From the NCBI GenBank assembly GCA_002189035.1, contig CM007992.1:1550001-1614000 (forward strand): DNA of 64,000 nt. Direction: 5' to 3'. Of the stretch, positions 1 to 64,000 are shown piece after piece (position 1 is the stretch's first letter; the number at the start of each line of letters is the position of its first letter). This DNA is from Utricularia gibba. Its lineage: Eukaryota; Streptophyta; Magnoliopsida; Lamiales; Lentibulariaceae. Both the position numbers and the translations under genes were made by a program. Below the pieces are notes generated by a model that saw only the letters and a program-made list of their open reading frames with translations, was not told where the DNA came from and searched no databases.

Positions 1-3000
1 ATGAGATGACTCCTCCCTACTCCCCTGAGTCAAATGGAGTTGTTGAGAGAAAGAATAGGATATTGAAGAAAATGATGAATTCAATACTTATTACTTATGG
101 CACTCCAAATGAAATGTGAGGGGAAGCGATTCTCACAGCCTGTCATGGAAAGGCTATATACCAAAACTTAAGTATTTAAGGGTGTGGGGGTGTTTAGAAA
201 AAATGATGTTATCTGATCCTAAGAAAAGGAAGATTGGATCAACAACATCTGATTGTCTGTTCATAGGATATGAACAGGGGAGTACCGCATGTCGATTCCT
301 TGTGATCAAGAGTGATGTCCTTGATCGGCTACAATACTAGAAACAAAGAATGCATAATTCTTTGGGAGCATCTTTTCCTCTAGCAGAAAAACAACAAGAT
401 GGTGGTGCTAAGACACCTAGCATTGAACCTACTGAAACTAGTGAACCCTTGGAGGAAGTGCCTCTAAGATGAAGCAAAAGCCAGAGGACAGAGTTTAACT
501 TCGGTAATGACTTCTATGTGTACCTCACTAGTGAAGATCCTCTAACCTACGACAATGCAATTAGTTCCCCAGATGCTTCATTGTGGATGGAGGCCATTCA
601 GAGTGAGATGGATTCGCTCCATCATAAAAAGGTATGGGAAGTATGACCTACCTCTTAAGGCATAGACAAAATGAGAGCAAGTGGATCTTTAAGAAAAAGC
701 TCCTAGCAAATGGTAAAGTAGACAAATACAAGGCTCGCCTTGTAACAAAGGGTTTCACTTAGAAACTAGGTGTTGACTACTTTGAGACATTTGCCCTAGT
801 GGTTCATGGCACAATTGGACAGTTCACCAAATGGATGTCTAAACGGCCTTCTTGAATGGTGAATTGGAGGAAGAAATCTACATGTTTCAGCCTGAGGGTT
901 GCATAAAAGCTGGAGATGAACATAAAGTATGTCAACTGAAGAAGTCATTGTATGGCTTGAAACAAGCACCTAAATAGTGGTATGAGAAATTTGATGAAGT
1001 CATAACATCATCAGGCTTCACATCAAATCTAGGTGAAAGATGTGTTTACTCTAAGACGTTTAATGATCAATGTGTGATCATCACCCTTTATGTAGATGAT
1101 ATGCTAATCTTTGGATCAAACCTAGACACTGTACCGAAGGCCAAGAAATTCTTAACCTCTAAATTTGAGATGAAGGACATGGGTGAAGCTAACTACATAT
1201 TGGGCATCAAAATTGTGTGAAATGAAGAAGGGTTTCTACTGACTCATAGTCATTACACTGAGAAACTCTTAGAGAAGTTTGGTTTCCATGAGGCGAAACC
1301 GACTCGAACTCCATATGATCCCAGTATTAGCTTAAAGAAAAATAGAGATGACTGTATGTCTTAGAGTGAATATGCTCAAATAATAGGAAGTATGATGTAT
1401 CTAATGAATCATACCCGACTTCACATAGCATATGCAGTGATGTTGTGTGTCGTTTCCTCAAAAAAATTTAAATATTTATAAAACGTAAAACATAAAGAGC
1501 AAAGTAGTGTGTCAATCTTAGGGAGTTGTTTTTCTTGAAAATTGTTTTGTAAGAAACTTCTACAAAATGTCACGGTTTTGTAAAAGGGCGTTTGCGAAAT
1601 GCAGAAATGAAAGATACAACCTAAGTGATGGGCCTTGACTATGGGACGCAGTTCCTGGGAATGAGATTCCGTCTCCTTCCTTTGTCTATCCTCGCCTTCA
1701 GTTTTCTTTGATTCCTTCTAAATAGCTGGTTATAGAAGCAAGGAATAGCCTACTCTCACTTACACTCTGATTGACAAGGAGGCACGGGAATAGCCTCATG
1801 CGATTCCCCCTTGGAAGATTAAGAAGACAAGAGAATTCCCTCTGATTGCCTTTAAAACAGAATTGCGCGTGTGTGCCCAGCTGTTGCCAATGGCCAGTGG
1901 TAGGCACGAGGTCACTACCTATCCACTGTCGTGATACCTCGGCCACAAACAATCCGCTACTTCCTTTGAACCAGTAGGGTTGAAATTGGTGCTCTTCACC
2001 TTCATCTTCACCAAAATCCACAAGGAGTGGCCTGCTACTCATGGACCTTGACTAGGAGTCGTTACAAAAAGACTGCAACAAGATGTATGGAAGTATGTGA
2101 AATCCGAAATGAATTCAACGAAGAACCGAGTAGATTGCTCAAGACTTAGAAGGTAACTTCATCTTCTCCTAGAAACTAAAAATGTTTTAGCCCAAAAGGG
2201 TCATGAAAACATAAATGAAAATGGAAGCTAAGTGTTCTTCCTCCTTGGAGGGGAGGAAGAACCCAAAAGTTACAAGTACAGAAATAAAGGTTGAAAAGTT
2301 TGAAAATAAGTGTTCCAAGTTGATTGTATATCACTCCCCACGTGCATTAACTCCTTCTGGTCCTCTTCCCATCATTCCTTTTGTCTTGACTCTGACATAC
2401 CGTAAGTCAGGGGCCTTGACCAGTGTTAGTTTTCCACCCACAATCGTTCCAAGTCACGCACAAGGCATGAAAAGTCTGAGTCTGACCACCTACAATACTT
2501 CTACAATACTCCACGACTGCCTCCTAACATATCTCGGTCAAAGTGCACGAAAAAGACAAGGAAAATATATACCAAATAGGAAAATAGGATTTTTCTAGAA
2601 AAATCAATTACTTATCAATATAATTCCTAATTGAGCGACTTAACACAAGATCACACATAATAATATCTAATAATACACTAGAAAATGGCACTTAACAAGT
2701 GGGTAGATTGAGTAAATACACATATAACCCAAAGTAATTGGGTAGTTGTGAGATGGTTATTGAGATACCTCAAAGAGACAACTAATTATGACATTCAATA
2801 TTATAGCGAACCCGCTATACTCAAGGGATACAGTGATGCTAGCTGGATATTTGGGACAGAAGAGCCAAAGACTACAAGTGGAATGATTTTCACATTGGGC
2901 AAAGAAACTATGTTATGGAAATACACTAAACAAACCTTGATAGCTAGATCAACAATGGAAGCTGAGTTCATTGTACTAGATCTAGTAGAAATTGAGACTG

Positions 3001-3280
3001 AGTGGTTGAGAAACTATGTGATGGGAATCTCACTCAAGTAACACAAATCTTTCTTAGTGGTGCTGCATTGTCACTGTCAAGCAGCAATGGCCACTACCAA
3101 GAATCGATCCTATAACGAAAGAAATATACACATGTGACTGAGGCATGGAACATTGAGGCAGCTGTTGAAAACCGGTGTGATATCCATTGAATACATGAGA
3201 AGGTCAATGAATTTGACCGATCCATTGACCAAACCTCTCAATAAAAAGAAGATCTGTGAGCTTTCGAGGGAATGAGACTA
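1..3280 (+). mobile_element. Ty1-copia pol relic, cut by the window edge
   Basis: This is a decayed copia polyprotein read in broken frames. In order it shows the end of the integrase and the linker (about 1-480), reverse transcriptase (about 560-1440, with a YGLKQAP motif near 950 and a YVDDM motif near 1090), RNase H (2748-3041, with DASW and STMEAEF motifs) and the usual copia C-terminal tail with a DPLTKPL motif near 3220. In-frame stops and frameshifts are frequent, so it is dead. The reading of 'IAYAV' at 1430 resumes at about 2703 because a solo LTR sits in between. The element starts left of the window. Confidence 0.9.
1441..2697 (-). mobile_element. Solo LTR, family 1 copy a, nested in the copia relic
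   Basis: Read on the minus strand, this 1257-bp block starts TGTTAAGTGCCATTTTC and ends in CA. It interrupts the copia pol reading frame. It is flanked by a near-matching 5-bp target duplication, AGTGA at 1436-1440 and AGTGG at 2698-2702. It is homologous, in opposite orientation, to 4591-5931. No internal retroviral-like genes lie between, so it is best read as a solo LTR left by LTR-LTR recombination. Open frames inside it (for example 1698-2042 minus) resemble frames in the sister copy only because the DNA is homologous. Confidence 0.85.
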
Positions 3281-4364
3281 ATGCCGTTAAGCAAATGGCA
3301 ATGATGGTAACCCAACCTGTGAGAGGAGAAACACCTTGGATAATAACAAATCACTGCTAGTTCTGAAAACATAACTCTTGGCAAGTGGTAATTGCTATGA
3401 AACATGTGTTCTACCTGCAAAGTGAAGTATGAGTACTTACTCCTAATGTCTATGTAGCTGATGAAATTAAGTAACGCATATAAGTAGGGTGTGTAGGGAT
3501 GAAACTTAAAGCCCAAGCTTGTGGGCCGGGTCAGCCCCGGCCCTAAAAAACATCGAGCTTGGGTTCATACATTGATGACCCAAAAGATTGTCGGGCTTTA
3601 TGGCCCAAAGCTTTAAGCCCTTAGGGCCGATTGGGCTTCGGGCCTTAAAGCCCTATGGGCCTAGGGCCAATTTAAAAATATAATTTTTATATATAATAAT
3701 TATAATTATTTTTAATTTTGAATAATTTAAATTCATTATATATATATTTTAAGGGTAGATAATATGAATTAATAATTTATATAATAATTTTAAATTTTTT
3801 TCTATAAATTATTTAAATAATATTAAAATATAGATTAATGGTTAATAATTTTTTAAATTTTTTATTTATTATATGATAAGCCCGTGGGCTAGGTAGGGCC
3901 AGCCCGACCTTATGAATAATCGGCCTAGGACCATGTGAATCATATTTTTATATGATCAGGCTTTAGCCTGAACCTAGTCCAAAAGTTAGCGAGGCCCTCT
4001 AAAATAAGGTCGGGCCAGCCTGGATTGGCCCAACTTTCATCTTTAAGGGTGTGTTAGGCAGAGACACCTATATAAGTGTGGAGGATAGCTGCTCCTATGA
4101 GATATATATGATCTCTAGAGCACTTATGAATCAACATGAGCTTCATTGGACTTATGGGTGCGCTTGAGCATTAAACATTCAATAATTGTGGGGGTGGGCT
4201 TAATATGATTGACTATACCTCTATATCACAAAATAGTATTCGGTTTATAGAAATACAATTTCACTATCTACTTAGTGATATATGTGTAAGGCAATCAAGA
4301 GACTGATTCATAATTGAAAGATACCATTCTCCATACATTAAAGCCTACATGACTTGGACCTTCT
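3281..4364 (+). mobile_element. Probable 3' non-coding end or LTR remnant of the copia relic
   Basis: After the copia C-terminal motif the sequence has no coding signal. It contains a TATA-like CCTATATAAG near 4066 followed by a stretch typical of plant copia LTR leaders. A hAT element (3494-4045) splits it. The end at about 4364 is set by where similarity to the invertase downstream flank begins. The LTR boundaries themselves were not identified. Confidence 0.4.
3494..4045. mobile_element. Short non-autonomous hAT element
   Basis: This 552-bp element has imperfect terminal inverted repeats, TAGGGATGAAACTT on the left against TAAAGATGAAAGTT from the right end. An exact 8-bp target duplication AGGGTGTG flanks it (3486-3493 and 4046-4053), the length expected for hAT transposition. 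The two ends are rich in GGGCC/GGCCC motifs around a very AT-rich core with no coding capacity. Confidence 0.85.
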
Positions 4365-7300
4365 CCAAGTTTAGATTTTGTGGGGAACTAACTGCCCAAG
4401 TGATAAGGAGTCCTAATCAGCAAGCATAAGCATGCATACCACATATATTTGGTTGGTTTTCACTCATTTCCCCCGTCGCCCATTCCCTCGTTTCAAACTC
4501 ACCAACACCCCATAAAAAAAAGTAAAAAATAGCACCTTCTTATATTTGTTAACTTGTGATGAGATAATACTTATGTTCCTTGTGATACCGTGTTAAGTGT
4601 CATTTTCTTACTATTTCTTAGGTTGTTTTTATGTTTAATTGTAATTAGAAGCGTCTAATTAGGGGTCTATAATATGATATTTAGGTTTTTATGTAGTTTA
4701 GGACAATTATCCTAAATCTTGTATTTTATCTATTAATTTTACTAGTTTTAATTCAGTTTTTCTAGAGGCGCACACATGGCAGGAAGTGAGAGAAAGAGAG
4801 CATCAGATGGCGACAAATTGGATCTTCCCGAGCTGACACTCTCTTGATTTCCGGAAGACTGCAGACACTTAATCATGAGCCTTGACATGCGGAACACGGG
4901 AGTTTCTGACAGGCGACATCATTAGCGTACTAGTGTCAAACGTTGCTTGCAAGTCATCCCAAGTTCAGCAAAATTACAGGGACACGAAATTTCAGACTCT
5001 CATTGAAGTTCAATTGTGTTCAGATGTTAGAAGTAGTAGTTAGTTTAGTTTTCACTTTTGTTTTTCTCTCTCTAGAGGAATTTTACTCTAACTTCTCTCT
5101 AGAACCTTGTTTCGTTTTCTTTAGTTTGTATGGCCGTTCGTGGCTAGAAACTTCCGTTTCTGGGTTGGAACACCACCAAATCTATGTTTTGTTAGCTTAT
5201 CTTCACATTTTCTCTGAATCCAAACGGGTTTTGTATGTCTTCGCGCGACTATGTTGCAGTCTTTCTATAACAGTCCCCTTATTCAAGATTCATGGTTAGC
5301 TGATCAATTCCTGCGAGTTTTGGAGAGGAGCAAGGCACTAACTCATGCCCTTTTGGCAGGAGGAAGACTACGTTTTATCTGTGGCCGTACCTCAGGATCA
5401 ATGGACAAGTAGTGACCTCGTATCTGGACTCATTGGATCATTGGCAACACTTGGGCACACACGCGCAATTCGGCCATGAGGGTACACTAGCAGGACCTCT
5501 TATTCTCACGTTCGTCCAAGGAGGAGCAACAACGGGCTATTCCCATGCCTTCTTGCAAGAGAGTGTAAGGGAGGGTAGGCAATTCCTTACTCCTATAACC
5601 GAGTACTCGAGAAGACCAGAGAAGAGTGAAGACGCAACGAACATAGCTGGATGGGATTCCAAACCAAGAAACATTTACTTTATTTAAGGTTCATCGCTTA
5701 CGTTTATTTCAGCTGTTTATTCAAAACCCCTCTTATTCCCTTACTCAAGCTTCATCACCAACGTTTCTCGCACCTTTTACTTTCAAAACCGTTTACAAAT
5801 CGTGACAGTTGTATTCGGGGTACCTCACATTTTACTCAAAAACAACTCTCTATGTTCGACACCTGTACTACGCTTTTGTGTTTTACAAGTTTTAAAAGTA
5901 TTAAAATTTTTTGTGGAAATGACACGCATCATACCGTGCGAAGCAGATGAACTCTATCTTGAGCAACAACACAGGGAAGAAGATGAAAAAAACGAAAAAA
6001 AAAACTAGCGCAAATATGAATGATTGGGTCTTATGGAACATGTGAAGTAATACTTATCTAACAAATGAAAAAAACAAAGAGGCCCACATGAGTAAGAGCC
6101 CACTAGCAGAGCATGGAGTAAAGATGCAATCCCAATGACTTTTTTCTTTACTGTTGAGTTGCAAATTTATACCTATAAATTGTACATTGTCTAGAAGCTC
6201 TTTTTCTTGATAAAAAAAATACTATGCAACTTTTGCATCTTCACATACTTTTCTTTACCGTTAGTGAGCTACACATACTTTTCCAATATTGGCTTCCAAT
6301 TTTTGTTTTTTTTCATAATTTTTCTTAGAGGATAAGCTTCATCTACTGCACAAATGCAGTGCACAAGCATTGGAGGACAATGAGTTTGTGAAGTCGTATT
6401 TACATCACGTGGATGACTCGTAATATATGTTGTTGGAGCTCCACTGGCATGAATGCGCGGCAGTGTGAAGGGCTCCTGAAAGTGCAACACGTTCCGGAGA
6501 GTCCTGGATGGTTTCCATTTTTCAAAGGAAAAGTTCATACAAAACATAACAAAAAACGCACGCACTTCTAAGGATTTTTAGATCAGCCATGCCAATCAAT
6601 CCTTCGTTTTAGCCACGCACTTCTCGGTTAGTTAGCTTCTTTGCATTTGCTGATGAAAATAAATGAATTGAAGCAAAGAATGTTTTGTAGGTGTTGATGT
6701 AGAAATGCAGCAACAATGTTGCTTCAGGAAAAAACATGTAAATGGGTTACTACCCGTTGCATATACATTACAACCTAGCCACATATTTATAACATTCAGA
6801 AATAGACGTTGGTTTGGAATCTAACAGAATCAAAGCTTCTGGAGCCTCTAGAGTTTTACCCGTTGCATTGTATGTTTGAATCTATGGGCTTTTACTTAGA
6901 GGTTGGAACTTGAGCTTCACTGTTATCATGATTGTCTTCCCAAGGTTCAATCCAATTTATTATGCTGTTGGTCCAGTCGCATATTTCATTTCTTTTATTG
7001 GCCCAATCATACATGTCTGCATTTTTTTCCAAAAATTCCCAGAAGTTGCAACATCAAGAGAGCTTGGTGATCTCATAAAAAATTGAATGAATAATCTCCA
7101 GAAACGATGGCATATGACGGTTTTCTCAGCCCAACTAAAAATCTGTAGTTATCATCAAGGAAACTAGGGTGTTTTTTGAACTAGAAGAGGACTTCAAAAA
7201 AAACATCAGGCTAGCATTTTATCATTTCATTTTTTTTATTAGAACACATCTATAATTATTTGTTGGCAAATAAAAAAATTAATGGGGCGTAATTGTGTTT

Positions 7301-7515
7301 ATATCAATTTCTTGCATGTAAATACAACTCATATTCTCTAATTCGTATATTTAATGGTACTCTAGAGTTAAAATATGTATTCGGATGATATCATGAGAAA
7401 CATGCATAAGTTAAAAAGAGTGAAAATTATCTTAAATTAGTAAAAAAAACAATAAACTGATTGCATGAACTATTTATGAACCAAAAGAATTTAATTATGA
7501 TTATGTCGAATCTAA
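4365..7515 (+). repeat. Third copy of the invertase downstream flank
   Basis: Segments here match the DNA just downstream of both invertase genes. 4365-4540 matches about 36060-36330 (right arm) and, inverted, about 15430-15580 (left arm). 6290-6450 matches about 36330-36550. 6550-7515 matches 14840-15400 in inverted orientation. Similarity is moderate with many indels, and a solo LTR (4591-5931) splits it. It implies that a third invertase unit, or its remains, once lay to the left. No invertase exon is visible inside the window on that side. Confidence 0.7.
4591..5931 (+). mobile_element. Solo LTR, family 1 copy b
   Basis: This 1341-bp block begins TGTTAAGTGTCATTTTCTT and ends GACACGCATCA. 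It is flanked by a perfect 5-bp target duplication TACCG (4586-4590 and 5932-5936). It matches the minus-strand copy at 1441-2697 along its length, most clearly at both ends and in the block around 5400-5600. There is no internal coding region, hence solo LTR. Apparent open frames (4943-5299, 5412-5687) are not supported as genes. Confidence 0.9.
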
Positions 7516-7612
7516 TTAATATTACAAACAATTGATTTTTTTCAAATAAATGATTATAATAATTTTTATATGATAAACTGCAAAAATTTACAACGGCAAT
7601 GGTGACTGGTGG

Positions 7613-8862
7613 TAGAGCTGGACATGGATCCGGGTTGATCCAAATATCCGACGGATTGATCCATGATGGTCCAATCGTTATCCATAACCATCCAAAAGGG
7701 TATGAGACGGATCGGAGGTGCACGGGTACAGGTTGACTCAGCAAGTCAACGAGTTTGGGTTAGTACTCTTCTAGCCACCTCAAATGTACAATTTCAGTAT
7801 CTAAACCTCAAAGTGTTTCAATGTTTCTTTTAGGTACCTCAAATGTGATATTACAGTACCTCAACGTTAAAGGTTTCAGTGACTCTCTCAAACACTGTAA
7901 ACTTGTAATTGTAGTACCTAAATATTAAATAACTTGAATTTACTCTATCCTAAGTCAACCAATGACCTAGGACAGGTCGGCCTTTATAACTCATTGACTT
8001 GTACCTGTCGAGTCACGAAATCAATTTCCAACCCGGCAGGTTCAACCCGTAACCCACCGGGTCAGACTCGTGCCCAGCTTGAACGGGTGGTGTCGTGCAA
8101 CAAATGACAAAACTGTAGAGAGTTGAACAACACACGACCAGTCATTTGTTGCACGACACCACCATGACATGCAGTGCGAGATCCACGTCGGTACTATGCC
8201 ATAAATACATGGACATAGAGATGGTCACGGGTGGGGTTGCTTAGATTGCATCCAGAATCCATCATTAAGACATAGATCCATCAGGTTCGGGTTTAAATTG
8301 ATATTAATTTGAATATGTTTTAGAAATATTGTAAAATGTATTATTCATTTCATTTTTTATAATAAATTATAAATGGCAATGTTTTACATACAAAAAATAT
8401 CATTAAAATAAATAAAAATCTCAAATGATTGAAAAATCAAAATCCAAGGTTAATTGTTGTAACCTTCAAGTAAAATCATTAAAATATTATATTTTAAATA
8501 TATGCAGCTATAAAAATAAGATCCTAGTTGATCAATACTAACTCTATTAACATACGATTTTTGGTATTATAATTTTTCTGTTAAATATGTACATTTTCAA
8601 TTATTATTATTTTTTATTTCTCATTTGTTGAAGTCTCATATAAAAAAATATTTTAAATAATCATTCACATAAGAATATATATTTAATTAACCAAATATAT
8701 CGGTATGCCGAGTTCGACCACCTACACACCAAACCCGAATCGAAAATTTATGGGTCTTAAATTTCTTGTTCAAACACTACCCCAAAGTATTTATATAGAA
8801 CCAAATCCATCTAAATAATTCAAATCTATCAGATTTGATCTATCGGGTATTACCCAACTCTA
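7613..8862. mobile_element. Possible hAT-like element with degenerate ends
   Basis: The left end TAGAGCTGGACAT and the inverted right end TAGAGTTGGGTAA are similar, and both are followed by 'gggt/gatcc'-type motifs common in small hAT relics. The flanking 8 bp (ACTGGTGG and AGTGGACC) agree at only 4 positions, so the target duplication is not convincing. It may be old, nested, or two separate pieces. Confidence 0.35.
8086..8163. repeat. Perfect 23-bp inverted repeat (hairpin)
   Basis: The arms at 8086-8108 and 8141-8163 are exact reverse complements (GGTGGTGTCGTGCAACAAAT then GAC) around a 32-bp loop. It lies inside degenerate repeat DNA with no gene nearby. Full identity of the arms stands out against the decayed surroundings. 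Confidence 0.85.
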
Positions 8863-10029
8863 AGTGGACCTATTACGCCCATCCAAGAATAGGATAGGGA
8901 TGGTGACAATCTGTTGAAATTATTGACGACACATCATTATTTATGGTTTTTAGATAAAAAAAAATTATATGTTTTATATCAAAAATTAGGATTTAGAGTT
9001 AATTATAGTATTTTTAGTAATATTAGATTAGTTTTCATCTTTTGTTCAAATTAGGGGTTAAAGTAATTTATTCCCAACATTCAACTACTAAATACACCAG
9101 CACACTTTTGAGTTACATCCCGAAAGTTCACATCTAACATAATCTACTCTGATATAAAGATAGTAGAAGAGTAATGAGGCTCCAAGGAGATGAGGAAAGA
9201 GAAACAGGAGCAAATAAAAAAAATTTCAAGGAATGGGAAGGGAGACTTTCGAGAGAGAATAAACTATAAAAACCTGAAGATTTTGAAGAACATCGCAAAG
9301 AAGAATAAGAATATCTTTCAATTGCTCAATCACACAACAAACCGTTCCTACTTCTGATTAGTATTAGACCAGAAACGCATCATCTCACTTTTATTTTAAA
9401 CTTGTTCTGTTTTAGCCTACTATTTATCTTTTTCTATTCATCCTCTGATATTATAGAAGTGTTTGCTATGCTCTTTTCTATTTTTATCTTATTTTAATAC
9501 TACAGAAATAGCTAAATAAACAAGTGATCTCTTAGGGTAGAAATGGATGGCTTACTCTTTACCTCGTAGTTTATAATCGATATCTTTTACTCTTTGCATA
9601 TTAAACTAGAATAGAGCTAGTAGATAAAGAGGTGGGAAGGAGAGTAATCTATTTATCCAAACAAAACCTAATTAAAGATAGATCAAAGTTGGAATAAAAA
9701 GAACATTTAAGTAGACCTAAATTTCTTGCAGGATAAAAAGAGTTGCATTTGTTTGAACCGAGAATAGTGTAAAGTATTACACTTCTAGAACCTTGAGGTG
9801 TCAACTTTATCGCTTTTGTATTTTAATCTGATGTGTCATCATGTATATTTTCTACAAATTGTGTTCACGTTTTACTAGCCTCTGGCACCACTAGCCTTGA
9901 AACTCAACCCTCACCGCTTCTGATTTTTATTGTTAAGAATTATATTGTTTAAATTTATTTGATACAAAAGATTTAATATTACAACAACTCATATTCTTCT
10001 ATTTATCACGATGATGGGGGTACAGGAGG

Positions 10030-10257
10030 CTACTGATTATGAGTGTGCCCAGCTATTAGGGTTCGAACCATTGCTAGTAGCATCTCCATTCTAGAGGGAT
10101 GGCTGTCCCTATGATTGTGACCAGTGACCTTGGAATCGTTGCAAGAGTTTTTTGGAGCATTGGCAATAGCCTCAAATGCAGTTCTCCATTCATCGCCAAA
10201 TGAATCACTCACTGCTCGTTTTGTTGAACAACTATCTGCAATCAAAGATATGTCCAA
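10030..10257 (-). pseudogene. Dynamin-related protein exon relic (DRP2-like C-terminus)
   Basis: The minus strand encodes GDEWRTAFEAIANAP followed by GHNHRDSHPSR. From memory this resembles the C-terminal GDxWRSAFxAAANGP and GHSRRYSDP region of plant DRP2 dynamins. An AG acceptor-like TTGATTGCAG precedes the similar part. No GTPase, PH or other dynamin exons were seen nearby, so this looks like an isolated exon fragment. The call rests on motif memory only. Confidence 0.35.
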
Positions 10258-10396
10258 GCTACCCTTACACTTGATTAATGCATCCTAATGTTGCAAAGAA
10301 CTTGATTAACCGTTCCAAGTCCAAGGGAAAATCTAACTAAAAAACATCCATGTGATGTTGTTGATGGTTGGAAAGTTTTAAAGATATCGTGGGCTT

Positions 10397-11275
10397 AAAG
10401 GTTTTCATCATTAAAAATAATTTATAAACTAAACAAATAGTTTACATTTTATTCATAAAGAAATTAATATAGTATTAGTAAATTTAAATTGATCCATATA
10501 AAGTAAATAATTTTTAATTGTTAGTCCTATATGTAAATGGAATTAAACATTAGATTTATTTAAAAGTAGTTTTCTACTCTAACTAAAATTTATAAAAGAT
10601 ACCTATGGTTACTTATGGTAGGAGAAAATATCTCTAAGAGTATATATTTTTATCTCTCCACTCACTCACTCCCCGACATGCTAGCCGCCCCACGTTATTA
10701 CTTCTACGTTTGCTTGTTTTCTTCTTTTATGCTTATCTTGCTTGTTTCTGACTTCATAGCAGACCTCCAATTCCTGTCGTACCCTTAAACTAAAAACAAT
10801 TTCATAAATTGGTTAAAACAAACGGCCCAGCTTGAATGAGCAACTGCATATGGGCTTAGACGAACAGTGACGACACCCTACTATTGGACAGGGAAAAAAA
10901 AAAGTGTAAAATGCGTTTTTACCGAAAATACTTTGATCAGCATACATTTTAATATTTTTTCTATTTTAAATCACACAATCCTAACAATCTAACACTAAAA
11001 TTGATTCAAATATGATATAATCTGACACAACATCAGTTGTCATCTGAGATCTTGGAGGTTAGATATTGAGAATCATGAATGCTATTGGTGGATGTAAAAT
11101 TCTATAGAACACAAAGTTAAAGATTTTCTCTGTCAAAAATAATTTTAAACTAAACAAACAATTCATATATCATTTGCAAATGAATTAATGTAGTGGTAGT
11201 AATAAGTCCAAATCGATACACAGAAAATAAACAGTTTTTAATTACTAGTCGTATGCGTAAGTGGAATTAAATAAA
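10397..11275. repeat. Diverged direct repeat pair
   Basis: 10397-10560 and 11115-11275 are similar in the same orientation. Both share 'aaaataat..taaactaaacaaa', 'attaatatagt(g)', 'aataa..ttttaattg/actagtc' and 'gtaa(g)tggaattaaa' phrases in order. The spacing is about 715 bp and the DNA between is unlike both. This is an old tandem duplication or two copies of a short repeat. No function is suggested. Confidence 0.55.
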
Positions 11276-11339
11276 GTGGTTCGTATAGAAATGAATTTCT
11301 ACATTAAATATGGCTTTTAATGTAGAGCTTGCTAGCCTC

Positions 11340-12340
11340 ACCAATGGATAGTTTCAATAGAGGTGGGCAAGAATATGGATCAATTCGTTGACTCGGCGAG
11401 TTGATTGGTGACTCGTACTCATGCGAAAATAAGTATGAGTCGCTAAATTAGCTTATTTTTTAATAAAAAAATATTTTAGATTAATGTAATGATTCATTAA
11501 TTTTTTTATCAAGTCTAATTATTATACCCAAGTTCTAACCAACAAAAGATAGTACCGTGACTTTGACACTAATTTTTCAAATCTCAAATCTAGGATTTAA
11601 AAAAGTTTTGATTTTATCATTTTCTTCATGTTTGCAATAGTATTTTTAAACTGATTTCTTCTGCCATTTTATTGTTTTTCACTACTTGTGACTTTTTATC
11701 TTAATTCTTTGCATTTTTATTTATGTATAATTTTTGTAGATGGTTGAATCCTTGAACCCTTCTGTCCCACAGTTACATGATTAAAGCATTGATGTTATGC
11801 CATAGAAATGGAGGATGAATGTATTAGCGATGCCGAATGAGCTTCTTCAATCTAGAACAAGGGCAAATCATCTTTGCTAGATTGACATGATCATTTCATG
11901 TATGACATGAACATATATTCTGCATAAGTATGTTTTGTGAATAATTTTTCTTTTTTTACATCAAGTATTTTAATTTGATTAATTGATTTTAATTCTGTTG
12001 CTTGCTGTACATAAATCGAGTCAAGGATCAACTTGTGACGGGTTGGACTCGACAAGTCCAATTACTCACCTTTGACTCATCTAACTTGACCTGAACTCGT
12101 ACGAGTTGGACCCATGCCCACCTCTAATTTTCAATCAAGGGGTTACTCTCACTAGTGGATTCCATGAACAATGGCACCAACCATGAGTGGGGTGATATCT
12201 TTGTATGCCAACATTTAAATTGAAATGAGGGCTGGCATGGAGATTACGTGAAGATTGATGACGACAATCCGTTGATTTATGTTGTGCTTTTATATGGGCT
12301 AAACCTGAGTACATACAAGACAACACTTCAAGTATTGAAT
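11340..12340 (+). pseudogene. GDSL-type esterase/lipase relic split by a hAT element
   Basis: The pieces at 11340-11357 and 12127-12340 correspond to one exon segment also present at about 20170-20260 and, inverted, at about 30710-30840. The shared stretch reads 'gatagtttcaa..ggggttactctcactagtggatt' then 'ggggtgatatctttgtatgccaacatttaaatt'. In the right arm it reads as GDSL-lipase-like sequence ('SFNQGLLSLVDS'). Here it is frameshifted and interrupted by a 769-bp hAT insertion. Only a small part of the gene is visible. Confidence 0.6.
11358..12126. mobile_element. Non-autonomous hAT element
   Basis: Perfect 12-bp terminal inverted repeats (TAGAGGTGGGCA at 11358; TGCCCACCTCTA ending at 12126) and an 8-bp target duplication matching at 7 of 8 positions (AGTTTCAA at 11350-11357, ATTTTCAA at 12127-12134) mark it. 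Subterminal DNA has repeated GACTC/GAGTC motifs. There is no transposase. The paralogous GDSL segment elsewhere lacks this insert, which confirms it independently. Confidence 0.92.
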
Positions 12341-12349
12341 GTATTGCTT

Positions 12350-13650
12350 GAAACAAGTCTAATTATAATACAAGTAGTTTATTATGAAGAACATGCATCT
12401 CATTCAAGCAGTTGAGGAAGTAGAAAGTAAAATGAGAAGAAGTGATAGGATGATGGCTTTGATTTTTGTTTGGGACTTATTGTATGATACCTAATTTTTA
12501 TGATGAACTTTTAGTTGTGTCAATTATTAGGAGTGAACAATTTTTGATATATTAGCACTTGGTGATTTTGCTTGAAGTAAATATTTATGTGGTTTTGTTG
12601 CATTAACTATGATTTCAATCAAAGAAATGCTTAGTTATTGATCTCTTTTTTATGTTAAAATTGTATCATTTTTTTCAAATTACAGTGATTCTTGAAGAAT
12701 GCATAAATAAAAATTAATAATAGTTATCAATTTTTATTTTAGGTATTGCTTACTTCATTAAAAAAACGACTAAACATTTAGTGTGTCAAATTGGTATCTA
12801 TGCAGAAATTGTATAACTCTTCTGAATTAGTGTGTTTCTGAAACTGTGGGGAATACAATTGATTCCAAAATCAAAATTGGGGAAAATTACCTCTCAAATT
12901 TTATTTGGACCACTTATTTCATATAAAAAATGGCTTTGCTCCCTTATTTATAATATATATATATATAATTTAATTATGCAAATGTTTATATCACTCTTAT
13001 GTTTAGTTGGTTAACTGGAAAGGTATATTTTTCTTTAATGTTCGTAAAGTATTTGAGAATGAAATGATATAACTTACCTATTTAATATCATTCTATACAA
13101 TATTATGTAATTATATATATGAAATAATTCCCTTCAATGCCTACTACGATATCATTCCCATACACTTCGTGAGGGGGTTTAGTTCAAAATATACCTTGAT
13201 GTAGTAGCAGCATTATCTTGAAATTCCTTGGGCATCTATTTGTTTTCAGGACCATCTCACAAAGAATGACCCGGTCCCTCTTCTGATGACTTATATATTC
13301 CTAGTTAGTTGCAAAAATAAACAAAACTGTTAGGAGTAAATTCCGCCATTTTATCAAAATAACTATATTGGTAAAATTTTTTTATCAAAATACTTAATTT
13401 CTTATGATTAGGAAAATACCTGTGTTTGCTTAAAATATTTGTGTTTTGTTAATCTTTTTTAAATAAATTCATTGTTAGTAAAATACTTGTTTTTTAAATT
13501 AAATTATTTACCAATATATAAAACTTTAATTCAAATATTAATATATTTATATTTCATAAATTTGTATATACACTTGCACATCATAGGTAATGATTTCTGT
13601 ATCATTGGGTATTTAGATATTAGAAAAGAAAAAAATGATATGTAGTAAAT
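12350..13650. other. AT-rich intergenic DNA, no gene seen
   Basis: Nothing recognisable is present apart from a short TA-rich microsatellite near 12953-12966. The small open frames here have no coding character. Confidence 0.6.
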
Positions 13651-13686
13651 TTGAGCAAGTTTGAAAGAAAAATAATTATATTGTAC

Positions 13687-13950
13687 TTGGCTTATAAAAT
13701 TCTCTATCGAGCCATGAAAAAAAATCAACAAAAGACAGAAACAAATCTATTATCTGTTTTTTGTCAAGCAAACAATACATATAGTAACTCCAGATATAGC
13801 AGTAAAAGCAAGACGTGTTGGTGGATCGGATCAACTCATCAAATTCCCAATGAAATAGGAAAAACACTTGGCGTTCGTTGGTTATTAGCAGCATCTCGAA
13901 AAATTCTGGGTCAAATTATTGCTTTCAAATTAAGTTCCAAATTCTGGATG
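13687..13950 (+). pseudogene. rps7: Plastid-derived rps7 fragment (NUPT)
   Basis: The translation preserves the order of chloroplast ribosomal protein S7: [22 protein letters not shown], then (in another frame) [14 protein letters not shown], and [10 protein letters not shown] and AFKLSS. The match begins mid-gene and ends before the S7 C-terminus. At least one frameshift (near 13790-13850) and several substitutions break it, so it is an old nuclear copy of plastid DNA. There are no plastid flanking genes on either side, so the transferred piece was small or has been eroded. Confidence 0.85.
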
Positions 13951-14419
13951 CATCCATTCAGCACGAATCAAAGATCCCTTTATGTTGATGGTCGCTTGCC
14001 AACCTATAGCATAGGATACTGATGAAGATGATACAACATACTTGACAACAAATTGTTAACAATAAATCAATAAAGCAACATAACTTGGAGAACTCAAGTT
14101 GGATTTGACTAATAGTAGAAGTCAACGAGTTTTAGGGAATAAGCCAATAATATTTTCCTATAGAATTGCTTTTTTGGGTTGGTTTTATGCATTTGGTTAA
14201 AGAAGAAGGTAATCTTTTCAAATGAAAAAAAAGGTACTTTGTTTCGTTTTTTTTTTTTTTTTTTTGATAATACACATTTCCCCTCAACTAGTCAACTGCT
14301 CTAACGAAATGAGTCTTGTCTCCATATGTAATGAGAGATCAACGTCCCCTACCGCAATCATGCTATTCCAACTTTTCTTATCTCTTTCGTTCCTTTTACT
14401 TGTAGTAACTTTGATGAAG

Positions 14420-14640
14420 ATGTAGAGTCATCCTCATTATTCTATCGTGCCTCCTACGCTTGAAGAAAGCTGGTTAATTCATCCAACGGCATATCATCCA
14501 AATCCTTTGCTTCCTCTATTACCACAAAGTTATATTTGTGATCCAAGGATCGTACAACTTTTCAACTAATCTTACATCTGTTAGCTATTCTCCAAAGCAT
14601 TTCATCTAATTTCTTGCCATGAACATGAATCACATACTTT
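14420..14640 (-). pseudogene. Copia gag (UBN2-type) relic
   Basis: Read on the minus strand, the DNA gives a block like the conserved gag segment of plant copia elements: 'EKLLRSLDHKYNFVV' followed by 'IEEAKDLDDMPLDEL' and 'TSFLQAYE', with frameshifts. No LTR or pol is adjacent. It is a small orphan fragment partly overlapped by the inverted repeat at 14545-14820. Confidence 0.65.
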
Positions 14641-14820
14641 GCGATTCCCTCACCAAAATTCTGATGAAGAGATTCAAACTCACCACGTAAAGTTTGTAAT
14701 CGAACTTTCTTAACTTTATCAACCCCTTGAACACAAGGCCAATGTACTATAGAAATTAGATGAAATGCTTTGGAGAAAAGCTAACAGATGTAAGATTAGT
14801 TGAAAAGTTGTACGATCCTT
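14545..14820. repeat. Close inverted repeat made of gag relic sequence
   Basis: 14545-14613 and 14751-14820 are near-identical reverse complements of about 70 bp, separated by 137 bp. The repeated unit contains 'ggatcgtacaacttttcaac' and 'ccaaagcatttcatctaat'. A transcript through it could fold into a long hairpin. Both arms derive from the copia gag fragment. Confidence 0.85.
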
Positions 14821-15811
14821 GTAGAAAGCTATTTGACCATGCCACTCAAACTTCATTATATAAAAATTCGATACAATCATAATTAAATTCTTTTGTTTCA
14901 TAAATTGTTCATGCAATCAGTTATTTGTTTTTTTTACTAATTTAAAATAAATTTAAATCTTTTACACTTATGCTTCTCATGATACCATCCGAATTTATAT
15001 TTTAATCCTAGAATATTTTTAAATGTATGAATTAGAGATTATGAATTGTATTTACATGCAAGAAATTGATGTAAACACAATTATTTGCCTCCTTAATTTT
15101 TTATATTATCCTACCCGATAATTATACACGTGTCCTAATAAAAAGTTAGCCTGATGTTTTTTAGAAATCCTCTTCTAGTGCAAAACACCCAAGTTTCCTT
15201 GTTGATGACTATAGATTATTCGTTCGCTGGCTGATTATTACCTTCTCCTTTCCTCGGCAAACGCAAAGAACCTAACCTAACCGAGAAGTGCGTTGCTAAA
15301 ACGAAGGATCTATTGGCATGGCTGATCTAAAAATCACCAGAAGTGCGTGCGTTTCTGGTTATGTTTTTGTATGTGTGTGTGTGTGTGTTAATTGGCGCAT
15401 TTCTTGGGGCGTTTTTATGGGGTGTGAGTTGGAAACGAGGGAATGGGCGGGCGACAGTGTAGAGAAGGGAAATGAGTGAAAACCTATGTGGTGTGTATGG
15501 CTATGCTTGCTTATTGATTAGGACTGGATTATCATAATGTGGCACTCCTTGTCACCTGGACCCCCCAGAATCTAACTTGGTTTTCACACATTATATATAT
15601 ACCTTGTGTGGATTAATCAACTTTATGAAGAAGTGAAATCATCTTGGAACAACAGCAGATCATCTCAGGTCATCATTATTTATGGACACATGGAAAAACA
15701 TGACAAAGAAGGGATAGTTCCAACAATCTAGCAATAAACAACATAGAACAATAGAACAAGACGGCTTTATTTAAGTTTCGTGAAAATTACTAGTTCATGG
15801 GATGGTCTTCA

Positions 15812-18332
15812 CTAGTTCATGAAGACAGATCTTTTCATGCTCCACGAACTCAGCTTTTGGATTCTCACTGATTCAGTACCGTTGTTGAAAACGTACAAGT
15901 GTGACTCTTCAAAAATTGCTAAGGTTGGATACACACGAGATGTTATCACAGTCTTTCCTCCAGATGCAAAGCTCTCCACAACTGAGTGATCAATCTATTG
16001 AAGATAATGACAAATGCACCATCAAAAAAAGATGAAATAATGATAATAGATTTGCACCAAAAAATGAGATGACATTGTACCAAGCTCCTAAGGGAAAGAC
16101 TCTTGTACTTCAAGTCCACATTTACAAATCCTCCGAAAGATGGTCGATATGCATCGCTTCCTCCATCCATTTGTGATTTTCCACTCACCAATGTGGATCT
16201 AGAAGCATTAAACAATGAGACCTACAAAATAATTGACATATAATATATAATTCAAGGATTAATAGATGTTGAGAGTACCTTGTAGCATCTGAACATAATA
16301 GAACTAAATATTGATTTTGATCCTTGAAAATCCTGAAGAATACTGGAGTGTATTCTTCCAGTTTCTCAGAAGCTAGAGTAATAAGACCAAATGGTCCTAA
16401 TGTTCCTTGAACACTTGAGTCTCTCTCCCCACAAATCTTTTGTGGATCATGTATATCCCATCTTGGATCCAGAGGTTCAGCCTTGTCCAAATTATCAAAA
16501 GTAAAGGTGACATCAACATCAACTTGGGCGGGAGTGATGCCATGAATCTCAATTTGTTGTCCACTATGAAGATCTTTGTTGTTCAATTCCACCTTGTTTT
16601 TCCTTAGTGTTTCCACTTCCTTAATAGGCCATTGAATAAGTTGTCTCCCATTCGGATCCAGAACCAATGTTCGAGGAATCAACTGAAAAAAAAAAAAAAT
16701 CAATTAGCATATGAATTTAAATACAAAAGAACTAGTTAATTAGGTACCTGTATACCGGCCCATCCCTTCTTAACATCATTTTCAGTAGTATCTGATTCAT
16801 TTGCCCATCCCCACAAAATTCTTCGTTGCTTGCTAAGATCATAAAAAGATTTTGAAGCATAAAAGTTTCCATAATCATACCTCAATCCATGCCACCCATC
16901 AATCAAATCCTCATCTGGAATATATTTATCCAAATCACGATGATATGTCCCAATGGTGTAATACTCATACCTCGTAACATCAAGACTTACCTTCATCACA
17001 TGCTTCACATTTTCCCCAAAAGCTGAAGTATCAAGTCCATTTCTTGTGGTAACAGAAACAGGGAAGAAATCTGGGCACTCAAAATTGCCGGTTCCAGACA
17101 CAGAATGCAATGGATGCTTCGCCTTGATCCATTGCTTGAAGTCTTTGCTCCGGTAAAGGAACGTCATTCCCCTATGCTTACGCCGACCACCAATGACAAT
17201 TCTCCAGTGGCCATCATGACCGAACCATGCTGTAGTTGGATCACGAAAAGCGGTCTTGTTGATGGATTCATCCGACACGATCAATGGATTATCATTGGGC
17301 TTTATCCATTCTCGAAGATAAGGATCTGAAAGATTAGCTGGAACAGCATAGTTTTGCACCTGAGTATTGTTTTCATCAACAATCCCAGTATAAAGAATGA
17401 CCGGCTTATTTCCAGGGAGAACAGTTGCAGAGCCGGACCAACAGCCATAATTATCAAATGACTTTGATGGATAAATGGCTGGTTCAAGTTTGATCCAGTT
17501 GATCAAGTCTTTCGAAACTGAATGAGCCCAGACGATGTTACCCCAAACCGCTCCTTTTGGATTGTATTGGTAGAAGAGATGATAAAATCCGTTGTAATAC
17601 ATTGGACCTGTTATTATTTAAAAAATGATCAAACTATTGAATAAACTGGAAAATATGCCAAAAGGTTAAAAGGAACGAACACTCACCATTGGGATCTGAT
17701 TTTGTTTCCATTTTCCCAGGATCGTCATGTGGAGAAACAAAAGCATGAGCCCATTAGTTCATAAACCAAACTTCCATCAACAAAAAAGTAAAATAGCAGA
17801 ATGAAAGAACACATGGGGTACGGTTTTAAGACACAACTGGAAAAGGGGAAAAATGTTGCCTTTTAGGGAGGAAAGGAGGAAATGGTATCAGAATCCAAAA
17901 AAAAAAAAAAAAAAAAATGCATGCATGCAATGAAATTGCCAAGTCATTGCTTATTCGGACTGGTTCAGAATAAAATAAAAATGGCGTGTGTTTAATAGGG
18001 GGAAGGATGCCTCATTAATGCGGAGTGATGCCCTCGTGTGTGGTGTGTTCAGATTCTGGATAAGAATTGAGGTTTTCCAAAACAACAATATCTTCACAAA
18101 ACTCATGCAGAAAGCGAAGCTAAAACATGAATTTGGTACCGTTAATCCAATGTCTTGAGGGTTGAAAATGGTATGCTGTCCGGTGCTCCTGCTTCACATT
18201 AGCGGCTACGACAGATTGCAGATTGGTGAATACATTGTGTGCCCCATGGACGCCATCTACGCTGAGCATCGCCAAAAAACACAGGGCCAAAACAAGGAAA
18301 TCCCATCTCCTACCAGAAACTAGAAGCGCCAT
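15812..18332 (-). CDS. Cell-wall-type beta-fructofuranosidase (acid invertase), left copy
   Basis: This is a GH32 enzyme that hydrolyses sucrose to glucose and fructose, probably secreted to the cell wall. Six exons on the minus strand: 18140-18332, 17687-17695 (the classic 9-bp mini-exon encoding DPN), 16748-17607, 16279-16682, 16081-16198 and 15812-15994. Phases agree and give 588 residues. Seen: a hydrophobic N-terminal signal sequence (about residues 10-30), WINDPNG at 62-68 (nucleophile Asp65), FRDP at 188-191, and ECPD at 244-247 with Glu244 as the likely acid/base. Pro in ECPD is the cell-wall rather than the vacuolar form. The residue before ECPD is Phe where Trp is usual. The D-x-x-R after 'SL' (Asp277) keeps the Asp associated with sucrose use. 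The gene appears intact. It is a near-twin of 33260-35781. A fructan exohydrolase role cannot be excluded by sequence alone. Confidence 0.93.
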
Positions 18333-18405
18333 GAGTGGGAGGACGAATAAACCAGAAGCTAACCAGAAGAATAAGGCTGAGTTTGGATGCTGTGAATCTG
18401 AAGAG

Positions 18406-18413
18406 TATTTATA
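18406..18413 (-). promoter_or_regulatory. TATA box of the left invertase gene
   Basis: TATAAATA on the minus strand, 74 bp upstream of the start codon, implies a short 5' leader. It lies just inside the edge of the near-identical tract (18419), so the core promoter is shared with the right copy while DNA further upstream differs. Confidence 0.7.
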
Positions 18414-18589
18414 AGGGAAGAAGAGAGAGGGGCTTTGGGTTTGAAAAGAGGGTAGAATCTGTTAAGAGTCAAATGAATAAATTTGCTGTTAGCGGAAATC
18501 TCTCGTTCATTTGAATGAGTAAGGCATCTTTATCTTGACTTATGAATCAGCAAATATTAACTTATTAGAAGATATGTCAGTTAATAAGG

Positions 18590-19700
18590 TTAAAAATGGG
18601 GAAACTCCTGTTTCATCTCAACAACTTGGAGGAATTTTTGTTGGTCTTTAACTAACGCTACAGATTTAAGGGGCCCTTTGGCTTTGGCAACCGAATGAGA
18701 TCCTTCGGATGGTCTCATCTTGGCGAATCCTTCGTCTGGCCTGACCCAGTTACCTGAAGGCTGGGCAGTCGCTGAACCAGTTACCACCAAAAAAGAGTTG
18801 GTCAATAAAACTAATATCATTTTTTTCGCCCTTGATTTGTGCCTGTGTTTGTTTGTTTCTTTTTTTTGTTTTTTTTTTTGAGCACGTGTTGATCGCCACC
18901 GTCATGTCCTGAGACAATTTGGTGATGGCAAATTCAACCAGGCGACACGGCCGCGATGCACGTCCCTGGAAAAACAAGGTACGACTGATGATGATGATGA
19001 TGATGATGAGTCGCTCACTGAAACCGATCCAGAACTGTGGTACAGCTTCCAGTGCAATTTGAAGGTCGAATACTACACCCATTGAAAACGTCGATTGAGT
19101 AGGCTGGATGGATTCCAGCACGCCATCAATTGCCAGAATCATGTTCTCTGCACATGTCGCTGATTTGGTTCTACCATCCATCATCTATAGCACAAGGTTA
19201 AGGACTCTTTAGAACCCCAGTTGCCAAATTTTCAGCTCTGTGAAGCGTCTTCCTCCTGCAATCAATCCCTTGCAATGCATCCCACAGCCCGCCCACCCTT
19301 GTATTTTCAGCTCTGTGAAGCGTCTTCCTCTCTGCATTGTGGATGAGCCCCCGTAGGAAGGGCGCTGCATTAGTTGGGTAGTTGGTGTAGGCGTCCCCAA
19401 GGAAAAGAGACGGTCACCGTGTCATTATCTGCATTTAGTTTTGGAGTTCCGATGCATTTACTGCAACATCTCGCCCTCTCATTCACGAGGCTGACTCTCG
19501 CATACCAAGAAGACACCGCAGGCGCCCGGAGATATCTCATCCCCCATGGGACTTCACTAGGCCGGGAACAGCGCCCTCGTAGTGTACCCTTGTTCGTTCC
19601 CGTTAATGTAATATTGTAGCTTGATCTCTAGGGTATCAGGATCAGCTGGATCCTGGATTCGGGTCATCCAGACCCGACTCGGCTGACTGTGGCAGTTAGC
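18590..19700 (-). pseudogene. Unidentified coding-like block, left arm copy
   Basis: GC-richer islands (18900-19180 and 19210-19640) stand out from their AT-rich neighbours. Their mirror images lie in the right arm at about 31420-32860. Shared phrases include 'gaactgtggtacagcttcca', 'gtgatggcaaattc' and 'ggagttccgatgcatttactg'. Frames such as 'NADNDTVTVS', 'AENMILAIDGVLES' and 'HNAERKTLHRAE' look protein-like but are broken by stops and shifts. A (TGA)n microsatellite at 18986-19009 interrupts it. I do not recognise the family. Its place between the GDSL relic and the invertase is the same in both arms. Confidence 0.45.
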
Positions 19701-19779
19701 ACCATGTGTGTGGAATATTGTCCAAGCTTACTTTGGCAGTTTGTTTATTCTTCCATTCAATTCCGGTGATAAGCGGAAT

Positions 19780-20390
19780 TCATGCCATCAATTCTTCACA
19801 TGTGCATGTTTGGGGCTTCCGGGGCCGCTTGCTTCCTTCAATCCTGCTACAACCGGATCATCTCGAATCCTCGCTCGACAAAACCGGTCGGCACCATGTA
19901 AGAATCTGACAGTTTGCTTACTAACCGAAAAGATGTAATCAGCTCCTTTGTGCGAAGAGGAAAGGCATTCTCTGTGCCGGCCACCGGTGAGCTTAGAGGC
20001 AACTCTAAGCCAACTGGGGAAAACGATGAACGGAGAAAATCTCGCGGCGTCTGTGTCGAACGCCATCTTGGTTCTTGTTTCCGGCGGCAAGGACTACATC
20101 AACAAGTTCTACATCGCCCATCGCCGGCGACGGTCCCCTGGGCTGCATCTATAATCAGTTGGTCTCGTGGCAGGAGTCTACTAAGGGATAGTTTCAACCA
20201 GGGGTGATATTTTTGTACGCCAACATTTAAATTGCGATGGGCGAGGTGCTGAACAATCCGGCGAGATAAGGGTTCTCGGTGGTTGACAGAGCGTACTGTG
20301 GGTTGGGGCAGAACCAGGCGCCGAGGGCGTACGCCGGAACGCCTTCAGAGTCTCACCCATGAATGTGCAGCAGCAGCTGGGTGTTATCAA
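19780..20390 (+). pseudogene. GDSL-type esterase/lipase relic, left arm
   Basis: Broken frames give successive landmarks of plant GDSL esterases: 'FNPATTG', 'ATLSQLGKTMNGENLA', 'SNAILVLVSGGKDYINKFY', 'GPLGCIYNQLVSW', 'SFNQG', 'VLNNPARYGFSVVDRACCGLG'. Introns, frameshifts and stops are mixed. The N-terminal FGDS block is not seen here. The same relic appears inverted at about 30570-31215, and a small piece lies at 12127-12340. Non-functional. Confidence 0.75.
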
Positions 20391-20497
20391 GTTCAAGCTT
20401 CCGTGAGTGTAACTGCGATTAAATCCGAAAATTTTGGATTGACGAAACATGTTTTTATGCCAACCACATTTTTCATCTCAGCGCGGGAAAAACGAAG

Positions 20498-20534
20498 TTA
20501 TTTAATTTTAGGACATAGGTAAAACTTGGGGTCT
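20498..20534 (-). pseudogene. 3' tail copy of the PTD gene
   Basis: The minus strand reads DPKFYLCPKIK then a stop, matching the last residues of PTD ([11 protein letters not shown], stop at 30443-30445). It is followed by the same 3' flank. Homology begins at the 'agacccc' shared by 20534 and 30409. This short piece fixes the inner edge of the palindrome and shows that the junction fell within the last PTD exon. Confidence 0.9.
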
Positions 20535-21177
20535 ATCAACAATATATAATTACATATATGATCTAAAAATTATGAATTTAGAATATAACGGATATTTAAA
20601 CTTTCATAATGAGGCATAACGGTCCTATAAAGTTTTGTGAATGGGTATATTTGACCCATAAGTTTGATGAATTGATATATTTGATTTTCGGATTTTTTTT
20701 ACTGTAGAACACATCTATTTAATAATGATAGATTTAATCCGATAAAATTTCGATTTTAACATATTTGACCTACATAAGTGAACCCGGTTCAATAATAATA
20801 AAATTTTATTAATATATATTTAATTATTAATATCTATTTAATTATTAAAATATTTAAAAAAATTTACTTCCGATATTTGACCCTAAATCGAATTGGGGAT
20901 GACCCTATTCTTCATCTACAGGTAAAGGTGAACTACCGAGAGATCGAGAGAAGTGATTCCCACACAAGAGAAAGGTGTGAAGTTGCTCTCGATTATCATT
21001 CTCTTAAGGTATGGCTTTCGTGATTTTTTTCGCTTCATTGCATTATTGCATTTGCTTCTTATTCGCCTGGTTGCTATTGTTGAAATTTTATGCAAAAATC
21101 AGTTGGTTTGTGAATGATAGTTTTCCTCGTAGTGTTCACTACACCCTTATCATATTGTGCAATCTTGGAGAAATATC
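20535..21177. other. Loop DNA left of the copia element, no gene seen
   Basis: AT-rich sequence with no match in the right arm. The segment 20930-21010 is slightly more balanced in base composition, but no exon can be argued. 21173-21177 (ATATC) is the left target site of the copia element. Confidence 0.6.
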
Positions 21178-21478
21178 TGTTAGAGATCAGCCTCAATCCA
21201 AAACTTGAAGGTGATTGGAAACACTAATCTTGTGTTATAAAGTCATGTTTCAGTTAAAAAGTGTTGGATTTGATTTGTTGGGCTTTTTGTGTGTTTTTAA
21301 TTATTGTGGCCCACTATTGGATAATCTAAGTATTGGTTATATATAAACCCTACTAGGAACACGTGTGAATTAGGTTTTTGGTCATTTTTATTGTTCATGA
21401 GTCGTTTTTTATCCAAGGCGATCTTATATGAATTATTCATTTGTTCCTTCCAAAAACTCTATCTTTCTTGCATCATCA
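21178..21478 (+). repeat. 5' LTR of the copia element
   Basis: Begins TGTTAGAGATCAG and ends GCATCATCA. A TATATAAA promoter motif lies near 21340. It is followed directly by TGATATCGGAGC, a degenerate form of the usual initiator-Met tRNA primer site TGGTATCAGAGC. Confidence 0.9.
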
Positions 21479-21490
21479 TGATATCGGAGC
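21479..21490 (+). other. Primer-binding site of the copia element
   Basis: TGATATCGGAGC directly abuts the 5' LTR. It differs from the plant copia consensus TGGTATCAGAGC at two positions. Confidence 0.75.
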
Positions 21491-23371
21491 AGTAAAGTTC
21501 TCAAACCTATGTTCATTTCAGTATTTTATTTACCGTTCAGCCTTTTTCACTTAGTGGTTTGCCAAGTATCAACGCGAAGCTTGTCAAACGGTGGCTATGA
21601 TGGCATCTGGTAGGGGGCCTCCGATATTTGATGGTTTTGAGTATGGAAGTTGGGTCAAAAAGATGCATAGGTACCTTCGAGTCAAAAAGATTTGGGATAT
21701 TGTTGAAAGGGAGATACTAGCTATTACACTAACAAGCAAATCTACATCAGAACAGAAAGAGGAAGCTAAGTATCTTCAATAGAGAAAAGATGAAACAATG
21801 GATACCTTATATCAAGCCATTTCTGAATATCTGTTAGATGATATTGTAGAGTGTCAATCAACGAAAGAAATATAGAATACTCTCAAATCCCATTATGATG
21901 GTGATGTCATATTTAGAGAGATAATACGCAAAAACAAGATGGAGGACTTTGAGAGGAACAAATTGTTAGACAATGAAACTATACAAGTCTATTATGAAAG
22001 TACTACGGAGCTTGTGAAGGAGATTCGAGGATTGGGGGAAAAACTTGAGGATAAAAAGGTGATTAGCACGGTAATTATGAGCCTACCTGCAAGATTCGAG
22101 CCAAAGTTATGTGCACTTGAGACAGAAAGAAAAATCTTTGACATTATTGAAGGAAGGCTTCATCAGTTGTATCCTGAATATCTTCTTACACCAGAGCCAA
22201 TATTTAGAGAGTTCATGATTGAGTAGTAATCTACATAAAAGAGATTGGAACTAAGAGATGGTTGTGAGCTTGAGAAAACTTATGGTGAAGCTGCTCTCCT
22301 CACCAAAATGCAGAATATGAATATAAACTCAGGTGCAACTAACAATGTCAAGGATGTCAAGTCAATAGTCATCAAACAATCACCAACGTCAATCCCAACT
22401 TCAACCATGGGTAATCAGAAGTGCAGACATTGTGATAAATCTAACCACAAGAGTGAAGATTATTGGACTTTAAGCACAAATACTTGCAAGCATGGCAATC
22501 AACAGAAACACAAGAGTGAGTTTTGTTGGTAGAAGTCTTATGCTTTGTGCACGAAATGCAATCAAAGAGGCCATCTTGACAACGTCAAATCCAATCAAAA
22601 TTGATCATAACAAGAAGACTACTTCCAAGGATGAAAAATCATATGCATACTTTACCTACTTTGAAGACGAGTCAGAGATATCTTTTGAAGATTCTTGTGA
22701 TTATGAGTGTGCTCTAATAACATTAATCTCAGATGCTAAAGGGTGGTACTTGGATTTTGGCACCTCCTATTATGTATGTTGTGATACAAGATCATTTCTC
22801 TAACTTGAAAAAATTGGGAAGGAGGTAAGCACGTGCAGTGGTGAAAATATTCGCATTGTGGGAAAAGGAAGTATTTTACTCATGCTAAAAGAAAGAATTG
22901 TTCAAGTTGATGATGTTTATTATTCACCAAACCTCAAACAGAACCTATTGAGGTTTGGCCAATTGAGCAGGCAAGGTTTTGACATTGAGCTAATGAAGGA
23001 TGCTGATGGTATAACCACTAAAGTTAAACTTGCTGATCCAAAAACGAAGATTGAATTCCATGTTGTGTTGACCAACTATAACTTCTACCAAATCATGGTT
23101 AGTGATCATAAAATTTGTATTTTCTCACTTCAGGATCAAAGCAACCTTTGGCATAAACGTTTTGAGCACTATAGCTTTAACAATATGAAAATATTGCAGA
23201 AGAATAAGGAAGTACTGGAATTGAAAAATATCAAGTTTGCTGATACCAAATGTGAAGTGTGCCATCAAGGTAAACAGTGTAGAAAACCATTTCATTCGAG
23301 TGATTTAGTAGCAAAGGAGAAATTAGAACTTATGCATACAAATTTTTGTGGACTATTTAAGAAATGTTCAT

Positions 23372-23386
23372 GGGGGGGGGGGGGGG
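23372..23386 (+). repeat. Run of 15 G in the copia integrase region
   Basis: The homopolymer falls just after the HHCC domain, where the integrase core should begin, and disturbs the frame. Run length in an assembly is unreliable, so the exact number may be a sequencing artefact. Confidence 0.8.
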
Positions 23387-26226
23387 AGGGGAGAGTAGAT
23401 ATTTTGTTACATTCATTGATGATCATTAACACTATTGTTGGGTTTACTTTCTTAAAAACAAATCAAAAGTTCCTCATATCTTTCGAAAATTCAAAATGAT
23501 GACTTATAATCAGAGTGGATGCTCCTTAAAGATGATTAGGTCAGACAATGGAGGTGAAAATGAGGGAATCATTCATCAATTCACAATATCATATTCTCCA
23601 CAATAGAGTGGTATATGTGAAAGGAGAAACAAAGCAATTCTTGATATGTCAAGATGCCTATTGTTTAAGAAAGATCTTCCTGTAAATTTCTGGGCTAAAT
23701 CAATATCTACATTTGTATATCTTTTAAACTTGCTTCCTTCTAGGGTAATTAGTGAAAAAACCGCCCATGAAAAATGATATGATTATATTAAAAAAGTTGA
23801 TCATTTCAGAATCTTTGGTAGTTTGTGTTTTACTCATGTACCAGACCAAAAACAAGGAAAACTTGATAAGAAATCTGTATGTGATGTATTTGTTGGTTAT
23901 AGCAACACTACCAAAGGATATAAAGTTTATATACCTGACCAGAAGAAATTCATCTTTAGTCATGATATCTCTTTTGATGAAAGTGCAAAGTACACTTTGA
24001 TTAAAGATTACATTTCTGTAAATGATGCAGAAGCTCATAAAAATCTTGGAGGGCATAACACTCACGTGAAATTTGACCTTTGGATACACATACCTCAAAA
24101 CATCTCTTCCAGGGACTCAACAAACCAAGAAACTAAAGATGGAATTAAAAATATACAGGTGAATGAGAACTCAAAATCAACTTTGGAACTCTTCCATGAA
24201 GATTCAAATCAAGTAAATGATCAATATTCAGATGAGAATTTCCCACCTCCAAAAGAGGAGAAGGTTGCAAATGAAGACGACTCATCTGATGAGAATTCAA
24301 AATCAATCTTAGAACCCTTATATGAACAATCACATTAGGCCAATGATCAATATTCAGATGGGAATTTTGAAGTCCTAGAAGAGTAGCAAGGCACGAATGC
24401 AGAAGACTTATCAATAGATGAATCTGATGGAGAGGAACCTGATACTAATGATGAAGATTATTACCCATCTGATCGTGATTGGCAAGGAAACGAAAAAAAG
24501 ATCAGAGATTCAATAGATAATGAAGATAGTCATGTTACTGAAATAAGACGAAGCAAAAGAAACAAGACTCCTACAATAAGTTTCTCCAAGTTGAATGATG
24601 ATGTTCAAGATGTTGTAGCTGATATTTTGGCTGGATTATTGACAGGAGATCCAACATCATTTGAAGTGGCTGTACAAAATCCAAAATGGGGAGATGCCAT
24701 GGAGGAGGAAATGAATTCTACACTTAAAATGAAACATGGGAGTTAGTTGATAAACCCAAGGATAGGAGTTTCAAACCTATTGGTCTCAAGTGGTTATTCA
24801 AAACCAACATGAATACGGATGGTTTTGTTAACAAATATAAGGTTAGATTAGTAGCCAAGAGATATAGTCAGATCAAAGGAATAAATTTTCATGAGATTTT
24901 TGCACCAGTAGCAAGATTTGATATGATTAAAGTAATTCTTGCCATTTCAGCTGCTCATGGATAGAAAGTGCATCATATGGATGTGAAGACTGCGTTTTTG
25001 AATGGTGTGTTGGAGGAGGTTGTTTATGTTGAACAATCAAAGGGCTTTGAAGTGTCAGGTCATGAAGGCAAAGTATTGAAGCTAAATAAATCTATCTATG
25101 GGTTGAAGAAAGCTCTTAGAACATGGAATGAATGCATGGATAACTTTCTCCAGGGTATTGGTTTCAGAAAAACATATAGTGATTGCTCACTATATGTTAA
25201 AGAAAAGGGAGATGATCGTTTATTTGTTAGCCTATGTGTGGATGATCTTATGATTATCTTAGGTGATGAAAGGAAGATTAAAGAATTCAAAGCTCTACTC
25301 AAAAATGAATTCAAGATGACTGACTTTGGAATGATGTCCTACAATCTTGGCATAGAAATTCATCAACTTGCAAATGTTAGAACATTCATATCTCAGAAGA
25401 AGTACTGTAATTAACTTCTTGAAAGGTTTGGGTTCAAAGATGTCAATCCTTCAAAAACCCTCTTGGATTACAAACAAGTGATTGGAGAAAACAACTAGGG
25501 AAGGAATGTGGATGCTACTACTTATAGAAGTATGGTTGGAAGCCTCATATATCTCTAGCATACAAGGCCTGATTTGTGTTTTTGTGTAAATGTCTTATCT
25601 CACTTCCTCAACAAACCAACAACAACTCACATGATAGCTGTTAAAAGAGCTTTTAGATATATAAAATCTACTAATAATTTCGGATTGTTCTATCCCTATG
25701 AAGGTGAAAAACCAGTCTTGAAACTTAGAGCCTACTCATATAGTGATTATGGTATGGCTAAAGATAGCAAGAGTATATCTGGTGCATACTTCTTCTTAAA
25801 TAAGAACCCTATAATTTGGTTTTCGAAGAAACAAAAGGTGGTAACACAGTCAACAGCTGAAGCATAATACATCTCAGCAGCACATGCTTTGAACTATTAT
25901 GTTTGGTTGAGACAGATGTTAAACGAACTTGGATTCATACAAAAGGAAGCTACATATCTGCTTTTGGATAATCGAGCTGCAATCTCCATTGCCAAGGATC
26001 CAGCAAACTTCAACAAAGCCAAACACATAAGAATAAGGTATCATGTCATAAGGAATTACATCAAGGAAAAGAAGATCAAAGTGCAGTATGTTGAGAGTGG
26101 TAATCAGCTTGCTGATGGGCTTACCAAAGGTTTGAATAGAATTCAATTTGAGCTAACAAGGAAGAACATGAATCTCATGACTATGGAAGACTTTCTCAAG
26201 TTGGGAGATCTCGATCTAGAGGGGAG

Positions 26227-26525
26227 TGTTAGAGATCAGCCTCAATCTAAAACTTGAAGGTGATTGAAATCACTAATCTTGTGTCATAAAGTCATGTTTC
26301 AGTTAAAAGTGTTGGATTTGAATTGTTGGGCTTTTGTGTGTTTTTAATGATTGTGGTCCACTATTGGATAACTTAGGTATTAGGTATATATAAACCCTAC
26401 TAGGAACACGTGTGAATTAGGTTTTTGGTCATTCTTATTGTTCATGAGTCTTTTTTCATCTAATGCGATCTTATAAGAATTATCTTTTTGTTCTTTTCCA
26501 AGACTCTATCTTTCTTGCATTAACA
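26227..26525 (+). repeat. 3' LTR of the copia element
   Basis: Begins TGTTAGAGATCAG and ends GCATTAACA. It is preceded by the purine-rich tract AGAGGGGAG (26218-26226), the expected plus-strand primer. It aligns with the 5' LTR over its length with substitutions and a few 1-bp indels. Confidence 0.9.
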
Positions 26526-28941
26526 ATACCAATGATGTATCATCGTCTTGGATTCGATCCATAATATGTTAACTCATATAACAAGTAACCTTTGAAAGTA
26601 AGTAGTGTGTTTTAATATCTTGTGTTATATTGTTTTTTATTATTAATCTGTATTAATCTTTTTGTTATGCATGATTTATAGATTAGTGGACTCTATTTTT
26701 AAAGTTAATGGTTGGGATGATGATTGTGTGAAGTAGCTTGAGTTGCCTATTTTTTGGCCAGAGGTTAGTATGACTTTGTTGATATTATTTTTTTTTCTTT
26801 ATTTTAACGTTGATCAACATATAGGTCCCTAAGCAAAAGGGTACAATTGAATGTGAGATTTATGTGTTATACAATATGTATCTCTTCCTCCAACAAGCTC
26901 ACGACCTTTACACTATTGAAACACACCCTTTGTTTGTTAGTAATTTTCAAAATTTGTTGGTTATTTATTAGTCGTTACTAAATACTATTATATTTCTATA
27001 GATGGTACAAGATTGGTTCGTTAAAGAAGATGTTCGTGAATTTGCAGAATTAATGGAGATTCCTCATCGATCTAGGAGCGGCCGAGTAAGCAAACCTTTC
27101 AAAAAAATGTAGACATTGAACTTGTTTGTTGATATGAGCTTGTAGACTTTGTTATTTGTCTTTGACACTATTTATACATTATGTTTGATTCTTTAAATTT
27201 TTAAACAAACATTATACGGACAATCATAATATGCTTATGATTTCTCTAATTATAAATACATCTAATAACATTATACGGACAATCTATTTATTTGAATACT
27301 TATTATTATCATTCTAATTACATCTAATAAAAAATATATACAAGTATGTAGAAGGGCATAGAAAATACCATATAGGACCCATGCCCCTATAGAGGATGAC
27401 ACACGGGCATGGAGGGTGGCATACGGGTGTGGGCTACGCATATGGAGGGTGGCATACGGGCGTGGGTTATAGCAACCCACGTCTGTGTGTCATGCCGTGT
27501 GGAGTTTCCTAAATTGTATTATTGGATAATAGATGGACTTTTTTTTCCTAAACGATTTTGACAACTTAAAATGTATTGTTTGTAATTTCAAAATCAAAGA
27601 ATTATACTATTTATACTAATTAAAACTTAAATTATACTATTTATAAATTTTTATGTCGCATGTTAATAAGGTAAACAAAAAACAGAAAATAGAAGTTATA
27701 ATAATGACTTCCCAATCAAAACAACTTGATTGATATTAATAAAAATTACGTACAACCAAATATTAATATATTATAAAATTATTAAAATAGAAATAAAAGC
27801 AACATTAAAAAAGTGAAATTGCTGCCTAGCTTGATGACAGTTTCTACCAATTAGGAGGGTATGTGATTGAATAGATCAATCTATATTTGAATTTGATAAA
27901 ACATAATCCTCCTTTTCTTCACCTCAAATGAGACTTGTCAACACTATTAAATTTTGAAATGAAAACGAATTGTTCATGCATTGTGCGGGATGCTTTTTAC
28001 CCTCCCCACAGCGATGAGTATGTGGTCAATCTTGATTAAGCACCAATAATAAATCAATAGTGGATCTCATGCCCTCATTTCTACAAATTATTTGGTGTAA
28101 AATTGTTAACTTTGAAAAGTATATTATCTAAATTCATATAACTAGTTGGTTTAAAAAAGATCCTCAAAATAGGATTAAAAATGGTTTTATTAATCCACTT
28201 GTATCTATTTTATACATACAAATCAAATGCGCCTTGAGGGCTTAATTTTTTATAAAAAATGAATGATAAAATCAAATGGTGGGAAGAATCAACGACATAC
28301 CAATGCAGGATGGTGTATCAAACTATTCAATATTGCCGACTTATCACCCCTGGAAAAAGCCCAAGTGAAATGGAGGAGTATTTCTATTCAGAGGCAGCAA
28401 ATGACCCGTTAGCACATAAGCTTCTTAACGATTTTCCTCAAGTATTATCAAGGCCATATAAAGGGTCTATCACCAGCAGTCAGTGTTCGGAGCAAAAATA
28501 AAAGTTATTTTATTTAAAGTCATTCAATCTATTTTTAATTTAGTTATATGTTTAAATTAACTAAGTATTTTAACTCCGGTTAAACACATATAAAACACTA
28601 CATCCATAAATCACGGGCTTGTCGTCGATATTCACATAATCTCCATGCCTCTGTCATTTGTCGCCGAGAGGTTCTCAACCGCACTCCACATTTTCAGAAC
28701 ACTTTGAGACCCAGTCGTCGGGATTCATTACCGATAACGGGATAGGTTCTTGCTGCTGCTGGATCTGTTGGTTGGATCGTGTCATTTGGTAAGATTTTAT
28801 TGCAGAATATTAGAGGCTTGATGTCGTTGCACTAGGCAAGACTGTGAGTATGAACCTTTGCTGCCGTTATATGGTTTTCTGATGTTCCCGTCTCTGTTTC
28901 TAAAGATCAAAATCAGCGTCGGTTGCCGCTCGACTGAGAGA
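26526..28941. other. Loop DNA between copia and PTD; PTD upstream region
   Basis: 26526-28590 has no gene I can support; small frames at 27003-27110 and 28259-28501 are unrecognised. A short tandem repeat lies at 27409-27467. From about 28600 base composition rises and the DNA probably holds the PTD promoter and 5' leader, but I see no clear TATA box. Confidence 0.5.
27409..27467 (+). repeat. Short imperfect tandem repeat
   Basis: The unit 'atggagggtggcatacggg' followed by Y-gtggg occurs at 27409-27433 and 27442-27467. A more degenerate copy precedes it ('agaggatgacacacgggcat'). Confidence 0.75.
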
Positions 28942-30445
28942 ATGAACGTTGCGCAAGAGTCTAGAGAATCTACGCCGTCGAATATTTCCAATTCAGGTAA
29001 ATCGGCTGAACGAAACCAGTTTCTCGGTAGGCTTGCGTGGTGTTCGATTTGTTTGTTGTTCCGATCAGTTATCAGATGCTTTTATTGAACTTAGGCATCT
29101 AGGTTTCTATTTGCTTGTTCGATTACGGTGCTAAGATAGATATCTGCGTGGCTGAGATCTGTGATGTCTTGTTCCGTAATTCACATGCATGAATAGACAA
29201 AGAGGCTTCATGCGAATATGTTTGATGAATTTGCGTGTGTATACATTGAAACAAGAGTTAAGTCTGGGCTGGAAACCGAGTAGTTATACCGGTTGATGCT
29301 ATTCAAAGGTCGTTTAGTATTTGAATCTTACATCCGTTGCAGGATTCTCTGGTGTCTGTATCATGAGCACCTCGTGGAAGGAAGCCCAACATTCATCTTT
29401 TATCAAGTTTATCTCTGCTTTTCTCGGCGCGAATTCTTACAGATTGAAATTCATGCCAATAGCTCCAGTTCTTTCTTTCCCCTCCTTCTTCTATTTAAAT
29501 TTGTAATATCAGTGCCTTATAGTATCTATCTGCAGGACTTCATTTTCAATTGTGGCGGGCTTTCTGTGGCCTTCGTGTTTGTCACTACTTGGAACTCTAC
29601 GGAAACTGCCTCCATCTTCAGCAGGTAACCGATGATCACTGTTTAAACTCCTTTCGCTTTCTTATCCACTTAGTTGAGCCTATGCAGAATCCAGAAATTG
29701 ACTGGACAATTTGCTCATTTGTACGTCGTTGTGACGCTGCCTTCGAAGGATCAAAATGAGAGTTTTGTGCACGCTTATTTCAAGTAAGTAGTTAAACTGA
29801 AAGTAAATCCTTCTGTTTCCTTCTGTGGTGTGGAGTTGAATTGAACGTATCCTCGTTCAAGATATGGGTTCGAGCTTGGCAAGCCATCTTTCATTCCTGT
29901 GCTAGACCTGGAAATGGGGTTCGAGAAGATTGTCAAAATAGCACATGCACGTGGAGGTACAATTAAGCATTTCATCTCTAACGGAATCTTACCTAAAACT
30001 TGATTGTCATTTCTAACTACCAACTCCATGACAGTCTGCAAGAAGCAAGATGCTATAGCCAAATTGAGAGCTGAGGTGCGTTTCAGTAATCACGGTACGT
30101 TTTACTGGTTTCTGGCTGCTGAATTACTTGCGAATATATGATTTTAGAGGACGACTTCGGTGCAATCCATGGAAATATACAAGAAAGTGGTGACATCAAT
30201 TCCAGGGATTGACAGCCATGACGCCAATACAGTATGTAAACCACTCTTACTTTTTCACGTCTCATTTTCACCAATCTCATATTCATTCCTTGCAGCTACA
30301 GCAAGCCATTGGCTCCATAGAAGCAGTTGCAAAAGCGTCCAAGAACCACATATTAGATAACACTGATCTCTCAGCGGAAAAAGCAGAAACCATTACCAGG
30401 TTCTTCAGAGACCCCAAGTTTTACCTCGGTCCTAAAATTAAATAA
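28942..30445 (+). CDS. PTD: PARTING DANCERS homologue, ERCC1-like meiotic crossover protein
   Basis: PTD is a nuclear protein related to ERCC1 that works with the XPF-like SHOC1 in forming class I meiotic crossovers. I built eight exons: 28942-28996, 29343-29467, 29536-29624, 29688-29783, 29862-29956, 30035-30075, 30148-30231 and 30296-30445. All have GT-AG borders and compatible phases and give 244 residues. Diagnostic blocks as I recall the family: [61 protein letters not shown], then a C-terminal helix-hairpin-helix region with 'SIPGID' and '[10 protein letters not shown]', ending [14 protein letters not shown]. No stops or shifts were seen, so it is likely functional. It sits in the loop between two inverted invertase genes, and its last 37 bp are duplicated at 20498-20534. 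The first exon start is the least certain part. Confidence 0.9.
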
Positions 30446-30569
30446 CTTTCGTTCCTCCCGCGCTGAGATGAAAAATGTGGTTGACGTAAGAACATGTTTC
30501 ATCAATCCAAAATTTTCGGATTTGATCGCAGTTACACTCACGGAAGCTTGAACTTGATAACAACCAGCT

Positions 30570-31215
30570 GCTGCTGCACATTCATGGGTGAGACTCCGAA
30601 GGCGTTCCGGCTTACGCCCTCTGCGCTAAGATAAGAACATGTTTCATCAATCCACAGCACGCTCTGTCAACACCGAGAACCCGTATCTTGCCAGATTGTT
30701 CAGCACCTCGCCCATGGCAATTTAAATGTTGGCGTACAAAAATATCACCCCACTCACGGGTGTTGCCGTTGACCGTCGAATCCACTAGTGAGAGTAACCC
30801 CTGGTTGAAACTATCCCCCTTAGCTGACTCCTGCCGCGAGACCAACTGGTTATGGATGCAGCCTAGGGGACCGACGCCGGCGATGTAGAACTTGCTGAGG
30901 CTATCTGACGGGGTGTAACGTGTGAGAAGAAGATTGCAGGATAGACGTTGAGGAGGAGGTAGTTGTTAATTTAGTCCTTGCTGCCGGGCCCGGAGACGAG
31001 ATCCAAGATGGTGTTCGACACATACTCCACGGGATTTGCTCCGTTCATCATTTCCCCGAGTTGGCTAGAGTTGCCTCTATATGCGCCGCTGGCCGAGCAC
31101 AGAGAATGCCTTTCCTCTCTACGTACAAGGGTGCTGATTACATCATTTTCGGTTAGCCAGTAAAGTGTCAGATTCTTACATGCTGCCGACCGGTTTTGTC
31201 GAGGATGCCTCCTGT
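30570..31215 (-). pseudogene. GDSL-type esterase/lipase relic, right arm
   Basis: The minus strand gives 'YRGNSSQLGEMMNGANPVEYVSN' in part, 'TILDLVSG', 'SFNQGLLSLVDST', 'GDIFV' and 'GVDRACCGL'. These are landmarks of GDSL esterases, but in broken frames with stops. It mirrors 19780-20390, and some residues are better kept in one copy than in the other, which suggests independent decay. It is convergent with PTD and overlaps that gene's 3' flank. Confidence 0.75.
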
Positions 31216-32860
31216 GGCGGAACTCCACCGAGGAGTTCTTATCTCACGGGAATGGAATGGAAGAATAAACAAACGTAAGTGCCAAAGTAACCGACGAAGG
31301 CGCTGCAGTGGCCAATCTCGGACATAACCTTTGACAATTTTTCGGTGCTAACTGCTTCCGTGGACCAGAGTCGGGTCTCGAAAGACCCGAATCCAGGATC
31401 CAACTATTCCGATACCTAGAGATCAAGCTACTGGATTAAATAAACGGGAACAAACAAGGGTAGCTCAAGATACACTACTAGGGCGCTGCTCCCTGCGTAG
31501 TCAAGTCCCATGGGAGATGTATAGCCCAGATTTGTAAATTACCAAAAAAATAAGTTGTTTTTTGCATTTTACCCTACCTTATGATTTTTTCGTTTTTGAA
31601 TGTTTTTTTTTTTTTTGGATTTATAATTTAGGGGTTCAATTTTAAAGTTTAATATTTAGTATTTATAACTTAAGAATATTATATATTAAGTTTTCATAAT
31701 TTTATGATTAATTTTTGTGATTATTTAGAGTTTAGGGTTTAAGATTTCACAATTTTTTAAAATTACTGATTTAGGGTTTAAGATTTTAATTGGGATTTAA
31801 TTTTTTTGGTTTCAGATTTAAATTTTAGAGTTTAAGGTTTAAATTTTAGAACTTGATATTTAGTTTTGTGATTTAAGATTTAAGGGTTTAAGATTTCGAA
31901 TTTAAATTTTAGATTTGAAGTTAGATTTTAGGTTTTAGACTATGAAATTTTTAAATTTCAGATTTCGTATTATGATTTAAGTAAAGATTAAGTTTTATAT
32001 ATTTTTATTTTTATGATTTAATTTATAACTTAAATCTTACTATAAAGTATTTTACAAATGGTAGACAAACATAAGGTAATTATCAAAGAAAATTTACAAG
32101 TAGGGTAAAATGCAAATATAATGCAATTCACAAACGTAAAACGTGGAGGCAGCTCCGGGCGCCGGCGGTGTCTTGGTATGCGAGAATTAGCCTCGTGAAT
32201 GAGAGGGTGAGATGTTGCAGTAAATGCATCGGAACTCCAAAACTAAATGCAGATAATGACACGGTGACCGTCTGCCTACACTAGCTACCTAACTTATGCA
32301 GCGCCCTTCCCACGGGGGCTCAAGCTCATGCACAATGCAGAGAGGAAGAGGCTTCACAGAGCTGAAAAATTGGCAACTGGTTTCCTAGAAGTCCTTAACC
32401 TTAGTGGCAATTGAAAACTTAGAAACTGGGGTTCTAAAAAGTCCTCAAAATTCAGCTATAGATGATGGATGATAGAACCAAATCAGCGACATACGCAGAG
32501 AACATTATACGGGCAATCCACGTTTTAGGGAGCTATCACTTCTCTTTCAATGGAGTATAGTATTCGACCTCGAAATTGCGCTGGAAGATGTACCACAGTT
32601 CCGGTTCGGTTTCAGATCATCGGCTGCTGGTTCCCAGCCTCCAGGGGCGTGCATCGCGGGCGTGTCACCTGGTTGACCCAAGCCTTCTTGAATTTCCAAT
32701 CGCCAGATTGTCTCCGGTGGCTATCAGCATGTGCTCAAAAAAATGGAAACAAATACACACGTGCAAATAGGAAAATATGGGATTTTGATATGCCCGAAAA
32801 AAATAAAATGATATTTGACTAACACCTGGTAACAAACTCGCTAAGCTACTGCCCAAACTT
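31216..32860 (+). pseudogene. Unidentified coding-like block, right arm copy, with insert
   Basis: 31260-31520 and 32150-32860 mirror the left arm block at 18590-19700. The left arm continues smoothly where this arm is split by about 630 bp of AT-rich DNA. Read on the plus strand, pieces such as 'NAERKRLHRAEKLATGFLEV' are protein-like but not continuous. No family recognised. Confidence 0.4.
31561..32116. mobile_element. AT-rich MITE-like insert with 17-bp inverted ends
   Basis: TTTGCATTTTACCCTAC (31561-31577) and GTAGGGTAAAATGCAAA (32100-32116) are perfect inverted repeats. Between them runs a degenerate array of 'ttagggtttaagattt'-like phrases. The left arm lacks the whole block, so it inserted after the arms formed. 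The true element ends may lie slightly outside these repeats, and I could not find a clean target duplication. Confidence 0.65.
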
Positions 32861-33178
32861 CAGGTAGCTGGGTCAGGCAAGACGTAAGACCAAGATGAGA
32901 TCACCCGAAAAAGTATCTCATTTTGGTTACGAAGGGGCGATAAAATCTCTATCATTAGTTAAACATCAAAACTAAAATTCTAATCTCATATTTAATCTTT
33001 TAATTGATACATTTCTAGTAATTTAATATTTACTGATTCATCCACGGGATCTGATCCAAATCAAAATAAAGATACATATTTTTTATTACTTATTCAAATA
33101 AACACGTTTGTTGATAGATTTCCTTAACAACAAATTTAACTGTTAATCCCCTCTAAACCCAAGATTTCTTTATTCCCT

Positions 33179-33186
33179 TATAAATA
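33179..33186 (+). promoter_or_regulatory. TATA box of the right invertase gene
   Basis: TATAAATA, 74 bp before the start codon, identical in position to the left copy. Upstream of 33173 the two promoters diverge sharply, so the genes may be expressed differently. Confidence 0.7.
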
Positions 33187-33259
33187 CTCTTCAGATTCAC
33201 AGCATCCAAACTCAGCCTTATTCTTCTGGTTAGCTTCTGGTTTATTCGTCCTCCCACTC

Positions 33260-35781
33260 ATGGCGCTTCTAGTTTCTGGTAGGAGATGGGATTTCCTTGT
33301 TTTGGCCCTGTGTTTTTTGGCGATGCTCAGCGTAGATGGCGTCCATGGGGCACACAATGTATTCACCAATCTGCAATCTGTCGTAGCCGCTAATGTGAAG
33401 CAGGAGCACCGGACAGCATACCATTTTCAACCCTCAAGACATTGGATTAACGGTACCAAATTCATGTTTTAGCTTCGCTTTCTGCATGAGTTTTGTGAAG
33501 ATATTGTTGTTTTGGAAAACCTCAATTCTTATCCAGAATCTGAACACACCACACACGAGGGCATCACTCCGCATTAATGAGGCATCCTTCCCCCTATTAA
33601 ACACACGCCATTTTTATTTTATTCTGAACCAGTCCGAATAAGCAATGACTTGGCAATTTCATTGCATGCATGCATTTTTTTTTTTTTTTTTTTTGGATTC
33701 TGATACCATTTCCTCCTTTCCTCCCTAAAAGGCAACATTTTTCCCCTTTTCCAGTTGTGTCTTAAAACCGTACCCCATGTGTTCTTTCATTCTGCTATTT
33801 TACTTTTTTGTTGATGGAAGTTTGGTTTATGAACTAATGGGCTCATGCTTTTGTTTCTCCACATGACGATCCTGGGAAAATGGAAACAAAATCAGATCCC
33901 AATGGTGAGTGTTCGTTCCTTTTAACCTTTTGGCATATTTTCCAGTTTATTCAATAGTTTGATCATTTTTTAAATAATAACAGGTCCAATGTATTACAAC
34001 GGATTTTATCATCTCTTCTACCAATACAATCCAAAAGGAGCGGTTTGGGGTAACATCGTCTGGGCTCATTCAGTTTCGAAAGACTTGATCAACTGGATCA
34101 AACTTGAACCAGCCATTTATCCATCAAAGTCATTTGATAATTATGGCTGTTGGTCCGGCTCTGCAACTGTTCTCCCTGGAAATAAGCCGGTCATTCTTTA
34201 TACTGGGATTGTTGATGAAAACAATACTCAGGTGCAAAACTATGCTGTTCCAGCTAATCTTTCAGATCCTTATCTTCGAGAATGGATAAAGCCCAATGAT
34301 AATCCATTGATCGTGTCGGATGAATCCATCAACAAGACCGCTTTTCGTGATCCAACTACAGCATGGTTCGGTCATGATGGCCACTGGAGAATTGTCATTG
34401 GTGGTCGGCGTAAGCATAGGGGAATGACGTTCCTTTACCGGAGCAAAGACTTCAAGCAATGGATCAAGGCGAAGCATCCATTGCATTCTGTGTCTGGAAC
34501 CGGCAATTTTGAGTGCCCAGATTTCTTCCCTGTTTCTGTTACCACAAGAAATGGACTTGATACTTCAGCTTTTGGGGAAAATGTGAAGCATGTGATGAAG
34601 GTAAGTCTTGATGTTACGAGGTATGAGTATTACACCATTGGGACATATCATCGTGATTTGGATAAATATATTCCAGATGAGGATTTGATTGATGGGTGGC
34701 ATGGATTGAGGTATGATTATGGAAACTTTTATGCTTCAAAATCTTTTTATGATCTTAGCAAGCAACGAAGAATTTTGTGGGGATGGGCAAATGAATCAGA
34801 TACTACTGAAAATGATGTTAAGAAGGGATGGGCCGGTATACAGGTACCTAATTAACTAGTTCTTTTGTATTTAAATTCATATGCTAATTGATTTTTTTTT
34901 TTTTTCAGTTGATTCCTCGAACATTGGTTCTGGATCCGAATGGGAGACAACTTATTCAATGGCCTATTAAGGAAGTGGAAACACTAAGGAAAAACAAGGT
35001 GGAATTGAACAACAAAGATCTTCATAGTGGACAACAAATTGAGATTCATGGCATCACTCCCGCCCAAGTTGATGTTGATGTCACCTTTACTTTTGATAAT
35101 TTGGACAAGGCTGAACCTCTGGATCCAAGATGGGATATACATGATCCACAAAAGATTTGTGGGGAGAGAGACTCAAGTGTTCAAGGAACATTAGGACCAT
35201 TTGGTCTTATTACTCTAGCTTCTGAGAAACTGGAAGAATACACTCCAGTGTTCTTCAGGATTTTCAAGGATCAAAATCAATATTTAGTTCACTTATGTTC
35301 AGATGCTTCAAGGTACTCTTAACATCTATTAATATTTGAAATATACATTACATGTCAATTATTTCGTAGGTCTTATTGTTTAACGTTTGTAGATCCACAT
35401 TGTTGAGTGGAAAATCACAAATGGATGGAGGAAGTGATGCATATCGACCATCTTTCGGAGGATTTGTGAATGTGGACTTGAAGGACAAGAGTCTTTCCCT
35501 TAGGAGCTTGGTAAAATGCCATCTCATCTCTTTGCCACAAATCCATTATCATTATTTCATTTTTTTGATGGTGCATTTGTCATTATTTTAAACAGATTGA
35601 TCACTCCGTCGTGGAGAGCTTTGCATCCGGAGGAAAGACTGTGATAACATCTCGTGTGTATCCAAGCCTAGCAATTTTTGAAGAGGCACACTTGTATGTT
35701 TTCAATAATGGTACTGTACCAGTGAGAATCCAGAAGCTGAGTTCGTGGAGCATGAAAAGGCCTGTCTACATGAACCAGTGA
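33260..35781 (+). CDS. Cell-wall-type beta-fructofuranosidase (acid invertase), right copy
   Basis: A GH32 sucrose-cleaving enzyme, predicted secreted. Exons: 33260-33452, 33896-33904 (9-bp mini-exon), 33984-34843, 34909-35312, 35393-35510 and 35596-35781. Phases agree and give 589 residues. Exons 1-3 encode the same protein as the left copy, including signal sequence, WINDPNG, FRDP, ECPD and D-x-x-R. Differences begin near the end of exon 4 (for example LVHLC against LVLLC) and grow in exons 5 and 6, where this copy ends in Gln after MN. The exon 5 acceptor was set at 35392 because an earlier AG (35370) shifts the frame. No inactivating change seen. Its promoter beyond the TATA box differs from the left copy. 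Confidence 0.93.
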
Positions 35782-36560
35782 AGATATCTCATGTACAAAA
35801 CCTGGATTTTGCTGCTGCTGCTTTTTGGTGAATTCTTTTATTTCTAGTAGCTTGTCAATAATTTTCATGAAACGTAAATAAGTTCATCTGGTTTGATTGT
35901 TCTACGTTTTTTATTGTTAGATTTTTGGGACTATCCATTCTTTCTGATGTTTTTCGATGTTCCATAAAAAATGATAACCTAAGATGATCCGCACCTTCTG
36001 TTGTTGTTCCAAGATGATTTCATTTCTTCATAAAGTTCCTTAATCTTACCAAGGTATAACATCTTATAACCAAGTTCAGATTCTGGGGGAACTAACTGCC
36101 CAGGTAACAAGGAATGCCACATTGTGGTGCTACAACTGAGACATATTCAATAACTACCTTTAATCCAGTCCTAATTAGCATCCATCCACTCAAATATATT
36201 TGTTTATAAACGGAGACAAGTTTTGAATTGTTGACTATCCATCATTCCTTGTTTCTTCATTAAAAGTAAGTATGTACCCATTTCGTACTCACCAACAACC
36301 CATGAAAAAAAAAAATAGCACCTTATATTGGCTTCCAATATTTGTTTTTTTTTTCATAATTTTTCTTAGATGATGTTACATTGAAAAGAAGCGAATAATT
36401 AATATTTGGCCATTTGATTCATCCTCTCCAAAAATACAATTCACAACCAATGGAGGACAATGAGCGACACTTAACAGCAATTTATGAAGTCCTTTGCGTG
36501 GGTATTTACATCACGTGGATGGCTTGTGATGAATTTTGCTGGAGCTCTACCATTATAAAC

Positions 36561-37680
36561 AAAAATAGTACAAAAAACTTTAAACAAAAATGGTACAAAA
36601 GATATATATAATATCTTTTGGCTAATTTATATCTTTAAACTTTAAATTCCTTAACATTTTTAATATTTTTTCTATCATCCCTAAAACTAACGTCTCCCAC
36701 CACAGCCCCACATTGACCATCCCTAAGCAAAGCACAAAGGTTTAACAATTCTCCCTTCACGCTCATTGGTAAGTGTTTTTTTTAAGAACTATCCAATGCA
36801 TGTAATTTTCTCTTTTTCCTTTGTCTTGATTAGAAGACAATTGACAAAAAGAAATATTAGGAAGAAGAGTATTAACTTGATTGATGATGACAAGAACTTG
36901 TGTGGAGAATATGGTAACAATAACAATCCAATAAATTCCAATAAGGCAGCAATTAAGCAAGTTGGACAATGAAGGAAGAATTATTTCTGATATCGGTATA
37001 TTATATGATTATATCAAATGGATGGAAGATTTAAAATATATTTTATTTAGAGAATCTAAAACAGTTTGTATTATTTTAAACTTATTAAATTATTATGGAA
37101 TAAATAGGAATACTTCAAATTGTATGATTGATGGTACATCATAAAACTCACAAGAAATAATTCAGGTACCACCAATTTTTATATTAGTATTTTGATGTCG
37201 TAACATTATTGAATGATAGAAATAATTGTATTTTTTTCAATGTTTATTATACATATTGTTGTTGTTGTTATTTGGTTTTATCTAGAATACTCCAAAATTG
37301 ACAAACCATTTCCATTATTTCAGGATTGGGAAGAAATATTTAGAAGAGATCTGAGAATTTGCATTTGAATGCAATAAATTTGTTGAAGATGTTCATAAAG
37401 GTGATAAGGATAATCCATCTTTTGATCTTAGAGTGTAATCTATATGACTTATTTTACAACTTATGATTTAAAGTAAAAGTAAAAGTAAATATTTTATACA
37501 ATATCTCTAATTGTTTTAAAACTTAACTTCTATTTCTAATTATTCATAACTTATTTCAATTTTAACTATTTTAGCAACTTATCACATAAGTTGATAAAAT
37601 ATGACTTATTCAATAAATGTAACTTGTACAATAACTTCTACTTATAAATTAAGTAGAAGTTGATGATTCAGTCACACAGA
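36561..37680. other. AT-rich intergenic DNA, no gene seen
   Basis: Small frames at 36766-36972 and 36962-37144 have no recognisable motif and an intergenic base composition. Similarity to the left flank copies stops at about 36560. Confidence 0.6.
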
Positions 37681-38060
37681 CTATACCCTTAGTGATATCT
37701 TATATAGCTTTTCATCAAAAACTAAGTTGTAGATTGAATCTCTCAAAAATGCTGAATGAGCAGTGCAAATGGCAAAAATGATTGATGTTACACTTGAATT
37801 AATAAACAGACTTGGATGATAGAAAAACATGATCAAGTGGCTGATATTATCTTCCATGGGGCCGCCAGTTATCAAAGAATTCTCAACTTGATGAGGTTTT
37901 TGCAAAACTTTAGCTTTGTGCCATGCTCTTGACCTAAACTTCAACCTCGTTTTGATACCAAATGTAGATTGTAGTGCAGCGAGAGTCTTACAACTTCGCA
38001 CCGCATCATCACTTTTTTGAGCAATAGCTCTCCTATTTATATTACAACATAGAATGCTTT
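37681..38060 (-). mobile_element. Possible copia-type LTR edge and primer site relic
   Basis: On the minus strand TGGTATCAAA (37951-37960) resembles the core of the plant copia primer site TGGTATCAGAGC. It follows AT-rich leader-like DNA and precedes an open frame of about 100 codons (37681-38001). No gag motif is clear. The call is weak. Confidence 0.3.
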
Positions 38061-38212
38061 AGATAATTTTTCGTTGACTATTTTTAGATAATTCTTTGAT
38101 ATTCTATTTTCTTCTAGATTCTTTTTTAAGTAAAATTTACCACCATATTTTAGAATATTCTAATTATTTAATCAAGTTTTGCATCATCTTCTAGAATATT
38201 TTAATCTCTGCC

Positions 38213-38443
38213 TTAATTGGATTGGTTTTTACTTCGTTGGGCACTTGTCATAATCAATGCCGGAGGGGTAGTAATTGGATCTCGAAATTGAGTGGGTGAA
38301 ATGGCTGGTGGTTTGTTCCCTTTATCAACTGCTGAGTCGCCAAACACGAACACTGCCGTCGCCTGAGGTAGCGCACGACAGACTTCTCCGACGGCGACGG
38401 CAGGAATATCCATTGGTACAAGAAGTAACAACGTGCTGGCCAT
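38213..38443 (-). pseudogene. GDSL-type esterase/lipase exon-1 fragment
   Basis: The minus strand encodes a hydrophobic start, then ATAVFVFGDSAVDKGN, the GDS catalytic-serine block of plant GDSL esterases. In a shifted frame it continues SNYYPSGIDYDKCPTK. A frameshift and the lack of further exons downstream show that it is a fragment. It may be the missing N-terminal part of the GDSL gene whose later exons lie inverted at 30570-31215, or a separate copy. Confidence 0.75.
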
Positions 38444-38587
38444 CTTCTTTTCAGCGTGAATTTCCTTTTATTTTATTGTCAGAATTGAATATTCAAGAGC
38501 TAAAAGCATCGTTTGAATAATAAAGCGTCGTTGCAAATTTCTTCAATGGATTGACAATATCGGCTTATGGATACAGAGTGATAGGAA

Positions 38588-39811
<1,224 letters not shown>

Positions 39812-39904
39812 TGGAGCAGGAATGTATGAGAAAGAGATGAGGAACTCCACTCCCCTCCGCTCCTTATTTGCGACGGGAGAATTGAGATCCTGTGGATGCC
39901 AGGT

Positions 39905-39940
39905 TGCCACGTCGGACAATCCATCTCGCGACCTCATTGG
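39905..39940 (-). promoter_or_regulatory. G-box-like and CCAAT elements of LHCB5
   Basis: On the minus strand GACGTGGCA (39905-39913) lies about 95 bp upstream of the start codon and CCAAT (39936-39940) about 125 bp upstream. ACGTGGC cores are typical of light-responsive Lhc promoters. Function is inferred from family knowledge. Confidence 0.5.
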
Positions 39941-39989
39941 TCAGTTGGCAAGATGCGCAATCCCAATGATAATTGAGATATGGTAGATT

Positions 39990-42900
39990 TTATGACGTGT
40001 ATTTTACTTTTTTTTTTAATTTTGTTTACAAAAAACTGTGAGGCATCTCCAGTCCGAGAAGTGATTAATCAATTTTTCTGCCGTACAAAAAATAAAACCC
40101 TCAACTGTTAAACTCTAATTTGCATAATTAAAAAATTCATTTAAAGTTATGCTATCCTTATTTAAATCCAATTTTTTCCGCACAGTATATAAATTTTCAG
40201 ATCAAATTAAATATTTTTTAAAAAAACTGGTTATCAAACAACAAACATCTCACACTTTTTATCTGGATTAATTTTTTTAATTTTTAAATGATGAATTTCA
40301 GACCTATCGATAGGTGAGTCTTCACGTTCCTCATATTCCATGAAGGCTAAGCCTTTAGGTTGGGTGACAGATCACCGGTCCCTTTCTCATTCCCGAATAA
40401 ACGGCCGCCATAGGTAATGACTACGTCTCGTAAAATTTTAAACTACATTTAATATTTCATTTATTAGGGTGTTAAATAATATTATATTTCATTAATTAAA
40501 AATTTTTATTCAAATTTATTTTCCACTATTATAATGAAATTTAAAGATATCTGAAAATAATATGTATTTTTTAAAAACTATAGTTTTCAAATATTTATTA
40601 CATAACCTAAAAATATTTCCAAATAATATATATATTTTAAAATCTTATTCCAAATACTTATAACAAAAGTTAGCAAGGTTTAAAATTTTAATAATGCTAT
40701 TATTGTGTTTCACAAAAAATGGTATATTTATTATTTAAGAATTCATATTCCGCACATTTTTTTTATTACTATCCATTATTTTTCTTTTATATTGAATAAT
40801 TATCAAATAATTTAATATTATATATTATTAATTGATAAATTTCAGATTAATTTTTAATGTTTTCTAGAACGTTATAAGTATAAAATAAAAATTTTCAATC
40901 TTTTGCTAACATGAAAATGCTAAATGGATTTTATAATTATTTTGAATAAAATATTATCAATTATTATTACAAAAATTCAAATGTAAAAATTGTGGATAAT
41001 CCTACAAAGTATGGAAATAAATTGGCATGATGATCTTGGTGCAGATTGAGATATACCTAAACCAAGTGTCAACTAAGGTTATTGTAATGGTGGCATCTAA
41101 TAATGAATATTTATTTGTATAATTCCACTATATACTTAGATTTACTTCTGTTTTATGGAAAATTAAATTTATATTTAATATGAGAATTAGAATTTTAAAT
41201 GGATATAAAATTTTCTATTTATCAAGTTCTCCACTTTAACTCATATTATGTTCGTATTTAATGATAGTACCAAGATTTGCATGTTGCAATTTCATCAAAT
41301 ATTTAAAAGGTTCCCTCGTCAATTATTCCCATGAACCATATTATAGTTTTAGGCATACATTAGATATGTTTATGCATGATAATATACAATGTCATTATCC
41401 AATTTTTATAAATTTCTTTTTTCAACTCTACTATTTGGACATCATAACAATTGAACTCAACTCTATGTATTTGAAAATTGATTATCGTTCAATGACAAAG
41501 AAACATCATTATCAATATTACTTTCAACTTCCTATCCGATCACATAAAGTATGAGTTCATTAGATAAAATATTAATTCCAAAGTTGTTAAGGAAATGATC
41601 AAGTGTATGAACACTTGGATGATCTGACACTTGCGATATTGGTGATTCTCCTTCAAGATTTGCGTACATTGTATTTAAAATTTCAAGGTCAATGTTTTCT
41701 AAATAATAATCCATATTCAAGACTTGAATACATCATATATATAATATGTTCCAACTAGCCCATAATTAAAGTCCAATATCTACAAGTTACATCACCTAAT
41801 ATGAAGAATCAATATTCCACGATAGGGTCAATTTTATTGTATCATAGATCAACGATAGTAGTATGAATATTGAGATATCTCGAACAACCTAAGTAGAAAA
41901 TCGCGGTGGTGAGTCATAGTACATACCATTGTTTCCATAAAATAAGTTACCTGCCTAGTATTATCGGATCTCAATTGGAGAGAAAGCCATTGAAATTTTG
42001 AGAGGAAGAACAGGAGGAAAAATAATGATATAAGAGATGTATTTCATAATATGTTTTGTTACTGAATTTTGAATTGAAAAAAAAACAAATGAATTTAATG
42101 TTACATCAAACTTTTTTATAATTTTAATGTTAAAATCTGAATATGTTAATATTACATGTGTATTATTGCTTTGTTTTTGAATTTTGAATTGGAAAAAAAA
42201 CAAATTAATTTAATGTTACACCAATTTTTTTTGAGAGTTTTAATGCTAAAATACGAACATGTCAATGTCACATATATATTATTGCATTGAACAGATTGTT
42301 TATGATATAATATAAAAAGAAATAAATACAATATCCTATTTATGTGAATTTTTGTGCAAAAATTAAATATAAAATGGTGAGTGAATTTTCGTACAAAAAA
42401 TAAACAAAAATGCTGATGTGGAAATAATGTGGAATATTAAAATATAAAGTTGATTATGATTTGAAAGTATCTCTACAATACTTGATGAGAAGGAATTTGC
42501 TTGAGTTCAAACCAATTTAACAACACATACAATCTATAATCCTATCTTAAAAAATATAAGTCACATTTGTATAAGTTTTTAATTTGTTCATTGTTAACCA
42601 AGTTTAAAATTAATTTATATAAAAATAAATAATTTGAAAAATATTAATATACTTTGTAAAAAGTATTATTTAATACATAATTATTTACCGTGTTGGATAA
42701 GAAACTTTATATTGATATTCATATATAATATTATTAAATATCATAACATATAAGTTGGAGAAACATTCATTAATATAATAAGATTCATATTATATTTTAT
42801 CATAGAATTATAAATTCGATTAATAAATAGATTTGCGTTTTACTATAGATATAAATTTAAAATAACAAATTGAATAACTGTATAATATTAATTAATTATT

Positions 42901-43500
42901 GACAACAGAACAAGGACAATCTTGAGTTTAAATAATATAGGATGTGGAATTGTTGAGTTTGATTATTTTTAAAATAGTTTTAATAACACAACAGGGCAAT
43001 TCTTGGATGAATTTGGGATGCCAAACCCTAGATCATTGAGTAAAATAGTTTCTGTTATGTTTTTGTTATAAATAGGAATGATTTTTATTCTAAAAATATA
43101 GAAATGCTTTCTTATTTTATTAAAAATAATTATTGAGAAATAGAACCAAACATAACTTAAATAATGTATAATTTTTATAATCTAGATCTATATGTGTGAT
43201 CCTTGTAATGTTTCAATGATTCTCAAATTATATAATCATATTGTTAAATTATGTAATTTGTAGGAGAAATTTCTTCTGATTAAAAATTTAAAATTGTACC
43301 CTTAATTTTGAAATCTATTTAATTTATGGAAATAAGAGTATTAAAATAAACCCTAGAGAAAAAAAAGACAGTGACTACGTGAGAAAGCACACACAATCCC
43401 ATGCTGCACCCGTCACTGGATTATGGAAACTCCGAATATTCGAAAAATATAGCGCAGCAGAGATTCTATTTTTTACAATTTAATAATAAATAAATAATAC
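39990..43500. other. AT-rich intergenic DNA, no gene seen
   Basis: Long AT-rich stretch with no coding signal on either strand. 40310-40430 is more GC-balanced but not recognised. A tandem duplication lies at 42062-42295. Confidence 0.65.
42062..42295. repeat. Two-copy tandem duplication, unit about 117 bp
   Basis: 42062-42179 and 42180-42295 share 'gaattttgaattg', 'aaaaaaaacaaa', 'aatttaatgttaca' and 'ttttaatg' phrases in the same order with substitutions. Non-coding. Confidence 0.75.
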
Positions 43501-43517
43501 GCCCAGAAAGTTGGTTG

Positions 43518-43526
43518 TATATATAA
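43518..43526 (+). promoter_or_regulatory. TATA-like element before the 73-aa gene
   Basis: TATATATAA about 30 bp before the first ATG (43555). It would leave almost no leader for that ATG, which makes the second in-frame ATG (43567) a plausible alternative start. Confidence 0.45.
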
Positions 43527-43554
43527 GAAGGGAGCGGGGTGTCCCTGCAATTGC

Positions 43555-43776
43555 ATGACTGCGAGGATGGACGCCGGCAAGGGAACAGCGGGCTCGAAGA
43601 ACGACGGCGTCTGCTGCTGCGGCCTCATCAAGCTGCCGTCGATCAACGCCCCGGGCGCCGGTCGGAAAACCAAGGGCAGCCCCTTCAGATACACTCCCGC
43701 CACCTACGCCTTGAACTTCGACGACGGGGTGCGCGGTGACGGCGACGCCGATCAGCGACCCTCCAAAGTATCGTAG
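43555..43776 (+). CDS. Small 73-aa plant protein of unknown function
   Basis: Single-exon frame in a GC-rich island within AT-rich DNA. It contains a Cys cluster (VCCCGLIKLP, about residues 19-28) and a C-terminal-half block PFRYTPATYALNFDDG (about 43-58). As I recall, a similar 'YxPxxYALNFDxG' block occurs in small uncharacterised plant proteins, so I regard this as a real gene. Two start codons are possible (43555 and 43567). No signal peptide or membrane segment. Function unknown. Confidence 0.65.
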   Translation: MTARMDAGKGTAGSKNDGVCCCGLIKLPSINAPGAGRKTKGSPFRYTPATYALNFDDGVRGDGDADQRPSKVS

Positions 43777-45064
43777 TCGCCGGCGGCGAGACTATGAATC
43801 TGTGATATATATATATAAATACGTATATGTGATGGAAGAAGGGGCGGCTTGGGTCGACAATAAGTATAATCGTACCCGTTTATTGGTTGGAGTAATGAGT
43901 CTGTTTGTTGTATTTTCTTATTGAATATTATTATTTTATAGTAAATAGCCTTGTAGATTTTATTTACATTCTGTGATGAACCGGGGCTCAAATTCTCTAT
44001 ACCTTTGTTTTGGAACCGGAAAAAAATCCGGTTCAGAGGGTACATAAATATTATCAATTTTTTATTTCACGTCGCACCTTTAATTAATTTTCTCTTTTAG
44101 ATATATGAAATTAAACAAGATATCGTAATTAACTTAATTATGAATTAAAAATTTATTTTTATTCTAATTTTCTCTTGAATGAATTTAGGATGCTTCATTT
44201 TTAGTTTTTGGGAAAAAAAAAATATTATATTTAATTATTTTTTATTCGTATTACTAAAGTAGGCCGTTAGGATGGCCCGAACTTGCCAGCAGAACGGACA
44301 AAACCCGACTTTAGGGTCGCAGCCGCATATGCCATGCGCCGCCGTGTTCGACGCCCGACGGTCGACGGTGACCGGCGACGTGGGGTCAATTACGTTAAAT
44401 AAAAGAGTGGGATTCAAATATGTACGGTTTGTAAATCTCAATTTCCAATTCCACGGTCAAATCTTCTTCTACTTCTAATATCATTATTACAAAAAACTTG
44501 ATATCTTACCTTTTTTTTTGTTTTGTAATTCGTATCATTACCGTTCCCTAGCACTGGTAGCAGGCCCTGGACTGAGGAGCACCGTTAGTCAAAGAGAAAT
44601 CCGACGGCGGCGGGCGGTGGGGGATGCGCGAGCGCAGTTGTACGAAACTCGAATTCTGGGAATGGAGATTGCTTTGCGTTTGAATCGAATGTTGATTGAT
44701 TTGATTCCGAGCGAGAAAAAAGGAACTCCTTTTCTCGGGGTCGGTGGAAAAGATAAGTGAGCAAGTCATTACGGTTGACCGGAACAACATTCTTGATTTC
44801 TGTTGTCCTGGGCGTCTCGTTTTTCCCTCAGAAAATCGATGGGTTCGATGCAAGTTAAAAATATCTGATCTGTTGGAGGAGGCCAACAGGAATTAGCAGC
44901 CTCCTTTTCACGCGGTTTTTCCGTTGATTATTGCCTTTCCCTTCCTCATTTTTCCGGTTATTTAGTCTTCGTTGAAGAATCTTGACTTACGTTTAGTTGA
45001 CTTGATATTGGAACTATTGTTTTACACTGAAGTTTGTTCGGGATCTTGTGGGTTTGTGAATGAA
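43777..45064. other. Intergenic DNA and probable 5' leader of the next gene
   Basis: 44230-44400 is GC-rich without a convincing frame. 44530-45064 is transcript-like in composition and probably contains the promoter and leader of the PSK SIMULATOR gene. No TATA box is obvious. Confidence 0.45.
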
Positions 45065-48000
45065 ATGGGAGGTGTTTGCTCCCGAGGAACTGAGAAGAGG
45101 AATGGTGAACCCAATGAAGTTGCGCATGCCAAAAATTCTGGGTTTTCGGGGAAGCTTAAATCGGTTGGGAAATCAGTATGCAGTCAAACTGATGAAGTCT
45201 CTTATACCCATAAGGATGAAGTTGATGCTTTTGAAAAGCCCCCCCATTGTGTCTCCGATTCCGGGCAATTGAAACAAAATGCGTTGCCAAACGCACCACC
45301 CACCAAGGTAGGGTACTACTTTTCTCCTCTAATTTTCCCCCGATTCCGTTTCCTGTGCTGAGATTTTCAATGGAGAGATTGCTGAAATCCATGAAAATGG
45401 GAAGAAATTATCACATGTTTCAAGTGAAAAAAAGTGAAGTTTATACAGCGTTTATCGATGATCAGGTCATAAAGCCATGTATTGCGTGTGTATAAGGGAA
45501 AAAGACTATAAAGAGGGTTCATGCATCGTTTGAAAAGCTCTAGATTCATGTGTTTTTTAACCTGCTATGCTGTTCTTCTGAAACTGAATGTGTTGAATCC
45601 TTTGATTCCTCCCCTTCTCGTGGTGTAGGCTCGGCAACTGCCATCTTTCCTTGAAAAAGCAGGCATAGTAGGCCTTGAGAAAGCGGTGGATGTGCTTGAT
45701 GCTCTAGGTAGCAGCGTGACCAACTTGAATTCTAGTGGGTTCTCGACAGGGGTGACTACTAGGGGAAACAAAATATCCATTCTGGCATTTGAAGTTGCTA
45801 ATACCGTAGCCAAAGGTTCAAATTTATTAGACTCTCTGTCTGATAAAAGTGTAAGTGAGCTGAAGAAGGATATTTTAACATCAGAAGGGGTGAAACGGCT
45901 TATTTCTACAGATATGAATGAGCTCCTGCTTATTGCCGCTGCTGACAAAAGGTGAGGTATTTCAGGCGTGTCCTCTGGTCGTAAATCTTTTCAGTGGCGG
46001 CACATGTAAATAAGTAATATGTTTTTTGTAGGGACGAATTTGATATTTTCTCTCGGGAAGTTATCAGATTTGGAAATCTATGCAAAGATCCACAATGGCA
46101 CAATTTAGATCGCTTCTTCTCAAGGTACCTTGTGCTTGACCTTTGTCTGGCTTTTTATTCAATCTCAAAGAGTGATAATTCACTGATGTTGGCCTTATAG
46201 GTTGGAATCTGATGTGGATGCTCATAAACAGAAAAGAGAAGAGATCGAAGCTTCAATGCAGGAATTAACAGCTCTTGCTCAGCGCACATCAGTAAGTCAC
46301 CTAGTGGCTGGATCCTGTTTCCGAGATTGTGGGATATGACTACAAATTTAAGATTTAGATTTATATCTGAATATCGATGGAGCATGTCTGATGTTTAGAA
46401 CCTCAACATACTGCAGCAACTGTATCATGAACTTCATGCCTTGGACAGATTTGAGCAAGACTGTCGGCGGAAGGTAGAAGAAGTAGGCTCATTAAATCTT
46501 TCAAAGAAAGGTTCGTACGTACTGCTTTTTCTCCGAGTACAAGTTGGTGTTGCATATATTCACCTTAGGATGCATGGAGGTTCCATTGACTTCATCTTTC
46601 CATGGTTTTAAAATTGATACTTGCTTAGGAGAATGCCTTGCTATTTTACAAAGTGAGCTGAAGCATCAAAGGAAACTTGTGCGTGGCATGAAAAATAAAT
46701 CCCTCTGGTCAAAAACACTAGAGCAGGTAAATTGTAGCAAAGAGAGTGAGTGTCTTCTACTTTTTATCTGTTTCATGTTCATTTTAATATGTCTTCAAGC
46801 TGCTCTGTGAGAACGTAACCACATATTGTGAAGGTTGTGGAGAAGCTCGTCGACATTGTTGGATTTATACATCATGAGATTAATGATGTTTTTGGAGATA
46901 ACCGTACGAACTCAGTGTCTCTTCCTTTCAGTCTTCATCGTTTTTCCCATGCATTTCTAATGTTCTTCAGTATCGCAGGATGCACCAGGGAAAAGGGAAT
47001 GAGCACTGCAGCTAAACCTGAAAGACTTGGTGTAGCCGGTCTTGCATTGCATTATGCTAACATAATCACACAAATAGATACTATCGTAAGTTGATCATAT
47101 TTCCGAACCAGTTTGCATGGCTTGTTAAACATGATACCACTCAAACCCATTTGTGTTCAAGGCATCAAGGCCTGCTTCTGTCCCTCCGTATACTCGAGAT
47201 ACGTTGTACAGTGGATTGCCACCATCCCTCAAGTCGGATCTTCGCGCCCGGCTGCAGCTTTACCCCAATACGGAGGTATTTTCTCTTCTCGTTTTTGTTG
47301 TGATCATCTTTTTGACACCTCACCATTTTCAGTCATTTCCTTTGGCAGCTATCATTCCCAGAGATCAAAGCCGAGATGGAGAAGTCTCTTAACTGGCTTG
47401 TTCCTTTGGCAGCTGAGACAACCAGGTATGATGCAGCAACTTGATTGTCAGTGCTGAGAGGGTCTGAATCAAAATTGTGAAGCAACCAACCTCTGTTTCT
47501 GATGCTGAACTACTATCAAGTTCCTAATGATTCCAGAACTTTCATTCAGGGCACATCAAGGGTTCGGATGGGTGGGAGAGTGGGCGAATGCAGGGTTAGT
47601 CTACGACCAGTGCACTGATCGCATTCTTGATGTCAACATTTGCTTGCAACTGTACCTTGCCTTGATAGGAGTGAATTGGGGAAGACAGCAAGCACCTCCA
47701 GCAACCTGATCCGCTTGCAGACCCTCTACCATGCAGACAAACGCAAGGTGGAAGGCTTTATCCTTGATCTCCTAACATGGCTTCATCATCTGGTTTCCCT
47801 CGTGAAATATGGGGACAGCGGATCGAAGCCGCTTCCAGTTCGCTTCCCGGGATCCAAGCCACCCACGCAAACTCCAGGGGCGTACTCCCCGTCCAATGGT
47901 GAGGTCAAGTCCCATGATGACGTTGCCGGGATCTCTTCTGAGGACAGGGTTCTGTTGGAAGATGTGACGAAACGGAGGAAGTTGGTCCCGGGACTGAGCA

Positions 48001-48176
48001 AGAGCCAGGAACTGGTGAAGGTGAGGAACATAAAGAGTAAAGTCTGGGCGCTGAGCAGGAGCGCCGGCAGCTTCCCTCGCCTGGTGACCACAGCTGAAGG
48101 TAAAGACGTCGATGTTTTAGACGTAATGGACGGTTTAGCGCCGTCGTTATGGGCTCCCAACGGCAGCCTCGGGTGA
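45065..48176 (+). CDS. PSK SIMULATOR-type protein (DUF3475 and DUF668 domains)
   Basis: Plant growth regulator family of the PSI1/2/3 type, linked to phytosulfokine and hormone responses. Exons: 45065-45307, 45629-45951, 46032-46124, 46201-46291, 46399-46510, 46629-46726, 46834-46903, 46979-47085, 47162-47275, 47349-47425, 47550-47594 and 47669-48176, in phase, 626 residues. It starts MGGVCSRG, a likely N-myristoylation and membrane-anchor site. The DUF3475 block ([16 protein letters not shown], about residues 130-187) follows, then coiled regions, then DUF668 ([14 protein letters not shown] to [12 protein letters not shown], about 360-458), and a charged tail with [22 protein letters not shown]. 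The acceptors of exons 8 and 12 are the least certain. Intact as modelled. Confidence 0.9.
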
Positions 48177-49212
48177 GAATCTCCTGCACTGCGTGCTTTT
48201 GGCCACGACGGCGCACAGACTCCGATCCCCGTTGTTGTACCGGAACTTTTGTGTATCCCAGTATCCATCTCTTTCCCTTGCTGCAGTGGTGGCAGATGGT
48301 CAACGGACCAAGTGGTGCACGACACGCACCCGGCACTGGCGCCCGTCCCTTCATCAATGCTTATTCAACCGTATCCACAAATATGAACAACAAAAAAGAA
48401 AAGATCAAGGAGATCGACTGCATCACGGGTCCTGGCAGCTGATAGTAGGGTTGTTTATCCACAAATTGACAATTTTTAATATAAAAAAAGAGAAAATTCT
48501 AATTAAATTATCTCAATTTCGATCAATATGAAGAATCAATTATGATTTCAAACCCAATAAATTTTCGCATTACTATTCTCTCATTTGCATTTGAAATTCG
48601 ATAAATCAACTGATAACTCTATTAGGGTTGTATACGTTCGTATTTTCCATAATTTAAAGTAAATGATGATTATATTACATTCATATTCATGTTTGATATG
48701 ATTCACCATCATAAAGATATTATGATCAAAACCATTTAGTTTTGGTAACATGATAAGTTAAATATATAATTTCATAAATTTGAAAATAAATTATTTGAAA
48801 AAAAACAAGTTGATGAGCTATGACATAATTTTAAAATTAAAAATTCAATATTTATAATAACTATAATTAGTGTCACCCACAAACTATACTCATAAAAAAA
48901 GTTAAGTTAATAAATTTATGACCTAATTTTGAAATTTAGAATATTTTTTTATAATAACTTTTTCCGCAAACTCCACTCATAAAAAAAGGTAAAAATGTGA
49001 AAATTACTTCCCAAATTGGGGTGGATGTGATGACCAATTTCACAGTCAGCAGGTGCAGCTCAAGTCCCTCCTCTCGCGAGGAATGGATAAGGTGGGTTAT
49101 TCACACCACGCGCATCCCCAGCGTGCGTGGAGCCACGCTCCTCCTCCACCACAAATTCTTTAAGAATAGATCCCATCCATTGGCGTTCCTTCATTCCCCT
49201 GGCACCTCTCCC
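48177..49212. other. Intergenic DNA between PSI-type and DnaJ genes
   Basis: 48177-48450 is probably the 3' untranslated region of the preceding gene. The rest is AT-rich. From 49020 the composition rises towards the DnaJ gene. No other gene seen. Confidence 0.5.
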
Positions 49213-49623
49213 ATGGCTTCTGCATCCTACGCCTTCCCCAATCACTGCCCATTCTCCGCCCCCTCCAATCGTCAGCCGCTCCGCGTCTCCGCCGCCTGCG
49301 CCACCGCGGATGTCGCTCCGGCGAGGAGCGCCTCCTTGTACCAGGTGCTAGGGGTCGAGGCCGGCGCCACCTCGCAGGAAATAAAATCGGCCTACCGGAG
49401 GCTCGCCAGAGTCTTGCATCCCGACGTCGTTTCCCCCCATTCGTCCCCCGACGAGTTCATACGCGTACAGGCGGCCTACGCCACTCTCTCCGATCCCGAG
49501 AAGCGTGCCGCCTACGACGGATCTCTCCACCGCCGTATCCCGATTTCGGCTGCTGCTTACCGCGGCGGTTACTCCCCGGTGCCGAGGAGAAAACGCAGCT
49601 GGGAGACGGATCAGTGCTGGTGA
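49213..49623 (+). CDS. Small chloroplast-type DnaJ protein (DnaJ 11-like, J-domain only)
   Basis: J-domain co-chaperone that stimulates Hsp70 ATPase activity. Single exon, 136 residues. Residues 1-40 are rich in Ser, Ala, Pro and Arg with few acidic residues, like a plastid transit peptide. The J-domain runs from about 41 to 103, with SLYQVLGVEAGATSQEIKSA and the essential HPD at 69-71, ending in DPEKRAAYD. There is no Gly/Phe or zinc-finger region, as in the short plant DnaJ 11/20 type. The frame is open further upstream, but MASASYAFPN gives a sensible transit-peptide start. GC-rich compared with the neighbours. Confidence 0.9.
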   Translation: MASASYAFPNHCPFSAPSNRQPLRVSAACATADVAPARSASLYQVLGVEAGATSQEIKSAYRRLARVLHPDVVSPHSSPDEFIRVQAAYATLSDPEKRAAYDGSLHRRIPISAAAYRGGYSPVPRRKRSWETDQCW

Positions 49624-52600
49624 CTGAACCCAAATGGCATTTGCTTTCTTTTCTTTTTTTTTTTTTTTTTTTGAAGACAGAACCCATACTATGTAAATTC
49701 TAAAATAGCTAGTTATTAATTAGACTTGCCTAATTTTAAAATTCTATCAATTCCTCAATTATGAATTCAATTCACTATAATTTTTATACGAAAAATTAAA
49801 GTAATTAATTAAATTTAATTTTTTTAAAATTAAAATTTTACAAATTTATGAATTCAATTTGAGATTTAACTCCAAATTCCAATAAACGTGTTTTGCACAA
49901 ATTCATATAAAAGAATATAAAAAATGCTTATCATGATAATGAGACGAATGGTGGGGCCCGTGGTACCGCCACTTGTTCTTCTCGGAGTAGTAAGAGATTT
50001 AAAATGCATCCACGCGCTTCGGATAACTATAAAAAATTCCATAAATATAAGAAACTCAAAATAAAATAACAAAACAATTTACATACGTAATTGACCACGC
50101 ATTAATTAATTTATGTATTTATATCTTTTTTTTTTCGAAAAGGATCATTTAAATTCATATTTCTAAAAATCAATTTCTTAAGTAATTTTATTGTGTCATT
50201 GGAAATTATATTTCAGGTATGTTTATATTCCTTGTTTATGAGCAATCTTCTAAATCACGTTTAATTCATTTTTTGGTTTAGGGTTTTGAATTAAAATTTT
50301 TTATGATTAACTAAATCATCTTCAAATTATTATACAAATGAATATTTAAATTTCAATTTTTTGATTTTTTTATAAAAATGAAAAAATTGAATCCAAAAAT
50401 TATTAAATTAGATTCAATTACTCGATTAAATAATGAATTTTAAGATACCATGTAATAGTTGGGCCACGATGGAGCCCAATATAAATGGGCCTGGGCTATC
50501 GCATAGTTGATGCAATCCAACTCTGCGGCGTATAGCTTGATGTATATTAGAAAATTAAAAAATGGAATAATTTATAAGGTATGCTCAAAATTTCTAATAA
50601 TCATCATTGCTTTATTCCTATTAGGCATCTCTAATCAACCAAGAAAAATAAGCAACAAACATAATTTAACATGAAAGCCAATTTGGATGCTATAAGAAAA
50701 ACTAACCATTTTACATGTATGGTCACTTTTTCTCAAAAAAAAGGAGGATGGGGGGCCTGCATTTAATGCTTGATAGTTGTAAGCCAATACCAACACCAAT
50801 ACCAATACATGTTGTGTTTTATTATAAAACACCTTAGTCTTCTTACCCATGAAGAAATTCGATAATAAGTACATTCTAAGTCTATTTAGTATAGCTGCAA
50901 AAAATTAATCTAAAAAAATGATTTTGGAGCGCTTCATTTTTTATTAGAGTACCAATACTTCAACTTAGAAAAAATTGAAGCATTTCATTGTTTCAATTTC
51001 ATGTGGAACAAAATCAGTACGTGTTTTGTTCAATAATTACTTTTATAGATAATTTTATTAAAATTGAAAGTGTATTAGACAGATCCTCTCTCTCTCTCCC
51101 TTGTTGCAGCCAACGTGAATCATGGAGCAAAATCTAAGGATTGGGTGTGAAGAAGAAAGAAGATTCCGTGACCCAGGAATCACAAGGACAGTACATGGCT
51201 GCTTCTTTGGAATCCCCGTTTCACAGTGGCAGGCGCACGATTTCACTATTACAACCGCGCACCTTCCCACCAACTTTGTCCTGAGACGGAATGGATCACT
51301 TTATCAACAATACAATGACGCTTATATGCCAGAGTTGTTTCTTTGGAATTGGAAAAACATTCCAAAAAAATTTACATATATTTAAAATTTCTTCTTATTT
51401 ATAAATTAACACAATTACTGTAAATATATTGTAAATAAGAGTATTTTATTCATTTCATATATTAAATCCCTTATAAATAATCACACCTTCTTCTAATTTC
51501 GTACCTTATCCTTTTGGGTCATATCCGTTAAATACTCCTTCTCACATTATTCTTGTAAAATACTATATTTCAATATTTTTTTCAAAAGTACCCTGTGTTT
51601 AATTATCATTTACAAAATATTTTAAATTAACTTTTAATTTATAAAATAGTTTATAGAAAACTAATAATATATAAAAACAAACCAAACTTGTCGTAAATCT
51701 AAATCTAAAAATATAAAACTCTAAATCTTAAATTTTAGATCACTATATTCTAAATTCTAAAACTTAAATTCAAAACACTAAACTTTTAATATTAAATCAT
51801 AAACCTGAATCCAAAAATCAAAACTATTAACTTTAAAACTTAAATCCGATATCCAAAAAACTAGACACCCCAAAAAATAAATCCTAATAAAATTCAAAAA
51901 TTAAATTCTAAATCTATTATATATATTCATTTATGTTTGTATTTATATTTTTGTAAAAATAATTAGTTATTTTTATTATATAAATATGATATTATATAAT
52001 ATTGATAAAAAGTATGACCATTTAATAAATGAATACATAAAAGATGGTTATTATGCTAAAAATTAAAAAAATAAGATTATTGGATTAATAGATTTTTCGT
52101 AGAGAGTTATTTTGCTAAAAATTCCAATCCATTATGCTTTCTCTCTATTCATTTGAGGTGGATTTAGCTCATCTTTGAATATATATTCAAAAATATCTTC
52201 AATTATATTCATAACTATACTTTTATGAAAGTATAATGATCAAAAGATCCAAAGTATTGAAATTCTCATTTTAAAAAGGAAGCATTCTCTTGATTGTTAT
52301 GAGAAAAATTGAATTGGTTTACAATGGTGGACTTTATACATAAGCAATGAAATGTGGTTAGTTTGGTATATTGGTAATTATGACATGTGTACATACACTA
52401 AATTGGTAGTTATGACATGTGGTAAATGTATTCGATAAGTTATATTTATTAAATATCATATATTGGTAATTGTGATACTATAAGATTAAGAGTTAATTGA
52501 CTAAACAACACACTCGATATTATATAGTAATCTAGTTCACATAAGGGTCATAATAATTGAATTCATGCTACATACTACATGAAAGATCAACACTTCAAAC

Positions 52601-55370
52601 TAAACAATACGAAAGATTAATAATCATAATTCACATAATAAATATTTTTTTGTTTTTGAAAACGATTGTTCTTTATCATTTATAATCATGGTTTTTTTTT
52701 GTTCCTCTTATTTTTAGACTAGTTTTTTTGTTATTTGAAGTATTTAATTCAAATGAATTTGCATAGGTGTTAAAAATGTATTATATTTTTTATGCATTAT
52801 TATTATTTTGTCACTTTGTGCAATATTACTACAAGTGAGGTTAATAATGTTAATTTTCAGAGATATTTGATTCTTATTTTCGCCATTTTGTAAGTCTTTT
52901 GTACTTGCGCATTCAAAATTTTTGTGATTTTTACATGATGCCATGATTTGATTTATTTAAATTTAATTTATGGCATGAATTATACATAGAAAATAATATT
53001 ATACATACGGCACGTGTAATACAATCAAACAAGTTATTTGGACAAAAATTTTAATACAATTGTTGGTTTGTGGCACAATTTATCTATATGAAAAATAAAT
53101 GTTATAAATTACCATATCAAAAAAGTAGGTTTGGTTGCTTTGGTGTTTTCCCCATAATTTAATTCCCAAAAACATAAAATCACTAACAACATTTGTGTTA
53201 CCATTTTTTCATAAAACTCCCAAAAAGTGAATTTATTTATAATAAATTGAAAATAAAAAAGAAAAATAGAGGTACTCCCTCCCACACACCTAAAAATCAG
53301 TAACCTTAAGCATTATTTTGAATTTCATAAATACATGAGGAAGTTAACCTAATTATGAGATTACTAACCTGAATATTATCTTTAAATAAAAACACTTTTA
53401 CCCAATTTTAATTTTTAAATTACAGTAAAAGATATTTATTTAATAAAATTGACTAAAATCAAAACATTATTAAAAGACTTTACGCAACAAGTGTGTCTTA
53501 TCCTTCAGCCCAACCATACATACATGCATGTACATGTACCAAAGGCTTTGGCACAAAATATCTCACCAACGTATCCCCAGCGCGTCCGTGTCCGCGTCCG
53601 CGTCTACATCACTAGTTGGGATTGAACCGCATATTGCTCGGTACCTATGTATACATCCCCCACAAAGGAAGCATCTCATCTCTCCCTCCTCGCACATGCT
53701 TTAAATCCCTTGGATCACTATTGTCTTTAATTTTAGTTCTCAAAAAAACATTTTTAGACAAGACTTTTTTAATAAGACAAGAATCTATGTCTGAAACATC
53801 TTTTTAAAAAAAAAATTCAAAAATAATTTATAGCCACTTACGTTTCGAAAAAGTAGAAATTTAATAGCATTATTTATTTTTTAAAAACTATAGAGATATA
53901 TTTTGTACATATTAAAAACACTTATTGAAAAGTGATTTTTGATCAACGAGCTAAATTGAATCCATGTAATTTCTTATAAATAGTAATATTTCTAGATTTT
54001 TTATATTTTTTATTCTATTTGATAATAAAACTGTTTTTAAAAAATACAAATGATTTCAAATAGATACTAACCTATGATTAAACACTTTGGCCATGTTTGA
54101 TAAATCGGATAATATTAGTTTTCATTGGATAGAAAATATATATAATATATATTTTTTATTGGTAACAAAAACATTTTAATCTTAAGTTTGAAATAAATCC
54201 GAGATTTCGAAGATACATAGGTATTTTTCAAACCTATTGAAAAATATGCATTGATGAGTTTATACTTTTGTATCCTTTCATATTTATCATGTGCCCAATG
54301 TTAGAAACGCATAAACCAAATCCATCAAATATCCTAATTAATTATAATCCTAGTATTTACTCTCTAGTCTAACAAACACACCCTTACTTTTTTCCATTTC
54401 CTGAATTGAGTAGGCACTCACTCGCAGGGCATTTCAGCATGCCACTCGAGCCCATGATAAGGAGACCCTAATTCAGCATTTCTAGGGTTTCCCAAAGGGG
54501 CGTTGTCCGATCATGTGAGTTTATAGAGAGGTGATCCGACCCGACCCAAATGACCAGACCAACACTTGTAGTGAAAGATATTTTGGTCTCCCCGGTGCCT
54601 CAAAGCTTCTCATCCTTATCCTTCTTTCACCAAAACTTTTTTTTAAGTGGTTTGATATAAAAACTAAAAAATGTGCAGCCACCACTCTTTGCTATGTAGT
54701 ATGAGGAAACTCGGAACCTAAAACCACCTTTTTTTCCATTTTTTTATTATATATATCAAAATTATTAGCTATTTAACAATATTAAAAATGAAAAGTTCAA
54801 TACAAGAATGTGCATGTAATTTTTTTTTGTGAAGATTGATGCTATCATTGTTTTAAAATCATGACCCAATTACGGTTTTATCATAGTTCAATTAGAATTT
54901 GATATTTTTTTTATAATAAAAGGGTTCTTTTAAAAAAACAATTTAATCACGTGTGTAAATGATTTATGATTATTTTAATTATTCAAAATTCCGGAATCTA
55001 TTGGGAAGAAATTCTAGACATGCGCACCATTCATAAACATAGCTATAAATACCATGTAAGAAGCTTTACTTTCTAATACTAGAGTGGTGTCACCGACATT
55101 TAGTATATGATTATTATTTTTTTAGATATTATTATGCATCGTGATAAAGTGATGAAATGAAAGGGAAAAAAAAAAGCAATAATAAGAAGAAAAAAGTAGG
55201 AGGAAAAAGGAAGGATATGGCAGCCGCGTAACTTTACACGAAAGATAGGCATAGGCATGTAAAAATCCCTTTTCTATATTTGATTTTCAGGCGTGTCTGG
55301 AAACGAAACAGAGACCAAGGATTTGATACGATATCCAGCCACATGCTCACCATATCAAAAACTGGCCAGA

Positions 55371-55395
55371 GAAAGAAAGAAAGAAAGAAAGAAAG
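55371..55395 (+). repeat. (GAAA)n microsatellite
   Basis: About six perfect copies of GAAA/AAAG. Confidence 0.9.
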
Positions 55396-56701
55396 CAGCG
55401 CTTGCCTTTTTCTCTTGTCCTCGATGTGTATTTAATCAACGACGACTCCTCCACACCCTTTCGGATCGCCCCAATTTTACATTAACATACGCGTTACCTT
55501 GTACATCATACACTCATCCAATTCTCAACAAATTATGTATGTACTCCAGATTATGAGCAATAAACTACGTTGAAAAACATAAGAATTGAATGTTCAACAC
55601 GAAAAATATTATATATTTATAATTAAATTAGAGATGATTTTGAATGTTTAGATAAATGTGTTTTTGAAATTGGTGTAACTTTCTTTTGAAATTTTATAAG
55701 GAATTTAAATTTTTTTTATGTGTGGGTAATTTCGATTTTTTTTTATTACTATTGTCATCATATTTTCTTGATTAGTCAATTATTAATAGTACTTAATATT
55801 ATTTTCTTGAGTAATAGTATTAACATGTATTTTCAATCATGATTTGATTAAAATCATATAATCATCCAACGCCACTACTACTTTTTACTTATCAAATCAA
55901 ATATTATATTCCAGAAAATCTTACTATTGAAACATATGCATTTTTATATAATGTATTGTAACGTCCATTATTCGGTTCGGTTATTCAATCCTTATACGAT
56001 TTTACGTTTTTATCATATTTGGTCTTTCTTCTCAAAAGGCCATCCATCCTTTCGTTACTTCAAGTTGATAGTTTTTACCGAGGATCCTTCATGGTGAAGA
56101 AAACAAGCTTAATACAATATTTGTGTGGTTATTTGATTCAATCTATTAATATCCCTTCCGGGACATCCGATTAAATTGGAAAAATCCCATATCCGCATTC
56201 ATGCGTTTCTCGATATGTCAATTTTTCCAAACAAATACGCTATAATAGATTTTCACTCTAATGCATTCTAACACCAGCAATGGCGTTCTGTTGTTATAAA
56301 TGTGGACACAAGCTATGAAGGTGGATTCCGGAAGGATTGCCGAGACGGGTGCTGTCTCGCCTGCTGGCTTTCGATTCCCATTTGTTGAAAAAACCCCTCC
56401 CCTCCTCCAACGAAGCCACCATCTTTTTTTCTTTCACAGAAGAGCGACAGCACACGTAGTTTCTTCTTTCCTCCATCTTTTGCGTGGAATCCTGCACCCC
56501 GGAGCAAATAACTGCCCAGCAACCATGTGCTGTGCCTTACACTTTTAAGAATAAGATGAACCGGAACTGGACCCGACCAGCTCCTGTTCTTGCCCACTCA
56601 CCATGCTTTCCATCTCCGGTCCATGTAATAACTAAAACTTGCGATGAATTCACTAGCTTTATTTAATATGACCCAAAAGCCGTGCTGCTAGATGAGGCAC
56701 T

Positions 56702-56727
56702 GAGGAGGAGGAGGAGGAGGAGGAGGA
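56702..56727 (+). repeat. (GAG)n microsatellite
   Basis: About eight copies of GAG/GGA. Confidence 0.9.
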
Positions 56728-57181
56728 AGGGGGCCACCCATCGCATCAGGACATGGTTGACAACTCGGCCCCAGCCACCAAAGGGATGGATGGCCATTCT
56801 CACTCGACCGAGCATTCGATACCTTCTTTTGCTTCTAAAATAAGCCTCTTCGCCACACACCATTTCATGCTCTTTTTTTCTTAAAATTTGAGGGGTGGGT
56901 TGGATGCACATTTACATCGATGAATTGGATAAATGGGGTTGTGTTTGTTGTTACAAACTCGATTATTTTTCTGTGTAATTATTCAAAAAACAAAAAGGTT
57001 TTCGGTGGAAATTACGAAACTAAGGGATATTTATCTTTGGATGAATGAATGGATATGATATCATGGTTCTCCTTTAACTCGTCACTGGCTCCCCTTTTGA
57101 CATCCACTCTTTCTTCTTCTCATCATCATCCGTGGCTTTGTTGCCTGGCGCTTAGCACCCACTCTCACCTGTAAAGTATGT

Positions 57182-57192
57182 TATATATATAT
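57182..57192 (+). promoter_or_regulatory. TATA-like element of the thaumatin-like gene
   Basis: TATATATATAT, 77 bp before the start codon, followed by a pyrimidine-rich leader. Confidence 0.6.
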
Positions 57193-57268
57193 GCCTGGAG
57201 ACCGGAGGAATCTGAGTAAACCACCCTCTTCTGATCTCTCTCGCCGGTGACTGCAGCGGACCTCCAGA

Positions 57269-58373
57269 ATGTTCTGTTACTATCTTCTTCTAACCTTTTT
57301 CTTCGTTCACAGAGGTAACTATAGTTTATTTATACTGGGGATTTGGAGGGTTGATCTTGCTGCTAACTGCGCTTGTTTTGTTTTGTGTTAGGGGGGTTTG
57401 CGATGACATTCACGGTCGTAAATAGATGCGGGTACACGGTGTGGCCGGGGATACTCTCGAGCTCCGGAAGTTTACCGGTCGACAAGACCGGGTTCGAGCT
57501 TCAACCAGGCGGTGTGGTGTCGTTCCAAGCACCGCCGGGTTGGTCGGGCCGGCTCTGGGGTCGGACGGGGTGTACTTTTGATCCGGTGACTCTGCAGGGA
57601 AAGTGTCGAACGGGTGACTGTGGCTCAAACCAAGTGGAATGCAATGGAGCAGGAGCGGAACCCCCGGCGACGTTAGCAGAGTTCACCATCGGAGCCGGAG
57701 CTCAAGACTTCTACGATATCAGCCTCGTCGACGGCTACAACTTGCCGATGAGCGTGGAGCCGGTCGGCGGCTCGGGAGACTGCGGCTCCACGCGGTGCGC
57801 GGTGGACATCAACCGGATGTGCCCCGACGAGCTTCTTGCCGCTGATGGAATGGCGTGCAGGAGCGCGTGCCAGGCCTTCGGGTACCCGGAATTTTGCTGC
57901 AGCGGCGCGTACGGCTCTCCCGCCGCCTGCCGACCGTCGACGTACTCGGCAACCTTCAAGAGTGTTTGCCCCAATGCATATAGCTACGCGTATGATGATG
58001 CAACGAGCACCTTCACGTGCACGGGAGCTGATTACACCATCACGTTTTGTCCCTTACTAACAAGGTACTTTTTCAAACCCGAAAAACTTGTTGTCAGAAT
58101 GTGATCCATCTTTGACTAAAATTCCTCATATTCCGTTGTCACAGTCAGAAATCCTCGCGGGACTCCTCCTCGTCGGCGAGCCTGGTGCCGCCCTCCACCC
58201 CCGGCTCCAGCTCCGGTGCGGCGGCCACGGAGGAGACGGACTCCCGGACGCAGGACGACTTCCCCTGGCTGCCCAGCTTTTTCAACTCTTCAGATTCGCT
58301 GTCGACTCCAAATCGGATTGACGTAACCTTTCTACTTTTGTCGCTATTCCTTGGATTATGGGCATCGCTGTGA
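57269..58373 (+). CDS. Thaumatin-like protein with probable GPI anchor
   Basis: PR5/thaumatin-like family, extracellular, often glucan-binding and defence-related. Exons: 57269-57314, 57392-58064 and 58145-58373, in phase, 315 residues. The first exon encodes a signal sequence (MFCYYLLLTFFFVHR). The mature part starts near TFTVVNRCGYTVWPG. I count 16 cysteines, as in the large thaumatin-like type, and the acidic-cleft residues are visible (Arg in GRTGC, Glu in AEFTI, Asp in DFYDISLVDGYN, Asp in CAVDINRMCP). The last exon adds a Ser/Thr/Pro-rich linker and a hydrophobic end (DVTFLLLSLFLGLWASL), which fits GPI attachment. GC-rich. Apparently intact. Confidence 0.93.
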
Positions 58374-58963
58374 TGCCCCGGACTCACTGACTTCTATTAT
58401 TGTCACATAGAGAGACCTTCCTTCACTCTTGTAATTTTGCTACGCTCTGCTTCCTCATGTAAAAAAGTATATATTAAATTTCAAAAGACTTTTTATAACA
58501 CTTCTCCAAATTCTAATTGAATAAATATTTCTATTTTTTTTTTAGGGATAGAATTTATTCATATTTTATACCAAATTATTTTTAGAGCATTTATTAAAAG
58601 AGAGAATTGTGCCAAGAACTAAAATAAACCAACTAAAAAATCAAATATTAATCTAATAATTTGTTTGATATGTGTAAATGTTTTTTTAACTAAAATCCAA
58701 TTTTAAAAATCAAAGTACGATTTAAAATTTGAGGGCTATAGTTTTCTTTAGTATAATTTGTATAATTTTTTATTACTATTAAATATTAATTTAATATTTT
58801 ACTTTCATTTTTTTAACAATATATAATTTAATATTTATTTTTGGGTTGGGCCTGGAGGTGTGCTTGGCGGACATCGGGCCGTTTCTTGCTTAAACGGTTA
58901 AACCTAACCTCGGCTTCTTCCTTAAACCCTCTTGTTCTCCGGCGGAGGTGGTGGTATCCGTCA
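58374..58963. other. Intergenic DNA before the helicase gene
   Basis: The first part is probably the thaumatin-like 3' untranslated region, followed by AT-rich DNA. 58841-58963 continues the helicase frame upstream of the chosen start, so a longer N-terminus is possible. Confidence 0.5.
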
Positions 58964-61900
58964 ATGGCTGCGGAGGAAGAATTCTATTTCGAGCCTCCGA
59001 GCGACGAGGAAATTCCGGAGGAAACCGACACGGAATCTGAGGAAGGTGGCGAGGAGGAAGAAGCGGAGCTTGAAGGGGAGAAAGTGAAAATAAAGAAGAA
59101 ATCGCAGTCACCGTGGGACTTCTCTGCCTATTCGGAGTCGGTCGCCGATGAGCACTCGAAGCGGAGTACTACTTCAATTGATGATAAGATTTCCCGAGCT
59201 CGGCTTCGGCAGCCAGTAGCAGCGGTGGCTGATGGTGACTCGGATGAAGAATCTGATACAGAATCGCATCACCAAGTACATTTCTATCTTAGTAGTGGAT
59301 AATTGAGTCAGAATATGCTATTGTGAATCCTAATTTTACCTATTATTTGTTGATATAGGAGGATTACAGGCCTGATGAGGAAGATGACGTTCCAACGATG
59401 AGTGGAAACGATCCAAAGTCCTTTTACGCATCTGTGGACGGTGTATCCTTCAATGCAAAGTCGTTCCTGGATCTGCATATTTCAAGGCCGTTACTTCGGG
59501 CGTGTGAAGCTTTAGGTTACACCAAGCCCACACCAATTCAGGTTTTTCTATGGTCGGCTAGTTTCTGTCTCCCCCTCACTTCATATGAACGTCCAAGTCA
59601 AGGTTGGTATGTTTTTTTACTACTTGTTTGCAGGCTGCGTGCATTCCACTGGCTTTAACTGGGCGTGATATTTCTGGCAGTGCTATAACCGGTGCTGGAA
59701 AGGTATTTCCATCTTTATAACTCATTGCATAGCCTCGTTGTTTGTTAACTCAATATTTTTGCCGAAATATGGCCTGCATTGTGCTTCCATCCATCAGCAC
59801 ATCGCACTGGGTTTCTTCAACAGCAGAAAGTATTAATGTATAACCTTCCGTTGGATTAACAGTTTTTTGGCTACACAGACGGCTGCATTTGCCCTTCCAA
59901 CACTAGAGAGGCTGCTGTACAAGCCAAAAAACAGGCCAGCGATAAGGGTTCTAATCCTCACTCCAACGAGGGAGTTGGCTGTACAGTAAGTTTCTTGTAA
60001 TATTGTGCGATTTTGGTAATGTGTGTCAATTCTTGTTAGTTTAGCAGTATCTTTTTTGAAAAGTAAAACCTATATGTTGCCTTCTTGAAATATTGTTTAT
60101 TTCCAGGGTACACAGCATGATTGGAAAACTTGCGCAGTTTGCACCTGACATCCGGAGTTGTCTGGTTGTTGGTGGTCTTTCAACCAAGGTATACTTGATA
60201 CCAGGATTCCTGTCTTACTAGCAACGTTGTTCTGTGCCGTTTTTTTATTCATAGTAACAGGAGGTTCCTCTACCTATGTGATCTCTTTCTCTTCGTTGGT
60301 ATGCTGAAATGAAACATCATAGGTACAAGAAGTAGCACTAAGATCGAATCCAGATATAGTCGTTGCAACTCCCGGACGTATGATAGATCATCTGCGCAAC
60401 TCACTGTCTGTACACTTGGATGAGCTTGCTGTGTTGATACTTGATGAAGCTGATCGGCTACTTGAGCTTGGATTCAGTGCTGAAATCCGTGAACTTGTAT
60501 GTGTTTAAAGAGTTGGGTTGCAATCGAAAAGCATGCTTTCATGTCATTTCTTAGAGATGAGTTTTGTTGATATGCTTTTTGCCGTAAATGGGAATCATTA
60601 GTTTCTTGAACACTGTTCAAGGGCTTAGTTACTGTAAATTAGAAAAATTTTATGTAAGCACTTTGCTCATTTTTGCCTCGATTGATATCCTGAGGGACTT
60701 CTTATTGCATTGTAGGTAAAGTTGTGTCCTAAAAGAAGGCAGACCATGCTGTTTTCCGCAACAATGACTGAAGAAGTTGATGAGCTTATCAAGCTCTTAT
60801 TGAATAAGCCATTACGTTTATCAGCTGATCCATCAGCAAAGAGACCAACAACTTTGACTGAAGAGTACGGAATTTGAGATCCCCTATGCTATTGAAGGAT
60901 TCTGTTATTTTTTCCAACTTCGTGAACGCTGGATGTAATTACAAACTTGAACTGCAGGGTGGTTCGCATACGAAGAACACGTGAAGGAAATCAGGAAGCA
61001 GTTCTTCTTTCATTATGCTCCAAGACCTTTACCTCCAGAGTGATTATTTTCAGGTGATTTTCCTCCGGGATTGAATTGACTTCGTTTTTTGCTGTCAACA
61101 AATCACTGAACATTGATCCCTAAAACTCTTCGTTGTTATTATTATTAAAGTAGGCATACCTTTTGTGATCTTTTTCTTTTCTTAACCTGTCATGTAATAT
61201 GAAATTTGCATTCTTTAGTGGAACTAAGAAGGCAGCACATAGATTGAAAATCTTATTTGGGTTGGCGGGCTTCAAAGCAGCAGAGCTTCATGGGGACCTC
61301 ACCCAGGCTCAGCGCTTAGATGTATGTTTTACTTTCATTAAAACTTCAGGATTACCCGTCTGCTGAATCATGGCGTACTATTCATTCAATAGGCTTTGGA
61401 GCTATTCAGGAAGCAGCAAGTCGATTTTCTGATTGCGACTGATGTTGCTGCTCGAGTAATAATTATTTTTCTATGCTTTTATATATTTTATTCTTCTCAA
61501 TTACCTTAAAGCATATTTCTATCTTTAGGTTCACTGTTCTTATCACATTTTTCTTTTCTCTTGCAAGGGTCTTGATATTATTGGTGTTCAAACTGTCATT
61601 AATTTTGCCTGCCCTCGAGATCTTACTTGGTAAAGACTTACGTCGTTGCTCTTGCATGAATTATTCTCATTAACATATGAGTATTGCATCAAACAAAGTT
61701 TTCTTGGTTATTAACTCTTGTAGCTATGTCCATCGAGTGGGCCGCACTGCAAGGGCGGGCAGAGAAGGATATGCCGTTACTTTTGTTACTGATAACGATC
61801 GGTCTCTTTTAAAAGATATTGTGAGTATCCAGCTTTCCTCTTTATAGCTGATTATGTTTCACACAAGTTAAATTGTATTTTGGTTACATTCATCTGGTGT

Positions 61901-63499
61901 AACTTAGTGCAGTATCCTTGTTTTGAGCTTTGCTAGTTTCTTAATACGTTTATTTTAATATGTGCAATCTCCTTATGTTAAGTCTATGCTTTTGCCAGCT
62001 TAAAAGAGCTGGCTCAAGGTTGAAAAGCCGCATTGTCGCTGAGCAGTCTATTGTGAAATGGTCTCAAATGATTGACCAAATGGAACCTGACGTGTCATTA
62101 ATTCTCCAGGAAGAAAGGTATCTACTTGCTTTTCCTTCTGTAGGATGATTCCATAGAAAGTTTTTGACATTAAGTTTTTTCTAGGGAAGAAATGGCTCTT
62201 CGAAAAGCTGAAATGGAGGCGACAAAGGTTTGCCCACCTATTCATTTGGTTTGGTCACTGTTGTAGCGCAGATGACATGGCTTTCCTGTTATGCTGTTCC
62301 TTGTGTAACTCTTTAATGCGTCAATGTGTAGGCAGAGAACATGATTGCCCACAAGGATGAAATATTTTCGCGCCCAAAAAGAACCTGGTTTGTTACAGAG
62401 AAGGAGAAGAAGAATGTTGCTAAAGCCGCCAAGGCAAGCTATTCTTTTTTTTTCTTTTTGTGCATGCTGCGGCAAAGAGTTTTTTTTTTTTTCCTTTTCT
62501 TTCAACAGTCTGCTTTTAAGAACAATGCATATGATTTTTCTAACGACATTCAAAGCAGAAGCTTGTATTTTCGTTTTCTGAACTATTGTGCTGTGTATTT
62601 GAATGTGCATCCAATTACCTTTTTACGTGCGTTAGGTTTCATCCTGCATTGCGTAGCCTTTAGCGTTTTGCTTTGGCATAAGCGTTTGTGTTGTGCATTT
62701 GTAACTTCCCTGTTGATGACCATGTCTGATGCTCCTGCCTTTCAACATTCCATCAGGAAGCTTTGGGTAACGGCCATGTTTCCACCAAAGAGGTGGTGAG
62801 TGTTGAACAAGCCGAAGAATTGAGGAAAAAAGAAAAAAGAAAGAAAGAACGAGAGGTGCGTTATACTTCCATATGTTTTTTTGTAAGTGAGGCTACACTA
62901 CTCTCTGCGTAAGTTGACACAATCCCCTCTCTCCAAAGAAAAATCTACCAAGGAAAAAGCGGAGAAAACTGGAGGCAGCTAGGGAGATGTTAGAGGACGA
63001 AGATGAAAAGGCAAGACTTTTTTTATTCTTCATTTTGTCTACAAAATCTTGCAAAAGTAAATTGGGTGCCCGCTGTGACGCATTTCAGTTCAGTTGTGGG
63101 TCTCATTCAGTGTTGTGGTGCCTTTACTTTGAATCCACTAGGGAGAAGAGAAAACCAACAAAGGAAAAAGCAGCATTCCCCTCGTTGATGTGGCGTATCG
63201 GAGGGCAAAAGCAGTGAAAGCTGCCAAAAAGGCTATTGATGCTGGAAAGATTTTCCGGAAGCCAGAGAAAAAGCCCAAGAATCGCCCAAAACCGAGGATG
63301 GAAGAGGAGAAGAAGGAAGTCGCTTCCCGTGATGACACGAGGGAGAAGATACGGAAGAAGGCCCCAGGAAAGGGCAAGTCAACCTTCAAGAGCAAATCAC
63401 GGTACCTCATTTTTATCATCAGCTTCTGCCGCATATTTTGCCTCCTTATCCTCGTGGGTCTAATGGCTGAGCCTCGTCCCCAGCTACAAACGCCGATAG
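58964..63499 (+). CDS. RH28: DEAD-box ATP-dependent RNA helicase 28 (DDX27/Drs1 type)
   Basis: Nucleolar helicase family for large ribosomal subunit assembly. Nineteen exons give 735 residues: 58964-59275, 59359-59541, 59634-59702, 59879-59985, 60107-60188, 60323-60496, 60716-60864, 60958-61053, 61219-61321, 61393-61455, 61568-61629, 61724-61820, 61999-62117, 62185-62227, 62332-62433, 62757-62855, 62939-63010, 63142-63401 and 63484-63499. An acidic N-terminus is followed by Q motif GYTKPTPIQ, motif I TGAGKT (split by an intron), [45 protein letters not shown] and [14 protein letters not shown] Lys-rich tail ends in YKRR. Introns after 62433 and 63010 begin with GC instead of GT. No disabling change seen. 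An upstream ATG at 58841 is in frame; I prefer MAAEEE. Confidence 0.95.
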
Positions 63500-64000
63500 T
63501 TTTGAAGACACTCCATCAGCCACCGTATTCGGGATGACTCTTCTAATTGCCCCTGGGGTGGTGTGGCGTGGCGTGGCCAAGTGTCTGACCCCGGTAAGAG
63601 GGCTGTTGTTTTATTACTTGTGATCTCCTTTCTGCTTCCGCCTTCTCTACTATGGTGGCATTTTTGTTTAATTACCCTTGACAGTGTGCATTTACCTTCT
63701 TGTTTTCAATCCTATTGAACGAGTCAGGGTAGTACGTAGTAGCATAACTCTTGTGTAGTTGAGGGAACACATGTGATGGGGTATCTTTTTGCAACATGCT
63801 TAATTAATGAAAAGACGGTGAACATTTTCTATTCTATTGTAAAGTGGGTAGTAGAGTCTGGTGGGAAGTGCAGCATTGGTTGCAATCAATTGGAACAGCA
63901 GTGAATGATAATCATATATTCCAAAGATTGTCCCGTCTAACCCCTTGTCACTAGACACGGAGATCTATGATTGTTATGGCTCGTATGGAAGAATCTGTAA
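63500..64000. other. 3' untranslated region and downstream DNA of RH28
   Basis: No further gene is visible. Exact poly(A) site not identified. Confidence 0.5.

Follow-up and report, generated by a model that had tools for sequence, protein, structure and literature searches.

The window analysed here is a 64,000-nucleotide stretch of the Utricularia gibba genome (C4:1,550,001-1,614,000); the genome searched comprises 100.09 Mb in 516 contigs, and all results rest on this one assembly. Self-comparison of the window bore out the initial annotation in its description of two mirrored arms around a loop of about 9.9 kb. From the outside inward, each arm comprises 3′ flank, invertase, 5′ block and GDSL relic. 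The loop spans positions 20543-30400 (9,858 bp) and holds a copia element together with most of a homologue of PARTING DANCERS (PTD). The features of this inverted repeat, in window positions, are as follows.

15533-20542, minus strand: left arm of the inverted repeat, from self-BLAST inverted matches to 36126-30401
15790-18460, minus strand: invertase C, intact coding frame of 588 aa in a spliced reading with GT/AG at every intron
16301-18416, minus strand: identity tract in invertase C, from the TATA box to exon 4, by alignment and permutation
19870-20420, plus strand: GDSL-like relic of the left arm, stops in all frames
20498-20534, minus strand: left-arm relic of the last PTD codons and stop
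About 21179-26525, plus strand: copia-type LTR retrotransposon in the loop, with a copia reverse transcriptase
28942-30445, plus strand: PTD homologue (PTD1), eight exons, 244 aa, intact, with an HHH_5 domain
30401-36126, plus strand: right arm of the inverted repeat, its start falling inside the last exon of PTD
30420-31210, minus strand: GDSL-like relic of the right arm, stops in all frames
31520-32153, no strand assigned: repeat insertion of 634 bp in the right arm, absent from the left arm
33170-35796, plus strand: invertase D, intact, 589 aa, proper splice sites
33176-35290, plus strand: identity tract in invertase D
33260-33452, 33896-33904 (DPN mini-exon), 33984-34843, 34909-35312, 35393-35510 and 35596-35781, plus strand: exons of invertase D

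The arms are very unevenly alike: identity is 98.5-100% in the invertases and, for the most part, about 66-80% elsewhere; identity above 98% is limited to approximately 2.1 kb of each arm of some 5-6 kb. The unidentified block that had been noted in both arms is present, with the correction that its right-arm version carries the AT-rich 634-bp insertion, at least nine further copies of which were found at 84-90% identity in a search of the genome. The LTRs of the copia element are 89-91% alike, and its target-site repeat (ATATC/ATACC) matches at four of five positions. The GDSL relics are short fragments that gave no Pfam match, and their putative label follows the call of the initial annotation and a motif resemblance. 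No tRNA and no Rfam match was detected in the window. Other features observed there include a 71-bp inverted repeat (14544-14821; 99% complementary, 136 nt apart), a chlorophyll a/b-binding protein exon (38216-39940, minus strand; Pfam PF00504 at 38591-38875), next to which a possible GDSL 5′ relic occupies 38216-38467, a DUF3475 exon (45629-45952, plus strand; PF11961) and a Thaumatin-family gene (57367-58101, plus strand; PF00314, E 4.6e-82).

Invertase D matches the N and C domains of GH32 and the Arabidopsis cell-wall invertase, and invertase C is near-identical to it. The NDPNG, FRDP and ECPDF motifs and the DPN mini-exon are all present, and judged by their sequences the invertases are of the GH32 cell-wall type. 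The closest solved structure is that of AtcwINV1 (PDB 2ac1, 2xqr; GH32), with a full-length match at E 3.6e-199; in contrast with that enzyme, the copies described here are clustered and have differing upstream regions, and two of the four are pseudogenes. A protein search of the genome placed the other GH32 genes on other contigs.

The gene in the loop is confirmed by sequence comparison as a PTD homologue with a putative meiotic role: it shares 61% identity over 242 aa (E 8e-112) with Arabidopsis PTD (AT1G12790; sequence from PMC9957857), including the HhH C-terminus. A point of difference from Arabidopsis PTD is the presence in U. gibba of two intact copies, about 40 kb apart; the protein search detected no PTD outside these two loci. 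The second copy, two additional invertase copies (A and B) and an invertase fragment belong to a cluster of approximately 71 kb on one contig, of which the inverted repeat of the window forms the right-hand part. Invertases A and B and the second PTD sit 9-33 kb upstream of the window, and the features involved are listed below.

C4:1517228-1518640 and C4:1524150-1525342, plus strand: invertase A, split by an LTR element and frameshifted
C4:1535045-1537552, minus strand: invertase B
C4:1538095-1538493, plus strand: 5′ invertase fragment
C4:1538956-1540460, plus strand: PTD2, the upstream PTD copy, coding
Window 4365-12317, no strand assigned: inverted duplicate (75-88% identical) of the sequence downstream of invertase B

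The cluster thus contains four invertase copies, half of them intact and half broken; a fifth is represented by a 5′ fragment, and PTD is present in two intact copies. The picture of a self-contained palindrome of two invertases accordingly gives way to that of one part of a four-copy cluster of mixed orientation. Invertase A is broken throughout, and its LTR insertion is flanked by a GGTAA target-site repeat. Invertase B is a pseudogene whose damage lies entirely at its 3′ end, where exon 4 has lost 122 bp and two splice sites are disrupted; 5′ of the deletion, the copy is clean and identical to D. At two places (window 12129-12317 and C4:1530003-1530360), PTD-upstream sequence is joined directly to the GDSL relic and PTD is absent, a junction that represents either a deletion of PTD or a site that was without it.

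Sequence comparison of invertases B, C and D reveals an island of identity. In each copy it starts shortly before the TATA box, and it takes in introns 1-3. B and D show no differences in 1,962 bp, the exact match covering positions 33176-35137 of D, while C differs from D by one SNP and one poly-T change over the tract of about 2.1 kb, and from B by one poly-T difference. In a segment alignment of A-D, C and D are 100% identical in the 5′UTR, exons 1 and 3, and introns 1-3. Directly 5′ of the tract, identity between C and D falls to 66-72%, and B bears no relation to either; 3′ of it, C and D are 75-97% identical. On the 3′ side, B and C remain 94-100% identical through exon 6, and the divergence of D from them is about 3-25% per segment. 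No site of the alignment within the tract separates B, C and D, whereas the next 570 or so columns contain 24 changes unique to D, eight to B and six to C.

In a run-length permutation, the observed runs of agreement for the pairs BC, BD and CD, each longer than the distribution of polymorphic sites predicts, were never reached in 2000 permutations (0/2000). Across the 292 synonymous sites of the tract, dS between C and D is 0, compared with 0.033 beyond the tract. Selection on the protein was considered and rejected as the cause of this identity, because the introns are as identical as the exons. The pairs concerned include both orientations, B-C being direct and B-D and C-D inverted. Smaller patches occur elsewhere in the cluster. 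Invertase A contains a 321-bp exact patch common to B, C and D, and its distal 5′ flank includes a 650-bp patch 92% alike to that of C, the nearer flank being 74-78% alike. A recent sister relationship between A and C across the whole 5′ flank was considered and rejected, since only the distal patch of about 650 bp reaches 92%. PTD1 and PTD2, both intact, differ at 13 codons (dS 0.051, dN 0.011), and within an otherwise 92-97% alignment they share a 723-bp exact stretch (28957-29679), introns included.

Downstream of the tract (15790-16300 in C; 35290-35781 in D), comparison of C and D gave 18 nonsynonymous and two synonymous counts, and pseudogene B matches most of this 3′ part of C at 94-100%. 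The counts are small, but the C-terminal portion of invertase C may be under relaxed constraint.

These observations are very probably accounted for by old local duplications followed by recent, patchy interlocus gene conversion among copies in both orientations. A unit of PTD, GDSL and invertase would have been duplicated locally and repeatedly, both inverted and direct, giving rise to the cluster of about 71 kb, which transposon insertions and deletions would later have broken up. The duplications are old, with flanks about 25% diverged. The left-arm relic of PTD indicates that the duplicated unit extended into the last exon of that gene, and that the right-arm order PTD-GDSL-invertase is probably older than the left-arm order. 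Conversion would then have recently overwritten parts of the copies. One tract would account for the identity of B, C and D between the TATA box and exon 4, and smaller ones for the patches shared by the two PTD copies, by A and the other invertases, and by B and C. An identity island that includes introns, has abrupt edges and lies between older flanks is the pattern by which conversion is recognized, and we infer from it the mechanism and the recency of the exchange; with B, C and D identical in the tract, the data fit more than one direction of transfer. Such conversion would operate in the direct (B-C) as well as the inverted (B-D, C-D) orientation. The 5′ edge of the tract coincides with the end of B homology, which hints that B took part. 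If a substitution rate of 7e-9 per site per year is assumed from Arabidopsis, the zero differences in about 2 kb place a rough upper bound near 0.1 million years on the B-D conversion.

Exchange of sequence between the arms, as the initial annotation had proposed, is therefore strongly supported by the identity tracts and the permutation. Its further proposal was that recombination between the arms would flip PTD without breaking the invertase genes; in fact, the sole near-identical substrate is the invertase gene itself, and a crossover would consequently fall inside it and swap the two promoters. Inversion of the loop is possible in principle, given that the two near-identical 2.1-kb stretches, inverted and about 15 kb apart, offer a suitable substrate, and arm-to-arm exchange has indeed occurred. 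That the loop (18.4-33.2 kb) repeatedly inverts by crossover in the identical invertase bodies, so that PTD and both promoters exist in both orientations in the population, nevertheless seems unlikely to us. Exchange without crossover accounts for the data, and B, which is direct to C, has the same tract, such that the identity needs no palindrome geometry. A flank-swap comparison, moreover, revealed no clean swap, the similarity of A to C and D being patchy on both sides. Had inversion happened, the coding sequence would be nearly unchanged and PTD whole, with the invertase promoters exchanged. Recombination would find an equally good substrate in the direct pair B-C, where it would delete or duplicate PTD2 instead. 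A broader version, in which the invertase bodies are hot substrates for recombination, the 15-kb loop inverting and the B-C pair deleting or duplicating PTD2 in populations, we regard as a shade less likely again; were it true, homogenization of the invertases would, as a side effect, shuffle their promoters and make PTD dosage differ among individuals.

An origin of the identity in the assembly, whether by fold-back, by joined haplotypes or by consensus correction that merged reads of paralogues, is highly improbable. Over-correction would yield exact identity of 2 kb in three copies, as seen in this single assembly, but the flanks are 20-34% diverged and unlike in structure, 20 coding positions 3′ of the tract distinguish C from D, and the private 122-bp deletion of B and its 3′ differences survived any read correction. 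The tracts of 2 kb are also far shorter than the long reads probably behind the assembly (U. gibba mean 10.4 kb, PMC5793159). A fold-back, about which the initial annotation had expressed concern, requires arms identical throughout, flanks included, and is excluded by arms only about 66-80% alike outside the invertase genes and by copies with private lesions. Least credible of all is a very recent duplication of the invertase body alone, carried for example by a transposon into three sites. Such an event would fit the sharp 5′ edge that the tract has at the TATA box of B, C and D alike, and the unrelated upstream sequence of B. Yet C and D have in common, in register with the gene, about 2 kb of old homologous sequence on the 5′ side and some on the 3′ side; every copy retains the 3′ end of the gene as an older homologue, 85-97% alike when D is compared with the others; and no transposon ends were seen around the tract. 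We therefore favor old duplication with recent conversion as the history of this locus.

PTD is a ZMM crossover gene that acts in trans. Given this mode of action, and the duplication of PTD itself, a functional link between its crossover role and its position in the loop is not supported; most likely, PTD lies between the invertases by chance and its crossover role is incidental.

The locus invites comparison with the palindromes of Y and W chromosomes, which are likewise inverted duplicates that exchange sequence and are kept near-identical (PMC3403216). A recombining palindrome of the Y type requires arms that are near-identical over most of their length, whereas here only the gene body (about 2.1 of some 5-6 kb) is identical and the arms are otherwise old and diverged; a third copy in direct orientation participates, and the chromosome is not known as sex-limited. 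Among clustered plant paralogues such as resistance genes, conversion has been tied to similarity, clustering and orientation (PMC3924838), the genes concerned here being cell-wall invertases and a ZMM crossover gene instead. Open-access papers that mention both Utricularia and invertase carried neither word in title or abstract.

The idea of loop inversion can now be tested with long reads. The process of conversion is itself already known, and neither this example of it nor the duplication of PTD as a passenger overturns current knowledge; the locus is a real and tidy further example. It would represent a clear natural case of conversion that maintains identity in the transcribed portion of old duplicates as their promoters drift apart, in direct and inverted orientation within one compact plant locus, and it shows that a ZMM gene next to an unstable cluster can be duplicated along with it as a passenger.
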